This document shows positions 1 to 64,000 of a stretch of DNA of 64,000 bases, piece after piece. Below the pieces are notes generated by a model, which did no database searches, was not told where the DNA came from, and saw nothing but the letters and a program-made list of their open reading frames with translations. The stretch's first letter is position 1. The number at the start of each line of letters is the position of its first letter. This DNA comes from Phormidium tanganyikae FI6-MK23 (GTDB taxonomy: Bacteria > Cyanobacteriota > Cyanobacteriia > Leptolyngbyales > Leptolyngbyaceae): assembly GCA_019359175.1 (NCBI GenBank), contig JAHHHU010000004.1, forward strand, positions 248,001 to 312,000, in the 5' to 3' direction. Position numbers and translations under genes: made by a program.

Positions 1-1853
1 GGAAAGTGAAATTTCCAGTTCAGCCGTTCCTCTCGGTAAGCCTTGAGCTTCATGAAGGCGAGGCAGTGAGCAAATCTGCCTTTAGGAATGGGTTTCTTGG
101 TACGTTTGGCAGTAGCTTCTAGCGATCGCAAAAATGCTGCCTCAGTCCACAACTCAATCTCTAAATTCCCTAGAATTCCTGGCAAATCATAGGTTTTGTA
201 ACGATCTGCCTCATACAGTTCCGTCTCATCGTACAGTCCACACTGCAACGGACTCGACCCGCGAAAACTACAGGCATCTTCCGCGATCGGGTTACCAGTC
301 TGCTGTCCAGAAAACTGTTTCCACTCATCCGCCCAGCCAAACACCCGCCCAGCAACCGACTTTAAACTCGTATCAAAAACGGTTTCACAGGCAGCTTGAA
401 ACTTTTTTAGACTGCCCGCATACTGCTGTTGAATCGTTTTGTGGTTTAAATCAACGCACAACTTGAAGGATTGCACCGCACCCCAGCGCTTGTAGTAACC
501 TCGAAAATCATTAATCTGGCGATATTTTTCATTGATCGCCGCATTGAAGAAGGAGCGATCGTACACACCTTCAGTCAGCAAGGATGGTTTATCCCCTAAG
601 AATAATCGCTCGACTAGAAAATTGGGCACTAGGGCATAAGCCGTAAAGCCATCAAAAGGAACCTCTTGAGTGTTGCAATCGTGTCGTCCCAATCGTCCCA
701 ATCGTTGGATGAAGTTGCCCGCATCAGAGGATTCAAAAATCAGGAAATTGATTTTGAAATCAACTCCCACGTCGATCGTGCTGGTACCAAGGACTAAATC
801 AGCAGAGAGCGATCTCTCCCGCTCACTTTTTCCTGAAAGCCCAGTATTCTCGCTTGCGATTAACCCATACGGTTGCAAGAGTGCTTGAAAAAACGGGGTC
901 AATCGCTTTACTGCGGCTATCGAATTGAGAATGATTGCGCCTTTACTTCCTGGATGTTGTTGAAACTGTTGCAAAATTAATTCGGCATTGTCCTTCAACC
1001 AGATTTCAGAAGCTTTCGCTACAGGTTCCAATGAGACAAAACTCAAAGCGATCGCTCTCACCACCTGCCGCCATCCTTCAGCGTCGAGTTGCTGCTGCTG
1101 CTTTGACGTTTCTGGAAATTGGTATTTGTTTTGTTCTAATGGACTAATGACTTGACAGCGAAACCTCGCATCCTGAAATCGCTGCATCAATTTTTCATCT
1201 GGGGTTGCTGATAAGAATAAAAACTTCTTGCGTCGGTTGGTTACTTGAATTAGCAGCATGGTGTTGATCACACTTGCGATCTGTGGAGCAGCATAGACAT
1301 GAAATTCATCAAAAATAAACAAGTCAAAATCTTTATCAATCCGCCCCCAGAGCTTATCGGGGCTATCACCTTTTTGCCCTTTGAGGAGGTATGCTCCTCG
1401 ATGCAAGAAGTGAAAAATATCAGGATTCGTCAGCAAAACTTCTGATTGGCTAGTGCGTGTGGCGATCGCCGCCCCTTTACTGATGTCCTCATTCTCTGCA
1501 TAAATTTCTAACTCTGCCCCACTCAATCGTGTTACTCGTGGATCATTCGGTGGCTGAAAGTCTGCAATATATTTGCGAGTCTGGGTTTCTTGATCGCGGG
1601 CAAGCTCGTTTGTTGGGTAAAGGGCGATCGCGTTGCACTCCCCCTGAAGCACTTCTAGAAACGCTGCTAAACTTTTGCCATCACCCGTCATCGCAGTATT
1701 GAACACTACATCCACGTTCGGGTCACGGAGTGCTTTCAATGTTTCTGCTTGATGCCAGGAAAGTACCCACCCTAGAGGTAACTTAATATCCTGGGGTATT
1801 TCTAATGCAGGGCTTGAGTAAACAGGCTTGAGCGTAAGACTGTATTCCGTCAT
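1..1853 (-). CDS. cas3: Type I-D CRISPR-associated helicase Cas3 (partial, runs off left edge)
   Basis: An open frame starts at the ATG at 1853-1851 and stays open for 617 codons to the window edge, so the C-terminus is missing. It is a superfamily 2 helicase: Walker A around residues 54-61 (AMTGDGKS, Lys60), a DEFH box at 182-185, a SATP motif near 215, and a QRLGRLGRH motif VI. No HD nuclease precedes the helicase. That is the rule in type I-D systems, where the HD domain sits in Cas10d. The protein would unwind target DNA recruited by the type I-D Cascade. It is divergent from the WYL regulator at 1950, with a 96-bp intergenic region between them. The remaining cas genes and the repeat array must lie to the left, outside the window. 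Assignment to I-D rather than another I subtype rests on overall resemblance and the missing HD domain. Confidence 0.8.
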   Translation of the reverse strand, partial: MTEYSLTLKPVYSSPALEIPQDIKLPLGWVLSWHQAETLKALRDPNVDVVFNTAMTGDGKSLAAFLEVLQGECNAIALYPTNELARDQETQTRKYIADFQPPNDPRVTRLSGAELEIYAENEDISKGAAIATRTSQSEVLLTNPDIFHFLHRGAYLLKGQKGDSPDKLWGRIDKDFDLFIFDEFHVYAAPQIASVINTMLLIQVTNRRKKFLFLSATPDEKLMQRFQDARFRCQVISPLEQNKYQFPETSKQQQQLDAEGWRQVVRAIALSFVSLEPVAKASEIWLKDNAELILQQFQQHPGSKGAIILNSIAAVKRLTPFFQALLQPYGLIASENTGLSGKSERERSLSADLVLGTSTIDVGVDFKINFLIFESSDAGNFIQRLGRLGRHDCNTQEVPFDGFTAYALVPNFLVERLFLGDKPSLLTEGVYDRSFFNAAINEKYRQINDFRGYYKRWGAVQSFKLCVDLNHKTIQQQYAGSLKKFQAACETVFDTSLKSVAGRVFGWADEWKQFSGQQTGNPIAEDACSFRGSSPLQCGLYDETELYEADRYKTYDLPGILGNLEIELWTEAAFLRSLEATAKRTKKPIPKGRFAHCLAFMKLKAYREERLNWKFHF

Positions 1854-1949
1854 CGTTTTAAGGTGTACGTGACTAGTTGCGTTGTCTCTATCATGGCACC
1901 ATAATAAAAGAATGTCCAGTACAAAACGTACGTACAAATAAAGGAAGCA
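1854..1949. promoter_or_regulatory. Divergent cas3 / WYL-regulator intergenic region
   Basis: These 96 bp must hold the promoters of both divergent genes. Two GTACGT cores are visible, at 1865-1870 and 1928-1933. The second lies inside the palindrome GTACGTAC, just upstream of the AAAGGAAG ribosome-binding site of the plus-strand gene. They are plausible operator halves for the adjacent regulator, but this is inference from position and symmetry only. Confidence 0.3.
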
Positions 1950-2807
1950 ATGGGTCGTCGTGGTCAGTCAATTACTCTGTCGATTTCTGACAAAGACAAA
2001 GCGCAGTTAGAGCAGATCGCTACTGAGCAGGGGATGCTGTGGGGCGATCGCCCCAACATTTCACGCTTGGTGGAAGCGATCGCCTGCCGAGAGTTACTGC
2101 TGGGACGCAACAACGATTGGTCAGACGATCGTATTCTGGCACTTCAGCAGGCGATGCGAGCACTCACTGATACCGGGCAAATTGATGAAGTCCGGATGAT
2201 TGCCAACTTGCTCCTTGAACGAAGTGAACTGACACTGCCATTACGCAGCGAAATCGAGCACTTATTGGCAACGCCTACCATTCCCTGGCGATCAGAAGTC
2301 GATCAGTACATTCGTCGGCAGCAGCCGTTTCAGTTGACCTATCGCGATGCGGCGGATCGCCCGTGGGCGTTCACCATTCGCTATGCCAAAATCACTTTCC
2401 GGGAAAAGCGGCAATACCTAGAATGCTGGTGTGATGAAACGGAGGGCAATCAGGATTTGCCCCAATTGCAGCACAACTGGAACTTGCGGCTCGATCGGAT
2501 TCCTGCTGCTGCAATCACATCAGTTCGAGGGCAATGGCACCCCGGGCTGGATGATCTTGAGGTCGAACTCCACCTTCTCCGAGGACTTGCTTTTGCGTAT
2601 GAGTCAAAAACTGAAGATATTGCCAATGAATGGCTAACGGATAGTAATCCTCCTGTCCGTCGCGTGGTACGGAAGATTTCTAACACCTTTTGGTTCTTTC
2701 GGGAAGTGCTCCGCTATGCAGACGATTGTGTAATTGTGTCACCTGAGGGTGTGCGGGAGCGGTTTAAGCAGAAGCTACGATCGCTCTTTGAACAGTACGA
2801 ACTGTAG
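1950..2807 (+). CDS. WYL-domain transcriptional regulator next to CRISPR-Cas
   Basis: A 285-aa protein. The N-terminal ~45 residues (GRRGQSITLSISDKDKAQ...) resemble a short ribbon-helix-helix or helical DNA-binding segment. The middle and C-terminal parts match a WYL-type ligand-sensing domain followed by a WCX-like extension (FWFFREVLRYADDCVIVSPEGVRERF). An AAAGGAAG ribosome-binding site stands 2 nt before the ATG, which supports this start. WYL proteins often sit beside CRISPR-Cas operons. In Synechocystis 6803 a WYL-family protein, Sll7009, was reported as a negative regulator of the type I-D CRISPR1 locus. The same neighbourhood here suggests control of the divergent cas operon or its array. 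Family confidence is good; the regulatory target is inferred from context. Confidence 0.75.
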   Translation: MGRRGQSITLSISDKDKAQLEQIATEQGMLWGDRPNISRLVEAIACRELLLGRNNDWSDDRILALQQAMRALTDTGQIDEVRMIANLLLERSELTLPLRSEIEHLLATPTIPWRSEVDQYIRRQQPFQLTYRDAADRPWAFTIRYAKITFREKRQYLECWCDETEGNQDLPQLQHNWNLRLDRIPAAAITSVRGQWHPGLDDLEVELHLLRGLAFAYESKTEDIANEWLTDSNPPVRRVVRKISNTFWFFREVLRYADDCVIVSPEGVRERFKQKLRSLFEQYEL

Positions 2808-2835
2808 AACCAAGGTGGGTTGAGAATAGAAACTT

Positions 2836-3089
2836 GGGTAGTGCTAAACGGGTAAGGATGGCTGAAATCCTCTTTTAGCCAGAAGCTCACTGATTGACTA
2901 CCCTATGGAACAATCTAAGTATCTGCTCAAGATAGGAGCTGCGATGCTAGTCTTTCGTTAACGGTTTGGCTGTGGGGCTGCAAATGTGTGAAAAAAGCCA
3001 GGATACTTCAAGGCTGTGAGCTTAACCATATGCTCTGCAACCCCCGTAGAAAAAGAGTTATATCGATCCTTACCCGTTTAGCACTACCC
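2836..3089. mobile_element. MITE-like element with 24-bp perfect terminal inverted repeats
   Basis: The left end at 2836-2859 (beginning GGGTAGTGCTAAACGGG) is the exact reverse complement of the right end at 3066-3089, giving a 254-bp unit. Inside is one short frame (ATG near 2905, about 18 codons) but no transposase. It could be a MITE or an internal deletion derivative of a larger insertion sequence. I do not recognise the parent family, and no convincing target duplication is visible. The element fills most of the gene-free stretch 2808-3298. The remainder (3090-3298) shows nothing I can assign. Confidence 0.7.
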
Positions 3090-3298
3090 CAGACCAGAAA
3101 GCAGCCTAATGTTGCTTGAACAATTTCTATTCGCTAAAGTAACAGAAGAGGTATCATGTTTTTTTCTACGCCCTTTCTTTCAGATTTTGATCCGTTTGGC
3201 AAGCCTTATTAGGAATGGTGCAAGATCTAAGTTAGCCTAACAGGCCTTCGCAGTTTGCTCAATTCCCTGACCTAACCCCTTGAAGGGTTACCTCAAAT

Positions 3299-5773
3299 TT
3301 AACGGCTACTACTTACTGATGCTAAAACTGTTCTAAATTTACTAAATACGAACCATACAAATAAGCTCCCTAATAAACCTGCTGCTAGGCTGATTAACCA
3401 ATTGTTGATCCCTAGTATCTTAATAAGTATCGTTATAAATAACATATGTGTCATATAGATGTAGAGAGTTGATGAAGCGATCGCTTGTATGACTAGTTTA
3501 AAGAATATTGGTACGGGAATAGATCTTGTCCAGAGCAGCAACATGCCTGAAGTGAACAACCAAACTCTTTCTGAAGTTATCTCCCACATCATTGCCAGCA
3601 GGAGGGTTACCCCCGTTAAAATTACTGTCATTAATCGCTTTTCAACTCTAGATTTGGCAAAGTATAAACACCAGCCAAGAGCAAACACTCGAAAATAGCG
3701 TTCGGGTGTTCGAGAAAGGTAAAATTCAGGGGGTAATCGAAGATTATTAGAGATTTGACTGGACTGCCATAAAGACCAGGGGATGTATATCGATACACCA
3801 GCAATGAAAAGTGCAATACCAAATGAAAAAGGAGCTGATTTAGCAATGCGCTGGATGGGTTTAATGCTAAAAATAACAGCAAATATGATTATAAGCTGAA
3901 CTAAAAGGGAAATAAACCAATAGGGGAAAGGGGTTGCACTAATCGTCGCTCCTGAAAGAAAGTTATCAAATAGCAGCAGGACAGGAAGATTAATGTCTTG
4001 CTTCAATATTTGATAGGGTATCAAGATAGCCAGGTAAGGAATTAATAAATTTCTCAGTATTGGGGTAATAGATTCTAGAACTTTGCCTTGGAACAGCTTA
4101 TGTCCCTGGAAGCGGGCAAAGTTAAGACCAGATACCATCAGAATTGCAATAGCTCCCCCAAACAAATACTTCTCATAATCAAGGTGCGCATATAAAGTCG
4201 CGTGATTCAGAACAACCCCAAAAATTGCGATTGTTCTGATTAAAACATCAGTTTCAACGAATGCACTTTCCCTTTGCTGCGGAGCGATCGATTCTAGGTC
4301 CTTTAAAGTTTTACATTCCCATCGAGCAGGAGCCTCCCCCAGATATTTCTCCAACTGTACAGACATCTGAATATAGGATAAAGAATCACCCCCTAAAGAC
4401 ACAAAAGTATCATCGGATTTAATTGTTCTGCGGTTTAAAATACGGCAGAAAATAGCCCGAATTGGAGAAGTATCTTCAGGAAGAAAATCTACAGTACTTA
4501 CTTCTGGATTCTGGTCTAAAGATGATTGAGCGTGTAGTTCTGATAGCTTTTTCCGCTGAATCTTTCCTGTATCTGTTCTGGGTAAAGTTTCCACAGGTAT
4601 AACAGTAGTTGCATTGCCAGCATTAACTCCAATCTCCTGAAGAGCCTTTAGAGTGACCTCCCGTAATTCTTGTTCACCCACACCTAACTCTGGGGTGAAA
4701 GCAACCAAGAAACCATCCCCCCGAATTGGATCGGGTTTGCGACATATCGCCATGCCTTTGCCAGAGCCTAAATGGGCATAAATCTTGGCTTCTAAAGCTT
4801 CTGGGGCAACCTTTAATCCGCCACAGTTAATAACATCATCTGCTCGACCTTTATAGAATAGATGTCCATTCTCTATATGTCCTAAGTCCTTAGTTAGAAA
4901 CCAGCCATTTTGATCTTTAAGGGGAGTTTCTTGACCATTGATTAAATACCTCAGGGCTATATGATCACCCCGAATCGCAATTTGACCTTCTGGTCTTTGT
5001 TGAATTTCTACACTTCCAAGTGCCCGACCCACTGACTCTAATAGGTCCCCTTCTACCTCATGAATTTCAAGTAGCGTTGTTCGTGAGGCTTCAGTTAAAC
5101 CATAATGCTGAATAATTCGTGCTTCAGGAAATAGAATTTTCATTTCTTCTTTTTCCTGCCTACTCATGTACTGGCTACCAATTTCAATCCAACGGACCTT
5201 TCTTCCATAACGACCAATGAGATCTTTATGAGTCAGCAGCACTCGCCAAAGGCTCGGAACTGCTGAAATAGCATTAATCTCTCCCTGCTTGAGCATTTCG
5301 CTTATTTCAGATGGATTGAATCCATTACTGGGAATGAAAAATCGTCCTCCGGCTGTTGCAACTGCTCGGCAACGACCAAATCCAAACGAGTGATAGACAG
5401 GCACTCCAATGTATTCACTAATACTATGATCTAACTGCATTAGTGAGTTTAAGCGGGCTACAACATCTGTTAGATTCGTGTGAGTTAATACTACGCCCTT
5501 TGGAACACCTTCAGTTCCTGAAGTGAAAGATATTAGGGCAGGTTGATCTAAGCTGACAGGTAAGAGTTGCTGTCTCATCCATGCCTGACTATTAGTAGGT
5601 GTAATAATTTTGTCTATATTAGCTGAATCAATTCGATATTGGTCATCCTCGCCTCTAAGAGGGATGGCTATGTTGCCTTTCTCCATACAGCGAAACATAG
5701 CTTCCACGTATCCAGTATTGTTGGCAGCTACAATGCCGAATCGAATGAACCCTGTGTCAGTTAAATATTGCAT
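3299..5773 (-). CDS. Three-module enzyme: AMP-ligase, carrier protein, membrane acyltransferase
   Basis: An 824-aa protein with three parts. Residues ~1-410 are an ANL-superfamily adenylation domain with P-loop SFTSGTEGVPKGV (82-94), YGLTEASRT, a GR.DDVI hinge near 309-315 and the C-terminal catalytic lysine K404 in PRTDTGKIQRK. Residues ~430-500 form a peptidyl/acyl carrier domain with phosphopantetheine serine S464 in GGDS. Residues ~505-820 are polytopic and begin with RTIAIFGVVLNHA (His524), typical of acyltransferase-3 membrane enzymes. The N-terminus is shorter than in most ANL enzymes, so the first subdomain may be reduced. The architecture suggests that an acid is activated, loaded on the built-in carrier and moved to a sugar at the membrane. 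As the last gene of the polysaccharide cluster, 8 bp after the GT4 gene, it probably decorates the polymer. The substrate is unknown. Confidence 0.8.
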   Translation of the reverse strand: MQYLTDTGFIRFGIVAANNTGYVEAMFRCMEKGNIAIPLRGEDDQYRIDSANIDKIITPTNSQAWMRQQLLPVSLDQPALISFTSGTEGVPKGVVLTHTNLTDVVARLNSLMQLDHSISEYIGVPVYHSFGFGRCRAVATAGGRFFIPSNGFNPSEISEMLKQGEINAISAVPSLWRVLLTHKDLIGRYGRKVRWIEIGSQYMSRQEKEEMKILFPEARIIQHYGLTEASRTTLLEIHEVEGDLLESVGRALGSVEIQQRPEGQIAIRGDHIALRYLINGQETPLKDQNGWFLTKDLGHIENGHLFYKGRADDVINCGGLKVAPEALEAKIYAHLGSGKGMAICRKPDPIRGDGFLVAFTPELGVGEQELREVTLKALQEIGVNAGNATTVIPVETLPRTDTGKIQRKKLSELHAQSSLDQNPEVSTVDFLPEDTSPIRAIFCRILNRRTIKSDDTFVSLGGDSLSYIQMSVQLEKYLGEAPARWECKTLKDLESIAPQQRESAFVETDVLIRTIAIFGVVLNHATLYAHLDYEKYLFGGAIAILMVSGLNFARFQGHKLFQGKVLESITPILRNLLIPYLAILIPYQILKQDINLPVLLLFDNFLSGATISATPFPYWFISLLVQLIIIFAVIFSIKPIQRIAKSAPFSFGIALFIAGVSIYIPWSLWQSSQISNNLRLPPEFYLSRTPERYFRVFALGWCLYFAKSRVEKRLMTVILTGVTLLLAMMWEITSERVWLFTSGMLLLWTRSIPVPIFFKLVIQAIASSTLYIYMTHMLFITILIKILGINNWLISLAAGLLGSLFVWFVFSKFRTVLASVSSSR

Positions 5774-5781
5774 GAGTTCTC

Positions 5782-6966
5782 CTATAAGTGAGCTAGTACA
5801 TTCTTATAGATGTCTATCAATTGGTGATAGTTTCTTTCAGGAGTATATTTCTCATTAAAGTCTGCGTAAGCTTTTTGTCCCATTTGGGCAAGTTCCTCCG
5901 GATGAGCCAACGCCCACTTGATTTTCGCAGCTAAATCTTCTGCATCTCCTGGGCGGAATTGCAACCCATTTTGTCCGGGGTTAATTAGCTCGGCAAGGGC
6001 ACCGATTTTGGAAGCCACAACTGGAGTTCCAACTGAGAACGATTCGATTAAGACCAGCCCAAAGGTTTCATACCATTCTGATGGCACAACTACAAATTGG
6101 GCGTTTGCCATCAGTTGATATACCCTTTCTGAAGGTTGCTTACCCAGTAACTCTACACCTGGAATGTGCCGTATTTCCTCTCTAACTTGCTGAAAAAGAG
6201 GTCCATCCCCTAAAATTTTCAACTTTATCTTTCCATTCAGTTGTTTCCAGGCTGCCAGTAATGTATTAATTCCCTTTTCTTCGTAAAGACGACCAACATA
6301 GAGGGCATAAAGTTCATCACCGAAACTCGTTTGTGTTGTCTTAGAGACTTGAGATGGATACACAAAATTAGGTTTTACAAAAAGCTTGTTGGCTGGTAGC
6401 CCTCCCTGGATAAATTTCTCACGAGCAAATTCAGTTAAGCAAATATATGCATCAACACGCTCTGACCAAGTGCCTAACCAGCGATGAATAGAAGACATCG
6501 CTGCTACGGCTGCTGACCCAATGCTGCTACTGCGATAACATTTATGGATAACGCTTGACCATCCAAAGGGCTTCCCTAAACAATCTTCACAAACTCGTCC
6601 ATCTCGATAGAGCGAAGCGATCGCACACAGCAGCCGATAGTTATGCAGCGTTTGAACTAAAGGAATGCCTGCCTCGTTGCACGCGAAATGTACAGAGGGA
6701 GATAATAACGGAAAAAAATTATGAACGTGTACAATCTCAGGCTTAAACTGCAAGATAGCGTTTTCTACAAGTCGTTTGGAGCTTGGAGAATAGACAACGT
6801 TGATTGCAGCTTTTGCTTTATTGAATACTCCTTCAATTTCACGATTATCTACTTCTAAAACTTTTACCGTATGTCCTCTTGATTCAAGCAGTGTTTGCTC
6901 TGCTTGAACAACAGATTCTTCACCGCTGGGACTTTGATAACGATTGTGCAACATCAAAATTCGCAT
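5782..6966 (-). CDS. GT4-family glycosyltransferase
   Basis: A 394-aa GT-B fold enzyme. The N-terminal half begins MRILMLHNRYQSPSGEE with the typical early glycine-containing loop. The acceptor-domain signature HVHNFFPLLSP follows, and the C-terminal nucleotide-sugar domain carries the EX7E motif (ETFGLVLIE) of GT4 retaining enzymes near residue 300. It would add a sugar to the lipid-linked repeat unit on the cytoplasmic face. It lies between the glycoside hydrolase gene (4-bp gap) and the AMP-ligase fusion (8-bp gap), so all three are probably co-transcribed. Donor and acceptor cannot be told from the sequence. Confidence 0.85.
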   Translation of the reverse strand: MRILMLHNRYQSPSGEESVVQAEQTLLESRGHTVKVLEVDNREIEGVFNKAKAAINVVYSPSSKRLVENAILQFKPEIVHVHNFFPLLSPSVHFACNEAGIPLVQTLHNYRLLCAIASLYRDGRVCEDCLGKPFGWSSVIHKCYRSSSIGSAAVAAMSSIHRWLGTWSERVDAYICLTEFAREKFIQGGLPANKLFVKPNFVYPSQVSKTTQTSFGDELYALYVGRLYEEKGINTLLAAWKQLNGKIKLKILGDGPLFQQVREEIRHIPGVELLGKQPSERVYQLMANAQFVVVPSEWYETFGLVLIESFSVGTPVVASKIGALAELINPGQNGLQFRPGDAEDLAAKIKWALAHPEELAQMGQKAYADFNEKYTPERNYHQLIDIYKNVLAHL

Positions 6967-6970
6967 ACTC

Positions 6971-8269
6971 TCAATTCTCCAATAAAAGAGGTGAAGGATT
7001 AATCTGTATCACTGGAGAGGGCGGCTTAAAACTTTTTCCATATACAGTTTTAACTCGTTGAACATTCCAGCCTGGCGAAATTTCAAAAGAGGTATTTTTC
7101 TTAGCGTTCCAGACGATTCGAGCAACATTGTTGTTGCCTCTTCTCAACTCACATATCCACGTACTCTTCTCATCTGATTTACAGGAAGTCAAGACAGAAC
7201 CAACCAACCATTTCTGCACCTCAGTAAAAGCGTTAGCAACTGGTTTAGGGGTCTTACCATCGTAGTCAGTAAATCCCATGCTCCGATGACCCCACGCGTA
7301 CCAATAAACTCGATCGACACCAGCCGCCCAGGAAATAATGTAGGATCGCGCTACATATGCTGAAGCATCATCCATTGATAGTGCTGCTCCCGCCCAAAGT
7401 TCATCCTCAGGGTTTACATCTCGATTTTGAATTCGCCATCCAGTTTCTGTATCCCAAAGGGGCTTACTGGCCAAATTATACTTAGCCATCAAAGTCTTTA
7501 CTTGTTCAATGCTTAAAAGCATCACTTCTGGTTTGTCTGGTGCAACATAGAAGTGATAGCCGATGACATTAGCGTAATTTCCGCCTCCCTCTTTCAGATA
7601 GGCATCTAAATAGTTAAAAGAGTTACAACAGGGGGACATTGCTGGAGAAATGACTTTGACGAGTGGATCAATTGCCTTGAGCGTTTGGTAAGCCTCTCTA
7701 CTTAAAGCTACAAGTTGCTGAATTGATCCCGAATAGAAGCGGTTAGAATTCGGTTCATTCCAGATCTCGTAGTGTCTAACTAGTCCCTTATAACGAGTGG
7801 CAACCTGTCGGACATAATTTCGCCAGTCTTCGAGATGCTTAGGTTCAGCAGCATTGCCTTTTTCGTAAGCAGAGATTTCATCGGGTCGGGTTGAAGCCCA
7901 ATTAGGAGTTAATCCAAGCACTAACACCACTTCGGCTTTGCTCTTCTGCGCTAAAGACACGTATTGATCCAATAGTTGGAAATCCCATTTCCCCTTTTGC
8001 TTTTCTAAAGACGCCCATGTTCCTGCTGCGTCCCACGATCGCCAAGAGCCAAACGGAATCGTAGGCCACACTGCGTCATACTGCAAATTCAGAGCATGCA
8101 GGGAGAACAGAGTATTAGGAATCGGTATTGTAGAGGGTTTTAGAGTTACCTTTGTCAGCAATTGTTCCTTATATTGCTTCTTTACAAGGGGATAGCCACC
8201 CTTAAAGATGAGTAAAATTAAGGAAAAGATAATCAAACTACCTAGCGTTACTCGAAGAAATTTAGGCAT
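6971..8269 (-). CDS. Membrane-anchored glycoside hydrolase (GH39/GH5-like clan A)
   Basis: A 432-aa protein with an N-terminal membrane anchor (residues ~7-25) followed by a TIM-barrel hydrolase. The catalytic pair of clan GH-A is visible: acid/base Glu172 in HYEIWNEPN, and nucleophile Glu275 in PLWDTETGW. The layout resembles GH39-type xylosidases and related polysaccharide hydrolases. Facing the periplasm, it could trim, release or control the length of the exopolymer made by this cluster; many EPS clusters carry such an enzyme. It sits between the polymerase gene and a GT4 gene in the same orientation. The exact GH family and substrate are not determined. Confidence 0.75.
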   Translation of the reverse strand: MPKFLRVTLGSLIIFSLILLIFKGGYPLVKKQYKEQLLTKVTLKPSTIPIPNTLFSLHALNLQYDAVWPTIPFGSWRSWDAAGTWASLEKQKGKWDFQLLDQYVSLAQKSKAEVVLVLGLTPNWASTRPDEISAYEKGNAAEPKHLEDWRNYVRQVATRYKGLVRHYEIWNEPNSNRFYSGSIQQLVALSREAYQTLKAIDPLVKVISPAMSPCCNSFNYLDAYLKEGGGNYANVIGYHFYVAPDKPEVMLLSIEQVKTLMAKYNLASKPLWDTETGWRIQNRDVNPEDELWAGAALSMDDASAYVARSYIISWAAGVDRVYWYAWGHRSMGFTDYDGKTPKPVANAFTEVQKWLVGSVLTSCKSDEKSTWICELRRGNNNVARIVWNAKKNTSFEISPGWNVQRVKTVYGKSFKPPSPVIQINPSPLLLEN

Positions 8270-8310
8270 GATAAGAACGGTAGATTAGATACGATCAAGA
8301 CTTAACTATT

Positions 8311-8348
8311 AAATTAAAGGAGAACTGCTAAATTAAAGGAGAACTGCG
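8311..8348. repeat. 19-bp tandem duplication
   Basis: AAATTAAAGGAGAACTGC occurs twice head to tail (8311-8329 and 8330-8348; only the last base of the 19-bp unit differs) in the 121-bp gap between the glycoside hydrolase and polymerase genes. It is probably a replication-slippage duplication. No function is evident. Confidence 0.8.
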
Positions 8349-8390
8349 ATTTGCAGCCAAAGAAAGCAGAAAAGTTATCTGTTTCGGGCT

Positions 8391-9662
8391 CTAACTGCTG
8401 TTTTTCAATGAGTCAGGTTTACCAAGTGCCATCCACTGTACAACCAAGAGCATCAATGGAGTTGAGTAGGTTGTTAAATCATCTACACTTGCTTCTGTCA
8501 ATCCACGGATGAGTCCATATAGAAGTAATGCTAAACCCAAAGCCTCTTGCGGAGAACGTCTGTATGCTGCACGAATCAAACAGAAGACGTAACTCAAGTA
8601 GGTAAGGACCGCTAAGGCTAGCCCAATCCCTCCTAACGTGTACCAAATATTTAGTGCATCGTTATGAGCATGAACCAGCCGAACACCGATAATTTGAGGT
8701 GCTGTATATCGGTAAGATTGAAAACCATAACCCAGAATTGAATTTTGCTGAATATAGTCCCAGGTCATTTCCCAAATTGCACTTCTTCCCGTAGCAGTTT
8801 CAAGAGCTTCTCCTCCCTGTTGATTATTCAAATAATTATCTAGATAGGTTGCTACTAGCGGAAATGAAACAGCAATAATTCCAGCAGCGACCACGGTAAT
8901 AAGCAGCTTCTTCTTTACACTAATTCTACTTCGGATAATATAGACGGTTGAAGCAAGCAAAAAACAAAAGATGGAAGTTTTACTTAAACTTCTGAGCAGC
9001 GTGAAAAGCTGTACAACAAGAATAAAAATATATACTAGCCGTTGTTGAGGTTTGCCTTGAGCTTGCAAGGCTAGGTAAATGCTACTCAGGCTTGTTAAGG
9101 ATAGTTGATTCCCAATCGTATTAGGATGAAGAAATTCTTCGTTTCCAAGGCGACCTTCGTTGTCAGTTTCTCGCGCAATTAGGGGAACTAAGGCAAAGAT
9201 TAAACCGCCCCATGCAAAACCCTTCAAAGAACTCCAAGAAACTTCTTCTCTAGACTTACAAGCAAGTACTCTTAGAACAACGTAATGCTTCAATACTAAG
9301 ATTAGCCAGTAAACTAAAGCAATTTTCTTCGGTGCTCCTGTCCATAGTACTGTTGCTCCTGTCCATGCAACATAGAGAATAAGTGCGCAGACAGGCAAAA
9401 CTCCAATTATCTTTGCAAATTCGCGTCGATCGCCAAAAACGCCACCGAGGGCAAGCAAAAAAGCGACAATGCCTGAAAATACTGCTGTTATTGGTCCAGC
9501 TACTGGAGGATTACTTCTAAAGAATAGGTAGGTTAAGGCTGGGGAAATACTAATGTAAAACCAAAAGCAAAATGCAATAGTCGATAGGCTAATGAACAAC
9601 CTTTTCGAGCGGAGAGGCTCCTTTTCTTCAGAGAAACTGTTGGTTGCGGAGCGGTGTCTCAT
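8391..9662 (-). CDS. O-antigen ligase/polymerase family membrane protein (Wzy-like)
   Basis: A 423-aa protein with about ten to twelve hydrophobic segments and the large periplasmic loop characteristic of the WaaL/Wzy family. The loop (YGFQSYRYTAPQIIG then VHAHNDALNIWYTLGG) contains the conserved HxHND-type motif. In a cluster with a Wzx-type flippase and a Wzc-type kinase it most likely polymerises undecaprenyl-linked repeat units at the periplasmic face. A ligase role is the alternative. The gene lies 65 bp after the flippase stop on the same strand. Confidence 0.8.
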   Translation of the reverse strand: MRHRSATNSFSEEKEPLRSKRLFISLSTIAFCFWFYISISPALTYLFFRSNPPVAGPITAVFSGIVAFLLALGGVFGDRREFAKIIGVLPVCALILYVAWTGATVLWTGAPKKIALVYWLILVLKHYVVLRVLACKSREEVSWSSLKGFAWGGLIFALVPLIARETDNEGRLGNEEFLHPNTIGNQLSLTSLSSIYLALQAQGKPQQRLVYIFILVVQLFTLLRSLSKTSIFCFLLASTVYIIRSRISVKKKLLITVVAAGIIAVSFPLVATYLDNYLNNQQGGEALETATGRSAIWEMTWDYIQQNSILGYGFQSYRYTAPQIIGVRLVHAHNDALNIWYTLGGIGLALAVLTYLSYVFCLIRAAYRRSPQEALGLALLLYGLIRGLTEASVDDLTTYSTPLMLLVVQWMALGKPDSLKNSS

Positions 9663-9727
9663 TTAAAGTTGGCCACGATGGTTGTTTTGAATAGCATTAA
9701 GTAATAGAAATTAAAAACCAGCAAAAT

Positions 9728-10999
9728 TTAGATAGGTTTAATTCCAGCATTTTTTAAGTGTTTTGATATAACAAGAGTGAAGTAAGCGATATAGCCAAAT
9801 TGCCCTAACAAAATAGAAGCCATAATACCTACAGTACCAATTAATGATCCTAAAACTATAGCCGCGCTCGCAGAAATAAAAGAAGAAATGATACTGCCAA
9901 ATAAAATTTGATGTGTTTCGTCGACTGTTCTAAAGAAATAAAATCCCTGGAAGCACAAAAATGCCACTAGACAGATAGCAAGTTGCCAAATTACTAAGTA
10001 TGAATAATCTGAGTATTCACGACCATAAGCTAGTATCGTAAGATTTTTTGAAAAGATAGAAATAATGATAGATGGAACCACTAAAATAATTCCGCCCACA
10101 CAACTAACCTTGAATAGAAAATGAACCAGTCCTTTAAGCTGATTTTGTGCATATGTTTGGGAAGCTTTAATGGGAACAAAGTTTTCCATGCCTTGAAACA
10201 AGATACTAAACGGGCCTGCAATATTTTGTGCAGCTCTTAAACCACCTAAAGCTTGAGGACCCAAAATTAAACCACTTAATACCAAAATTCCTTGTGATCC
10301 CAACCAATTGACTTGACCTGCCAGAAGAAGATTCAAGCTAGATCTCCAACTTTTCTGGAAAGTCTGTAGAATTTGTTGCCTAAGTGGGTGAAGCTTTTCT
10401 ACTGCAATTCCGATAACAAAAGCGGAAGCAGAAGTCATCGCGATCGCCCAAAAAGCTGAGTCAATACTTAAAGCTTTCGCCTTGAACAGAATGGTTAGCG
10501 CTAAGACTTGCCCACCATAACTAACCACATCATTAATCAGAGCAGATCTGGCTTTACGGGAAATGAAGTAATAACGCCTAAGCCAATCCTGCAATTGAAA
10601 GAAAACAATACTCAGAGATAGAGGAAAGCTTGCAGCAAGGAAGTTCAAAGAATGGGTAAAGTGGTTAACAATGTTGATTGATAACAAGGCGATCGCAAAT
10701 AAGAAAATACTTAGGACAATTTGCGATGCCAGCATTCCCCTTAAGTATCTTTCTTGCTCGGAACCCTCTAACTGTGGTGCAGTGCTTAACATTGGGGCAA
10801 TGATTAACGCCTGCTGTAAAGTATTTGCATACAGCAAGGCAGAATAACTTATAACAAATTTTCCATACGCTTCTACTCCCAAGAAACGCGCAAGAAGAAT
10901 ACCGGTCGCAAAATTTAGAGCGCTAACTGCGATTTGATCAGCCAGCACCCATTTAGCAGAACTAGCACGATTTAGCCGCTGAATCAATAACTTAGCCAC
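9728..10999 (-). CDS. Polysaccharide flippase (Wzx-like, MOP superfamily)
   Basis: A 423-aa, highly hydrophobic protein with about twelve predicted membrane helices. It opens with the MOP-family pattern KWVLADQIAVSALNFATGILLARFLG. Such proteins move lipid-linked oligosaccharides across the inner membrane for polymerisation. Position between the Wzc-type kinase and the Wzy-type polymerase fits this role. AT content is visibly higher than in the flanking chromosomal genes, which is common for EPS clusters. Confidence 0.8.
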   Translation of the reverse strand: MAKLLIQRLNRASSAKWVLADQIAVSALNFATGILLARFLGVEAYGKFVISYSALLYANTLQQALIIAPMLSTAPQLEGSEQERYLRGMLASQIVLSIFLFAIALLSINIVNHFTHSLNFLAASFPLSLSIVFFQLQDWLRRYYFISRKARSALINDVVSYGGQVLALTILFKAKALSIDSAFWAIAMTSASAFVIGIAVEKLHPLRQQILQTFQKSWRSSLNLLLAGQVNWLGSQGILVLSGLILGPQALGGLRAAQNIAGPFSILFQGMENFVPIKASQTYAQNQLKGLVHFLFKVSCVGGIILVVPSIIISIFSKNLTILAYGREYSDYSYLVIWQLAICLVAFLCFQGFYFFRTVDETHQILFGSIISSFISASAAIVLGSLIGTVGIMASILLGQFGYIAYFTLVISKHLKNAGIKPI

Positions 11000-11091
11000 G
11001 AACTCTAACCATAATTAGTGAACAAATTGAGAATTGAGAGATTTTCTATCTAAGGGAGTTCATAACTTAGCGATGATTACAACTTAGATAT

Positions 11092-11324
11092 CTAAAGCTT
11101 TCTTAAAACCACCAAGTCTTGTAATCCGTCGATACACCCTGGAATGATTTTAATCACCTCAAAATATTGACTCCAGTTTTCATAAATATAATCTTCCGAG
11201 TGCTATGTTGCTCCGTACATATCTTCTTCAGATCGATCGCACCATATATAAAATTGATGAAATCAATCAAAGGTGTAGGAATTCTCTGCTTAATCAGGCT
11301 GAGTGTTGGACTAAATCTTGCCAT
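11092..11324 (-). pseudogene. Decayed gene, C-terminus resembling a SAM-dependent methyltransferase
   Basis: A short frame starts at the ATG at 11324 behind a good GGAGG ribosome-binding site and runs 56 codons to a stop at 11154. The neighbouring frame then reads HSEDYIYENWSQYFEV, IKIIPG and QDLVVLRKL to a stop at 11092. That tail looks like the C-terminus of class I SAM-dependent methyltransferases found in glycan clusters. I infer a methyltransferase gene that lost its middle and changed frame, leaving both ends. The N-terminal part alone is not recognisable. It lies between the kinase and flippase genes, so the cluster may once have methylated its polymer. Confidence 0.45.
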
Positions 11325-11373
11325 GGATACCTCCAATAGTGAAACAATAATTTGTAATTGGAATCAATTAGTT

Positions 11374-13548
11374 CTAACTCTTTCTAAATTTGCCAGTAGT
11401 TGCCTGTCCGTTCTGATAATAATCTTGGTTGTAATAAGGTTGGTTGCCAAGCTCTATTGATAAACTATCAGCATTCACAACCTGGCCCAAAACCCGTTGC
11501 CCAGACTGTTGAAGCAACTCCTGTGCCCGGACAGCATCCTGCTGCGCTACTACTCCAGGTCGAACAGCCAGCAGAACACCGTCCGTCATTTTTGCAATGA
11601 TTGATGCATCAGCACTAATCAACAATGGGGGCGTATCAATAACTACAAAATCATAAGACTTAGAAAACGCCTGAATTAACCACCTCATACGATTAGAGTT
11701 GATCAGAGGTGACGGATTGGAAGATAGATTTCCCGAGGGCAATATATCAAGTCCTTCTAATTGCTGAATTACATTTTGCGGTTCTAAACGTCCAGACAAC
11801 ACATCACTTAACCCATCTCTAGTAGAAAGGTTCCACATCGTGTGTTGACGAGGACGACGCATATCAGCATCAATCAACAACGTTCTATTGCCAGCTTCAC
11901 TTGCAGCCAATGCCAAATTAGCAGCCAAAGTGGATTTGCCTTCTCCTGCAATAGAACTCGCCACAACAACAATTTTACAATCACCTTGATCAGCATGGAA
12001 AAGCTTGAGATTTGCAAAAACCATGCGATAAATTTCGCTAATGAAAGAATAGGGATTGTCTCGAACAGAGATCTCGAAAGAACCTTGTCTTTCAGCATTC
12101 CGCAACTGATGATTATCATTCTGATCAAAAGCTGGAATGACACCGAGTAGAGGATATCTAAACACCTCGCTAGCGTTATGAATAGTTTTAGGTGTGTTAT
12201 CTCTGTATTCTAAAATGAATGCTGTTAGAACTCCTAAAATTAGACCCAATGCTGCAGCCGTGGCTAAGTATAATACTTTATTAGGAGCAACTGGCTTATC
12301 AGGAGGAATGGCAAATTCAATAATTTGAGCGTTTCCTATATTCTGATTTTCAGCTAACCTTGCTTCTTCTAATCTTTTGAGTAAGATTTCATAGGTTGAT
12401 TGAGCAGAATTTAGATTGAATAATAGCTGTCTTTGAGCCTGCTCTAACCTAGCCAAAGCAACCGCTCGTTGTCTAGAGGTTGAATATTGATTCGTTAAGG
12501 TAGAGAATTGCTTTTCGTAACCAGAACGTTCGACCTCTGCATTAATCAATTCCTGAATCAAATCCTCACGCAGTTTTCCAAGTTGAATATCTCCACCTTG
12601 AAAGGTTGCTTTTTCTCCAGTTACTTCTTGAATCCTCTGTTGTAGCACTTTCTGGATACGTGCCTCTCTGTCTTCCAAAGATACAACTAAAGGAGCCTTC
12701 TCCTGATAAGTCACCCGCGCGCGAGCTAATTGGCTCTGAATATCTTGCAATTCTTCAAGAGGCTTTTGAACGCCTGGTGATTGACTCAAAGCGCTTAGAG
12801 TAATACCCTTTTTTGGCTCAATATTTAACTGTCTCTGTAAAGAGGCTGCGCGCGCTTGTGAATTAGACAATAATGCTTGTGCTTCACTGATGTTCCCCTC
12901 TAACTTCTGCAAATTAGCAGAGAAGGCTTTCGCTTCATCGTCCGCCGAAACAAAACGGTTTTGCTGCTTGAACTGAGCGAGTGCTTCTGATGCTTTCTGA
13001 ACACGGCCCTCAGTTTCAGGGAACTGTTTCTCAAGAAAGTTCCGGGCTGCGGTAGCTTCAGCCCGATTGCTCAACATATTGCGTTTTAGATAAAGATCCA
13101 TCAGCTTGTTGACTACATTCGCTGCTTCTGTCGGGTCCTTGGACTTAAAGGAAATGCTGATCGTATTGGTACCGCGTGGAACCTTGACACTCTGCCTGCG
13201 CGCAAAATCTCTGAGCTTTAAGACTTCACCCGATTTATCTACTAAATTGAGTGCAGCGATCGTATTCTGAGCAAGCGGAGCTGACTTGATAACTTCTACT
13301 TCCGTATTGACAGCACCAGCAACACCATTAGATTCGCCATCTGACGGAATGGCTGTTAGGCGGGAGAGAAGATCAACCTTGAGTAAAATCTGTCCATTCC
13401 CTTCGTAAACCGGCTTTTGTAACAGTATGGCAACAAAACCCAGCGTCAAAGTAGTGCCAAAAACAGCTACAGCGGGTTCCCAGCGTCGCTTTAAAGTCGT
13501 CCAGTACTGTTGAAGGTCTATTCCTTCCGATTGGTCTGCAGATACCAT
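11374..13548 (-). CDS. wzc: Polysaccharide chain-length regulator / tyrosine autokinase (Wzc-like)
   Basis: A 724-aa bacterial tyrosine kinase of the fused type. A Wzz-type domain with membrane helices near residues 27-43 and 425-446 flanks a long coiled coil (~150-400). The cytoplasmic kinase follows: Walker A SSIAGEGKST (531-540), Walker A' LLIDADMRRP (557-566) and Walker B VVIDTPP. The C-terminus ends in a tyrosine cluster (QPYYNQDYYQNG), the autophosphorylation tail. Such proteins control chain length and couple polymerisation to export. The fused form, with a polymerase and flippase nearby, marks a Wzy-dependent pathway. No separate Wzb phosphatase or outer-membrane Wza gene is visible here. 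Confidence 0.9.
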   Translation of the reverse strand: MVSADQSEGIDLQQYWTTLKRRWEPAVAVFGTTLTLGFVAILLQKPVYEGNGQILLKVDLLSRLTAIPSDGESNGVAGAVNTEVEVIKSAPLAQNTIAALNLVDKSGEVLKLRDFARRQSVKVPRGTNTISISFKSKDPTEAANVVNKLMDLYLKRNMLSNRAEATAARNFLEKQFPETEGRVQKASEALAQFKQQNRFVSADDEAKAFSANLQKLEGNISEAQALLSNSQARAASLQRQLNIEPKKGITLSALSQSPGVQKPLEELQDIQSQLARARVTYQEKAPLVVSLEDREARIQKVLQQRIQEVTGEKATFQGGDIQLGKLREDLIQELINAEVERSGYEKQFSTLTNQYSTSRQRAVALARLEQAQRQLLFNLNSAQSTYEILLKRLEEARLAENQNIGNAQIIEFAIPPDKPVAPNKVLYLATAAALGLILGVLTAFILEYRDNTPKTIHNASEVFRYPLLGVIPAFDQNDNHQLRNAERQGSFEISVRDNPYSFISEIYRMVFANLKLFHADQGDCKIVVVASSIAGEGKSTLAANLALAASEAGNRTLLIDADMRRPRQHTMWNLSTRDGLSDVLSGRLEPQNVIQQLEGLDILPSGNLSSNPSPLINSNRMRWLIQAFSKSYDFVVIDTPPLLISADASIIAKMTDGVLLAVRPGVVAQQDAVRAQELLQQSGQRVLGQVVNADSLSIELGNQPYYNQDYYQNGQATTGKFRKS

Positions 13549-13850
13549 AAGAGTTGGGCGTTCATTGGGATGTAAAGGTTCTTTGATTAAAGGCTAGAAA
13601 CAGAAAGTAAAGCAGTTTATTTCATCTTTATAAACATTTCAATACCCTTAATAATTGCTAATGATTAATTTAGAAATACGCTCTTAGCGGCTCGTTCACT
13701 CGCGCGGCGAAATCGCGAGGGTTTAGCGTCGTTGCCATCACTTAACGGGCGGTAAAGGAACTCCTCGATCTTGGTACATTTCCCCTTTCTCCCTGCATCG
13801 CTTTAAGCTTTTATTGAGAAATGCGCTCTAAACATATCTTTTCATCCTCT
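13549..13850. other. 302-bp gap with a small hairpin
   Basis: No coding frame is convincing. A hairpin CTCGCG/CGCGAG (13699-13704 with 13714-13719) and two similar stretches, AGAAATACGCTCT and GAGAAATGCGCTCT, flank the middle. It lies before the minus-strand kinase gene and may hold an internal promoter; nothing more can be said. Confidence 0.4.
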
Positions 13851-14999
13851 TTACTCCGCAACAAAATCGAGAAGTTTACCAGCTACGGCTTCTTGCGAGA
13901 AGGAATCTTCAAATCGCTTCCTTGCCGCTTCTTTCATAGAAGCATAGACCGTTGGAGACTCCATCAGTTGAATCAGCTTTTCAGCGCCATCTGTCGGATC
14001 GTCCAAAGACCAGTATAAGCCCTCAACATTATTAGAGAAGCATTCTGAGATACCACCTGTTGGGGCGGCTATGACTGGAACAGAACAAGCTAAAGCCTCA
14101 ATAACCGCAATCGAACGGTTTTCTAATAATGCGCTGTGTACATAGACTCGGTAATGGTGAAGAAGCTTAGAAGCGCTCGATTGAAAACCTGCTAGTGTAA
14201 CCTGGTCTTCAATACCCAAAGATGTCGCTAATTTCTTTAAGCTTTCTCTATCTTGACCTTCACCTACTAAAGTCAGAGAATAGCGATAACCTTTCTTCTT
14301 TGCTTCTGCTAATGCAGATAGGATGTAGCCTTGATTTTTGCGAGGCTCTAATGCACCAATGCTAATTAGATCACCCTTAATTAATCCTGGCTCTTGACAT
14401 TCTGGCTGGTTGATGAAAGGAGGTAAAACAATTGATCTAATGGCGCGGCTCTTTGAAATATTTTTCTCGATCGTTGTTTCCATAAATTCAGAAACATAAA
14501 CAATTCCATCGAGCTTTGAAATAACTTCAGATTCTAACTCCTTAATTTGGCGGTACAACCATCCGTCAAAAGCTATTTTCCCTTTGTTCACCCACTCATC
14601 AGCCTGAGATACATTGAAATGAACTGTCATAAAGACTTTCTGTTTTTCAGATGTTCTGATCTCTAAAGCGGCTTTTGCTGATAGAGGACATTGAGCAAAA
14701 AAGACGACATTATCTGTTTTATCTAGTTGGTTAAGTTCCTTTCTTAGGGCTTGTTTAAGCAATAAATAATGCCAATACCGATACCACCAAACGCTAAACT
14801 CACCACTAAAAGGATCAATCAACTTTCGGAGACCAAAGATCGGAAAAGTGATTGCGCTACTCACATAAAAAGGGGTAATTATGTTGCTGTAAACATTTTT
14901 ACTACTTAGGTAACGATGAAAAGCATTAAAATAAGTTTGTATTCCTGTTTCACCATGTTCGCGCATTAAAGTTGCAATGATAACATTCCGAGAAGGCAT
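13851..14999 (-). CDS. GT4-family glycosyltransferase
   Basis: A 382-aa GT-B fold enzyme. The N-terminal domain starts with the REHGETGIQTYFNAFHRYL pattern of GT4 acceptor domains. The C-terminal donor domain has GALEPRKNQGYILSAL and the EX7E motif (ENRSIAVIE) followed by ACSVPVIAAPTGGISE. It would transfer one sugar of the repeat unit. It is distinct from the other GT4 in this cluster (5782-6966), so at least two retaining linkages are expected. The specific sugar is unknown. Confidence 0.85.
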   Translation of the reverse strand: MPSRNVIIATLMREHGETGIQTYFNAFHRYLSSKNVYSNIITPFYVSSAITFPIFGLRKLIDPFSGEFSVWWYRYWHYLLLKQALRKELNQLDKTDNVVFFAQCPLSAKAALEIRTSEKQKVFMTVHFNVSQADEWVNKGKIAFDGWLYRQIKELESEVISKLDGIVYVSEFMETTIEKNISKSRAIRSIVLPPFINQPECQEPGLIKGDLISIGALEPRKNQGYILSALAEAKKKGYRYSLTLVGEGQDRESLKKLATSLGIEDQVTLAGFQSSASKLLHHYRVYVHSALLENRSIAVIEALACSVPVIAAPTGGISECFSNNVEGLYWSLDDPTDGAEKLIQLMESPTVYASMKEAARKRFEDSFSQEAVAGKLLDFVAE

Positions 15000-15075
15000 A
15001 ATATAAAATTGGGAAGGATTACTAAACTTCAGGCTAAAAAAACAGAAAATTAGAACGTGTCAAACTCAAGGTGAG

Positions 15076-15855
15076 TCAAATACTTAGTTTTTTAAGAATT
15101 TGGCGTTTACTTAAGAAGAAAAAGTAAGTCAAATCGTGCAAGAAGGTTTGCAGTTGATAATTCTTGGTGATCTTGTAACCATACTGATGTTTTATCTTGA
15201 CGGTTTCTTCACGTCTCCTTTGGGGATAAAGGACACTGAAGTTAGTGTCATGCCATCTAAAAGCTGCAAGAGTCTCAGGGATGTACTGGAAGCGGTAGCC
15301 AAGTTTAGAAAGACGGACGAAATATTCGTAATCCATACATATCTTATATGAAGGATCAATGAGATGATTTGCGTCAATAATCTCTCTGCTAAAAAATGTG
15401 GCAGTCGATTGAATATAACACCCGTAATAGAGCAGAACTCCATAATCAAATGAATGATCTTTTTTAACTCTCAGAGCCTTCTTCTTCTGGTTTACCATCA
15501 TCGCATCACCATAAATGATGCCTATATCAGGGTTCTGCGTGAAAGCATCAGCAATTCTGGAAAAAGTCTTAGATAGATAATAATCGTCGGCATTTAGCCA
15601 GGCAACCACATCGCCAGTTGCCATCTTAAAACCCTTATTGATAGCATCGGACTGTCCGTTATCTGGCTCAGAAACCCATCTCAAGTGGGGAAGATGGGCG
15701 TAGCTTTTAATCACATCTAATGTTTCATCCGTACTCATCGCATCAACGATGATATGCTCCTTGTCAGAATAGTCCTGATTGCTGACACTCTCAATAGCAT
15801 CAGCAATGAATTGACCTTGGTTATAGGAAGGAGTAACGATGCTAATTTTGACCAT
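15076..15855 (-). CDS. GT2-family glycosyltransferase
   Basis: A 259-aa GT-A fold enzyme. It begins IVTPSYNQGQFIADAIESV, has the nucleotide-sugar residues around VDAMSTDETLD and the metal-binding WLNADDYY motif near residue 90. A basic patch lies at the C-terminus. This is the WcaA/rhamnosyltransferase-like subgroup common in polysaccharide clusters. It lies upstream of the GT4 gene with a 76-bp gap and downstream of fcl, so GDP-fucose is a possible donor, but that is only inference from neighbours. Confidence 0.85.
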   Translation of the reverse strand: MVKISIVTPSYNQGQFIADAIESVSNQDYSDKEHIIVDAMSTDETLDVIKSYAHLPHLRWVSEPDNGQSDAINKGFKMATGDVVAWLNADDYYLSKTFSRIADAFTQNPDIGIIYGDAMMVNQKKKALRVKKDHSFDYGVLLYYGCYIQSTATFFSREIIDANHLIDPSYKICMDYEYFVRLSKLGYRFQYIPETLAAFRWHDTNFSVLYPQRRREETVKIKHQYGYKITKNYQLQTFLHDLTYFFFLSKRQILKKLSI

Positions 15856-15996
15856 TGTTTGCTGATAGAAGGTTTAAGTTACGACCTAGAGATTGCAAGA
15901 TGTGGGTTTTGCCTTAGTTTCCCTTGCTGCTGGTTTGATCTGGAATTTGAATTTATTAAGCATTCCTACCAAAGTTCTCTTGAGTAGTGAATAGAA

Positions 15997-16977
<981 letters not shown>

Positions 16978-17009
16978 TCATGATTTCTTCTGAACTTGCC
17001 GTCCTAAAC

Positions 17010-18074
17010 CTACTGCGCCGTAGCAGCTAGACGAACAGTAGCAATATCTTCGATCGCGAGATTTCTAGCCAGAGGAAGCAAGCCTAATGCCTTGAGATCT
17101 GCTTCTACCATCAGATGAACTAACCCCCTAAAATCTATTGATGGTTCCCAGCCTAGCTTTTGTCTAGCTTTAGCTGGATCGCCAATCAACAAGTCTACTT
17201 CTGCTGGACGCAGGTAACGTTCATCAAATTTTACATAGTCCTGCCAATCCAAATTTACATATCCAAAAGCAATGTCTAGAAATTCTCGAATAGAATGAGT
17301 TTCTCCAGTTGCTATCACATAATCATCCGGCTCATCTTGCTGTAGTATCAGCCACATCGCTTTGACATAATCCTTGGCGTAGCCCCAGTCTCGTTTAGCA
17401 TCTAGATTGCCCAGGTAGAGTTTCTTTTGTTGTCCAGCTACGATCCGTGCAAGAGCATGAGTAATTTTGCGAGTTACAAACGTTTGACCGCGTCGAGGGG
17501 ATTCATGATTGAATAAAATGCCATTACAAGCAAACAACCCATAAGACTCGCGATAGTTGATGGTTTGCCAGTGAGCATACACCTTGGCGCAAGCATAAGG
17601 ACTGCGTGGGTAGAACGGAGTTGTTTCCTTTTGCGGAACTTCTACCACTTTGCCAAACATCTCCGATGATCCCGCTTGGTAAAAACGAACTTGGATTCCT
17701 GTTCTGTATTGGTAGTCACGAATTGCTTCTAGTAGGCGGAGGGTTCCCATCCCAACTGCATCAACTGTGTACTCTGGAGAATCAAAACTGACACGAACAT
17801 GAGATTGAGCGCCCAGATTATAAATCTCAACTGGCTGTACTTCTTCTAAGATACGCCTTAGGGTTGTCCCATCAGTCAGATCGCCATAATGTAGGAATAA
17901 GCGAGCAGTCTGATTATGAGGATCTTCGTAGATGTGATCAATGCGATCTGTATTGAAGGTAGATGTGCGTCGGATGATCCCATGAACTTCGTACCCATTT
18001 TCTAGGAGATATTCACTAAGGTATGAACCGTCTTGTCCGGTGATTCCTGTAACTAGGGCGCGTTTGCTTGTCAT
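17010..18074 (-). CDS. gmd: GDP-mannose 4,6-dehydratase
   Basis: A 354-aa extended short-chain dehydrogenase. It begins with [17 protein letters not shown] (nucleotide binding), has the active-site Thr/Ser-Glu region GSSEMFG and YxxxK in [12 protein letters not shown], followed by [16 protein letters not shown], a hallmark of the family. It converts GDP-D-mannose to GDP-4-keto-6-deoxy-D-mannose, the substrate of the fcl product encoded next. Length matches the family. Confidence 0.95.
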
Positions 18075-18160
18075 GCTTTCTTTATTGAATGGTGAGTACA
18101 GCCCAGAGTTAAGTTGAGAGATTTCTCAAGAAGTTGAGCGAAAGGAATATTAAGCTAACC

Positions 18161-18973
18161 TTACATTTCTGGTGGAGTTGCTCGATCAGAGGTCATACCA
18201 AATTGATTCTGTCGCGTTCTATGTTTATTCGGCATCACGAATTGCTTGAATGCTAACCAGAGAAAGATCGGAATTGTGCTGCCATAACGCGTCCAGAGTC
18301 TTTGGGGTTCCTGAACCAATCGGTAGAGCCACTCAAAACCTAGAGATCGAACAAGTTGAGGGGCACGTTTATGAATACCTGCATAAACTGGAAATGCACC
18401 ACCGATCCCGATCATCACTGCCTGAACTCGGTTCTTATGTTGAGACATCCATATTTCCTGCTTTGGGCAACCTAATGCAACAAATACTATTCCACACCTA
18501 CTTATGTTAAGCCGATGAATAAGCGCTTCATCTTCTTCCGCAGACATACGTCTAAAGGGAAGGGATTCCATACCTGCGATCGTAAGATCTGGAAAATCTT
18601 GTTCTAATCTTACCTTTATCTTTTCGAGAGTTGGAGCATTAGAACCTAGAAAAAACACGCTTATTCCCTCCTCTGGTGCTTGTCTACATAATGCTATCAA
18701 AACATCTAATCCGGCAACTCGGTCTTGATTGCAAACTCCCATTAATCGCAGCATCCATACAAGAGGCATACCATCAGGAGTCACAAGATCTGAGGTTTCT
18801 AATACAAGCGCAAAGTTTGAGTCTCGATATCCCTCAACCAGCATATGCACATTAGCAATGCACACATACCTACTGCTCCAAGATTTTGCCCAATTCAAAA
18901 TAATTGCCATTTGTGCAGCGAAAGGGAGTGCTGTAACAGGAAGCCCAATTATCCTCTTTTCTTCTAGGACCAT
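18161..18973 (-). CDS. WecB/TagA/CpsF-family (GT26) glycosyltransferase
   Basis: A 270-aa GT26 enzyme. Typical blocks are visible: VNVHMLVEG-like IANVHMLVEGYRD, LVTPDGMPLVWMLR, VFFLGSNAPTLEKIK, VALGCPKQEIWM and GIGGAFPVYAG. The family adds N-acetylmannosamine-type or related sugars to undecaprenyl-diphosphate-linked acceptors early in repeat-unit assembly. It is the first gene of the long minus-strand polysaccharide cluster, so its upstream region probably holds the main promoter. No phosphoglycosyltransferase (WbaP/WecA type) that would start the chain is visible in the window. Confidence 0.88.
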   Translation of the reverse strand: MVLEEKRIIGLPVTALPFAAQMAIILNWAKSWSSRYVCIANVHMLVEGYRDSNFALVLETSDLVTPDGMPLVWMLRLMGVCNQDRVAGLDVLIALCRQAPEEGISVFFLGSNAPTLEKIKVRLEQDFPDLTIAGMESLPFRRMSAEEDEALIHRLNISRCGIVFVALGCPKQEIWMSQHKNRVQAVMIGIGGAFPVYAGIHKRAPQLVRSLGFEWLYRLVQEPQRLWTRYGSTIPIFLWLAFKQFVMPNKHRTRQNQFGMTSDRATPPEM

Positions 18974-19050
18974 AGGAACGGCTCAAAAATAATATAGGGT
19001 GAAATTATGTCTTTGTCTGCTAGCTTCATGCCTGAATCAGTTGGAATGTG

Positions 19051-19152
19051 AGCAACGAAGGTCATTCTGTAGCTTATTGATCTGAATCTGCAGGATCAGC
19101 AAGCAACGAAGGTTATTCTGTAGCTTATTGATCTGAATCTGCAGGATCAGCA
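19051..19152. repeat. 51-bp tandem duplication upstream of the polysaccharide cluster
   Basis: Two head-to-tail copies (19051-19101 and 19102-19152) beginning AGCAACGAAGGT differ at one base. They lie in the 595-bp gene-free stretch 18974-19568, just upstream of the first EPS gene on the minus strand. The unit contains CTGAATCTGCAGGATCAG, an interrupted inverted repeat, so it could carry duplicated regulator sites, or be a simple slippage product. Nothing else in 18974-19568 is recognisable. Confidence 0.85.
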
Positions 19153-19568
19153 ACAGACGCTTACATCAAGCTTGAGGTGGAATTTAGTAATGCAGATTCA
19201 TTTAGCGTAGCGGCATGTGGAATCAATGGCATCACGCCCATCAGAAATCGAGCAAAAGCTCAAGTGCAGTATCTTGCTCTAGACAAAATTTCTTGTGCTT
19301 AAAACGGCTTGAAGGGATCTTTTCAAGAGCTAACAAATTCACTAGGAAACCTCTAGGAGAATAGACTTATTGGGAAATAGTGATAGAAATCGCCGAAAAA
19401 CTTAGCAAAAAAAGCGTTTTAAGGATTTTCGAGCTTATTACCCAACAGCGCTAATATTTAAGTAGCGATCACTCAGCACTCTACAAGACTCGTATAAAGC
19501 GCTGTTAACTCGCAATCACCCAATCAAAATAGCAAGCGTAGTAGCTGTAAGGTTCAGACATTCTGTAC

Positions 19569-19670
19569 ATGGCTGGGAAAAAGCGATTCTCAAAAGAGAC
19601 ATACTCTATCCTGTTGGTACTGCCCTTACTTGTCCCTGCAACGGTAATAATACTGAAGATTTATCAATAA
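19569..19670 (+). CDS. Possible 33-aa single-pass membrane peptide
   Basis: An ATG at 19569 opens a 33-codon frame: a basic start (MAGKKRFSKE) and one strongly hydrophobic stretch (LLVLPLLVPATVIILKIY). The composition looks like a genuine small membrane protein or the head of a broken one. There is no strong ribosome-binding site, and the surroundings are rich in mobile-element debris, so it may be a remnant. Confidence 0.25.
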   Translation: MAGKKRFSKETYSILLVLPLLVPATVIILKIYQ

Positions 19671-19710
19671 CGCAAGAAAACTCTTGGACTTTACAGTAAA
19701 TTCACATAAT

Positions 19711-19845
19711 TCGGCGTGGTTCAATGGACTGTTTGAGGAGGTGACAACGCGGCTACAACGCGGACTGGATCAGGGAAATGGCATTGAGACCTCGTTGAAA
19801 AAAGGAGCGTTTTTGCGGTTTGAGGGCCATCAATTTCTCGGCTAA
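19711..19845 (+). pseudogene. Unidentified C-terminal coding fragment
   Basis: A 44-codon stretch (WFNGLFEEVTTRLQRG ... LRFEGHQFLG, stop at 19843) has the look of a real protein C-terminus: amphipathic, with few low-complexity residues. It has no start codon and the frame is closed shortly upstream. I do not recognise the family. It lies in a zone of broken mobile elements, so it is best read as the tail of a gene whose front was removed by rearrangement. Confidence 0.25.
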
Positions 19846-20116
19846 CGATGACCAAAGATTGAGACTGTTGATTCACAAACTGCCATACAGTCCGATCCAA
19901 AAATGGCTGTGACAGTTTCGAGAACGTTTCGGTTCTTTTACCCGACCGACACAATGCTGCGCCGTTTCTTGCGAATGTGTTCTCCCCGAACGGTGGAAAT
20001 GGAGTAAGTAATGGCAATCACCACGAGGAGTGCAGTGAACGCTGGGGATTTGCCCGACACTCTTCCAGGTTGTAGCTCCCCGAAGGGTGGTGTTCTAGAC
20101 ATGGGGATCAATGAGG

Positions 20117-20563
20117 TCAAACGATCCGACCAAACTCATAGCGATTGATGAACAACCCAATCACTACGTCATTTAGCCATTCCGACTTAGAGAAGCAGAT
20201 CGTCTTGCGAGCTAATCGCTTAATTCGAGTTCGTAACGTCAAGTGTTTGCGCTCGATTTTTTGCGTGTTCTGTTTGCCAACGACATGCTGGTCTTGATCC
20301 AACAAGCGGGCATACGCTCCCCAGCCATCAGTGTAAAAGGTTTGAATCCCAAAAGGCTCTAACAATGCCTTTAACTCGACCAACGCCTGGTCTTTATGGT
20401 CTGCTAGCACATATGCCAACACCTGCCCGGTTTGATGATCAATCGCGTGCCACAACCAGCGATTCTGTTTTTTAGACTGGACGAAGCTCCACATCTCGTC
20501 CGCCTCGGCTTCCTCAACGTGCTTCACAACTGTTACAGCAGTTGGCTTGAGTTGTTCCAACAA
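20117..20563 (-). CDS. insB: IS1-family transposase, InsB (catalytic) part
   Basis: The C-terminal catalytic half of an IS1 transposase. It shows the family blocks ADEMWSFVQSKKQNRWLWHAID, FYTDGWGAYARLL and KIERKHLTLRTRIKRLARKT, containing the DDE residues. The frame starts at a TTG near 20563 but stays open upstream to about 20600, into the A8 run at the end of insA. The functional protein is therefore expected to be the InsA-InsB fusion produced by frame slippage, as in IS1. Moving from the insA frame to this one needs a net +1 (or -2) shift, for example an mRNA with seven instead of eight A residues. Confidence 0.88.
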   Translation of the reverse strand: MLEQLKPTAVTVVKHVEEAEADEMWSFVQSKKQNRWLWHAIDHQTGQVLAYVLADHKDQALVELKALLEPFGIQTFYTDGWGAYARLLDQDQHVVGKQNTQKIERKHLTLRTRIKRLARKTICFSKSEWLNDVVIGLFINRYEFGRIV

Positions 20564-20579
20564 GCCGTGGTTTACGTGT

Positions 20580-20858
20580 TCAAGATGACGATCTTTTTTT
20601 TAGTTCTTCAATTACTGTAGTTGGGCTAATTTTGAGTACCCGCGCTGTGTCTCGAATTCCACTACCATTTATTGCCATTTCACCAATCTGTTGCTTCACA
20701 GCAGGTAAGTAGCCCCGGTAGGAATACTCTAAAACAAAGCTGTGACGAGTACATTCAGCATTGCGACATCGATATCGCTGTTTGCCCTCAGCCGTCTTGC
20801 CATGTTTGACGATGTTCGTGCTGTTGCAGGTTGGACATTGTACGGGTTCAAGTACCAT
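20580..20858 (-). CDS. insA: IS1-family protein InsA (DNA-binding part)
   Basis: The preferred start is the ATG at 20858 (MVLEPVQCPTC), eleven codons inside the longest possible frame, because the zinc-ribbon begins immediately after it. Cys residues CPTCNS and CRNAEC form the zinc ribbon. A helix-turn-helix follows (INGSGIRDTARVLKISPTTVIEEL). The gene ends in GAACTAAAAAAAAGA, an eight-A run that is the slippage site for expression of the InsAB transposase. InsA alone normally acts as a repressor and IR-binding protein. Confidence 0.85.
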   Translation of the reverse strand: MVLEPVQCPTCNSTNIVKHGKTAEGKQRYRCRNAECTRHSFVLEYSYRGYLPAVKQQIGEMAINGSGIRDTARVLKISPTTVIEELKKRSSS

Positions 20859-20939
20859 CACTGTAATTGAGGAATGAGCTAACAGATTCAAGTCATCCTA
20901 TTTTCCGCTATACTCATCCCCATGTCTAGAACACTACCT

Positions 20940-21014
20940 CGCTATCCCTTGAACTATCGAGATTTGGAAGAGATGATGCAAGAACGCGGGGTGGAAGTAG
21001 TTCTAAGGGAGTGA
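20940..21014 (+). pseudogene. IS6-family transposase fragment
   Basis: Directly after the right end of the IS1 copy the plus strand reads RYPLNYRDLEEMMQERGVEV before a stop at 21012. This is the conserved N-terminal block of IS6/IS26-type transposases (YPLSYRDLEEMMxERG). Everything downstream of it is missing. It is a 25-codon remnant, probably truncated by the IS1 insertion or an associated deletion. Confidence 0.7.
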
Positions 21015-21147
21015 ATTGAAGCAGAATGTCTAACAGACCAGGACTCAACTCGTGACCATCACCCCTGCATCACAGGAGTAAATCCATCTTCTGAATCAGT
21101 CTCCTTGCCGTCTCCAAATGTTAGCCTCAGACTAGGAGGATAGGGCA

Positions 21148-21867
21148 ATGGCTCCGTTTCAACTTACACGACGACAGTTGATTCTGATGGCTGGAGGAGC
21201 AAGTGCTTTCACGCTTTTAGGCTGCAATCCACGGAAGCAAACAATGGTCACACTCTACACGTTTGGCGATTCAGTTTTAGATTGTGGACGATACAACGAG
21301 TTTGGGGTTCATCCGGGGCAACTCCTCGTGCAAAATGACGATCGCCTGTTTCCCGAATTCAAAGGAAAAGACCTCGCTTCACGCGGATCTGCCCGTCTTG
21401 AGCATCGTGCCCGCGATGGGGCAACAGTCGCGGGTTTGCCCTCTCAGATGCAGGGATTACAAGTCAATGGAAAGGCAGTTGCCTTGATCACGGTGGGTGG
21501 CAACGATCTGCTACGTGGACTCATTCAAGATACAGGCGCAGGCATGACAACCTTCGCTAATGCCCTCAATACCTTTGTCCAACAGTTGCCCATTCGTCCG
21601 GTTCTGCTAGCAAGTGTGTACGATCCGACTCTTGGGGATGACAGCCGCAATTTTTTAGGGGTTGAGGCGGCGATCGCCCGCAAAAACTTTCAGCGGATGA
21701 ATACATCGATTCAAGATATTGCCAACCGCTATGGGCAATTTGTCGATCTCCAGGCTCATTTCCTCAAGGGCGACCCCTCTTGGTTTACAGCCACAATCGA
21801 ACCCAGTTTGCGGGGTGCATCAGAAGTTCGACGGGCTTTTCTTCCACAGGTTATGGCTCAGGTCTAA
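21148..21867 (+). CDS. Exported SGNH/GDSL-type hydrolase, probable lipoprotein
   Basis: A 239-aa protein. The N-terminus LTRRQLILMAGGASAFTLLGC has a twin-arginine-like motif and a lipobox ending at Cys26, so it is probably exported and lipid-anchored. Block I FGDSVLD (Ser42) and block III GGNDLL mark the SGNH esterase superfamily. The usual DxxH near the C-terminus is not obvious; DLQAHFLKGDPSWF may supply His/Asp, or the enzyme may be atypical. An AGGAGGATAG ribosome-binding site precedes the ATG. It stands alone between mobile-element remnants. Substrate unknown: an ester on a lipid or polysaccharide is plausible. Confidence 0.75.
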   Translation: MAPFQLTRRQLILMAGGASAFTLLGCNPRKQTMVTLYTFGDSVLDCGRYNEFGVHPGQLLVQNDDRLFPEFKGKDLASRGSARLEHRARDGATVAGLPSQMQGLQVNGKAVALITVGGNDLLRGLIQDTGAGMTTFANALNTFVQQLPIRPVLLASVYDPTLGDDSRNFLGVEAAIARKNFQRMNTSIQDIANRYGQFVDLQAHFLKGDPSWFTATIEPSLRGASEVRRAFLPQVMAQV

Positions 21868-21894
21868 CCGCAACCCCAAAACCTAGCCCAATGT

Positions 21895-22110
21895 TTGGGA
21901 AATAGAGCGCGCCCACCCTACTATGCGGCTGAAGAATTGTGTTCAATTGGTTCAGGAGCGGTGGAATCGTTAGTGAAACAAATTGACCGTCGGTTGCAGC
22001 TTTCTGGCAGTCGATGGAAAGAGGAACATATCCCGAAAGTCCTTGCACAACGCTGCGCCTACTTGAATGAGCAATTGAATCCTGATACCTTTACTCTCTC
22101 AAGAAGGTGA
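21895..22110 (+). pseudogene. ISKra4-family transposase C-terminal remnant
   Basis: A 71-codon open stretch without a proper start reads CSIGSGAVESLVKQIDRRLQ and SRWKEEHIPKVLAQRCAYLN, the C-terminal signature of ISKra4-type transposases (IGSGAVES...ISG..W). The other ~80 percent of the gene is absent. It abuts the left end of the prophage genes, so it marks a junction where mobile DNA has been lost or rearranged. Confidence 0.7.
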
Positions 22111-22150
22111 CACGCTCCCGTCGATTAGTAGCTCGATCCGCCCAGCTAAA

Positions 22151-22672
22151 TCAGCCCTCTACCTCGCTGCTTTCGAGCCTCAGCGAAAAGTGATTCGCTT
22201 CTAGCTTTTGATTTAGCGAATCTAGTTCCTCAGATGTGAAGTCACCGATCGCTGCAATCCCGCGCATGGCTTCCCGCAGTTCAGCGATCGCAAATGCTAA
22301 ATCCGGTAAGCTCTGGGTCGAAGTCAACGTGCCATAGAGCAACGTCCACGCTGCATTTGCTCTGACCGTTCGACCGGCAGCAGTAAACGACTTTTGCCAA
22401 ATCAGAGTACCGCGCAGGGAATCGATCAGTCCCGTCCAGTTTTCAGTCACAGGCGCGGTGAACTCAGGAAGCGTCCACTGATTGTTTTGCCAGAAATGCA
22501 AATCTGAAGGCCGCGCGGGTTTGATTTGAATTTCAAACCCATCCCAGAAAAGCATCTCAGCAGGCAAGTCATCGACTCCTTTAACAACTTGAAAACCCGC
22601 AAGCTCCAATGTCGGATCGTCGGTCGTGCCACAGATTTGATTTTGATTCTTTTGGATTAGAAAGTACTGCAT
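22151..22672 (-). CDS. Prophage tail-fibre-region protein, unknown
   Basis: A 173-aa protein, last gene of the structural module. The first ~70 residues (MQYFLIQKNQNQICGTTDDP) resemble small fibre-associated proteins. The remainder is predicted helical, with LPDLAFAIAELREAMRG. No family is recognised. Its place right after the glycine-rich fibre suggests a fibre-assembly chaperone or an accessory fibre tip. It lies next to transposase debris but appears intact. Confidence 0.55.
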   Translation of the reverse strand: MQYFLIQKNQNQICGTTDDPTLELAGFQVVKGVDDLPAEMLFWDGFEIQIKPARPSDLHFWQNNQWTLPEFTAPVTENWTGLIDSLRGTLIWQKSFTAAGRTVRANAAWTLLYGTLTSTQSLPDLAFAIAELREAMRGIAAIGDFTSEELDSLNQKLEANHFSLRLESSEVEG

Positions 22673-22679
22673 ATTTTTT

Positions 22680-24029
22680 TTAGATTGGGATGATGTTTCT
22701 GACCTGAAGCTGCCCTACACTGCCAGCCTGTCCCGGCCCGCCGCCCAGCCCAGCAAAACTGCCGCCACTAACAGAGCCGTTTACCGCAGTCGCAATCGTG
22801 GAAACCCCGCCGTTTAGGTTGATTGCCGCTCCGGTCAAATTCACCGTTGGAGCCGTCGTCACGAGCCATCCACCGCCACCGCCACCCGCCGTTTGAAAGG
22901 TTGAGGCATCAGGATATCCCGTTCCCCCGTCACCGCCCTTGACTGATAGCTGAGATCCGGCAGACGCTACGACCGATCTCAGGCTCTTGAGCCAGATCAA
23001 GCCACCTGAGCCACCGCCCGCGCCCGTGATCAAGCCACCTGGAAACCCAGTCAAAGCCCCTCCTGCAAAGTTCAATACTGAGGAGTTACCCTGACCATTT
23101 TCACCATTCGCCGTAATTGTCCCAGTGACCGTGATCGTGCCTGCCGCTTCGATAATCAAGCAGCCGCCGCCATTGCCGCCGCGCGGAGTTCTCATCGCGA
23201 TGCCTCCAGCCAGATTCGCAATGAAGCTCCCAGCCCCGCCACTTCCCACGGGCGAGGTAAAGTAAGAGTAAGTATTTGTGCTTATAGAGTTAACTGAAGC
23301 CCCGCCCCCGACTCCAGCGCCGATATAGTTCGGATAGCTTTGCGGAGCGAAAACGCCGTAATGTCCGCTCCCGCCCGCAATCGGCGCAGTCACGACTACA
23401 TTTCCGCTGATCGTCACATTGCCTGAGCAAAAGAGGGTTGCACCGCCCGCAATCGTTAACGTCGCACCCGCGCTCACCGTGAAATTCTGAAACCAGTTCT
23501 CGCCACTCAGGGTCGCTGTGCCCGAAGAGAGCGTATAACTTCCTTGCTCGCCTGATCCACCAAAGATTCGGATGGACTGCGCGATCGGTAGAACCTGAAA
23601 GCGTGGGCGAAGATCTTCGACTGCCCCAACAATCTGAACGTTATTCGTGAGAGCTCTTGCCAACATCACACTCCGCACCGGGCGAATTGTGGAGGATTGC
23701 ACCAATCCGGCTGAGTTAACGAAGACAAAACCCGTGCTGTTGGGAGCTAAACTAAGCTGCCCCGGCGCGATCGTTAAAACCTCTCCGCTCGGCAGCACTA
23801 CGACTCCGCCCTCATAGTCCACGACCAGCCCATTCGCAGCGGTGACTCGCAAGACATTTTGAAAAGCAGTCCAGTTCGCTTTGATATTTCCCGGCGCATT
23901 GCTCAAGGCACTGTCGGTTAGAGGTGGATAGCTGCCATCCACATCCGTGCCGTTGAAGTCGATCGCTTGCATTGCATTGAACCAGGCTGCCGGAACCCGT
24001 CGCCCTCGACTGAAATTCGTCTTCGCCAT
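22680..24029 (-). CDS. Glycine-rich tail fibre / adhesin-like protein
   Basis: A 449-aa protein. Residues 1-150 (RVPAAWFNAMQAIDFNG... ) look like a fibre attachment domain. From about residue 155 a parallel beta repeat begins (ATLTIAGGATLFCSGNVTISG). The C-terminal half alternates hydrophobic strands with glycine-rich loops (GGAGGSGGLIW, TAGGGGGGWLVTT, GGNGGGCLI). Such glycine runs recall the polyglycine-helix sandwiches of phage adhesins such as T-even gp38, which determine host range. That similarity is by composition only. It is predicted to bind the host surface. It follows the GH74-like spike, so enzyme and adhesin are adjacent. Confidence 0.65.
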   Translation of the reverse strand: MAKTNFSRGRRVPAAWFNAMQAIDFNGTDVDGSYPPLTDSALSNAPGNIKANWTAFQNVLRVTAANGLVVDYEGGVVVLPSGEVLTIAPGQLSLAPNSTGFVFVNSAGLVQSSTIRPVRSVMLARALTNNVQIVGAVEDLRPRFQVLPIAQSIRIFGGSGEQGSYTLSSGTATLSGENWFQNFTVSAGATLTIAGGATLFCSGNVTISGNVVVTAPIAGGSGHYGVFAPQSYPNYIGAGVGGGASVNSISTNTYSYFTSPVGSGGAGSFIANLAGGIAMRTPRGGNGGGCLIIEAAGTITVTGTITANGENGQGNSSVLNFAGGALTGFPGGLITGAGGGSGGLIWLKSLRSVVASAGSQLSVKGGDGGTGYPDASTFQTAGGGGGGWLVTTAPTVNLTGAAINLNGGVSTIATAVNGSVSGGSFAGLGGGPGQAGSVGQLQVRNIIPI

Positions 24030-24126
24030 AAAAAGACTCCAAACTAAACTCTATAAGTCAAATGAGATTTCTGAAACGATGTTTAGGTCGTCCAGATTGT
24101 TGAAAATCAAAAAGAAACTCTATCCG

Positions 24127-26400
24127 TCAAGGTGCAGGAGTCGGTAAAGTCGTACCGGGAAGCAATGCGTACTGGTGTGCTCTCCCGCTAGCCGAGATGT
24201 AAAGTAGATTGGCAATGCGAGGGTCAGCGGCTAAATGCACCATGCCGTTAATCCGAGTCAACGCCGGATCAGAAACCCGCTGCCAAGTTTGCCCTAGGTC
24301 AACCGAGCGATACAAGGCATCCTGAGTCGCACCGCCGACCCGACCAAAGATGTAAACGTAGTAAGGAATTGAACCTTCACCCACTCCGATCGCCACAAAC
24401 TCTGCGGAGTCTACCGTACTGACTACCCCCACGGTTTGACCGCCATCTGTGGAGCGCCACAATTTATTCGTCTTGGAGTCGAGTTGTTCCGTATCTTTCG
24501 CAAACGAGAACCAGACATCATTATCAGCAAATGGGTTAGGCGCGATCGTCACCTTAATTCGATAGGTGGGAAACTGTCCTCGGCTGGTTCGCGTCCAGGT
24601 TGCCCCAGCATCATTACTCACGTACAACAAACCTTCCCAAGTTGACTCAAGATAGTAGAATCGCCCGTTAATTCGCTTGTCGGATTCAAGTACTCCTGAG
24701 CGCACTCTGGCATTGATATTGTTCGCCCAACTTGAAAACAAATTTGCTCCTGTCCCAGCCATCTTACAGATTTGCCAGGTGTCGCCCCCATCGATGGTGT
24801 AGTGGGGGTTGAAGTTACGCGGAACCCAGACCATGCGATCTGTGCCTCGACGATCTACGGCAATTTGACCCGCATGACCGCGCTCGGTTAACTGGGATGT
24901 TGGATTAAGTCGAGTCGGCACAGAGCCAAATGCTTGCCAGGTTTCTCCATGGTCGTTGGTTTTTCCATACATCGGAATCCAATCTACAACCTGGTGATAC
25001 CCGACAAAAGCAGCTTGTTGAGGATTCGCCCACGCCACATCGATCGCGCTACAGCCCGTCGTCGAATCCAGCGGAGCAGGGAAGGTTGCTGTACCTTCTG
25101 GGACAATCCAAGTCGGTGTTCCAGCGGGTACAGGAATTCCAGTCGCTGCAATGTTCTTCGTAGCCGGGGCATCCAAGTTACTTTGCTTAAACCCCAACTT
25201 ATCCATTCCGGCGGTGTAAATGTAAAAGTTATTTAGCGGGGTGGGAACTGGACGAGTCATTACGCCCACAAACTGCTCCAGACCCAACATTTCCCACGCC
25301 CAAGTCGGAACTGCCAGATTCGAGTTAAACGACCGTGCGACTCCAAACCCGTTTGTGAACCAAGCGTTATTCGCATTGGCGGGATCAAAAGCAATTGAGA
25401 CGACAAGGTTATTTGCGAGCGTTGTGGTCATGTAGCCGGGAGCCGAAACGTTCTGGGGAAACCGCAAGTCAGCATCGCAGCGCGTCCAGTTTACCCCTTG
25501 GTTATTTGACTTCCAGATTTTCGTGTTTCCTGAAACAAGAATCTGATTCCCATCTGGGTGAACAGCAATTCCAGACAATGCACCTGCCCCAGGAGGTGTT
25601 ACATTTGTCCAGGCTCCATCTCGATAGCGCTGGAGGTTTCCACGCGAGCCAAACTGGTTTCGTTCCCCAAACACGCAGTATAAATCGCCGTTCGCAGCAA
25701 TTGCAGCTCTTAACGGCTCCATCTGAATGTTACCGGTTGTCGTATTGGAAATATTTGTCCAAGTTCCCCCAACCGTAGACCGTCGCCATACTCCAGAGCC
25801 ATAAGCGCCAACGTAAACAACCGGAGTTTCGACACCGCTTGTTCCTGAAGATTTGTCGTGCAGAACCCAAGTAAATCCAGGCTTGTCGGTGCGGGTTAAA
25901 CCACCCCAAAACAGGGTTGTCGGTAGGGGCAAACCCGTAACTTGTTCCCAAGCCGCGCTGCCTCGCTTCACCCATACCCCGTCATTCCGAGAGCCGAACC
26001 AAATATTCTCAGGCTTATTCGGATCAACGGCTAACCGCTCACCCGTCTCTGCTCGAAACTCACCATTCGGTTCAATTTTGACGTTCGATGCTTGTAGACC
26101 CGTGGGTGTCCAGTTCACACCTTTGTCTGTGGATCTCCAAACTTCTCCAATGTAGCTCCAGACATTACCATCGTTTGTATTCTGTTTCCAAAAAGCCGCG
26201 TAGACAATATTGGGATTGGTTGGGTCAACCGCAAGCGATTCGACTCCTTCCGCGCGGGCGTTTGTTGGAAACCTCTCAAACATATAGATCCAGTCGAGGT
26301 CTGTTCGATCAAAGCGGTAAACACCGCCCGTATCAGTTCGGACGTACAAATCGAAAGGAGCTAGGGGTGAAATACTAATTCCGGTGACGAATCCTGACAT
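24127..26400 (-). CDS. GH74-like double beta-propeller protein, putative tail spike depolymerase
   Basis: A 757-aa protein built of two beta-propellers with repeated Asp-box-like blades (VWRSTDKGVNWT, IWKSNNQGVNWT, LYVSNDAGATWTRTS, LWRSTDGGQTV, YRSVDLGQTWQ). The opening FVTGISISP ... LYVRTDTGGVYRFD and the block GERLAVDPNKPENIWFGSRNDGVW are hallmarks of GH74 xyloglucanases. The two catalytic aspartates of GH74 appear conserved: Asp23 in RTDTGG, and Asp400 in AGMDKLGF following GLEQFVGVM, equivalent to the GDIGGF motif. No signal peptide is present, which fits a virion protein. It lies among tail fibre genes, so I infer a spike enzyme that cuts a beta-glucan-like or other host exopolysaccharide. 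Substrate not established. Confidence 0.78.
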   Translation of the reverse strand: MSGFVTGISISPLAPFDLYVRTDTGGVYRFDRTDLDWIYMFERFPTNARAEGVESLAVDPTNPNIVYAAFWKQNTNDGNVWSYIGEVWRSTDKGVNWTPTGLQASNVKIEPNGEFRAETGERLAVDPNKPENIWFGSRNDGVWVKRGSAAWEQVTGLPLPTTLFWGGLTRTDKPGFTWVLHDKSSGTSGVETPVVYVGAYGSGVWRRSTVGGTWTNISNTTTGNIQMEPLRAAIAANGDLYCVFGERNQFGSRGNLQRYRDGAWTNVTPPGAGALSGIAVHPDGNQILVSGNTKIWKSNNQGVNWTRCDADLRFPQNVSAPGYMTTTLANNLVVSIAFDPANANNAWFTNGFGVARSFNSNLAVPTWAWEMLGLEQFVGVMTRPVPTPLNNFYIYTAGMDKLGFKQSNLDAPATKNIAATGIPVPAGTPTWIVPEGTATFPAPLDSTTGCSAIDVAWANPQQAAFVGYHQVVDWIPMYGKTNDHGETWQAFGSVPTRLNPTSQLTERGHAGQIAVDRRGTDRMVWVPRNFNPHYTIDGGDTWQICKMAGTGANLFSSWANNINARVRSGVLESDKRINGRFYYLESTWEGLLYVSNDAGATWTRTSRGQFPTYRIKVTIAPNPFADNDVWFSFAKDTEQLDSKTNKLWRSTDGGQTVGVVSTVDSAEFVAIGVGEGSIPYYVYIFGRVGGATQDALYRSVDLGQTWQRVSDPALTRINGMVHLAADPRIANLLYISASGRAHQYALLPGTTLPTPAP

Positions 26401-26426
26401 AGAAAGTTAGGGGGTAGGGTTAAAAA

Positions 26427-27086
26427 TTAGACAATAAAAACGGGCTGCGAACTGCCGTTCGATCGCAACTTTGTATTCGTCGAGTAGAACCAGAAATTGG
26501 GTGTCGGTGCGGGGGTCGGGCTTGTTGATCCAGAAGCTCCCGCTTCGCCCCTCGCAGCAATCAATTGCCAGAACACCGAGTTACTGCTCGGCGTGTTACC
26601 CTTCGTTGGATTCGAATTTACATAGAGATACGAGCCACCACCAAAGGATACTAACGACCCTTCTGAGTAAAAAATAGCTGGGCTGTAGTTTCCTTCTGGT
26701 CTAAACCACCGCAGCGTAGATGCATATCCAGGGTCACTCACGAGCAGTTGAGCGATTCTTCGTAAGCCTGCGGGAAGTAAATCTGTCTGAGCGCCGATTG
26801 GAATCAATTCCCAAAAGTCACACTCCACCACATTCGGCACAATCGCACTAAAAGCGGGAATAACAAGTCCTCTGCTATCTCGAATCTCAAAGCGGTAAGT
26901 AATTTGACTCGTCTCGCTTTGCGGTAATGTAATATCGATTTCGCCCGCTGCTGAAATTTGATAGTCACGCGGCTTTGGAACTAGCATCGTGTCACCATCG
27001 AGTAGCGGTGCGTCTAGAGTCACTCTCAGCGACCCCCCAAACGCAACGCCCCCCGAATCGGTTAACTTTCCCTTAATTATCGTCAT
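26427..27086 (-). CDS. Prophage tail fibre / baseplate-attached protein
   Basis: A 219-aa protein whose start overlaps the upstream tail-protein-I stop (ATGA-type overlap). The N-terminal ~100 residues are a beta-rich domain (GKLTDSGGVAFGGSLRVTLDAP). A region near 145-175 (YSEGSLVSFGGGSYLYVNSNPTKGN) resembles small carbohydrate-binding modules (ChiC/ChtBD3-like) seen in tail fibres. The end is rich in Pro/Ser/Thr. It probably links the baseplate to the spike encoded next. No enzymatic motif. Confidence 0.55.
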   Translation of the reverse strand: MTIIKGKLTDSGGVAFGGSLRVTLDAPLLDGDTMLVPKPRDYQISAAGEIDITLPQSETSQITYRFEIRDSRGLVIPAFSAIVPNVVECDFWELIPIGAQTDLLPAGLRRIAQLLVSDPGYASTLRWFRPEGNYSPAIFYSEGSLVSFGGGSYLYVNSNPTKGNTPSSNSVFWQLIAARGEAGASGSTSPTPAPTPNFWFYSTNTKLRSNGSSQPVFIV

Positions 27087-27688
27087 GGTAAAATCGCATC
27101 CTCTTCATCAAAGATTGGGTCGCCGCAACAGCTAAAATCCGCATAAAATCCGTCGTAAACCACATCGGAATCGCAGTAAGCCGCGCCGTAGAGTCGGTTC
27201 AGTTTTCGCGCCAAATTAAACTCAGATCCAAGTTCTAAAGGCAGTCTCACAAAGTAGCGATATTCAGGTTCACCAAGGTCAGCGTCTAAGACACTGATCT
27301 CCGCGAGGAATTCAGTTTCTTGCCAGACATCAAAGCGATCGCCTAAAAAGAGTTGCAGCACAAATTCCAGTACTTGTTGAGTTCCTCGCCGCCGCCAGAG
27401 ATAGTTCAACCCATTGCGAATCAAGACTCGCTTGGTTGCGGGAGCCCAGGTTGAATCCCAGTAGTCCCCTGTAAAGCCGCTCAACGCTGCGAGATAATCT
27501 AGCCACTGTTCATCGCAAGTATCAGGATCGAGTTGGCGCAGCGCTACGTCATCAATTCGGGCTTTAAGTTCAATCAGAAATCGATCCCAAGTGCCGGAAA
27601 GCCAACCGCTTACTCCGTTCTCTTGATAGACTTCCGGTAGATTGCCAGTGAAAGGAACCCCGTCTCGCCAAGCTTTAGGATCAGACAT
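27083..27688 (-). CDS. Phage tail protein I (P2 gpI-like)
   Basis: A 201-aa protein. The pattern LPEVYQENG..GWLSGTWDRFLIELKARIDDV ... LDPDTCDEQWLDYLAALSGF ... LIRNGLNYLWRRRGTQQVLEFVL is typical of P2 gpI/phage_tail_P2_I proteins, which cap the baseplate wedge and anchor fibres. It overlaps the baseplate J gene by 8 bp, the usual gpJ-gpI order. Unusual is a Cys pair and acidic C-terminus (SCCGDPIFDEEDAILP). Confidence 0.8.
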   Translation of the reverse strand: MSDPKAWRDGVPFTGNLPEVYQENGVSGWLSGTWDRFLIELKARIDDVALRQLDPDTCDEQWLDYLAALSGFTGDYWDSTWAPATKRVLIRNGLNYLWRRRGTQQVLEFVLQLFLGDRFDVWQETEFLAEISVLDADLGEPEYRYFVRLPLELGSEFNLARKLNRLYGAAYCDSDVVYDGFYADFSCCGDPIFDEEDAILP

Positions 27689-28934
27689 CAGGAACCCCTC
27701 CTGTCATCGAATTATCCTCACCGAATGCGTGGGTGTAGAAGATCTGATCTTGGGTAAATGCTTCAAAATAGCCGCCTGTGAGTCGGGGGAGCGACTTTGC
27801 ATTCGGCAGCAGGATATCTTGACCTAGCCCGTTCAACACAACCGAGTTAACGCGCCGCACCCCGAGAACATTCCGCAGTACGAATTCCAGGTCATTGAGG
27901 TTGACGTAATCGGATTCTGCATAGGTTGTAGGGCTGAGAAAAGCTTGCAGAGCGCCGCGCATCTCATCGAAGACATCCTCTGGATCAAATCCGTCAAAGA
28001 TCTGAACAATCGCTTTGACTTCAATTTGAATGAGTTCGACTGGAGTGAAGTAGACCGTAGTTCCTAATGGAACCAATCCACTCAATCGGGCTTGGATATC
28101 ATTGCACTCAGCTTCACTCGGTAGAGACTGATCGCTCCTGACTCCGAATACATGAACGCTGCCGATTTGATAGGTAATACCGTCTGCGCCGATCAGCGGA
28201 AGTGCGATCGCTCGACTGCCTGACCCTAAGAAATCTTCTGCCACCCGTTCGTAGTCACTCTTGACGATCAAGGTATCGCGCCGCCGAATCGCTTCTAAGG
28301 CACGAGACTCAACCTGCTCCAGGGACTCAGGATTACTCCCGCCGAATGCTGCCTCTAAATTCCGAACTTCGCTTAAGTTGGCGTAAGGAACGGTGAACAA
28401 GGTTAATACCCCTGCGGGAACATTCCCGACTTCCCCGACCTGGGTGCATTCTGCAATCACTGATCCAGAACTGTTGCCGGGTGTGATAACTAAAGCTTCT
28501 AAGGTGACAAAGGTGAGATCGATGTCGTTCGAGCTAAGGAGTGTTGCATCCGGTCGCACCTCAAAGCCTGCTGGAATCTGATAGCTGCTTGTGATTGCGG
28601 TTGAGAGTATGAAGGTTAGTTCTACCCGCGCCCGCTGTCCGAGTGACCGCTGAACCCCCGCTAAACGAAGGTAAGCAACGGCTAAGGCTCTCGGTAGTTT
28701 GTTGACATACCAAAGGATTTCAGACCCTAGCCGCGCTAAAGTTCGATTGAAAACTGCTAAGGGATTGTGGGTCGTGGTATCGTTCAGCCGCCCGCCCGAT
28801 CGATTAAACCCATCGAGCATCGACTCCTCAGCCAGTTCTTCCTCATTTCGCGGGTCTAGAACCGGATAAGGAATCAAACTACCTTCATCACTGGAGTTTG
28901 TATTTGGATTAAATGTAACAGAGGTGTCGGTCAT
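27681..28934 (-). CDS. Baseplate protein J (gpJ/gp47-like)
   Basis: The start is placed at the ATG at 28934 (MTDTSVTFNPN), 15 codons inside the longest frame, because it overlaps the upstream stop as ATGA, the pattern used across this cluster. The protein is 417 aa. The central part FEVRPDATLLSS...ALVITPGNSSGSVIAECTQVGEVGNVPAGVLT and the RRDTLIVKSDYERVAEDFLG block are characteristic of Baseplate_J family members. It forms the wedge of the contractile baseplate with the gp25-like and gpI-like proteins. Confidence 0.88.
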   Translation of the reverse strand: MTDTSVTFNPNTNSSDEGSLIPYPVLDPRNEEELAEESMLDGFNRSGGRLNDTTTHNPLAVFNRTLARLGSEILWYVNKLPRALAVAYLRLAGVQRSLGQRARVELTFILSTAITSSYQIPAGFEVRPDATLLSSNDIDLTFVTLEALVITPGNSSGSVIAECTQVGEVGNVPAGVLTLFTVPYANLSEVRNLEAAFGGSNPESLEQVESRALEAIRRRDTLIVKSDYERVAEDFLGSGSRAIALPLIGADGITYQIGSVHVFGVRSDQSLPSEAECNDIQARLSGLVPLGTTVYFTPVELIQIEVKAIVQIFDGFDPEDVFDEMRGALQAFLSPTTYAESDYVNLNDLEFVLRNVLGVRRVNSVVLNGLGQDILLPNAKSLPRLTGGYFEAFTQDQIFYTHAFGEDNSMTGGVPDV

Positions 28935-29284
28935 AGTCGGAGGGAGATTGCGGGTTGAGGAATATTCGAGATCGACCAATCGATGCGGAGATCGAGCAAG
29001 CCGTTTTCACCGAATTGACCAGAGCAACGAATGTCCAGCGTTGGGTAGTCAGGTAACAGTAAGGCTCTTAATCGGGCTTCAGTATCTCGAACGATCGCGC
29101 CCGCATCAGGTAGGGAATCAAATAATCGATTTGGTACGCCATAGTTAGGCAAGGTTAAATACTCGCCCGGTTCAATCGTGAGAACGTGCATAATGGCATT
29201 TCTCACGACGTCTGAATCTTCAGACACCGCAAGCCCGCCGCCAGAGAGTTCTAGCGGGAATCGGATCGAACGAATGGTGGTCAT
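28931..29284 (-). CDS. Baseplate wedge protein (gp25/gpW-like)
   Basis: A 117-aa protein matching the GPW_gp25 family. It has the hallmark IMHVLTIEPGEYLTLPNYGVPNRLF, followed by LRALLLPDYPTLDI. In contractile tails this small protein bridges sheath and baseplate and is structurally lysozyme-like but not enzymatic. It overlaps gpV upstream (TGATG) and gpJ downstream (ATGA), so translation is coupled. Confidence 0.87.
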   Translation of the reverse strand: MTTIRSIRFPLELSGGGLAVSEDSDVVRNAIMHVLTIEPGEYLTLPNYGVPNRLFDSLPDAGAIVRDTEARLRALLLPDYPTLDIRCSGQFGENGLLDLRIDWSISNIPQPAISLRL

Positions 29285-29994
29285 CAGTAGCCTCGTTGAA
29301 CTAACGTATCGCCATCCGAATCGAGACCGCCCAAGGTCACAGCGGACTGACCGTTTAGCGTGAAATCAGCCAGGTTTACGATTTGAATCGCTGCACCATT
29401 CGCATCCCAAGCCCACTCCGCTCCGTCAGCACCTCCGCCCAACACCCATTTCTGACCAGAAGCCGCGCCTACCACGACAAAGCCTGCTTCATTTAGTTCT
29501 AAATAAGCGCCCGCCGTGTTCTGTAATCGGATCGACCTGCCGCAATCAATCGTGAAATCATCGCCTGTCGTAGTCTTGCTTTGCTGCTTAATGTCGATCT
29601 CAGACTTACCTTGAATCGTAGTCTTCACATCCCCGTCGATTTCTTGGTAGCTATCCAATGCGGCATCGCCTTTATCGAGTGCGGGGTTGGGACTATTGAT
29701 CACTGTGCCGAGGCAGATCAGCGCATGGGGATTCCCTTGGATCGCCCCGACTAAGACCGTTTGACCCACGCGCGGCAGCGGATCGTCGATACTGGGGCTT
29801 AACTGAAGTCTTCGTACCCAATCGCTTTCCAGCCCAGGTTTAGAAGCCAGAGTCACTTTGATGCGACGATTTCCAGTCGGGTCGCGATTCGAGGTAACGA
29901 CAGCTAGTTCTAGGTAGAGATTGCGCCCGTTTAACTCTGCTGCCGCCCGAGCCGCAACGTTGGCGTTATTGAGAGCATTGAAGATGTTATCCAT
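29284..29994 (-). CDS. Baseplate assembly protein V (gpV/gp5-VgrG OB-fold)
   Basis: A 236-aa protein. Residues ~20-100 form the OB-fold (NRRIKVTLASKPGLESDWVRRL ... PRVGQTVLVGAIQGNPHALICLG). A beta-helical needle region follows (YQEIDGDVKTTIQGKSEIDIKQQS, GRSIRLQNTAGAYLELNEAG). It would form the central spike that punctures the envelope. The C-terminus lacks an obvious HxH iron-binding tip or PAAR motif. It sits between the hub/lysin gene and the gp25-like gene. Confidence 0.82.
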   Translation of the reverse strand: MDNIFNALNNANVAARAAAELNGRNLYLELAVVTSNRDPTGNRRIKVTLASKPGLESDWVRRLQLSPSIDDPLPRVGQTVLVGAIQGNPHALICLGTVINSPNPALDKGDAALDSYQEIDGDVKTTIQGKSEIDIKQQSKTTTGDDFTIDCGRSIRLQNTAGAYLELNEAGFVVVGAASGQKWVLGGGADGAEWAWDANGAAIQIVNLADFTLNGQSAVTLGGLDSDGDTLVQRGY

Positions 29995-30018
29995 GAATCT
30001 CTTGATGTGTGAGCCGCA

Positions 30019-32301
30019 CTACCCTGCCATCGGAGGCGCACCTTCTTTGGGAAGGATGTCTCTGGGGTTAACTGAGACTTGCCCGCCTGGTCTTCTTACT
30101 TCAAAGTGGAGGTGAATTTGGTATTGATTCATCGTTTGTCCTGAGCCACCCCGGACTGCGATCTGAGACCCTTTAGTGACTCGTTGACCCTGTTGGACTT
30201 GGATCGAGGCGAGATGAGCGTACCAAGTCTCCCAACCGTCGTCGTGACGAATAATCACTAATTTTCCATAGTCATCAATCAATTCGTTCCGAGCCGTGAC
30301 AACTTGACCATCTCGGGCGGCGACGACTTGATCAGGGGTGTAGCCCCCGATATCCGTTCCGTGGTGCATTCTTCCGCGAGCATTTCCCCATTCGCAGCGA
30401 GGGCCGCAAGTGTTTCCAGTCATCGGCCACATCCACTCTCCCGGCGGAACGGGTTGAGAATTTGTTTGACCCTTCGCAACCGTGGTAAAACTCCCTTTGT
30501 TTAGCTCCTGCTCGGGAACCTTCAAATCTTGTGGAGAGAACGCCTGAATCTGCGATCGCAGACTGCCCAAGTCATAGTCATGAACAATCTGATCGATCAT
30601 CCAAATTCGATTAAACACCGGTCGGGGGTGTCCTGCGGTATTGAAAGCCGATGCCACATCTAGACGCAAAATTGCGGGAGTGGTGGGGATATCGAAGGTA
30701 CTGGGCAATGCCTTCACTCGCTTCAAGACATAACGAGTCGCTGCCCCTGCACTGGTGGGATTAGAAACGGGCGGTGGGGTGGATGCCCCTGTTGAACCCG
30801 GAGTTAAGGGTGTGGGCGCGTTCAGAATCGCAGTGAATTCTTGCTGTTCGCGTCGCCTCAGTTGTCGCTCTGGTTCTGACTGTAGCCGAGTGATCTGACC
30901 CGTCTGGGCATCAATCATCGTCTTGGCCTCATCTCGGACACTGCTCTCGCTCGAAGCGGTAAACTTTGTACTCGCATCTTGCACTTCTTGTAGCTGAGAG
31001 GTTGCTTGATCACTCAGCGACCACGTATCTAGTTCGCCGCCCAGGTAATACAAAATGAATCCTGTGTCGGTCGCAGGGGGGCGCGTGAAGATTAAGGTTC
31101 CTCCTTTGTCTGAGATCGAGAAGCCGTGAAACTGACATTCCCGCATCAGTAGCTGATAGTCGGTTAGCCCGGATTGATCCACATACTGCAATGTAATATT
31201 TGCCATTGCGGGATCAGTCTTGGCAGTTAAGCCATAAGCCGCCGCGACTCGTTGGGCAAGCTGGGTCAGAGTAATCGTCTTAAAGGCCGTGTTTCGCTTG
31301 ATCCGATTCATTGCCGCCCGAATCGATTGACCACTAAAAGTCGTTGTGCCCGCATGAGCAGTATCTGTCTTGGTATGAATAAATTCGGCTGTGAGTAACG
31401 TCCGGTTATTCTCAAACCCCAGGCGCACTTCGATCACTCGTCCCTTCGCTGACACTTCTTCTGCATCAGGGAGCTGTTGAGAGGAAGCGGTAGATGCCAC
31501 AGGTTGATTTGTCGAAGCGTTGGCTTGAACCCCGGGCAGTTGTTTCAGCCATTTTTGATAAAAGTTTTCATAGTCCTGCCGCCACAATCCGCCTTGAATA
31601 TTCGTATACGCGGTTTGACGATTGCTATCCGGTGTAGGCATCCAGCGATCAATTCCACCCGCACCCGTCCAGCCCTCTTTCATTCCTGAAACTAACAAAG
31701 TGGTGGAGACATCGGGGCGAAGTGCGAGATCGGGATTTCCTACTAAATCGAGTCCTAAACGACTGCCCCATTTGCGATAGTTATCTACACCTGTAATCTG
31801 AGCTAAACCGCGCCCGCCGTACTGCCCGAACTGCCCGCCCTCATTGTTATAAGCTTGGTGGTTGAAGGAACTCTCACCTTCTGCTACAGCTAAAAGAAAG
31901 GCGATCTTTTGGGGTGCGGTGATTCCTTGTCGTCGGGCTTCAGCAATGATGGCAGGAGGCACGTCAGCGATCGCACTGCTATTGGCTCCTGATAGTCCAG
32001 GATTTGTGGAAGATGCGCTAGGTTGAGAACTCTGTTCTGGAGGGAGTCCGCGAATCCCTTGTTCTCGGAACGTCGTCTCGATATACTTTGCCGCAATCTT
32101 GTTGTCGCGATCATTTAGCTTAACCGTGCAGCCGGAGGAGCGACTATTTCTAGATAACGTCACATTGGCACTGACTAAGATGCCGTCCCCGGTGCGAAAC
32201 GTATCGCCGCGACGATAATCCGCTGCACTGCTCAGATCCACATCATTCGCGTCTGAGATCGAGACTTGGCAATAGCCACAAATTAGTCTTTCACGCGCCA
32301 T
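30019..32301 (-). CDS. Tail hub protein fused to GH19-like lysozyme and M23 endopeptidase domains
   Basis: The start is chosen at the ATG at 32301, four codons inside the longest frame, because it overlaps the upstream stop (TGATG). This gives 760 aa. Residue numbers below count from the longer frame. Residues ~1-85 and ~290-620 look like a gpD/gp27-type hub (VIEVRLGFENNRTLLTAEF, ITLTQLAQRVAAAYGL). Inserted at ~115-265 is a muramidase/chitinase-like domain: AFLLAVAEGESSF, then GRGLAQITGVDNYRKWG and GNPDLAL, the GH19 endolysin pattern. The end (~625-750) is an M23 zinc peptidase with HHGTD, WYAHL and HLHFEV ligands. One virion protein could thus cut both glycan and peptide of peptidoglycan during DNA entry. 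Confidence 0.82.
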   Translation of the reverse strand: MARERLICGYCQVSISDANDVDLSSAADYRRGDTFRTGDGILVSANVTLSRNSRSSGCTVKLNDRDNKIAAKYIETTFREQGIRGLPPEQSSQPSASSTNPGLSGANSSAIADVPPAIIAEARRQGITAPQKIAFLLAVAEGESSFNHQAYNNEGGQFGQYGGRGLAQITGVDNYRKWGSRLGLDLVGNPDLALRPDVSTTLLVSGMKEGWTGAGGIDRWMPTPDSNRQTAYTNIQGGLWRQDYENFYQKWLKQLPGVQANASTNQPVASTASSQQLPDAEEVSAKGRVIEVRLGFENNRTLLTAEFIHTKTDTAHAGTTTFSGQSIRAAMNRIKRNTAFKTITLTQLAQRVAAAYGLTAKTDPAMANITLQYVDQSGLTDYQLLMRECQFHGFSISDKGGTLIFTRPPATDTGFILYYLGGELDTWSLSDQATSQLQEVQDASTKFTASSESSVRDEAKTMIDAQTGQITRLQSEPERQLRRREQQEFTAILNAPTPLTPGSTGASTPPPVSNPTSAGAATRYVLKRVKALPSTFDIPTTPAILRLDVASAFNTAGHPRPVFNRIWMIDQIVHDYDLGSLRSQIQAFSPQDLKVPEQELNKGSFTTVAKGQTNSQPVPPGEWMWPMTGNTCGPRCEWGNARGRMHHGTDIGGYTPDQVVAARDGQVVTARNELIDDYGKLVIIRHDDGWETWYAHLASIQVQQGQRVTKGSQIAVRGGSGQTMNQYQIHLHFEVRRPGGQVSVNPRDILPKEGAPPMAG

Positions 32302-32582
32302 CAGAATAACCACGAAATACGTTCGATTACAGACTTGAGTTTTTGAGTGCCATCCGCGAGAACGGTATCGACTTGCTGTTTGACTTGATCGACCTTGGCA
32401 TTAATCGCTGACACATTCTCCAGAGACTCTGGGGTGAACGTTCCGATCTCCGGTAAGATTCCCGCTGGAATCTCGAACGGCGCGACGTTTAACGCATCCA
32501 GCACTTCTCGATAGAATGTCGTAGAACCGAATCGCTCTAACGCAATCGATTCAAGGTTTTGGCTTAAAGGTTCCGCGCTCAT
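32301..32582 (-). CDS. Small tail protein, LysM/gpX-like
   Basis: A 93-aa protein. The first half (NLESIALERFGSTTFYREVLDALN...EIPAGILPEIGTF) follows the LysM-like layout of tail X proteins, in which a short domain follows the tube-initiator. The second half is a coiled coil (INAKVDQVKQQVDTVL). It overlaps the hub gene by one base (TGATG) and the preceding gene by 32 bp. It probably helps join tape measure, tube and hub. Confidence 0.6.
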   Translation of the reverse strand: MSAEPLSQNLESIALERFGSTTFYREVLDALNVAPFEIPAGILPEIGTFTPESLENVSAINAKVDQVKQQVDTVLADGTQKLKSVIERISWLF

Positions 32583-33327
32583 TAGTGCCTATGGTGGAGA
32601 GAGTTTTACCTGTTGAATCGGTGATGGCGACCGCGCGGGTTTGGGGATTCGTCAAGATGCGATATTGACCCAGCTTCACTCGCTGTTGGAGACTGCTTGG
32701 CAACTTCAGCGGATTTTGTTTAATCCAAGCGATCGCGCCTTTACTTCCGGCTTCGAGTTCACGGCTCGACAACTTAGGTGAGACCTGCTGAGTGCTTCCG
32801 GGTGTCGCGGGTGTGGGTCGATTCGACAGCACTTCGATCAGCGTCATCGAACCTTCAGCGTGAACCGGGAAGCCGGAGCTGTTCCACATCTTTTCACTAA
32901 AGTCGAAGCCTGTGACGACGCAGGATTCTAAGCGACGAGTGCCCCAAACAAAGGAACACACCGGGGCGGCGAACTTTTGATTTGCAGGATCACAGCGGGT
33001 TAACTTCACTCCGGCATCAAGTAGCGGCTGGAGCGAGGCTTGATGTTGAGGGGACATCAGGATCAAGCCATTCAGCGTCAGTTGCAGAGCTTCTCCATAG
33101 CGATATTGCAGTCGAGGAATATTTGTTCCGGCAGAAGGTAGCGACTCATAGTTAGCGGCAACTTTCTGATCGATAGAGCTGGGATTGAGAATGAAATCAA
33201 ACCGCTCGTTTGTTCCTTCGAGTTGCAGATAGCAATAGATATCCGCAGTGGGTTGAGGGGGCTGATTCGGTTGAGCGCGTTGTTCACTTCGGAGACGAGC
33301 GACCGCTAGAGGGTTCAATCGTGGCAT
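32551..33327 (-). CDS. Tube-initiator / CIS tube-like baseplate protein
   Basis: A 258-aa protein. The core YCYLQLEGTNERFDFILNPSSIDQKVAANYESL...IPRLQYRYGEALQLTLNGLIL resembles the contractile injection system tube/baseplate family (gp53- or Afp7-like) that starts the inner tube. A later segment, VTGFDFSEKMWNSSGFPVHAEGSMTLIEV, is typical of the same fold. The gene lies 3 bp after the tape-measure stop, the normal position. The C-terminal ~80 residues are not recognised. Confidence 0.68.
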   Translation of the reverse strand: MPRLNPLAVARLRSEQRAQPNQPPQPTADIYCYLQLEGTNERFDFILNPSSIDQKVAANYESLPSAGTNIPRLQYRYGEALQLTLNGLILMSPQHQASLQPLLDAGVKLTRCDPANQKFAAPVCSFVWGTRRLESCVVTGFDFSEKMWNSSGFPVHAEGSMTLIEVLSNRPTPATPGSTQQVSPKLSSRELEAGSKGAIAWIKQNPLKLPSSLQQRVKLGQYRILTNPQTRAVAITDSTGKTLSTIGTNERGTFKPKP

Positions 33328-33330
33328 AGC

Positions 33331-35469
33331 TTAGAGGCTCGACAGTTGATATTGATTCCAGCGTTGTTCGATCTGGTTCATGACTAAGTTCGCGAGTGAT
33401 TCTTCGTTCATACCCGGTGCGGGATTGACGACGATTTGGGGTGCGAAGGTTGAGCCGCCGCGCGTTCTTGTAGCAGAGACTAAACTGACGAGATCCCGCT
33501 GTTGAGCACGGTTGAGAATCGTTTCTGAGGTGTTGGCGATAGCGAGGTTAGAACCAGAGGGCATCAGTGCAGTTTCGCGGGCGATCGCACTAAATAGTGA
33601 ACCGACATTGAGACCTGCTGCATGGTTGGATACCGCTTGTCCCGTAACCATGCCTTTGACTGTCCCAATCGGGTTGGCAAGGAATCCTTTGATTCTTTCA
33701 ACAGAATCCTGGAACCAAGTCTGAACGGACTCTACGATTCTTTGGACGCTGTTTTGCACAGACCCGATAAAGCTCGTAAAGGTGCTGCCGATCGAGGTGA
33801 TGACTTTGTTGATCACGCCGCCGATCCAATCTTTTACTGAGTTGAAGGCATTTACCGCGCTGTCTTTAATCCAAGTCCAGGTGTTAGAAAACCACTGGGT
33901 AATCGCACTCCAATTATCGACAATGGCTTTTACAAGCCCCACAACGAGTAACCCTACACCCGCAGCAACCAAAACAGGGAATCCAACGGTCGCAGCCACT
34001 ACCGCTGCAATTGCAGCCGCAGTCGAAGAGGCTGCGAATGCGATGACAGCGGATGAGATGGCGGCGGCAAGGGCAACCCCAATCGCGTTAATCGCGAATG
34101 TAGCTAGAATTCCACCGAGAATTGCGAGTCCTGCTGTGACATACGTTGACCAATCCAGGTTCATCAGAAAGGAACCTAAACCCTTAAACGCCGCTCCGAT
34201 CCCCGTTCCAATACTGCTGAACAGTTTGCCATAGTCGATAGATGCCCCTGCTTGTCCCAGCTTCGCGAGTGCAGAGTCGATCAAATCCGCCAGGGTCTTT
34301 CCAATTTGTTCAGGCTTGAGGCGTTCACCAATATCCGATAAAGAAACTGAATCCAGTGCATCGGCGGCTCCCTTCGCCCAGGAAGTCACCGTCATGATGC
34401 CGTCATAGAGGGCTTTCATGGGATCAGTATTGAGACCCATACCGCGCAGCTTTTCACCGACTTCAGTAAAGAAACCGCTGCCTCCAAATAAAGACTCGAG
34501 GAGAGAGGCAAACCCATCTATTACGGTGCGAGACTTACCGTTCAAGGTAGTCACTTCTTTGAGGAACCCAAACACTCCTGTATCTTGATCGAATAATGCG
34601 TGTTGAATCGTTTCAATTTGAGTCCCAGCGGTCGCCTCAAGGTCACGAAGCATCTCTGGGGGTGCGAGTCCTTTTGTCGCTGCCTCAAAGATCTTCACCC
34701 GCTGCTGGAGTGTGATACCAAATCAACTTTTCATTGCAACAGATCCTCGCCCCCTAAATCCCCCATCCTGGGGGCCTTTGAGTAGTCTCCATAGTCCATC
34801 TGTTGCAGTCTATTTTCAATTTGGTATGAGGTCTTCAATTTTCCTTCCCTCACCGTAGATCTTTTTCGAGGCTTTTTGAAGTTCGCCCAGCAAGCCCGGC
34901 ATTCGCTCATTCAGCTTCAGAATACTCAATTCACTGTCAGACGCACCCTCAGCAAACTTGGTAAAGAAGAGTTGAATGTCTGAGTTTTGGATACCGCTGG
35001 CGGGGTCTTTTAATAGTCCGAGTGTCTTCGTCAGTGATAACGCTTGCTCTTTGAATGCTTTCTCATCAAAGATGCCATCGACCGAATTCGCTTTGATTAG
35101 GGTATCCGAGATCGCTAAACCTAAGTCCTTGTAGCCCTGAGTATTCCCCGGCAACGACGCTGCCATCGCCCCAAACTCTTTGTTCAGATCCTTGACCAAC
35201 TTCGTGCCATAGGCATAGTCTTTGTTGGTCATCGCTCCGAATTGACCCGCGAGTTTAATCACGGATTGCTGCATATCAGAGGCTTCAGAAAAGCGGTTCG
35301 TTAATGCACCCACCGCCCCAGCCGCTTGCGAAAGGGCGCTCGTATACATATTCCCTAGAAAGACCGCGCCCGCACCTAACCCTCGTGTCTGTGACCCCAA
35401 CCCTTTTAGAATTGGAGATAATTTGTCCAGTGCATCTAAAATCACTGTGATTTTGTTCTGTCCAGACAT
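33331..35469 (-). pseudogene. Tail tape-measure protein gene, split by a MITE
   Basis: The N-terminal frame (35469 to 34816) encodes 217 aa and the C-terminal frame (34698 to 33331) 455 aa. Between them lies a 111-bp element that brings an in-frame TGA stop after EDLIPN. Removing the element plus one TGA target copy restores a single 674-codon frame through EDLTLQQRVKIFEAA. The protein has the tape-measure pattern: an N-terminal helical chaperone-binding part, then hydrophobic segments (~420-490: LAILGGILATFAINAIGVALAA) and amphipathic repeats. Tape-measure length sets tail length and the protein is essential. This interrupted copy should therefore block normal tail assembly, unless the halves cooperate or the element excises. 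Confidence 0.88.
34716..34826. mobile_element. 111-bp MITE inserted in the tape-measure gene
   Basis: Both ends read TACCAAAT, then 11 unmatched bases, then TGCAACAGAT, in opposite orientation. The flanks carry the 3-bp duplication TGA (34713-34715 and 34827-34829). A second hairpin, CCCCCATCCTGGGGG, lies inside. No coding capacity. It inserts in the minus-strand gene so that the target duplication keeps frame but the element supplies a stop. The parent transposase family is not identified. Confidence 0.9.
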
Positions 35470-35681
35470 TACTCAGATTCCTGTTTTGATTGGGATTCTT
35501 GAAGGGCTTCGTTGCGGACTTCGATCAGAAATAGCACCCGCCAGAGAGGGAGTTGGCAGGCGTGAATAAAGAAACTGTTGTAGTCGCCACCGCAGGCGTT
35601 CAACAGGGCTTTGGTGAGCGTCCAGTGGCTAAAGGAGCGTTCTTCGATCGTCCACCAAATCTCTCCTTCCCTAAGCGCCAA
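35469..35681 (-). CDS. Second tail-assembly-chaperone frame
   Basis: A 70-aa frame starting at a TTG at 35681 and overlapping the end of the upstream chaperone gene by 11 bp. The sequence (WWTIEERSFSHWTLTKALLNACGGDYNSFFIHACQLPLW) is short and helical. The position immediately before the tape-measure gene is where most tailed phages carry a frame-shifted chaperone extension (gpG-GT, or E-E'). The relation between the frames is +1/-2. It could be made as a fusion by programmed frameshifting or by re-initiation. I see no clear slippery heptamer, so the mechanism is open. Confidence 0.55.
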   Translation of the reverse strand: MALREGEIWWTIEERSFSHWTLTKALLNACGGDYNSFFIHACQLPLWRVLFLIEVRNEALQESQSKQESE

Positions 35682-36036
35682 AGAACTCGCGAAAGTTACT
35701 CACCGCTTCAGAAACCTCCTTGAAGGCACTCATCGGTAACTTGCCCAGAGTGGCGCGGCTACAGGAACTCTCTTCACCGAAGCGGATACAGAGCAGGGTG
35801 AACAGTAAGTACACTTGCTCGGATCTAGGGAGTTCCGACATTGCGGATAAATCAAAGCCTCGCGCCGAAAGCAACTCTTCTAAACGCGGCATATCATCGA
35901 GTGTGGGTTGTCGTAGCTCGAACTCCACCTCACCCGCGCTCGTCTTTAACTTGCCGACGTAATTCCCAGTCGCGATCGGTTCTTGAGGTTCTGGGTGAGA
36001 CTCAACCGCCGCGACTTCTTCTTTTTGTTTTGACAT
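35671..36036 (-). CDS. Tail assembly chaperone
   Basis: A 121-aa protein. The pattern YVGKLKTSAGEVEFELRQPTLDDMPRLEELLSARG...LPRSEQVYLLFTLLCIRFG is like tail-tube/tape-measure chaperones of myoviruses: a short beta N-terminus followed by helices. It lies between the tube gene and the tape measure. The first ~25 residues are charged and probably disordered. Confidence 0.65.
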   Translation of the reverse strand: MSKQKEEVAAVESHPEPQEPIATGNYVGKLKTSAGEVEFELRQPTLDDMPRLEELLSARGFDLSAMSELPRSEQVYLLFTLLCIRFGEESSCSRATLGKLPMSAFKEVSEAVSNFREFFGA

Positions 36037-36042
36037 AAGTGA

Positions 36043-36483
36043 TTAGCTGCGTGTGTATTCGCCAGGAGCGATCGTGATCACGAGTTTGCTAGTGTCGGCG
36101 CTACTGCGATTGGCTTGAGCGACTTCTACACCGATGACCAAACAACCAAATAAGTTGAAGCCTTCGCCAACGGGTCGTGGGTCATCACTGCTATCGACGG
36201 GGACAACTGAAAGTTTGATTTCTTGTTCGTTGTCGCGCAGTCGTTCATATGCTGCCAGGATGGGTCGGTGAACGCGCGGGTCAAACTCGACGGAAATCGT
36301 GATGTCTTCTATCTCGACCATCCCTGCGACGGTGTACATTCGTCGCCGCACACCGTCGGGATATTTCGAGGTTTGCTTTTTCTCCTTGATGCCGCTGAAC
36401 TCACTAAAGTAAGCGTCCGGGAGTGAAGGAGAGGATACTAAATAGTGACTCTGTGTGATCGGCTTTAATCGTCGTAGTGCCAT
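36043..36483 (-). CDS. Major tail tube protein
   Basis: A 146-aa protein of the T4 gp19-like tube family. It has SHYLVSSPSLPDAYFSEFSGIKEKKQTSKYPDGVRRRMYTVAGMVEIEDITISVEFDP layout (quoted as positions ~15-72) and a strand-rich end. It forms the inner tube surrounded by the sheath encoded 31 bp upstream. Length fits the family (140-170 aa). Confidence 0.82.
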   Translation of the reverse strand: MALRRLKPITQSHYLVSSPSLPDAYFSEFSGIKEKKQTSKYPDGVRRRMYTVAGMVEIEDITISVEFDPRVHRPILAAYERLRDNEQEIKLSVVPVDSSDDPRPVGEGFNLFGCLVIGVEVAQANRSSADTSKLVITIAPGEYTRS

Positions 36484-36514
36484 GTTTGATTACCGGGTAA
36501 ATTTGAAGAGGAGT

Positions 36515-37687
36515 CTAGTCAGAGAGGCGAGCAGTAAATGTACCTACCGGGACTCGAACCGTCCGGCCAACAATCTTTTCGACTGGGGCTGAGGGAATGA
36601 GATAGGCATCGAATCGCAGGATTCCAGCTTCGGTATCGAGGGCGGGATTATTCGTTTCATCACACACGACTAGAAAAGAGTCGCCTGGGTTTACGCCAAA
36701 CAATGCACCCGATTGCCAGATTCGATAAAGCACTTCCTCGGCGGTGTCTTTGACTCGGCGGTAGATGATGCCTCGACCTTCGTTAAGATCGAATAACAGG
36801 ATGTCGAATGCTTCTCGGAGCGTGCGTTTAACCACGTTAAAAGTGACGCGCTGGTTGATGAATCGGAAGTACTCATTGGTGGAACGAGTGCGAGCGCCCC
36901 ACACGACTAACTGACCATTGGAATGCCGCTTCAGTAAGTTGATTCCGAGGGGGTTCGCCACATCTTGTTCAGAGCGAGTGTAGTATTTCGTAAGTCCTTT
37001 GACTCCTCGAATGGGGTAACGTAAACCCGCTGGAGCTTGAGCAAATCCTTGAGCCCGATATCGTCGGGTTGCAACACCCGCGACCGCTGGTGAGGGCGGT
37101 AGCTCTTTATCCTCTTGAGTGATCACCCAAGGCGAATAGTAAGCGGTGTGTCCGGCTGCTGAGACATAAGGAACGCCTTCAGTTTGCAGTTCGCCCGTGG
37201 TGTCGGTTGCCTTGGAACAATCTAGGAGGGCGACCCAATCGAAGTTCTCATCTTCTGCAATGTCGCGCATCTTACTGGCAACGGAAAGTTTATCCGACGC
37301 AGTGGTTAGACGCTCGAATGCTTGCGGTGCAAGTAGAAATCCCTGCGGCTGATCCTCATTAAATGCAACCCCAAGCGTTGCGACAAATTCAGAGGCTACG
37401 GTGAGATTGGGAGCGGCGGCTGCGACTCGTGTAAAGTACAGGATGCCTTGTGGGTCATTGTCGAAGTAAAGCTTGACGTAATCCGTTGAGAGCGATGCGC
37501 CGAATTGATTCGTAAAGTCAGTCGGGGATACAACTTGAGTCGGTGTGTTCACATCCCCAATCGTGGATGTACCGACCATATAAACGTGCCCGAAGGTGGC
37601 AATCTCAACGGGGATATAACCGTCCTGATCCTCTACGATGTAAACGCCGGGGCTGAGAAACTGCGAGAGTGAAATTGTAGTAGCCAT
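36515..37687 (-). CDS. Phage tail sheath protein
   Basis: A 390-aa protein of the phage sheath family. It begins LSQFLSPGVYIVEDQDG, the typical PGVY start, and contains WGARTRSTN.EYFRFINQRVTF with the C-terminal block of sheath domains (VPVGTFTARLSD). It would form the contractile outer sheath. This gene is the clearest evidence that the prophage is myovirus-like rather than siphovirus-like. Confidence 0.9.
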   Translation of the reverse strand: MATTISLSQFLSPGVYIVEDQDGYIPVEIATFGHVYMVGTSTIGDVNTPTQVVSPTDFTNQFGASLSTDYVKLYFDNDPQGILYFTRVAAAAPNLTVASEFVATLGVAFNEDQPQGFLLAPQAFERLTTASDKLSVASKMRDIAEDENFDWVALLDCSKATDTTGELQTEGVPYVSAAGHTAYYSPWVITQEDKELPPSPAVAGVATRRYRAQGFAQAPAGLRYPIRGVKGLTKYYTRSEQDVANPLGINLLKRHSNGQLVVWGARTRSTNEYFRFINQRVTFNVVKRTLREAFDILLFDLNEGRGIIYRRVKDTAEEVLYRIWQSGALFGVNPGDSFLVVCDETNNPALDTEAGILRFDAYLIPSAPVEKIVGRTVRVPVGTFTARLSD

Positions 37688-37708
37688 AAATTTGAACTGA
37701 TAAAAGTA

Positions 37709-38314
37709 TTAGCTGTCGAGGAAGCTTTGCTGAGGATTACCGAGCGTGTCTGACTTCGAGCGCCAGATACCGACCTGAACTGTCATGGAGTCAGGTAAAG
37801 GTATTTCAACGTCTCCGGGCTGGAGGTCAGGGACAGGTTCAGAATCGAAAATCGTTTCTACCTGTAGCTCAAAGAAAGTCGTGACTAACCAGTCAGAACT
37901 GACATCATCGATTCGGGAGACTACGATCGGGGACTCAACAATGTCAGTGATGGCGACAGAGAGAATGTCATCATCGAGCACCGCACCGTTGATCAACCAC
38001 TCTGTTGTGACTGACATATAGAGCGCCGTGATTTGAGTTAGCGGCAGTTCGTTGTACTGTAATCGACTGCTAAATCGATACTGCACAGCAAAGGGCATCA
38101 CGAGCGAAATCACCCGCTGCCCGATCGAAACTGCACTATTGATCTTTGGGACAAAGAGATCCTTTACGGGAGCTTGAAAGGCTACAGTCGAGGGATAAGC
38201 TTTATTCTCGATGACCGTTGTGAGTGTTCGAGGGGGGTCAGAACTCCAGGCATCGATCCGAATCTGACGACTCATCCATAGGCGAAGGAGGTTCGATAGT
38301 TCTGAGAAACGCAA
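37709..38314 (-). CDS. Tail terminator / completion-like protein
   Basis: A 201-aa, beta-rich protein (IRIDAWSSDPPRTLTTVIENKAYPST, QYNELPLTQITALYMSVTTEWL). Its place between the neck proteins and sheath is that of tail terminator proteins. No specific family is recognised. A start overlapping the previous stop by one base indicates translational coupling. Confidence 0.5.
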   Translation of the reverse strand: MRFSELSNLLRLWMSRQIRIDAWSSDPPRTLTTVIENKAYPSTVAFQAPVKDLFVPKINSAVSIGQRVISLVMPFAVQYRFSSRLQYNELPLTQITALYMSVTTEWLINGAVLDDDILSVAITDIVESPIVVSRIDDVSSDWLVTTFFELQVETIFDSEPVPDLQPGDVEIPLPDSMTVQVGIWRSKSDTLGNPQQSFLDS

Positions 38315-38737
38315 CTATTCCTCCTCTATGGGTAAGTGACCTGAAAAGCGAGAATCAAAAGGGGCGCGGAGAATGGCACTGTAAGTTGTTGTACCTGGGA
38401 TTAACTGAATGAGTCGATAGCCGCGCACTCCATTCACTTCCCAATCCCCGTTCAGCAAATCCGCTTCGGTGTAAAGTCTCACTAAGTCTGTGATCAGTAA
38501 GTCGCGCTCACTTACCACCACATCAGCACTAAAGACCGATCCGACTAAGCGAGTGGGTACAGGTTGGACTTTCGGATTGGGTGCAATCTTAAAGACCGTC
38601 TCAATCGGTGTAATCGAACCATTGGGAAAGTTTTGCTGAATGACGCGGATCGAGTGCTGATACTGGGGCACACCAAATTGGCGGGGTAACTCCAGCAGTT
38701 TCGATTGCAGCGTCGTTAAACGTTGAACTAAACTCAT
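38315..38737 (-). CDS. Head-tail connector protein, unknown
   Basis: A 140-aa protein without a recognised signature. It is mixed alpha-beta, ends acidic (LPIEEE), and overlaps the gp10-like gene by 4 bp (ATGA). In order it lies between the gp10-like neck protein and the tail terminator, so a head-tail joining role is likely. Confidence 0.5.
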   Translation of the reverse strand: MSLVQRLTTLQSKLLELPRQFGVPQYQHSIRVIQQNFPNGSITPIETVFKIAPNPKVQPVPTRLVGSVFSADVVVSERDLLITDLVRLYTEADLLNGDWEVNGVRGYRLIQLIPGTTTYSAILRAPFDSRFSGHLPIEEE

Positions 38738-39120
38738 CTCGTCATTCTCCCGAAGCCGCGACCGCTGGATGCTCTCGAACGAATTGCACCGCCCAGCTCC
38801 GACTGAAGTTCGTTTTGCAATTCTTGCTGGAACAACGTGGTCGCTGTTTGTAAGCCCGCCACCGCTGCAAGCATGGGTGAAATGTATTTCGTCCCGCGCT
38901 CCTGATAGACGGTATAAGGAACTGGGTTAAGGATGGCGAGTGAGAGTGAGTTAGCGCCACTTGTGATTTCGGTTCTCCAACCCGCCCGCATTTTCCCGGT
39001 GCGAACACGAGAGCGATCGCGAGTGACCCTGAGCGCCCGATCTTTAGTCTTATTCGCAGCGTTGAGAAAGGCACGACGCGGCGACCCGGTAAATACCTTT
39101 CCAGTTAGTTTGACCGTCAT
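38734..39120 (-). CDS. HK97 gp10-like neck protein
   Basis: A 128-aa protein with a basic N-terminal half (NKTKDRALRVTRDRSRVRTGKMRAGWRTE) and PVPYTVYQERGTKYISPMLA, the signature of the HK97 gp10 family. These proteins join head and tail and often close the neck. Positively charged residues are numerous, as in DNA-contacting connectors. Confidence 0.7.
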   Translation of the reverse strand: MTVKLTGKVFTGSPRRAFLNAANKTKDRALRVTRDRSRVRTGKMRAGWRTEITSGANSLSLAILNPVPYTVYQERGTKYISPMLAAVAGLQTATTLFQQELQNELQSELGGAIRSRASSGRGFGRMTR

Positions 39121-39123
39121 AGG

Positions 39124-39498
39124 CTACCAGTAACTCACACTAGAATTTGAACTAGAGTGGGGCGCGGAGCCTTTGAACTGATCAAACTTCAAAGGGAGTC
39201 CGGTGAGGGCTTCGAGTTGTCTTAGCAGGCGCGAACCTTCACTCTTCAGGTGACGGACGTGCTGGACGTAATCGATTTTGATGCCCCCGACCTCGACCGC
39301 CATTGAATCCGTCCGCGCCGCACTCAGTAACCCGTTCAGACTTTCAATCGCATCTAGAAGTAACCCAATCTCTTCGACTAAGGCGGGGCGACTCTCCAGT
39401 GGCGAAAGATATTGAGTTAGCTGAGGCTCTAGAACGATTGGCGTAAGACCGTATCCCAAAGTCCGCAGGAGACGGTCGCGTTGCTCATCTAACAACAT
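39124..39498 (-). CDS. Prophage connector/adaptor-like protein
   Basis: A 124-aa, mostly helical protein (MLLDEQRDRLLRTLGYGLTPIVLEPQL ... IGLLLDAIESLNGLLSAARTDSM). It stands where head completion proteins (gp6/gp7-like adaptors) are found, 12 bp after the capsid gene. Not recognised by motif. Confidence 0.5.
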   Translation of the reverse strand: MLLDEQRDRLLRTLGYGLTPIVLEPQLTQYLSPLESRPALVEEIGLLLDAIESLNGLLSAARTDSMAVEVGGIKIDYVQHVRHLKSEGSRLLRQLEALTGLPLKFDQFKGSAPHSSSNSSVSYW

Positions 39499-39510
39499 GG
39501 CTTATTCTAG

Positions 39511-40533
39511 TTACTGGACTCTGAGCAAAGCACACGCACTCTTGCGATTCTGCAACTGGAACTGAGCTTGCACCGAGAGAATCATATCGATCGCATGAGG
39601 GTTCGTTTGCGGCATTCTGGTGAGTAGGATGTTTAACCCTTGAGCATTGACCACTTGAGAATCGCCACCCGGCATCGTGCTCAATGCGGGGGCAAGTGCA
39701 TAGGTGTGCAGGTATAAGTCGCTCGTGTTCAAGAAGTAAATGGAGCGGTCTGGGGTGTAGATGCTCTTATGGACTTCGCGATCTTTATAGGTCAAGCCTG
39801 TGAAGGACAAGTCAAACGAACCCCCCATGCGGTTAACGGCTAGGCGCGTCTCGAAGATTTTTTCCATCGCGTCGGCTAAGTCAAAGGTCGTCAACACATA
39901 ATCGAAATTGCCGCCGAGTTTGCCTTGTCCCGTCGTCGCCGCCCGTAGAAGGTCAGTCGTGAGCGCTCTGTTTGCCCCTGCTGTTTCGTTGTGTGATGTC
40001 CACCCTGGAAACGCAACTCCATCAATCTCTGCATATCGATTGGTAGCGGGCGGGCCTGTAACTGCATTCGACATTGCTCGGTTCAGACCAACGATTCCAT
40101 GACTCGCATTCGAGCCGTCGCCGGTATAAAGCAGAGTCTCCAACTGCTTCATCAATGCGTCCATACCCGCTTCAAGCTTGCCCCGATACAAGTTCCGCAG
40201 TGCTTGAGGTGCAATTCGTAAAGCTTGCGTTGCTTGGGTCAAGTCGATTGAGAATTTGTGTTCTAAGACGCGAGAACCGATCGGCAAGGAGGCTTGTAAG
40301 TTGGTATCGGTGGTGCTGTTTTGGTTCGGCGTTTCAGAAGTGGCGCGACCGTAAGTGTTTCCAGTTCCGACCGACACGGGCCAGTGAATCGCGGTCTGGT
40401 AAGCGTCACGCTTTTGAACTCTATTCAGTAGCGGATACTCTTTGATTTTGGTTTCAGCAATCCCCGATTGGATTTCTGAGCGCAACAAGTCTAACGGGGC
40501 AAGCGTTTCGGTAGAGAAAATTAATTCAGGCAT
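39511..40533 (-). CDS. Major capsid protein (HK97 fold)
   Basis: A 340-aa protein with an N-arm (residues 1-40), an E-loop region containing GRATSETPNQN, and an A-domain-like end rich in beta strands (LNILLTRMPQTNPHAIDMILSVQAQFQLQNRKSACALLRV). Its place after the scaffold-like gene and before the neck proteins fits. Interestingly, a strong AAGGAGG lies about 31 nt upstream of the ATG, much farther than usual, with no in-frame start nearer to it. No prohead protease gene is visible in the cluster. Confidence 0.8.
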   Translation of the reverse strand: MPELIFSTETLAPLDLLRSEIQSGIAETKIKEYPLLNRVQKRDAYQTAIHWPVSVGTGNTYGRATSETPNQNSTTDTNLQASLPIGSRVLEHKFSIDLTQATQALRIAPQALRNLYRGKLEAGMDALMKQLETLLYTGDGSNASHGIVGLNRAMSNAVTGPPATNRYAEIDGVAFPGWTSHNETAGANRALTTDLLRAATTGQGKLGGNFDYVLTTFDLADAMEKIFETRLAVNRMGGSFDLSFTGLTYKDREVHKSIYTPDRSIYFLNTSDLYLHTYALAPALSTMPGGDSQVVNAQGLNILLTRMPQTNPHAIDMILSVQAQFQLQNRKSACALLRVQ

Positions 40534-40625
40534 ATTGACGTAATCTTGTGTTGAATGGTGAGTTCCTCCTTGTATGAGGTGTCCGGGGATTTACGAGCTT
40601 TCCCGGTAGCTCAGTTTGCAAGAAG

Positions 40626-41228
40626 CTAGGCGTACATCTGGGCTTGCAGCGCGGCGTATTGTTCATCGAGTGAAAGTTCTTTGCCGCCGCTCGGAGGAGT
40701 TGGCTTGGCGGATGAAGCGGAACCTGAACCGGATGTCGGGCTGGGCGGGATGAAAATTTTCCCTTCTTCTGAGGCGAGATAGTCCGTGAAGGTTTGAGCC
40801 AAAGGTTTAACAGAATCGCCGCCGAGGTCAACATACCAATCGGTGTTTTCCTTCTTCAACTTGTCACCATATTCGGCGGTGAATAGCTTGAGTAAAGTTC
40901 CTTTGTGTTGGGTGGGGGAACCTGCGACCAATTGAGCGATCGCGGCATCGCGGGCTGATGCGAAGGCCTGCTTGTCTTTCTCACTCACTTGCGTGGTCAA
41001 GTCACTGATTTGTTGCTGTAGCGCTTTGAGGGAGAGTCGAGGGGTCGCTTCACCACTTTCATCAAGGTCAGCGGGCGATTCAGGGGGTTGTTTCTCTGAG
41101 ACCTTTTTGATGTCTCTTTGAAGCGCCGCCGCCAAGCCTTTATTTTTGTGATCGACTTCCGCGAGTAATGTGGTCTTTACTTCTTCAAAGCACGTTGCGA
41201 AAAGAGCCTTAACTTCTTCTTCTGTCAT
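40626..41228 (-). CDS. Putative scaffolding protein
   Basis: A 200-aa protein, acidic and helical. A coiled coil at ~65-95 (LSLKALQQQISDLTTQVSEKDKQAF) is followed by a flexible Pro/Ser/Gly segment and an acidic tail (SLDEQYAALQAQMYA). Position between portal and capsid and this composition are typical of phage scaffolds. No family signature, so the call is by context. Confidence 0.65.
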   Translation of the reverse strand: MTEEEVKALFATCFEEVKTTLLAEVDHKNKGLAAALQRDIKKVSEKQPPESPADLDESGEATPRLSLKALQQQISDLTTQVSEKDKQAFASARDAAIAQLVAGSPTQHKGTLLKLFTAEYGDKLKKENTDWYVDLGGDSVKPLAQTFTDYLASEEGKIFIPPSPTSGSGSASSAKPTPPSGGKELSLDEQYAALQAQMYA

Positions 41229-41300
41229 GGGGATTAATTCCGATGTGGGATATCTGCTAGGGATTGCTTGCAGTGGAGCTATCTGGATTCGTTCCAGTGG

Positions 41301-42818
41301 TTAATCATCGTCGTCCGGTTCTTCATTTGTTGAAGGCGGGGCGGGGGATGATTGAGGTTCTGGCTGGGTAAGTGACTGAACTTCAGACTGAATCGCAGCG
41401 AGTTCTTCAGCGGAGGCGTTCGGGGCCAGTGAGACATTAAGTTGGGCGCAGAAGAGTTTGAATGCTGTAGCTGTGAGGAAGGGTTTCACTTTTTGAAGCG
41501 CTTCAGCTTGAAGTAACAGATCATCTACGTTGTCGAGATCGAATGAGTTAAATCCAGAGGCAGAAATGCTATCTGAGCGGTATCCACTGATGCGGGCGGC
41601 GAGTTGTAAAATGTCTTGCCAGGTTGAGAGCAGCCGCTTACCGAATTGCCGCAGCAACATTTCTTCTTTGTACTTATCAACCTTCTTCGAGATTCCCGAT
41701 TGTTGCACCGCATCCTTAGATGAGGAGCTATAGCCAATGGAGACAATCGAGTTGATTTCTTCCTCTAACTGTTTCAGTAAATCCGAGAGAACAGTCAGCG
41801 CCGCACCCGACATCTCTTCAAAACTGAACTTGCCCTTCATCACATAGGCATTGCCCGTCGCAATCGTGTCCTCGTCCACATCCGCAATCGAATCGATCGG
41901 AGTGACGAAGGGTTCAAAGGTGCGCTGGACATAAGCCGTCACGCTCGCCCCGTCATATAAACAGTTATCTAAAGTGATATGTTCTAAGCACTTAAAGATC
42001 ACTTGATTCCCCAGCCATAAGTCAGAAGGGACTTCAAGCTTAATCACGGGGAAGCTAGGGTACTGGTGCTGAATGGGTCGAGCGAGTGGAATGGTTGTCT
42101 CGCTATCTACGATTCTCTCTTCACCCTTCTCGTCGTAAACCGCAAGGATGCGATCGCCGTTGAGTTTGACATCCGCTTCGTAGGTGGCGATTTCGTCCTG
42201 AGTGATATAAGTCCAAACGATGTGGTCTTTAGGTTGCTCGAAGACGGAGGCGCGGCGTTGACTCAGTTGCCGGACTTTTAGAAACGTCATTTGATTGAGA
42301 GCGTCAAAGCCCTCGTCATACACTTCTAGGGCAGAGTAGGTCGTCAGATAAGCCCGCAAGTTGAGTGCTTCTTCCTCTGCCTTATTTCGAGGTTTGATCG
42401 AACTATACGGTTTGTCAACGTGAGTGTAGACTGCGCCGAATAAGAGAACTTGTCGAAACAAATGGGCGAGATACTCAGGCTCAGGAGTGCCCCTGCGATC
42501 TACATCTTCTCGAAAGAGTTGCCAAAAAGAGTCATCGGTCAAACCAGAGATTTGAAATGTACCCGCCGCGAGTTTATTCACTTGCTGTTGAATCGAACTC
42601 CCCAGCAGGTTTCGATAGGTGAATTTTGCTAACCGAATCTTATAGAGTGCAGGCGGCTCGTCCGGGCGTTTCGGCAGGTAGTCTTGCTTATGGACTTCAA
42701 TGACATGACCCCCTTCAAACAAATGTTGAATCCGCCGCCACGTCAGCTCTTTTGACTGATACTCACTACTCTTTGCCTCTAAGCTATGCAGCAGGACTTT
42801 ATCTGGAGCGCTACTCAA
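41301..42818 (-). CDS. Portal protein
   Basis: A 505-aa protein with the length and layout of portals: an N-terminal wing region (YKIRLAKFTYRNLLGSSIQQQVNKLAAG), a central stem, a helical crown region (LKQLEEEINSIVSIGYSSSS), and a low-complexity acidic tail. It sits directly after the large terminase gene with a 4-bp overlap. It would form the dodecameric ring through which DNA is packaged. Confidence 0.82.
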   Translation of the reverse strand: MSSAPDKVLLHSLEAKSSEYQSKELTWRRIQHLFEGGHVIEVHKQDYLPKRPDEPPALYKIRLAKFTYRNLLGSSIQQQVNKLAAGTFQISGLTDDSFWQLFREDVDRRGTPEPEYLAHLFRQVLLFGAVYTHVDKPYSSIKPRNKAEEEALNLRAYLTTYSALEVYDEGFDALNQMTFLKVRQLSQRRASVFEQPKDHIVWTYITQDEIATYEADVKLNGDRILAVYDEKGEERIVDSETTIPLARPIQHQYPSFPVIKLEVPSDLWLGNQVIFKCLEHITLDNCLYDGASVTAYVQRTFEPFVTPIDSIADVDEDTIATGNAYVMKGKFSFEEMSGAALTVLSDLLKQLEEEINSIVSIGYSSSSKDAVQQSGISKKVDKYKEEMLLRQFGKRLLSTWQDILQLAARISGYRSDSISASGFNSFDLDNVDDLLLQAEALQKVKPFLTATAFKLFCAQLNVSLAPNASAEELAAIQSEVQSLTQPEPQSSPAPPSTNEEPDDDD

Positions 42819-44080
42819 GCTGCTTCCTCCTCTCTCGCCAAAATGTTGTTGTGTAGCTCTAAGCGACCGAGCGCGTACATCGTTGCGAAGATGCTGTGGT
42901 CGGTTTGTCCTTCAGCGGGCTGATCGAGGTAATTCCCCAACTTATCTTGAGCGCGGCAGAACGATTGAAACTCGCTAATCGTCTTCGTTAACTTGGCGTT
43001 GATGAAGAATCGATCTTGCTTAAAGAGCGAGTTGACAATATCAATCCGCGCCATCACACCCGGTTTACTCCGCTTAATCAGAGTGGTGGGTTTGAGCGCG
43101 GGTAGGTTGTGTTTATTCCCATAGCGCCGCAGTGACAAAACGATGTCGCCCCGGTCATCAGGGCAGAAGACCTTATAGGCGTTGTACTGTTGAGCAAATC
43201 GACAGACTTGAGCGATCAATTCGTCAATCGTCACGGATATACCCGGATGAGGGTTTTCCCAAACATCGAGCAGGAAATACTTTTGGTGTTTCAATCCGAT
43301 GACGGTAATCGCGGGATTTTGAGAGCCGGGGTCAATCGCGACAAAGGTGCGATCGTACGGGTTCCCAGTTGAAATAATATGAGTGTCATTGAAGCAGTCG
43401 AATAGCTGACCTTCAAACACTAAGAAGTCCGCCATCAGTTCTTGTTGGAAGGTGCGAGGAGGTAAGTCCCGCCGCGCCCGCTCAATAAAGCTCTTGGGTA
43501 AAAGTGGATTATCTAAAGCGCTGAAGTGATGGTATGACCAGTCCGGTAGGGTCAAGGCATTCTGACGCAGCATTGTATAAAGCCAGTGCGCCCGCCCTTT
43601 CGGTGTGCCGATCGCTAAACACTTCGAGTTAGGGGTATCTAAGAGAGCCGGGTAAATTGCATCTGTCCAAGAGTGCTGCTTGAAGTCTTGAATTTCATCT
43701 AGCCCCGCGAAATAGATCTTTAACCCCCGCAGCCCATCTCCCTCTGAGTCGTTCGCCCCTCTCAATAAGATAGAAGGTCGGTTGTAGATGTCGATTCTAA
43801 AGTTCGATTTATCGATGTTCTTAACGTAAGGCTGTCCTTCTAATAAAGAGAGCAGCGGTTGCCAGTGAATTTGTCTGGCTTGTTTGAATGAAGGACAACA
43901 CAAGAGGACAACAGGCGGCGAGGCGGGGTCGATGACTTGATCAAAGCTGAGACTCCGGTAGATGACTTCGGTTAAAAGGAGTCGTGATTTTCCCCAGCGG
44001 CGCGAAGCGACTAATAACCGAATAAAGGACTTGTCAGCAAAAACAATATGCTGGTTCACGTGGAGATTAAGGTTCGTCAT
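42815..44080 (-). CDS. Terminase large subunit
   Basis: The start is placed at the ATG at 44080 (MTNLNLHVNQHIVF), eleven codons inside the longest frame, giving 421 aa. The ATPase domain has Walker A-like ASRRWGKSRLL and Walker B FAGLDEIQDF. The C-terminal RNase H-like nuclease has an IDPGSQNPAITVIG strand and FCPDDRGDIVLSLRRYG. It packages DNA into the prohead with the small subunit encoded just before (14-bp overlap). Both domains appear intact. Confidence 0.9.
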   Translation of the reverse strand: MTNLNLHVNQHIVFADKSFIRLLVASRRWGKSRLLLTEVIYRSLSFDQVIDPASPPVVLLCCPSFKQARQIHWQPLLSLLEGQPYVKNIDKSNFRIDIYNRPSILLRGANDSEGDGLRGLKIYFAGLDEIQDFKQHSWTDAIYPALLDTPNSKCLAIGTPKGRAHWLYTMLRQNALTLPDWSYHHFSALDNPLLPKSFIERARRDLPPRTFQQELMADFLVFEGQLFDCFNDTHIISTGNPYDRTFVAIDPGSQNPAITVIGLKHQKYFLLDVWENPHPGISVTIDELIAQVCRFAQQYNAYKVFCPDDRGDIVLSLRRYGNKHNLPALKPTTLIKRSKPGVMARIDIVNSLFKQDRFFINAKLTKTISEFQSFCRAQDKLGNYLDQPAEGQTDHSIFATMYALGRLELHNNILAREEEAA

Positions 44081-44522
44081 CGCTTTGATCTGGCGTAGCG
44101 AGTCCAATCTCAAATCGGAAGGAAGGATTGATTTCGCCCTCGCTTAGACCCAAGACGCGATCTAATAATTTTGAATCGGGGATGATTTGTTCTTCTTTGA
44201 CGAGAACAACCTTGCGACCTTTTCGATCCAGAACCTCTTGTCGGGTGGTTCGGTAACACTGACGTTTCAGTACGTCATCGATATATTCATTCGCCGCCGC
44301 GACTCGATCCCAGGCTTTCTGTTTGAGTTTCGCTGCGTATTGCGCTCGTGCAGCCGTTACAGCCGCAGAAAACTCCTCTTTATCCACCATCCAAGCATAA
44401 AAAGTCGTATGAGCGATACCTACCCCTTCATAGGCAATACGGTCTACCCCTGTCTCCGCAATCAGTTCACAGATCTGATTTACCGTCTCAGGGTTATAAC
44501 GGGGTTTTCTTCCACCAGGCAT
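44067..44522 (-). CDS. Terminase small subunit
   Basis: A 151-aa protein. The N-terminal ~60 residues are a helix-turn-helix (VNQICELIAETGVDRIAYEGVGIAHTTFYAWMV) of the kind used by small terminases to recognise phage DNA. Oligomerisation helices follow (AAVTAARAQYAAKLKQKAWDRVAAANEYI). It overlaps the large subunit gene. First structural gene of the module. Confidence 0.82.
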   Translation of the reverse strand: MPGGRKPRYNPETVNQICELIAETGVDRIAYEGVGIAHTTFYAWMVDKEEFSAAVTAARAQYAAKLKQKAWDRVAAANEYIDDVLKRQCYRTTRQEVLDRKGRKVVLVKEEQIIPDSKLLDRVLGLSEGEINPSFRFEIGLATPDQSDDEP

Positions 44523-44661
44523 ATTGAATTAAGGGAGCCGCGCGACTGCTTCGTAGGGCATGAGCGCTCTGAAAAGTGGCGGCTCAAATGATTAGGGGTT
44601 TATTTCTTGGGACAGGTTTGATTATTTTTCATTGCCGAGTCCCTTCAACTATTACACTCGT

Positions 44662-45477
44662 TCAAATTCGCATTCTGATTTGTTCTGAGAGTTCTTCAAA
44701 GGCGATCGGAGTCAATGCACTGATGAAGTCGTTTAGGGTTGAATATTCTGTTTGATAAAAGAAGTGGGCCAGTTGTTCTAGGTTTTCTTGTTGGGGATCA
44801 AATTGATAAACAAGGAGCGCCGCGAGTTCGGGTTGAATCGAGTGGAATGCCTCGGTGATTAAGTCATCATCCACCAGCGACCAAAGTGAGTTAGAGGGAT
44901 GTAATTCGTGGAGCGGGCGGTAGAGATTGTGGAGGTAGCGATCGCAGTGGTCTAACTCGTGTTCAAAGAAGGCGACCAGCACTTCAGTTAAATCCGTCGA
45001 ATTGATATAGCTGGATTTCTCCGAATTGGAATCGGGAAAATCGATGGGCGCGGCGAGGCTGACTTCATTGGGGATCGGGAGCGATTCGTACCCAATGATT
45101 TCGTATTCGTCAGAGGTAAAGGAGTCTCGCCAGTCTCGCTCTGATCCGATTTCTGTATAGGTCAGTCTGTCGAGTTGATCTTCTGTATAGATGTTGGAGG
45201 GGGCGGCGATGCGATGAAGGTTTTGCTGCATCCAGTTCCGCACGACGATTTGGTCTGAAGGGGTCAGCGCGGGTAGAACATCGTTCTTTAGGGATTTCAG
45301 TAGAGAGAAGTTGAGACCTTTGCTGAGGCTGAGATAATCCTCACCGAATTCTTTTTTGAATCGATAAGTGAGGGCGCTGGGTTGGACGTTAAGTTCTTTG
45401 GCTAAGGAGCGGACGGAAGTGTCTTCTGAAAACAGTTTCTCAAACGCGGATTGAATCTGAGTCGAGGAGAGTTTCAT
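44662..45477 (-). CDS. Hypothetical protein with N-terminal helix-turn-helix
   Basis: A 271-aa protein. The first ~50 residues (STQIQSAFEKLFSEDTSVRSLAKELNVQPSALTYRFKKEFG) form a clear helix-turn-helix of the kind used by small regulators. The rest is acidic and helical with no family I recognise. It lies upstream of the small terminase gene on the same strand, 139 bp away. It may be a prophage regulator or an orphan host gene. A role in controlling late genes is possible but unsupported. Confidence 0.6.
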   Translation of the reverse strand: MKLSSTQIQSAFEKLFSEDTSVRSLAKELNVQPSALTYRFKKEFGEDYLSLSKGLNFSLLKSLKNDVLPALTPSDQIVVRNWMQQNLHRIAAPSNIYTEDQLDRLTYTEIGSERDWRDSFTSDEYEIIGYESLPIPNEVSLAAPIDFPDSNSEKSSYINSTDLTEVLVAFFEHELDHCDRYLHNLYRPLHELHPSNSLWSLVDDDLITEAFHSIQPELAALLVYQFDPQQENLEQLAHFFYQTEYSTLNDFISALTPIAFEELSEQIRMRI

Positions 45478-45540
45478 TGGGCGTGGCGGCGCGACTTCCT
45501 CCTCAACTTAGTTTCATCGGGATTGCTGTCAGTGTGCTAT

Positions 45541-46020
45541 CTAGTTTTGGCAGCGATCAAACACCCACATCGCGTCTAAGAGCATCGGGATATTGTTGGA
45601 GAAGTCTCTTCGATAGTCATAGTAGTGCGCTGCGCCTATTCCATTGATAAAAGCGTACTTAGGCACAGATGTCTCCCGTCCTGGCATGAAGGGAGCGGAG
45701 GTAAGATCGCTGTTGAAGAAATTAATCACAAAGAAGCCACTTGGGTTGTCGTTATTCCGCTTAGGGTCAATAAGAGAGATTGACCCGTACCCGTTGGCTT
45801 GGGTGAGATTAAATCGATAAATTACACCCTGTTTCGCCTGTTTGATGACAGCGCTGGCTCCATAAACAGCACGATTCTTAGGGGGTTGTCCAAATATCAA
45901 CTCGAATCCCTTTCCATTGACATCCCGATAAATGCTCTGAGTCAGTTTGCAGGATTGAGCGGCGGCGGGCAACGTGAATCCAATTGAGATGACCGTCGAA
46001 AGTGCGATTAACTTGTGCAT
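45541..46020 (-). CDS. Secreted hypothetical protein
   Basis: A 159-aa protein with a clear signal peptide (MHKLIALSTVISIGFTLPAAAQS). The mature part is beta-rich (CKLTQSIYRDVNGKGFELIFG, GVIYRFNLTQANGYGSISL) and ends CQN, with two cysteines that could form a disulfide. No family recognised. It could be a lysogeny cargo gene or a host gene next to the prophage. Confidence 0.6.
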   Translation of the reverse strand: MHKLIALSTVISIGFTLPAAAQSCKLTQSIYRDVNGKGFELIFGQPPKNRAVYGASAVIKQAKQGVIYRFNLTQANGYGSISLIDPKRNNDNPSGFFVINFFNSDLTSAPFMPGRETSVPKYAFINGIGAAHYYDYRRDFSNNIPMLLDAMWVFDRCQN

Positions 46021-46194
46021 CGGGTTTCAAACAAACTCACCGTATAAATTCTGCGTGATCTTTGGCTAGGGGTGACAGAATTTATACAGACTTATTGATT
46101 GTGAAGCTTATACTTCTAACAGGCAAAAACCTAGGCAGAGAGCAAAGATCAATTTTTATAATGACAACGCTCGACTAAAGCACGGGGTATCAAT

Positions 46195-46554
46195 GTGATG
46201 GCAAGGTTTTTAGCTAGTCTCTGCGGAGTAGGTGCGGCACTACTATGTGCGAGTGCGGCTCAAGCCGCTGATTATGAAATCGATTACCAGACGGTAGGAC
46301 TAACCCAAACTTTTCTTCTGGAACAGGGGCAAACAATTTATCAGGGGAGTAGAGCGGCTCCACCTAAACAAATGATTGCGACGGCTCTGAAGAATTACTG
46401 TACGGCACGACAGGGAGAGGCAACTTATAACGAGCTTCGTCTTGCAGTCGCTACAACTATTTTTCCGTTATCCGCTGAGAGTCGCCCAGACCTCGATAAC
46501 TATTTCGCTTTAATCGCATTAGTCGCAAACTTGAAGGTGTGCCCGCCGCGTTGA
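46195..46554 (+). CDS. Secreted hypothetical protein
   Basis: A 119-aa protein that starts at GTG 46195 or, more likely, ATG 46198. It has a strong signal peptide (FLASLCGVGAALLCASAAQA), cleaved before ADYEIDYQ. Two cysteines remain in the mature part. It is the only plus-strand gene between the prophage and the tRNA fragment. Family unknown. Confidence 0.6.
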   Translation: MMARFLASLCGVGAALLCASAAQAADYEIDYQTVGLTQTFLLEQGQTIYQGSRAAPPKQMIATALKNYCTARQGEATYNELRLAVATTIFPLSAESRPDLDNYFALIALVANLKVCPPR

Positions 46555-46640
46555 GCGAGAGCAACCGGGAGCATCGGGCGAAATTAGGGCTTACTGGGAC
46601 AAATCAAGACCCTCTTAAAACAGTACCGCCGACGAATAAC

Positions 46641-46985
46641 CTACGTTGATTTACCGCTCTCAGCTTCTTTGGCTTCTTCGCTTTCGAGGTATTCGACAAA
46701 CTTATGAAAACTCGCGGTTAACTCAGGCTGCTCCCAATACTGAGGAATGAACATTTCCTGAAAGTTCATCAATTTCCGGCAGGCTTCATCGGTCGTGTAG
46801 TTTCTGATCCCATAAAGCGCCGTGGCGATCGCATTTCTAATAATGGGGTTCAATTTTTTCATCTGGGCATCGCTTAGATGCTCGCAATGAAAGTCTTCCA
46901 TTTCGTTGCGGACATATATGGCAATAATCATCGCCGTATTGATATCAACTTCTGATAACTGGCGGCGGCGCTTCTTCTTCGTCAT
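46641..46985 (-). CDS. Hypothetical protein
   Basis: A 114-aa, helical and acidic protein with a basic start (MTKKKRRRQLSEVDINTAMIIAIYVR). It has no recognised domain. Helices such as NPIIRNAIATALYGIRNY are well formed and the frame has good codon usage. The closest neighbour to the right is the tRNA fragment. Confidence 0.5.
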   Translation of the reverse strand: MTKKKRRRQLSEVDINTAMIIAIYVRNEMEDFHCEHLSDAQMKKLNPIIRNAIATALYGIRNYTTDEACRKLMNFQEMFIPQYWEQPELTASFHKFVEYLESEEAKEAESGKST

Positions 46986-47093
46986 GGCTGAGTATCCGTT
47001 GGGATCAGACTCATTCTAGGGGGTCGGATCTTCGGATTCAACTGGGATTCGAGCGCGGATTTTGGCGATCCTGTGGCTCTCTTTCTTAGAGTG

Positions 47094-47160
47094 GGGTCAC
47101 TTTTCTGGACTAAATTTGGACTAAAAAAGGGTAGGATGTCTTACAAGTGACCCTACCCTT
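47094..47160 (-). terminator. Overlapping hairpins, one terminator-like on the minus strand
   Basis: AAGGGTAGG (47127-47135) pairs with CCTACCCTT (47152-47160). Read on the minus strand, this 9-bp stem is followed by six T, a good intrinsic terminator placed after the tRNA-Pro fragment. A second 9-bp pair, GGGTCACTT (47094-47102) with AAGTGACCC (47145-47153), shares two bases with it, so the two stems compete. Such mutually exclusive stems can act as attenuators, but chance or decay is possible. Confidence 0.55.
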
Positions 47161-47211
47161 CAGAATATTCTGTTTTATTTAGTCAAGATTGCGACGAGAT
47201 TACGAGAGTCA

Positions 47212-47265
47212 ACTGCGGCATCCTGCTCCCAAAGCAGGCGCGCTACCAAGCTGCGCTACATCCCG
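47212..47265 (-). pseudogene. Truncated tRNA-Pro(UGG) gene
   Basis: Reading the minus strand from 47265: acceptor 5' strand CGGGATG, D-arm GCGCAGCTTGGTAGCGC, anticodon arm CCTGCTTTGGGAGCAGG (anticodon TGG) and the start of the T-arm (GCAG). The T-loop (GTTCGAATC) and the 3' acceptor strand (CATCCCG) are absent: the sequence diverges after GCCGCAG into unrelated DNA. About 20 of 74 nt are missing, so it cannot be functional. The break points toward the prophage, the 3' side where phages integrate. Confidence 0.75.
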
Positions 47266-47321
47266 TAACTAGGTTTTAACAGTATAGCGCGATCGCACCA
47301 ATAAAAACTTTCAGAATAAGC

Positions 47322-47351
47322 AAGAGGGAGGCACAAAACCGCCTCCCTCTT
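47322..47351. terminator. Terminator-like hairpin after the ferrochelatase-family gene
   Basis: An 11-bp perfect stem, AAGAGGGAGGC (47322-47332) with GCCTCCCTCTT (47341-47351), and an 8-nt loop. It lies 13 bp past the stop of the minus-strand gene at 47365, between that gene and the tRNA fragment. The T-tract is weak on either strand. Confidence 0.6.
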
Positions 47352-47364
47352 TAGCATTCACCAA

Positions 47365-48519
47365 TTAATGATGGTGATGTACGTGGTCGTGGTCATGTCC
47401 GTGATCATGATGATGGTGAATTTCACCATGCACAGGAACAACGGATAGCGCTTGTTCTGATAAGAGCGATTCAATTTGCGGATCTGCCCAGTTTGCAACC
47501 ATTTTCAGAAATTCGGGATTGTCATTTACGCAAGGCATTCTTACGTATTTCACATCTGAATGTTTACGGTGCAGTTTCTCGATGATGTGTTCGACATCCA
47601 ACAGCGTTTCGTGGTTTTCAGTAGCAAAACCGATCGGCATAAACACGAGCGCTTTTGCACCGAGGTCGATCAAGTTCTTCCCAGCCAGATCTGCATTGGG
47701 TTGCGTCCATTCGATCAGCGGGGTTTGGTGATTCAACCAGCCAACCGAGATCAGTGGATACCGATCGATCAATCGATCGCGAACCTTGTCGTAAAGCGCT
47801 TGACTCTCTGTGATCCCGGAAGTGAATCCTTTTGCTTTGTGTGGGCATCCATGATTCATCAGAACAATGCCGATCTGAGATGGAAGACAGGTTTCAGCGA
47901 GATCAGATTGAATCTGTGCCTCGACTAAGTGCGCCATCAAATCGATATATTCAGGTCGATCGAAGAAGGAGGGAATATAGCGGGTTCCTTTCAACCAGTG
48001 TTCGCCATCATCGACTGAATTTGCCAAAGCCTTGTTCACTTGCTCGACCGCAATTCCACTGGTAAAGATGGAATCAACGACTAGCAAGGGATAAATCAAG
48101 ATTTTTGTGAATCCCTGCTCTTTCACGTCTGCCAACACTTGTTCGGGTAAAAACGGTTTGCAGAAGTTGAAGGCTTTGAAGACTTGAATGCGATCGCCCC
48201 ATTTTTCTTGTAATGCGGCTTCCACCCCTGCACGCTGCTGCTCAAAGATTGCGTTGTGCGGAGAAATGAATTGACCGTGCTGATGTCCCCACTCGTGTAG
48301 ATCAAAAATCGCCAAAAGCTTTGCCAAAGGCGGATAGACCCATGTTGGAACAGGCGCAAATTTTGCGGTAAGCAGGTTTAAAGCTTGTTCGTTGTAATTT
48401 GCAAAGTCTTCGTAGCTTTCGACCTCGCCATACCCCATCAACAGAACAGCAACTCTGTCTGAGTTTGAAGATGCCTGATGATGGTGAGTACGTTCGAGCT
48501 TTTCTGGAGTCGCGACCAC
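47365..48519 (-). CDS. Ferrochelatase-family protein with C-terminal histidine-rich tail
   Basis: A 384-aa protein. The N-terminal part has RVAVLLMGYGEVESYEDFANY and the C-terminal domain the family block LMNHGCPHKAKG (the HG.P motif that carries the metal-handling His in ferrochelatases) and PIGFATENHETLLDVEH. It thus belongs to the chelatase fold that inserts or handles metals in tetrapyrroles. The last 21 residues (from HGEIHHHHDHG) contain 13 histidines plus several aspartates, a metal-binding tail absent from ordinary HemH. The length is otherwise normal. I infer a metal-chelatase-like protein with its own metal reservoir, and cannot say whether it makes haem. Confidence 0.75.
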   Translation of the reverse strand: MVATPEKLERTHHHQASSNSDRVAVLLMGYGEVESYEDFANYNEQALNLLTAKFAPVPTWVYPPLAKLLAIFDLHEWGHQHGQFISPHNAIFEQQRAGVEAALQEKWGDRIQVFKAFNFCKPFLPEQVLADVKEQGFTKILIYPLLVVDSIFTSGIAVEQVNKALANSVDDGEHWLKGTRYIPSFFDRPEYIDLMAHLVEAQIQSDLAETCLPSQIGIVLMNHGCPHKAKGFTSGITESQALYDKVRDRLIDRYPLISVGWLNHQTPLIEWTQPNADLAGKNLIDLGAKALVFMPIGFATENHETLLDVEHIIEKLHRKHSDVKYVRMPCVNDNPEFLKMVANWADPQIESLLSEQALSVVPVHGEIHHHHDHGHDHDHVHHHH

Positions 48520-48626
48520 TATGTAAAACCCCTCGCTTTTATAAAATGTATCGGTTTCAGTCTAGCTTCAGGCTAACATCCCCTACGGGGGGAAGGAGCA
48601 GCCATTGAGATATTGTTACTTGAGCG

Positions 48627-49133
48627 ATGAAAATCTTAATTTGTCCAGGAATGCACTCGTCTGTGCTTACAGAGGGATTTATTGCCGGATTGCGGCGATC
48701 CCCAGAACTATTTTCGGTTTTTCCAGCCGATCAATATCCCTCTTACTCGCCTCACCACATTCTGAATTTCTTTGATTCCATCGATTCGGTTCTAATCATT
48801 GCGTTTAGTGCGGGAGTCGTGGGCGCGATTGCAACCGCAAGAATTTGGCAGCGTCAAGGAGTTCGGATCGCTGGATTCATTGCGATCGATGGTTGGGGCG
48901 TTCCTTTAGCTGGAGAGTTTCCGATTCATCGGGTGAGTCACGATCAATTTACGCATTGGAGTTCTTTAATGCTGGGCGGAAATGCAGCTCACTTCTACGC
49001 AGATCCCGCAGTTGATCACCTCACACTCTGGCATTCTCCCGAAACGGTCTTAGGAAGGATTGAACCCTCGAATCGTATTGTCAGTGCTGCAACTTTTATC
49101 GGTGAGTTGATTGAGCATTACACGCTAGATTGA
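48627..49133 (+). CDS. Alpha/beta-hydrolase-like protein
   Basis: A 168-aa protein with an elbow-like nucleophile motif (AFSAGVVGAIATA, Ser probable) after a strand-rich start (MKILICPGMHSSVLTEGF). A histidine lies near the end (LWHSPETV...). It resembles small alpha/beta hydrolases of cyanobacteria without known substrates. It stands alone, divergent from the histidine-tailed protein gene and upstream of ilvB. Confidence 0.55.
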   Translation: MKILICPGMHSSVLTEGFIAGLRRSPELFSVFPADQYPSYSPHHILNFFDSIDSVLIIAFSAGVVGAIATARIWQRQGVRIAGFIAIDGWGVPLAGEFPIHRVSHDQFTHWSSLMLGGNAAHFYADPAVDHLTLWHSPETVLGRIEPSNRIVSAATFIGELIEHYTLD

Positions 49134-49426
49134 AGTTAGGAATTCTAGACACGATTCAGCCCTTGGTCTAGGCTCAGAGCTTATTGAATTGATTAAGATT
49201 TTTCTGGTTGGTGACGAAATTTGAAGGAATGTCAAGATATTCTGACGCATCGATCGCGTCATTCGCTCTCAGATGCCTGGTATCGTGGGCATCTTGAAAA
49301 GATCCACTCATCATTCTCTCGACACGAATAGGGATTCAGTCCTACACTATATTCTTATCGCTTGCATCCTACGATACAAAAATCTTCCAACTTATCCAAT
49401 CGCGCGTACTCGAAGAGGTTACTCCA

Positions 49427-51265
49427 GTGCAGTTGCAGCAACGATCAGCAGTCCAACAGGTGACGGGTGCTTTTGCTTTAATCGATAGTCTTAGTCGCCA
49501 CGGTGTCCAACATATTTTCGGCTATCCTGGCGGAGCAATTCTGCCGATCTATGACGAGCTTTATCGGGCTGAACAAGCTGGAATTCTCAAGCACATTCTC
49601 GTGCGCCACGAACAGGGGGCAGCCCACGCAGCAGACGGATACGCCCGCGCGACTGGGAAAGTGGGAGTGTGTTTTGCAACTTCGGGGCCGGGTGCAACGA
49701 ACCTTGTCACTGGGATCGCAACCGCGCACATGGATTCGATTCCGGTGGTGATTGTAACAGGTCAAGTTCCGCGACCTGCGATCGGAAGCGATGCCTTCCA
49801 GGAAACGGACATTTACGGCATCACTTTACCGATCGTTAAACATTCCTACGTAGTGCGCGATCCGCGAGATATGGCGCGAATCGTTGCGGAAGCTTTCTAC
49901 ATCGCAAGTACCGGACGACCGGGGCCTGTTTTGATTGATGTGCCGAAAGATGTTGGTGTTGAACAGTTTGACTATGTTCCGGTTGATCCGGGATCGGTGC
50001 GATTGACGGGTTATCGTCCGACGATGAAAGGCAATCCGCGTCAGATTGGACAAGCATTGAAGCTGATTCGCCAGGCGCAACGTCCGCTGCTCTATGTCGG
50101 TGGCGGTGCGATCGCGGCAGACGCACACGCAGAAGTGAAAGAACTGGCAGAGCGTTTCAAATTGCCTGTGACCACAACGCTGATGGGAATCGGTGCATTT
50201 GATGAGCATCATCCGCTCTCGGTTGGAATGCTCGGAATGCACGGAACGGCTTACGCGAATTTTGCTGTAACCGAATGTGACTTGCTGATTGCAGTGGGGG
50301 CGCGATTTGACGATCGTGTCACTGGAAAGCTCGACGAGTTCGCTTCTCGCGCCAAGGTCATTCACATCGACATCGATCCGGCTGAAGTTGGAAAAGTTCG
50401 CTTACCGGATGTTCCGATCGTGGGTGATGTGAAACAGGTTCTCACCGATTTGTTAGAGCGCAGTACCGAAGAAAACGATCCCGCGAATCCGAATCAAACC
50501 GAAGCCTGGTTAGCGAGAGTCGATCGCTGGCGTGAAGATTATCCGCTGGTTGCACCTCAGTATCCAGGCGTGTTGTCTCCGCAAGAAGTGATTTTAGAAA
50601 TCGGACAGCAAGCCCCGAACGCTTACTACACCACTGATGTAGGACAGCATCAGATGTGGTCGGCTCAATTTCTCAAAAATGGCCCGCGCCGTTGGATTTC
50701 AAGCGCTGGACTGGGAACGATGGGCTTTGGAATGCCTGCGGCGATGGGTGCAAAAGTGGCGGTTCCTGATGAAGAAGTGATCTGTATCAGTGGCGATTCC
50801 AGCATTCAGATGAACATTCAAGAACTCGGAACTCTGGCGCAGTACGGCATCAATGTTAAAACCGTAATCATTAACAACGGTTGGCAAGGCATGGTGCGAC
50901 AGTGGCAAGAAGCCTTTTATGATGAGCGCTACTCGAATTCCAATATGCAGGTGGGAACACCTGATTTTGTCAAATTAGCAGAAGCGTTTGGCATCAAAGG
51001 AATGATCGTGGAAACGCGCGAAGAGTTGAAAGCTGCGATCGCGGAAATGATCGCTCATCCTGGTGCAGTCTTAATGGATGTGCGCGTGAAGAAGGATGAA
51101 AACTGTTATCCGATGGTTCCATCCGGTAAGAGCAATGCTCAAATGATCGGTCTACCTGAGCGGAAATTGCTAGAACGGGCAGCGGAAACGATCAACTGTA
51201 GAAACTGCGGTACAGAGAGCATTCCAACGAATAAATTCTGTCCGAACTGTGGAACGAAGTTCTAG
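49427..51265 (+). CDS. ilvB: Acetolactate synthase large subunit with C-terminal zinc-ribbon
   Basis: A 612-aa thiamine-diphosphate enzyme starting at a GTG behind AGAGG. Glu of the TPP-activating loop lies in [23 protein letters not shown], and the diphosphate/Mg site in [17 protein letters not shown]...[11 protein letters not shown]. It condenses two pyruvates to acetolactate (valine/leucine) or pyruvate with 2-oxobutyrate (isoleucine). The FAD-site region [15 protein letters not shown] is present. The final ~25 residues form two CxxC knuckles ([20 protein letters not shown]), a zinc ribbon not part of the classical enzyme. The regulatory subunit gene (ilvH/ilvN) is not here. Confidence 0.93.
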
Positions 51266-51285
51266 ATCACATTAAACGAGAGAGG

Positions 51286-51319
51286 GGAGGATAGTGCGAT
51301 CTCGCCATCCTCCTTTTTT
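51286..51319 (+). terminator. Intrinsic terminator after ilvB
   Basis: Stem GGAGGAT (51286-51292) with ATCCTCC (51307-51313), then six T. It lies 20 bp past the ilvB stop, and before the convergent inhibitor gene. Confidence 0.8.
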
Positions 51320-51324
51320 GTGCA

Positions 51325-51609
51325 TCAATGTGCCTGAACCCATTCGATGAGCGATCGCGCTTTTTCAGGCATATTCGTCTCGCTCAGTTCGATCGAATGA
51401 GTTAGACCATTCATCTCTACCGAGAGCGTGTACCCGAATCGATCAGGCTGTGGAGAAGCTTCAGAGATCGAGGTTAACTGAAAGAAATTCGAGTCTTTCA
51501 CCAATTGTTCAAGTTCTTGTGTTTCAGACGGGGAGAGCTCTTGAGCGTTGATCGCTTTTGTGATCATCAGCCCCGCGAATCCTCCACTTTGCTCAAGCGT
51601 GACGCGCAT
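51325..51609 (-). CDS. Emfourin-like protealysin inhibitor
   Basis: A 94-aa protein (MRVTLEQSGGFAGLMITKAINAQELSPSE...). It follows the M4 protease gene by 21 bp on the same strand. Emfourin, the protein inhibitor of protealysin in Serratia, has this size, start pattern (a short strand with GGFAG) and gene order. A bicistronic protease-inhibitor unit is the likely arrangement. It would protect the cell from, or set the threshold for, the protease. Confidence 0.75.
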   Translation of the reverse strand: MRVTLEQSGGFAGLMITKAINAQELSPSETQELEQLVKDSNFFQLTSISEASPQPDRFGYTLSVEMNGLTHSIELSETNMPEKARSLIEWVQAH

Positions 51610-51630
51610 TTTTTCTCTCCCTTTGCTAAA

Positions 51631-52698
51631 TTACATCACACCAACCGTTTTCCAAGCATTTTGAACCGCTTTCTGTTCGCCGCTGTTTGCACCGTATAGC
51701 TCACCTGCGATCAAGGAAGTGACCCGCGCCGCAGAACGGAAATTTGACGAGGGGCGCAATCGTTCGGTGAGTGCAATGTACCAAATCTTTCCAGCTTTCT
51801 CCCAGGCATAACCCCCGATCGCAGTTGCCGTAAGGTAGAACGCTCGATTTGGAATTCCAGAATTGATATGAACGCCACCATTGTCGGCTGTACCTGTGTA
51901 GAGACTTTTCATCTCCGCAGGCTGAGGATCTTTGCCAAGGACTTTATCGTCGTAGGCTGTTCCAGGAGCTTTCATCGATCGTAGTGCTTTCCCGTTTACT
52001 TTGGAAGTCAGCAAACCTTCTCCGATTAACCAATCTGCCTGATCAGCAGTTTGATTCAAAACCTTCTGCTTGATCAAACTGCCAAACACATCGGAAAAGG
52101 ATTCATTTAACGCTCCCGATTGTCCTCGGTAGATTAACGCCGCTTCATTTTGCGTTACACCATGCGTCAGTTCGTGTCCGATCACATCGATCGAGATTGT
52201 GAACCGATTAAACAATTCACCATCGCCATCGCCGTAAACCATCTGACTCCCGTTCCAAAAGGCGTTATTGTACTTCTGCCCATAGTGAACGGTGGAATCT
52301 AAGCGCATTCCAAATCCATCGATCGAATTTCGCTGAAAAATGTCTTTATAAAAATTGTAAGTGGCTCCCGAACCTTCATAAGCTTCATTCACTGCCACAT
52401 CGCTCGCTGCTGCTGCACCTTCACCCCGCACAATGTTACCGGGCAGTTCTGTTGCGCTTCCAGCGGTATAGATAGTACGACGTTTTTCATTTGCGGGAGC
52501 CATGAAGGTAACGCCTCCAACCGCATCCCGTCGTCCTCGAAACTGCTCCGAAGCGCGTAAATTCTGTAACGCCCAATCGCGCTGAGTTTCATTGCCGTTG
52601 ATGATAATGCGATCGGTCATATGGGGCGGCACAATGCAGCAAATTGGGCAGAGATGCTTACCGTTTGGACGACAGCGGTTTTGAGGACGTTTTTTCAT
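51631..52698 (-). CDS. Protealysin-like M4 (thermolysin family) metalloprotease
   Basis: A 355-aa protein. The short precursor (residues 1-30) has four cysteines and the PPHM motif of protealysin-type propeptides at 24-27. The catalytic domain has the zinc motif HELTH, the third ligand Glu in NESFSDVFG, and the NGGVHINSGIPNRAFY block. No signal peptide is visible. This matches the protealysin branch, which includes enzymes that act inside or leave the cell by non-classical ways. It is followed by the emfourin-like gene. It is likely to be a neutral endopeptidase. Confidence 0.87.
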   Translation of the reverse strand: MKKRPQNRCRPNGKHLCPICCIVPPHMTDRIIINGNETQRDWALQNLRASEQFRGRRDAVGGVTFMAPANEKRRTIYTAGSATELPGNIVRGEGAAAASDVAVNEAYEGSGATYNFYKDIFQRNSIDGFGMRLDSTVHYGQKYNNAFWNGSQMVYGDGDGELFNRFTISIDVIGHELTHGVTQNEAALIYRGQSGALNESFSDVFGSLIKQKVLNQTADQADWLIGEGLLTSKVNGKALRSMKAPGTAYDDKVLGKDPQPAEMKSLYTGTADNGGVHINSGIPNRAFYLTATAIGGYAWEKAGKIWYIALTERLRPSSNFRSAARVTSLIAGELYGANSGEQKAVQNAWKTVGVM

Positions 52699-52874
52699 AG
52701 CTCGATTGCTCCAAAAATTAAGAGGGTTATTCGACTTACTTGTGACGATCCACTTTAGACCAGCCTACAAACGAGTCCGTCTCTAACCACATTTTCTTTA
52801 GGAACTGTTTGGAAAATATGCGATTGTCAGCGTTTTACAGATTCTTAAGTTTCAGGCATCTGTAAACATTACAT

Positions 52875-53561
52875 TTAAGTTTTGTCATCGCTCATCAATC
52901 GCCCATCCTCCATGTAAACAATGCGATCGGCAATATCCAAGATCCGATTATCATGTGTGACTAGCAAAATTGTGCAGTGTTGCTCTTTTGCAAGTGTCTG
53001 CATTAGTTCGACCACATCCCGACCTGATTTCTTATCGAGTGCCGCAGTCGGTTCATCTGCAAGAACAATCTTTGGGTGACTAATCAAAGCGCGGGCGATC
53101 GCGACTCGTTGTTTTTGTCCGCCAGAGAGTCCCTCTGGGTAGTAATCTGCGCGATTTCCAAGTCCAACCGTTTCTAACATTGAAATCGCCATTGTGTCGA
53201 TGTCTTGATTGAGATATCGAGCGTGCAATTCTAGCGACATTCTGACATTCTGCTTTGCGGTTAAGAACGTCATTAGATTGTGTGCCTGGAAGATGTAGCC
53301 AATGTTTTTACGAAGTTGGGCGAGTTGTTGTTTGGTGGCTCCTCGAATTTGTCGATCGAGAATAGTTAAACTACCTTCTTGTGCAGATCGCAAGCCACCT
53401 AGAAGCGTTAACAATGTCGTTTTACCAGAACCAGAGGGCCCAGTCATAATCACAATCTCACCTGCACAGATATCAAGGTTGATATCAAACAGAACTTGCT
53501 TTTTCAAGCTGCCTTGACCGAAGTAATGATTGAGATCTTGGACAGAAATGACGGGTTTCAT
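52875..53561 (-). CDS. devA: DevA-family ABC transporter ATPase
   Basis: A 228-aa ATPase with Walker A GPSGSGKTTLL, signature LSGGQKQRVAIARAL and Walker B IVLADEPTAALD. It belongs to the MacB/LolD-like DevA subgroup. It is the last gene of the operon. With DevB and DevC homologues and an outer-membrane TolC-type channel it would drive export of a glycolipid or another hydrophobic compound across the envelope. Heterocyst glycolipid export is the textbook role of DevBCA in Anabaena, but many non-heterocystous species have such paralogues. Confidence 0.85.
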   Translation of the reverse strand: MKPVISVQDLNHYFGQGSLKKQVLFDINLDICAGEIVIMTGPSGSGKTTLLTLLGGLRSAQEGSLTILDRQIRGATKQQLAQLRKNIGYIFQAHNLMTFLTAKQNVRMSLELHARYLNQDIDTMAISMLETVGLGNRADYYPEGLSGGQKQRVAIARALISHPKIVLADEPTAALDKKSGRDVVELMQTLAKEQHCTILLVTHDNRILDIADRIVYMEDGRLMSDDKT

Positions 53562-53563
53562 CG

Positions 53564-54715
53564 TTAGAAAATGTCCGCAGGATCAGCGGCTTGAAGTTTT
53601 CGCATTGCGATCGCGCCAGAAATCGAACACATCGCAACAGTGAGAACGAACACGGTAACAGCACGATTCACATTCATCGCGATCGGTAACAATGTTGCAG
53701 CATAGGTCAGTTGATAAAGCCCAACTGCAACCACAAAACCAGGAACAAAGCCCAGAACAGCAAGGATCAATGCTTCTTGAAGTAGAACGTTGAGCAGAAA
53801 ACGATCGCTGTATCCCATTGCTTTTAGCGTGGCGTATTCGGGTAAGTGATTTGCAACATCAGTGTAGAGAATCTGATAAACAATCACGGTTCCGACAATG
53901 AAGCCCACAATCACACCGATTCCAAAAATAAACCCAATCGTTCCTTGGCTTTCCCAGTAGTTTCGCTCGATCGCTGCAAATTCTCCAGGAGTTAGCACTT
54001 TGACATCGGGTAGGCTTGTACTCAGTTGTGCTTGAACTGCTTTGATATCTGAATTTGGTTTGAGTTGAATTAGTCCGATATCAATTTTGCTGGCTTGTCG
54101 ATCGTTGTACAGTTTCAAGAAAGTGGAATCGCTCATGAACACATTGCCATCAGCAGTAAAAGATGCGCCCATCGTGACCAGTCCGCTCACATTGATCACT
54201 TGTTGATTGAGTTCAGTGGTAACAGTTCCTCGTGTTTGAAAAGTTTCCGCGATCGCGCCAAATTCAGGGCGGCCCACTCGATCGAAAACAACATTGTTCA
54301 ACAACTTGAGCGGCTCTAAGTTCTCTTGCAATCCTGACAGCCTAAAGCTCGGTGCATCGGGTTCAATTCCCCAAATCAAAATGCTTCTGGTTAGGCGAGT
54401 TTCGGGATTTTTCCATTGTCCCATTGCGATCCGAATCGAGCTGACAGACTGAACGCGATCGCTCGATTTTGCCTGATAAAGTTGTTCACGAGAAAACGGC
54501 GTGAAAGATGCCAAGCTTTTGAACTGTGGATCAATCAGAACTAAATCGGCTTGTAACAATCGATGCGGCACAGTCGCACTGTCATACAGCGAATCTTGGA
54601 ATCCGAGTTGCATAAACATCAACATATCCGCAAATCCAATTCCCGCGATCGCAACAATCAATCGCGCTTTCTCTTTCATCAACTGCAACCATGCCAGCGG
54701 TGTTTTACGAGACAT
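53564..54715 (-). CDS. devC: DevC-family ABC transporter permease
   Basis: A 383-aa protein. It has one N-terminal helix (IVAIAGIGFADMLMFMQLGFQD), a large periplasmic domain (~45-260), and three further helices (e.g. IGFIFGIGVIVGFIVGTVIVYQ; LATLKAMGYSD elbow), the FtsX/MacB layout. It ends 3 bp before devA. Role: membrane partner of the DevA ATPase. Confidence 0.85.
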   Translation of the reverse strand: MSRKTPLAWLQLMKEKARLIVAIAGIGFADMLMFMQLGFQDSLYDSATVPHRLLQADLVLIDPQFKSLASFTPFSREQLYQAKSSDRVQSVSSIRIAMGQWKNPETRLTRSILIWGIEPDAPSFRLSGLQENLEPLKLLNNVVFDRVGRPEFGAIAETFQTRGTVTTELNQQVINVSGLVTMGASFTADGNVFMSDSTFLKLYNDRQASKIDIGLIQLKPNSDIKAVQAQLSTSLPDVKVLTPGEFAAIERNYWESQGTIGFIFGIGVIVGFIVGTVIVYQILYTDVANHLPEYATLKAMGYSDRFLLNVLLQEALILAVLGFVPGFVVAVGLYQLTYAATLLPIAMNVNRAVTVFVLTVAMCSISGAIAMRKLQAADPADIF

Positions 54716-54724
54716 ATGACGCTC

Positions 54725-54925
54725 CTAATACGGTGGATATTGGATCAAGTCATCGAGCAGATCGTAGAGAGTCAGCAAATTAAGTTTCGTGATCGACATC
54801 ATCAAATGAGTTTGACCTTGAGGACAGCCTTGAAAAGCTTGATAACTCGATCGAATCAAACCGAGCCACGGCGAAAGCTGCATCCGCGCAAAGCGTCTCC
54901 ATATCAGAAGAGATTTATAGTTCAT
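54725..54925 (-). CDS. Small operon protein, unknown
   Basis: A 66-aa protein (NYKSLLIWRRFARMQLSPWLGLIRSS...) that overlaps the preceding small membrane-protein gene by 11 bp and ends 9 bp before devC. Basic at the N-terminus, acidic at the end (LLDDLIQYPPY). No family recognised. The tight packing in the operon supports a real gene. Confidence 0.5.
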   Translation of the reverse strand: MNYKSLLIWRRFARMQLSPWLGLIRSSYQAFQGCPQGQTHLMMSITKLNLLTLYDLLDDLIQYPPY

Positions 54926-55283
54926 CTTGCGGTAGAAAGCCAGTAGCTAAGATAGACGAATAGCCCCACAACATCAGTGCAGCAAACAATGTATTTGCAT
55001 TCGGATCAATATTTGGAAAGACAGACGAGAAAGATAGCACACTTCCAGCATCAAGAATCATTCCAGGTAGAGCAATCAGTAACGCAGCTTTGGGACGTTC
55101 GATCGCTTTGACTTGCTGCCAAAAGTAAACGCCTGTGATCACGACGAACATTGCAATCGGCGTTGCTAAGAATAATCCAATTGATAATGCAATGTTTGTT
55201 GGATCAAGAAGATATTGCCCGATGAAACGAAATGCGATCGTTGCAATCAACCAGCCTAAAAATCCAATTCCTAGAAATAGCAT
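54915..55283 (-). CDS. Small membrane protein of the export operon
   Basis: Start at ATG 55283 behind a GGAGAAAG ribosome-binding site; 122 aa with four hydrophobic segments (LFLGIGFLGWLIATIAF, LSIGLFLATPIAMFVVITGVYF, AALLIALPGMILDAGSVL, NTLFAALMLWGYSSILATGF). It resembles small uncharacterised cyanobacterial membrane proteins. It is preceded by an operator-like palindrome (55299-55313) and lies between devB and devC. Confidence 0.65.
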   Translation of the reverse strand: MLFLGIGFLGWLIATIAFRFIGQYLLDPTNIALSIGLFLATPIAMFVVITGVYFWQQVKAIERPKAALLIALPGMILDAGSVLSFSSVFPNIDPNANTLFAALMLWGYSSILATGFLPQDEL

Positions 55284-55298
55284 CACTTTCTCCTTAAA

Positions 55299-55313
55299 TC
55301 GAACGTTCGTTAT
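55299..55313. promoter_or_regulatory. TetR-type operator candidate inside the operon
   Basis: TCGAACGTTCGTTAT contains the perfect 10-bp palindrome CGAACGTTCG. It lies just upstream of the small membrane-protein gene and downstream of devB. A nearly identical site (13 of 15) is found at 57141 upstream of the TetR gene, which supports recognition by that regulator. It may mark a second promoter. Confidence 0.45.
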
Positions 55314-55316
55314 CGA

Positions 55317-56480
55317 TTAGTTCAGCGTAATTGAAGTCTGAACTTGCAGATTAGTTAGGCTCGAAACTCGTTTGCTTGCTTCCGGTGCCAGGCGAATCTT
55401 TACATCAACCACTCGTCGATCGAGGTTCTCTCCTGGCTGATTGCTAAACACATTCTGCTTATTCACCTGCAACCCAACTTCCGAAACCGTTCCCCGCAAT
55501 TCCCCTTCAAACGCTTGTCCTGTAATCGTTGCAGTTTGTCCTACTTTCACATTCGCAATGTCGCTTTGATACACTTCAGCCATCGCAACCATCTGATTAT
55601 TTTGTGCCAAATCTGCAATTCCAGAATCACTAATTTTTTCACCGCTGCGAGTATGAATCTTGAGAATCTGTCCAGCCATTGGCGCACGAATGTAAGCTTG
55701 TTCTAGTTCAGTTTCAGCCCGTTTCATTGCAGCGATCGCACTACTCACTTCGGTTGCAATCGTTTGAACATCTACCGGGCGAACTTCTGCAATCCGATTC
55801 AATGTTGCTCTAGCTTCACTTAACTGTGCTTCGAGCGAATTTGCAGTCTGATTCTGTTTTGCTTGTGCTTGTCTAAGTTGCGATTGTGCAGTATCGAGTG
55901 CAAGACGTTTACCATCTAAGTTAGAAGCCGCGATCGCACCTTGCTGATAGAGTTGATTAAAGCGGTCGAACTCTGCTTGTGCTGTTCTGACTTCGGACTG
56001 CCAGCGATTGATCTCAGCAGTTTGAGCTTCGATTTCACCTTGTCGATCAGCTTGCAATCGCTCAATCGTGGCTTGTTGAGCTTCAATCTCGCCCGTTTTC
56101 GCACCTGCTTTAATTTGTGCAAGTTTCGCTTGTGCTACTCGGACTTGTTCTCGCGCTTGATCTAAACCATCTTGAAGCTTGTCGCGAGAATCTAAGATAG
56201 CAATCACTTGACCTTTTGAAACGAGATTGCCTTGTTTGACCAAAAGTTGAGAAACGCGATCACCATCTAATGCGATCGGAGCCGACAATCGAACAATCTC
56301 AGATGCAGGCTCAAGCCGTCCCAGTGCAGCAATTCTCTTAACAGTCGGAGCAGTTTCGACTGTTTGAGCGGCAGGCTTCGGACTAAACTGAGAAACAACA
56401 TAGAACGATGTTCCACCTGTAATCAAGGCTGCGATTCCAATCCAAAGACGACTTTGAGGCTTAGATAGAAGATCAATCAT
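55317..56480 (-). CDS. devB: DevB/HlyD-type membrane fusion protein
   Basis: A 387-aa periplasmic adaptor. One N-terminal helix (LWIGIAALITGGTSFYVV) anchors it. The biotinyl-lipoyl-like parts (RLEPASEIVRLSAPIALDGDRVSQLLVKQGNLVSKGQVIAILD) flank a long coiled-coil hairpin at ~95-240. The C-terminal membrane-proximal domain contains GQTATITGQAFEGELRGTVSEVG. It overlaps the tetR gene by 8 bp. It would link DevAC to an outer-membrane channel. Confidence 0.87.
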   Translation of the reverse strand: MIDLLSKPQSRLWIGIAALITGGTSFYVVSQFSPKPAAQTVETAPTVKRIAALGRLEPASEIVRLSAPIALDGDRVSQLLVKQGNLVSKGQVIAILDSRDKLQDGLDQAREQVRVAQAKLAQIKAGAKTGEIEAQQATIERLQADRQGEIEAQTAEINRWQSEVRTAQAEFDRFNQLYQQGAIAASNLDGKRLALDTAQSQLRQAQAKQNQTANSLEAQLSEARATLNRIAEVRPVDVQTIATEVSSAIAAMKRAETELEQAYIRAPMAGQILKIHTRSGEKISDSGIADLAQNNQMVAMAEVYQSDIANVKVGQTATITGQAFEGELRGTVSEVGLQVNKQNVFSNQPGENLDRRVVDVKIRLAPEASKRVSSLTNLQVQTSITLN

Positions 56481-57054
56481 GATTCTTTGTGTTTTGCTTG
56501 AAATAGTTCTCTAGCATTCCAATCAGTATTTTTGCCTGTGCTTGGTAATCAATCTTGCGGTGTCCATAAAGCTCTTGTAGAAGCAGACCATCGGTATAAC
56601 TCATCAGAAATAACAAGAAATTCGGATCATCAATTCCAAGCATCTTTGACACTGCTGCTTCTACTCGATCGCAGATTCGACGCAATACTGGACTAATTTC
56701 TTTTCCCTCTCGCCGCTGCTGCTGGTAATAGTCAGCCATAATCAGCATTTGCTTGAGAAAATATTCGCGATTCTGCTCGATTAATTTGAATTCAGCTTCT
56801 GCAAGTTCAGCAATACTTTTCCCTTCGCTAAGTTCCGAAAAGTTTGCAATATCAGCGTCTGCCAGTTCTTCAACCAGTTGTTCAAACAATGCCTCCTTAC
56901 CCGGAAAGTAGTGATATAGCGTCCCGGTCGAAACTCCTAATCCTTGGGCAACTTGACGCATTGTGATCGCCGCATACCCTTTCTCAGCAAACAAATCAAA
57001 CGACTTAACTAACAGTTCTTTGCGATAGCGATCGTGGTCAACAATCTTGGGCAT
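56473..57054 (-). CDS. TetR-family transcriptional regulator
   Basis: A 193-aa regulator with the helix-turn-helix AAITMRQVAQGLGVSTGTLYHYFPGKEALFEQLVEEL at residues 28-62 and a helical ligand-binding C-terminal domain. It is the first gene of the export operon and overlaps devB, so it is probably an autoregulatory repressor relieved by the exported compound. Candidate operators lie at 57141 and 55299. Confidence 0.87.
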   Translation of the reverse strand: MPKIVDHDRYRKELLVKSFDLFAEKGYAAITMRQVAQGLGVSTGTLYHYFPGKEALFEQLVEELADADIANFSELSEGKSIAELAEAEFKLIEQNREYFLKQMLIMADYYQQQRREGKEISPVLRRICDRVEAAVSKMLGIDDPNFLLFLMSYTDGLLLQELYGHRKIDYQAQAKILIGMLENYFKQNTKNHD

Positions 57055-57140
57055 ACAGGCGAATTGAGATATCGATCATTCGATGTATTTTATCCTCTAA
57101 CCATTGGAGAGCTTCCCCTATTTGAGTTAATCTATTTATA

Positions 57141-57155
57141 TCGAACGCTTGTTAT
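57141..57155. promoter_or_regulatory. TetR-type operator candidate upstream of the export operon
   Basis: TCGAACGCTTGTTAT matches the site at 55299 in 13 of 15 positions. It lies 86 bp before the tetR start and about 120 bp before the divergent membrane-protein gene (57278), in the shared intergenic region. Autoregulation of the operon is the simplest reading. Confidence 0.45.
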
Positions 57156-57277
57156 AAATTCTGCTCTACAAATTTCGATTTGTAAACCCCTCTCGCTCAA
57201 AAAATATTTTTATTGGTAAACTCCGTAGACACGATTTAGGCTGGTATGATTCTTTGCAACTCTTGAGAGGCGAGGCA

Positions 57278-58894
57278 ATGCCAGAGATTACAGCTAGAAA
57301 TGCGACTGAAAGGACGATCGTAAACACTGCGTCTGGTTTGCGATTGTTCCCGATTCTCGCAGTCGTCGCCTTTCTCAGCCTGAATCTACTCCTAGTCGGC
57401 AACATGGGTTCCGCCAACGAAGTCGATGTTCTGCCTCTAGCCAAGCAGTTTGCTAGTCCTAACTGGATGCCTAAAGACTGGTATCTAAATCAACCCCCAA
57501 GCTACCGATTGCTTTTTCAATCGATTTTTGGTTGGCTTGCAGAGCAATGGGGATTTTTAGCAACCTCGATCTCTGGACGGCTCTTATCTTACGGCTTAGT
57601 GGCTTCAGGACTAGTCTCGATCGCTCGTAGGCTAAATCTCAGCCTACCGTTATTGCTGTTAGCTATTAGCTTATTTTTAGCAAAACAGAGCGTGGCAGCG
57701 GACGAATGGCTAATTTCAGCCCTCGAAGCAAAATCACTAGCTTACGGTTTCGTTTTACTGGCGATCGATCTCATGCTGGCAGGTCGGTATCTCTGGATGG
57801 CAGGGTTGTTTGGGATCGCGACATCGTTTCATGTTCTTGTTGGGGGATGGGCATTTCTAACGGCGCTTGGATGGCTTGCACTTAAGCCGAATCTTCGGCT
57901 CCAGGGAATTCGTCGTTTTGGATTAATTTTGCTGTGCTATTTAGTCGGAAGCATTTTTGCACTGCAAGCGATCTCGCAACAGTTATTCAGTTCGACTTCA
58001 ATAAGTGTGATCGCACCTTCTTTTATCTATGTTTTTTTGCGACTGCCGCATCATCTCTATCCGTTCGCTTGGTCATCAAAAGCATGGATTGCGATCGCGT
58101 TTTATCTAATCGTTTTCGGCGCGAGTGTTACGGTACTGCGGTATCAGAGATCGGACTCATACCCTGCTCAGATGAAGCTAGCTGAATTTACAGTGATTAG
58201 CCTGGTTCCGTTTGTGTTGGGATTAGCGATCGCGCCTTTTGATTCTGAAGGTAAGCTCTTGCAATATTACCCCTTTCGGTTTGGGGATGTGATGTTGCCG
58301 CTCAGTACTGCTCTATTGTTTGTCTGTGCAGTAAAACAGATCTTTGATAGAAAAGGGCGACGAGTTCTAATGTTAGTGAGTGTTTTGATCCTTAGCGCGA
58401 TCTTGACTGTTCAATCGTTCAATTTCAAGGATAAATTGCTTAATCTACAACAATTTCCCAATGTTCAGCAGGAAATTTCTTCTGAATGGAAAGAACTATG
58501 CGCTTGGGTCAATCGGAATACTGCGAAAGATGCTGTTCTGCTAGTTCCGCCTGATTCTTGGTTCGCGGCATTCACTTGGCTGACTGAGAGATCGACCGTT
58601 GTAAACTTTAAGCTATTGCCTCAAACGAAGACAGGAATCATCGATTGGTATCAACGCCTCGATGATTTGAGCGGTCGAACTGTACTTCAGCAAGCAGTTA
58701 GCAAAAGAACGCTTGGAGGTTGGAATCTTAGTCTAGCAATCAACGCAGCCTACTTGAAATTAACAACTCCCCAGGTTAAAGCCTTAATGACCCAATACAA
58801 AGCAAATTATTTAGTGACTAAAGTTAGTCATCGGTTAGCATTACCTGTGGCATATCGTAATCAAAACTACATCGTTTATACAAAGCGTTCTTAA
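57278..58894 (+). CDS. Polytopic membrane protein, unknown (glycosyltransferase-C-like)
   Basis: The start is placed at ATG 57278 (MPEITARNATERT), behind GAGAGGCGAGG, eight codons inside the longest frame; 538 aa. About ten helices are present (FPILAVVAFLSLNLLLVG, LLSYGLVASGLVSIA, LPLLLLAISLFLAK ...), with short charged loops and a soluble C-terminal part (~400-538: NTAKDAVLLVPPDSWFAAFTWLTERSTVV). The pattern of a membrane core followed by a soluble end resembles GT-C-type proteins and DUF6798-like proteins. No catalytic motif identified. Divergent from the TetR export operon. Confidence 0.6.
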   Translation: MPEITARNATERTIVNTASGLRLFPILAVVAFLSLNLLLVGNMGSANEVDVLPLAKQFASPNWMPKDWYLNQPPSYRLLFQSIFGWLAEQWGFLATSISGRLLSYGLVASGLVSIARRLNLSLPLLLLAISLFLAKQSVAADEWLISALEAKSLAYGFVLLAIDLMLAGRYLWMAGLFGIATSFHVLVGGWAFLTALGWLALKPNLRLQGIRRFGLILLCYLVGSIFALQAISQQLFSSTSISVIAPSFIYVFLRLPHHLYPFAWSSKAWIAIAFYLIVFGASVTVLRYQRSDSYPAQMKLAEFTVISLVPFVLGLAIAPFDSEGKLLQYYPFRFGDVMLPLSTALLFVCAVKQIFDRKGRRVLMLVSVLILSAILTVQSFNFKDKLLNLQQFPNVQQEISSEWKELCAWVNRNTAKDAVLLVPPDSWFAAFTWLTERSTVVNFKLLPQTKTGIIDWYQRLDDLSGRTVLQQAVSKRTLGGWNLSLAINAAYLKLTTPQVKALMTQYKANYLVTKVSHRLALPVAYRNQNYIVYTKRS

Positions 58895-58932
58895 TCCACG
58901 AGCGACAAACATCGCGCGACGTATCGCCGCTT

Positions 58933-59052
58933 TTACTTCCGACCTAAAGCGATCGTGCGGGAAATGTTAGGCGATCGACACTGCCTCAAATACTCAAATT
59001 CTTCTGGCGGAAGTGTCAGAATTGCTGCTTCAATTTGCTCGATCGTTGACAT
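58933..59052 (-). pseudogene. Remnant of an antitoxin-like small protein
   Basis: A 39-codon frame (MSTIEQIEAAILTLPPEEFEY...LGRK). The start strongly resembles small cyanobacterial antitoxins of RelE/ParE-type modules, which continue with a conserved LRQWF.. part. Here that part is replaced after LRQ by an unrelated short end, and no toxin gene is adjacent. Probably a broken TA gene. Confidence 0.4.
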
Positions 59053-59117
59053 ATGATCCCTATCCCTACGATTGAGCAAATTATAGCCTTGCTCGTTCGG
59101 GTCATGGGAGCCTCTCT

Positions 59118-60134
59118 TTAGATCGAATAGTACAGCGGAAATGACTTCGCATCTTTCGGTTTGACGTAGACACGCTGGTCTGGAGCAAGCTTTAACTCGT
59201 CAAAGCGATCTCGCGTCAAGTGCGCTGTCACTACCTGCCCATCATCCAGCGTCAATTCTGCCTGAATCTCCCAACCTAAGTGGATCAATCGCGTCACTCG
59301 CGCCGAAACTGTTGAGCCGTTCGGAGAAGTTTCTACCACTACATCATGCGGGCGCAAGAACATCTCAGGATGAGCCGAATCAAAGCCGTTATTCTGGAAG
59401 ATTCGCGACGAACTCGGCAACACATTCACGGGGCCGATAAAGCTCATCACAAACGCAGTCTCTGGATGATCGTAGACATTCGCAGGCGTGCCCACTTGCT
59501 CGACCTTGCCTTTATTCATTACGACGATCTCATCTGCCACTTCCATCGCTTCTTCTTGGTCGTGCGTCACAAACACGGTCGTGACATGAACCTCATCGTG
59601 CAGCCGTCGCAGCCAAGCCCGCAAATCTTTCCGCACCTTCGCATCCAACGCCCCAAATGGCTCATCAAGCAGTAATACTTTCGGTTCGACTGCCAGTGCC
59701 CGCGCCAATGCAACTCGCTGCCGTTGCCCGCCTGAAAGCTGGGACGGATAGCGATCTCCTAATCCCGCCAGTTGCACCAAGTCCAACAAGTCCTCGACCC
59801 GCTTTTTCACCTTGTCCGGCGACGACTTGCGGATCTCCATGCCAAATGCAATATTCTTCCGCACTGTGAGATGCTTGAACAGCGCGTAATGCTGAAACAC
59901 AAAGCCAATATTGCGATCCTGTACGCTGCGATCGGTCGCATCCTCGCCTGTAAGAAAAATTCGTCCAGAATCCGGATTCTCCAAACCTGAGATCAATCGC
60001 AGTAACGTTGATTTTCCCGAACCCGACGGGCCCAACAGCGCAACCAGCGAACCGCTTTTAATTTCCAAACTAACTTGCTCGACCGCCTGAAAATTCCCAA
60101 AGCGTTTAGAAACGTCTTGTACTACGATACCCAC
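59118..60134 (-). CDS. cysA: Sulfate/thiosulfate ABC transporter ATPase
   Basis: A 338-aa ATPase with Walker [10 protein letters not shown], signature [16 protein letters not shown], Walker [13 protein letters not shown], and a C-terminal TOBE-like regulatory domain (~260-338; [16 protein letters not shown]). The start [25 protein letters not shown] is typical of CysA. It energises uptake of sulfate or thiosulfate with CysTW and a binding protein, not present nearby. CysA homologues also serve molybdate, so substrate is by similarity. Confidence 0.85.
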
Positions 60135-60267
60135 AGCAATGACCTCGAAGAAGCCCGGTTTCCCGATGAGATTACTGTAGTTTTATAACACAAAGCTGCG
60201 ATCGTTTTCCAAGCCTCTACGAATAAAAAGGCATCTCCTCAGAAACACCTTTTATCCACAAACCCGA

Positions 60268-60843
60268 TTAATGAACGTTTTGTTCCTCTGAGTGAGAAGC
60301 AGAAAGCTTGTGGTGCGGCAACGGAGAAGACGCGATCGCAGCATTAAATCCCTGATTGTCCGCGCTGCCTTTGACTTGTCGCATCAGCGTTGCCATCTCG
60401 ATCGCGCTCATGCCGTATTCCCAACCGAGATTGCTCTTGATCCCCGCGCGTTCTAAAGCTTGCTGCATCGTATCAGTCGTTAGCACCCCAAAGATCACCG
60501 GAACGCCCGTCTGGAATCCCGCCGCTGCGATCCCTTTCGAGACTTCGGACGACACATGATCAAAGTGAGGCGTTTGTCCTTTGATCACTGCACCCAGACA
60601 GATCACCGCATCGTACCGCCCCGAAAGCGCAAACTGACGCGCGACTAACGGCAACTCAAATGCACCCGGAACCCAGGCATAATCGACCTGGGTTCCATGC
60701 GGATCGACATTCACACCATGCCGTTTTAAGCAGTCTTGACACGCTTCGAGTAAGCGTGTCGTCACCAAATCATTAAAGCGACCGACGACGATCGCAAATC
60801 GTAATGAATCCGTCTGAGAGAACGTTCCTTCAAAAATAGTCAT
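60268..60843 (-). CDS. ribH: 6,7-dimethyl-8-ribityllumazine synthase
   Basis: A 191-aa enzyme with the family motifs [35 protein letters not shown], and [25 protein letters not shown] (the His that assists catalysis lies in PHFDH). It condenses 5-amino-6-ribitylamino-uracil with 3,4-dihydroxybutanone phosphate to make lumazine, the precursor of riboflavin. The C-terminal ~35 residues (after [12 protein letters not shown]) are an extra tail rich in Ser and His. It is followed upstream on the same strand by psbZ, a conserved cyanobacterial neighbour. Confidence 0.93.
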
Positions 60844-61110
60844 TGTTTCAGCCTGAGTATCAACACTTCACAGCTACCAAGTCACTTCAGCAGATTGCTC
60901 CGCTGACTCCTGAGAGATTTCTCTCCGAGGATTTACTTAAATCTAGCCTGACAACTTAGCTTTGGATAGTGCGAATCGCTCGATTTATTTGGAATTTACA
61001 TTTGAGGTCGTAAAATTCAGGATATTTTCTGCGTGTTACCACGGAGAATGTCCGGCTGAACTCAAAAAACTAGGGACGAACACCAAGTTCCTCCCCAGTA
61101 TAGACATGAT

Positions 61111-61299
61111 TTAGATTACGAGATAATTCAAAACGCCCACAGTAATCACTAGAATGAACCAAATGCCGGAACCGAGATAAAGCAACTTTTTGGATGTGTC
61201 CCAATTTTGTGGAGAAGCGTAGGCGACTGGAACGCCTACTACCATCACAAACGAAAATAAAACCAGTGCCAACAGCGCCAGTTGGAAAATAAAGGTCAT
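61111..61299 (-). CDS. psbZ: Photosystem II protein PsbZ
   Basis: A 62-aa protein with two hydrophobic helices ([23 protein letters not shown] and [23 protein letters not shown]) joined by the typical loop [11 protein letters not shown]. Length and sequence match PsbZ (Ycf9), a small PSII core subunit that stabilises supercomplexes. It supports the assignment to an oxygenic phototroph. It is divergent from the CBS/nucleotidyltransferase gene. Confidence 0.95.
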
Positions 61300-61406
61300 G
61301 TTTCTCTCCCTAAAACAGCGTTTTTGAGTGTCTCATTGTTCTTAAATAACCGAGACGCGATCGAAGTCCTGAATAGTACGTTATCAGAAAAGGCGGACGC
61401 GATTCT

Positions 61407-63104
61407 ATGCCTCATATCAATCCAGAGCAATCAGCGCGGGAGTTGATGTCCTCGCCTGTCCGAACGATTCGACCAGAGACGACGATCGAGGAAGCGCAAA
61501 AGATTCTGCTGCGCTACGGACATTCGGGATTGCCGATCGTGGAAGACGATCGATTGGTTGGGATGATTTCTCGTCGCGATGTGGAAATTGCGGCTCATCA
61601 CGGGTTGAAGACGATGCCTGTTGAGAAAGTGATGGCGACACAGGTGAGAATGATCGAGCCTTTTACGCCGCTTTCGGAAATCCGATCGCTGATGGGGACG
61701 TATGATATCGGGCGGCTTCCGGTCGTCGATCGAGGGCAATTGGTCGGGATCGTGACGCGCACTGATGTCTTACGGCAGGTTCAATCTGTGCCGGAAGCGC
61801 TGCGGTTAGAGCGATTTGCTGCACCGTTTCAGAAGATTTTTGCGATCGCGGCTCAAGCGGCAGAGGATCGAGGGTGGCATCTGTATTTAGTCGGCGGCGC
61901 GGTGAGAGATTTGCTTTTAGCAGATCGCGATGCTGAAGTAAGTTTGAGTGATATTGATTTCGTTGTAGATGGATTTCATCGATCGGCGGATGTGGGTGCG
62001 GGTGTGGAGTTAGCGAAATCTCTTCAGGCGATTTATCCACAGGCACGACTCGAAATTCACGGTAAGTTTCAAACAGCAGCCTTGCTTTGGCACAACGATC
62101 ATGAACTCGGTTCGCTTTGGATCGATATCGCAACGGCGCGGACTGAGTTTTATTTGTATCCAGCGGCGAATCCTGAAGTCGAGGCGAGTTCGATTCGACA
62201 AGATCTTTACCGTCGAGATTTTACGGTGAATGCGTTGGCATTGAGATTGACGAATCCGCGATCGCTTGAACTGCTCGATTTTTTCGGAGGACTGTCAGAT
62301 TTACGATCGCGGCAAATTCGCGTGCTACATCCGAACAGTTTTATCGAAGATCCAACCCGAATCTATCGAGCAGTCAGATTTGCAGTGCGATTGGGATTTG
62401 AAATTGAGCCGCAGACAGAAACGTATATTCGTCATGCGATCTCATCAGGTGTTTATGAATTGCGCGATCGACCTGTTCCCGCTTTGCAAAGTCGTCTTAG
62501 ATCTGAACTGAAGTACATTCTGCAAGCGCCTTATTGGAAAGCTGCGATCCGAAAATTAGCGGATCTCAATGCGTTAATCTGCATTCATCCGAGCCTTAAA
62601 CTCGATCGAGAACTTTGGCAACAGTTGAAATGGGCGGATCGGTTTCAAAAATATGATTTTTCAGTTCCACATTGGCAACTGTTGTTAGAGGTGCTGATTT
62701 CGAAAATTGACGATCGAGCCACAGTTGCGAAAACGCTACAGCTTCCCAAGGATGCGATCGGACGGTTGACCCATCTTTCTGAAATTGAGGAAACGCTTCA
62801 ACGCTCACAGTGCGAGAAGCCGAGCCAAATCGTCCAATTATTCAAACCGTTTGATCATGAAACATTAGGGTTAGTTGCCGCGAGAGGATCGCGATCTCTG
62901 CGTCGATCGATTTGGCAATATGTCACTGTTTGGTCAGAAGTCAAACCTCCGATCGACGGTTCAGACTTGAAAAAACTGGGTTACAAACCTGGCAAACAAT
63001 TCAAGCAAATGCTGGAAGAACTATTCGCTGCCACTATAGACGGGAAGATTTGCGATCGCACCGATGCCAAACACTATTTAGCCGAGCATTACCCGCTAAA
63101 CTAA
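61407..63104 (+). CDS. CBS-domain tRNA nucleotidyltransferase/poly(A) polymerase family protein
   Basis: A 565-aa protein. Two CBS domains span residues ~8-125 (MSSPVRTIRPETTIEEAQKILLRYG; MATQVRMIEPFTPLSEIRSLMG). A class II nucleotidyltransferase follows: LYLVGGAVRDLLL, DIDFVVDG (metal-binding Asp pair), RRDFTVNALALRL and the RAVRFAVRLGFEI block. It belongs to the A-adding or CCA-adding type that works on tRNA 3' ends. In cyanobacteria the CC- and A-additions may be split, and the CBS domains might sense adenine nucleotides. The exact activity needs comparison with characterised enzymes. Confidence 0.85.
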   Translation: MPHINPEQSARELMSSPVRTIRPETTIEEAQKILLRYGHSGLPIVEDDRLVGMISRRDVEIAAHHGLKTMPVEKVMATQVRMIEPFTPLSEIRSLMGTYDIGRLPVVDRGQLVGIVTRTDVLRQVQSVPEALRLERFAAPFQKIFAIAAQAAEDRGWHLYLVGGAVRDLLLADRDAEVSLSDIDFVVDGFHRSADVGAGVELAKSLQAIYPQARLEIHGKFQTAALLWHNDHELGSLWIDIATARTEFYLYPAANPEVEASSIRQDLYRRDFTVNALALRLTNPRSLELLDFFGGLSDLRSRQIRVLHPNSFIEDPTRIYRAVRFAVRLGFEIEPQTETYIRHAISSGVYELRDRPVPALQSRLRSELKYILQAPYWKAAIRKLADLNALICIHPSLKLDRELWQQLKWADRFQKYDFSVPHWQLLLEVLISKIDDRATVAKTLQLPKDAIGRLTHLSEIEETLQRSQCEKPSQIVQLFKPFDHETLGLVAARGSRSLRRSIWQYVTVWSEVKPPIDGSDLKKLGYKPGKQFKQMLEELFAATIDGKICDRTDAKHYLAEHYPLN

Positions 63105-63131
63105 AAACTGCCCTGATTGCAAAACTGCCCT

Positions 63132-63776
63132 ATGGCTTCGATCGAACTGGTTTCCGCTGATTCAATTCCCACCGATGCGATCAAATACGACGATCGCGGT
63201 TTAGTTCCTGCGATCGTTCAAGATTATCTCGATGGCACAGTCTTGATGATGGCGTGGATGAACCCAGAATCCTTGCAGAAAACTCTTGCAACTGGCGAAA
63301 CCTGGTTTTGGAGTCGATCGCGCCAAGCATTTTGGCACAAAGGCGAAACTTCAGGACATACCCAAAAAATCAAAGCAATTCGATACGACTGCGATAGTGA
63401 TGCGCTGTTAGTGACGGTTGAGCAAATTGGTGATGTTGCTTGTCACACAGGCGAACGGAGCTGTTTTCATCAAGTCGATGGCAAGATTACGCCGCCGCCC
63501 GCTGATACTTTGTCACAGGTTTTTGCGGTGGTGTGCGATCGTCGTGATCACCCGATCGAAGGCTCTTACACTCGGACTTTGTTTGAAGGTGGCGATAACA
63601 AAATCCTCAAAAAGATTGGAGAAGAAGCAGCGGAAGTCGTAATGGCTTGCAAAGATGACGACAAAGGCGCGATCGCGGGAGAAGCCGCAGATTTGTTCTA
63701 TCACACGCTTGTTGCTCTTGCTCACCACAAAGTTGACCTTAAAGCCGTTTATCGAAAGCTACAGGAGCGGCGTTAG
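63132..63776 (+). CDS. hisIE: Bifunctional phosphoribosyl-AMP cyclohydrolase / phosphoribosyl-ATP pyrophosphatase
   Basis: The start is placed at ATG 63132 ([10 protein letters not shown]), five codons inside the longest frame; 214 aa. The HisI part has [41 protein letters not shown] and [10 protein letters not shown] with metal-binding Cys/Asp residues. The HisE part (~125-214) has [31 protein letters not shown]. It performs steps 2 and 3 of histidine synthesis. Fusion is common in cyanobacteria. Confidence 0.94.
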
Positions 63777-63999
63777 ATTGGAAGCACGCTCGTGAACTCG
63801 TTGTTCTAACTGCTCTGTCGATTGTTGAAGTTGCGCCTCAGTTCTTGATTGTTCTTCAATCCTTTCTTGAAGCGAGCAATTCAACTGCGACAAGCTTAAG
63901 TGCAATTTTACTCTAGCAACTTCTTCTTGTTGAAACGGCTTCGTGATATAGTCAACGGCTTCCAGTTCTAAGCCACTAACTTTGGGCAAGGATGGGCGC
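63759..63999 (-). CDS. Response-regulator/hybrid signalling protein, fragment cut by the window edge
   Basis: The frame is open to the right edge. It contains the end of a receiver domain ([26 protein letters not shown], with the conserved Lys of KPF) followed by a coiled coil ([32 protein letters not shown]). It may belong to a longer hybrid kinase or PAS/GGDEF protein, or be a truncated remnant: the C-terminus ends abruptly and overlaps the 3' end of hisIE by 18 bp. The part before [10 protein letters not shown] is outside the window. Confidence 0.5.
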
Positions 64000-64000
64000 T

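Follow-up and report, generated by a model that had tools for sequence, protein, structure and literature searches.

Enzymes of family GH74 hydrolyse beta-1,4-glucan backbones by an inverting mechanism that depends on a pair of aspartates, and are familiar from organisms that degrade plant polysaccharides. In Xgh74A, D70 is presumably the base and D480 the acid. The best comparisons for the protein described here are the GH74 endo-xyloglucanases Xgh74A (2cn2/2cn3), PoGH74 (6mgj), ClGH74a (6p2m) and XccXeg74 (7kn8). It resembles them in full-length sequence, in its predicted tandem propellers and in the Asp pair, and differs from them in having no leader, lacking the first strand, showing remodelled subsites and being encoded in a phage tail operon.

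Propeller depolymerases are already known as a class in phages. For example, the parts of the reports drawn on here describe the endosialidase of phage K1F as a GH58 enzyme with a six-bladed Asp-box propeller (PMC2716378), and DepoScope recognizes an n-bladed propeller class of phage depolymerases (PMC11326577). The likeness would lie in the use of an Asp-box propeller glycosidase on a surface polysaccharide. The K1F enzyme has one six-bladed propeller, whereas the protein studied here has two predicted propellers, belongs to another family and carries no recognized anchor domain. GH74 in viral contigs is likewise not wholly unreported: the portion of a cold-seep metagenome study used here places GH74 among viral carbohydrate-active auxiliary genes with unidentified hosts (PMC8319345). 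Both cases involve a GH74 gene on a viral contig; the cold-seep gene is a listed auxiliary gene, whereas the present one lies in a tail operon and comes with a tree, a fold and a cleft analysis. What is new here is the cyanobacterial kinship of the protein, a second GH74 gene in a tail operon, the lack of a single phage clade, the presence of other enzymes in the same cassette, and the changed cleft.

Prophage setting of the gene

The window, i.e., the whole stretch of DNA analysed, comprises 64,000 nucleotides of Phormidium tanganyikae FI6-MK23. The host is a cyanobacterium, since PsaA and PsaB are present in its genome. The prophage features in the window are as follows.

39511..44522, minus strand: head and packaging genes (major head protein, portal, terminase large and small subunits; ORF scan)
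36043..37687, minus strand: tail tube and contractile tail sheath (ORF scan)
33331..35469, minus strand: tape-measure gene, split into two ORFs in the window (a single ORF of 666 aa in the sister record L151)
30019..32313, minus strand: gpD-like tail protein, also matching peptidase and endolysin families (PHROG search)
29284..29994, minus strand: gpV-like baseplate assembly protein (PHROG search)
28931..29284, minus strand: gpW-like baseplate protein (baseplate protein, 6.4e-4)
27681..28979, minus strand: gpJ-like baseplate wedge protein (PHROG, 1.5e-32)
27083..27688, minus strand: gpI-like tail protein (Tail_P2_I family match)
26427..27086, minus strand: 219-aa tail fibre, conserved in its N-terminal part and ending in a short unique C-terminal stretch (compared with related prophages)
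24127..26400, minus strand: GH74-like protein of 757 aa, predicted double propeller (ORF, sequence search, predicted model)
22680..24029, minus strand: 449-aa Gly-rich tail-collar-like protein, downstream of the GH74 gene (PHROG tail collar, 8.6e-7; homologues in related prophages)
22151..22672, minus strand: 173-aa protein, the final gene of the tail run (ORF; related prophages)

In the direction of transcription, the order is terminase, portal, major head protein, sheath, tube, tape measure, baseplate D/V/W/J/I, fibre, GH74, collar and the 173-aa protein, with a gap of 26 nt between the fibre and GH74 genes on the same strand. Location in a tail or baseplate gene run is a mark of phage tail depolymerases; it is seen here and in a second case, the prophage L036. 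An earlier note, made from the sequence alone, had placed the gene among baseplate and fibre genes of a phage transcription unit in a cyanobacterium, and all of this is borne out. A chromosomal transcription unit is ruled out by the tail genes on both flanks. None of 91 neighbourhoods of cellular GH74 genes (80 genome contigs, 9 further genome stretches and 2 plasmids) matched any of 16 other phage proteins of the window at E 1e-3, a search that divergent tail genes would escape.

The tape-measure gene is broken by in-frame stops in the window, and no integrase was found among the ORFs scanned (those left of 52.7 kb); for these reasons the prophage is probably defective or decayed. The idea of a domesticated particle kept throughout the genus was also considered, and is ruled out by the low identity of the sheath matches and the rarity of gpJ. 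A match to the sheath was found in 33 of 58 genomes, the window's own included, with five of the seven same-genus genomes among them. Identities were 24–36% except in one genome (G009), which matched in two pieces at 38% and 47%.

On the head side, the first recognized host gene is that of ferrochelatase at 47365. The tail-side border (20117–21867) holds a two-ORF IS-like transposase, recognized by eye, and a GDSL esterase, both near-identical in the IMG/VR record L002. A tRNA scan of the window returned none. A Wzx/Wzy/Wzc-type exopolysaccharide cluster, which includes several glycosyltransferases and a GH39-like protein, occupies 3299–18973 and stops about 3 kb from the last tail gene of the prophage. 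This adjoining cluster suggests production of such polymers by the host; it is no pointer to their being the target.

Sequence and predicted fold

The ORF opens with ATG and has no internal stops. In a single-sequence search, its product matched solved GH74 enzymes across the full length (2cn2, E 1.6e-46), a value that rules out chance or composition as the source of the match, and the alignment with 6mgj covers query residues 2–745. With a 47-sequence profile the match to 2cn2 reached E 8.6e-250 and the first 17 solved matches were all GH74, an identity that we assume for some of these entries. Similarity thus runs along the whole GH74 catalytic module. Pfam gave only Sortilin-Vps10 (2.8e-13) and BNR-type Asp-box families, which agrees with the BNR-type blades described in the earlier note. 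NCBIfam gave only matches below their cut-offs, and no PHROG family matched at E 0.01.

The underlying alignment (A2) consists of the window protein, P0001, and 46 of 86 relatives; near-duplicates, long fusions, one X-containing row and others, for brevity, were left out. A single-sequence scan of genome contigs found no relative, and a second scan of them did. This gene is the only GH74-like one found in the genome of the window, and none was found in seven same-genus genomes at E 0.001.

An AlphaFold2 model built from the 47-row alignment (pLDDT 86.5, pTM 0.88) superposes overall on GH74 crystal structures, which argues for the two tandem seven-bladed propellers of this family. Foldseek rows 1–25 were GH74 entries. 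In a second structural comparison the best 17 rows were GH74 (Z 40.4–45.3, rmsd 2.2–3.3 Angstrom over 639–668 residues), followed by 6p2k, described as an ancestral GH74, at Z 28.7. The double propeller that the earlier note had read from the letters is thus supported by the predicted model. A domain of a polysaccharide-cleaving family, another mark of tail depolymerases, is indicated by this predicted fold together with the putative catalytic pair.

Catalytic pair and binding cleft

Three codons are central to the comparison with characterised enzymes.

26332..26334, minus strand: codon of D23, which aligns with catalytic D70 of Xgh74A (position computed from the ORF start)
25204..25206, minus strand: codon of M399, at the -1 position, G465 in Xanthomonas GH74 (alignment)
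25201..25203, minus strand: codon of D400, which aligns with catalytic D480 of Xgh74A (position computed from the ORF start)

D23 and D400 are invariant in 47 of 47 aligned rows, and their assignment as the GH74 catalytic pair, already made in the earlier note, is supported by alignment. Among the solved enzymes, 2cn3 has Ala at the D70 place in the phmmer alignment, and the acid of 6mgj is unpaired with D400 there and paired with it in the multiple alignments.

The residues that recognize xyloglucan were taken as named in the parts of PMC8245568 and PMC10317168 drawn on here, and the role of G465 at -1 from the former. A check of chain numbering against the same part of PMC8245568 agreed for nine of nine residues named for XccXeg74 and for both Trp of ClGH74a. 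By alignment, W126 of the -4 subsite is replaced by D77, Y128 of -3 by Q73, W396 of +1 by L332, and G465 of -1 by M399. The assignments of D77 and L332 are less sure, because the loop that contains D77 has pLDDT below 50 and the alignment around L332 is gapped. The segment carrying the paired Trp residues of ClGH74a and Xgh74A, treated here as the +3/+5 platform, is absent. The -5 position is still aromatic (Y613). Cellular relatives show changes of this sort too: of their 41 rows, 20 have Gly at -1 and 22 have Trp at +1, and in the nearest cyanobacterial kin Q or H stands at -1 and L or G at +1.

The aromatic and Arg subsites from -4 to +5 and the Gly at -1 that mark xyloglucan-specific GH74 enzymes therefore do not appear as a set in the aligned sequence. 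Since most of the named subsite residues are changed, xyloglucan is an unlikely substrate, and the protein is probably not a xyloglucanase. Fold, catalytic pair and the aromatic residue at -5 do match those of the characterised enzymes, and a functional xyloglucanase of their kind is nevertheless very improbable, given the changes at -4, -3, +1 and -1 and the missing paired-Trp segment. In addition, we know of no reason why a phage of cyanobacteria should encounter xyloglucan.

The missing subsites might also reflect a loss of activity. Propellers often serve as binding platforms, and a catalytically dead propeller acting solely as a polysaccharide-binding adhesin would explain why most of the xyloglucan-contact residues are changed or missing. 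However, both catalytic Asp are present in six of six phage rows, even though the four besides L002 share merely 23–27% identity with P0001, and we regard a dead propeller as distinctly unlikely. The protein is probably a glycanase that carries the GH74 catalytic pair on a different binding surface. For the depolymerase proposed in the earlier note, this means that the GH74-type fold and pair stand, while substrates of the xyloglucan type are unlikely.

N-terminus and cellular kin

P0001 has two residues before the column of the first conserved Gly (G3), consistent with the absence of a signal peptide noted earlier. The leader and the first propeller strand of its relatives are absent. In contrast, 39 of 41 cellular rows of A2 have at least 32 residues ahead of this Gly, leaders being scored by eye. 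The two exceptions, L077 and L092, with 0 and 6 residues, begin no more than 110 bases from a contig end. An N-terminal virion anchor is usual, not universal, in phage tail depolymerases; none is recognizable here from the sequence.

The nearest kin are leader-bearing GH74-like proteins of cyanobacteria, with 34–41% identity. They come from Goleter, Scytonema, Rhizonema, Dulcicalothrix, Calothrix and Mastigocoleus (L038–L045, L047), which we take to be heterocystous genera, and from four further genomes of the class (L153–L156). They have the TGER and D-K/M/T-I/L-G-F motifs in common with the window protein, and differ from it in being 827–910 aa long with 59–99 residues ahead of the first conserved Gly. 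Around L038–L045 and L047, nothing matched the tail proteins of the window. Among 388 genomes drawn from the class, 27 matched at E 1e-20, its own included; four others in that draw, L153–L156, which may overlap with the genomes listed by genus, show 39–41% identity and 62–88 residues ahead of the Gly.

In a quick, unrooted tree of 50 rows, the window protein and its counterpart in L002 are sister to the GH74-like proteins of Scytonema, Goleter, Mastigocoleus, Dulcicalothrix and Calothrix (SH-aLRT 99). The window gene thus looks captured, since its closest kin are leader-bearing cyanobacterial proteins, and capture was probably from cyanobacteria by phage. This direction is deduced from the leaders of the cellular proteins and their broad distribution, because an unrooted tree cannot separate gain from loss.

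The other phage proteins fall elsewhere in the tree. L033, L035 and L037 form a separate clade (100), and L036 stands apart near proteins of Nostoc and Moorena (support 86), on a long branch that leaves its place unsure. A single phage GH74 clade is rejected by an AU test on six phage rows (132 log-likelihood units worse, p-AU 1e-107), performed on this quick tree with the group named from context. The phage label requires three changes on the tree, and the starred branches force at least two. Because the phage GH74 proteins are not one clade, it is likely that phages captured GH74 more than once.

GH74 in other phages and viral contigs

A profile-guided scan of 2.9 million viral contigs, a lower bound because conserved peptides were required, found at least six GH74 loci on five contigs. 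One of these, L036, is a distantly related prophage; it has counterparts of V, W, J, I, D, fibre, collar and sheath as well as an integrase-like ORF recognized by eye. Its GH74 protein (837 aa, 23% identity to the window protein) is encoded on the same strand, amid fibre-like genes, four genes after the collar. Its predicted model (pLDDT 79.6) matches GH74 with Z 40.8–45.5. At L036:10176–10352, the protein has a C-terminal tail of LLRED-type repeats with low model confidence, possibly a virion attachment or assembly piece.

L033, L034/L035 and L037 are viral contigs according to the IMG/VR classing; L034 and L035 are opposite ends of one 45-kb contig. The catalytic Asp pair is intact in the GH74-like proteins of L033, L035 and L037. 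In L158 (G546), a long frame has a GH74 domain at its C-terminus, preceded by at least about 500 residues of other sequence.

Among 50,697 phage records, a GH74 match was found only in one unverified 4.9-kb gut scaffold, whose GH74 groups with cellular proteins in the tree. When searched against phage records and viral contigs, the L036 and L037 proteins found only their own contigs and this scaffold. Of the 50 BFVD models listed, none matched the model along its whole length (best TM 0.31 by query length, compared to 0.77 for GH74 in the PDB). The parts surveyed of the open-licence PMC literature on GH74 or xyloglucanases and phages, prophages, depolymerases or propeller tailspikes yielded no GH74 tail protein, and no GH74 lead emerged from literature on depolymerases of cyanophages, hydrolases of cyanobacterial prophages and sheath glucanases. 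The family was thus fairly called unfamiliar as a phage spike in the earlier note, as far as PHROG families and phage records go; as a gene of viral contigs it is on record in the portion of PMC8319345 cited above.

That auxiliary gene bears on another explanation, an active GH74-type enzyme that works outside the virion, either made late and released at lysis or serving as an auxiliary gene for using or loosening polysaccharide. Besides the cold-seep gene, in as much of that study as was drawn on, the lack of a virion anchor in P0001 speaks for it, as do L033, L035 and L037, where GH74 occurs in viral contigs and tail position is not established. However, the cellular leader is gone, the gene is enclosed by those for fibre and collar, and in L036 a GH74 gene is again found in a tail operon with fibre-like neighbours. 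An enzyme acting outside the virion is therefore considered unlikely, if the least unlikely of the alternatives.

Tail cassettes of related prophages

Of 386 genomes from the phylum, six had a gpJ match at E 1e-20, the window's own included, which gives five related prophage regions. GH74 was found in none of the five stretches, and it is therefore rare in the lineage. The search of other phage tails proposed in the earlier note has accordingly turned up a different GH74 gene in the tail operon of L036 and none in these relatives. The fibre and collar homologues are directly adjacent in four of the five (L135, L143, L144 and L146). In two, other carbohydrate-active tail genes lie between gpI and the fibre: a 1270-aa protein with CBM4_9 and GH26 (L143:13147–16959), and a 788-aa protein with a HylP hyaluronidase domain (L135:11841–14207). 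Both could be depolymerases, to judge from their domains. The enzyme gene is upstream of the fibre in L143 and L135, downstream of it in the window and after the collar in L036; because these positions differ, the prophages have a cassette in common and no single fixed slot. Homologues of the fibre in related prophages range from 242 to 670 aa, and the fibres of the window and L002 are the shortest (219 aa). The fibre of L146 ends with a C1q-like domain, and L145 has a CBM5/12 match below its cut-off.

A probable tail-associated depolymerase

With moderate confidence, the protein is read as a tail-associated GH74-type depolymerase for cyanobacterial exopolysaccharide. A cyanobacterial myovirus would have captured the GH74 gene of a secreted or lipid-anchored cyanobacterial enzyme, and the gene would have been placed among the tail-fibre genes with loss of its leader. 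The protein may then form a separate head at the tip of the tail, docked non-covalently, probably on the short 219-aa fibre, a candidate adaptor, or on the baseplate. There it would cut a beta-linked backbone of the host exopolysaccharide or sheath through the inverting Asp/Asp chemistry of its family, and cleavage would let the contractile tail reach the outer membrane. Since the prophage is probably defective, the window gene would be a relic of an active lineage, or an allele reservoir for one.

A more elaborate version seems quite improbable. It holds that phages use GH74 double propellers as plug-in tail heads and took them repeatedly from glycanases secreted by bacteria. In this cyanophage lineage the head would be a separate chain, the unique proline-rich stalk and C-terminal peptide of the 219-aa fibre would supply the lost strand, and heads would be swapped without gene fusion.

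If the depolymerase reading is right, a two-propeller inverting glycanase joins the tools of phages against surface polysaccharides, with a traceable group of cellular kin and probably more than one capture. It would offer a handle on the chemistry of cyanobacterial sheaths and exopolysaccharides, for which, to our knowledge, few specific enzymes are available. It would also provide a case in which the exchange of enzymes within tail cassettes (GH74, GH26 with CBM, hyaluronidase) can be tested.

The sister copy

L002 has the same gene order as the window and a GH74 protein with 93% identity. The flanking esterase and transposase are common to both, and L002 is therefore the same insertion in a related strain, not an independent one. 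Between the two, the GH74 genes show dS 0.319 and dN/dS 0.126, in a comparison of one pair by a simple counting method. For 10 other genes, including the flanking esterase, dS is 0.000–0.175; dN/dS of the neighbours, where defined, is 0.051–0.295, so that the GH74 value is not below every one. In 300-base windows, identity is 0.84–0.95 within the GH74 gene, 0.91–0.98 in the flanking sequence (0.6 kb on the downstream side, 2 kb on the upstream side), and 0.957–1.0 farther out. This pattern fits allele exchange at the GH74 locus, with the protein under purifying selection.
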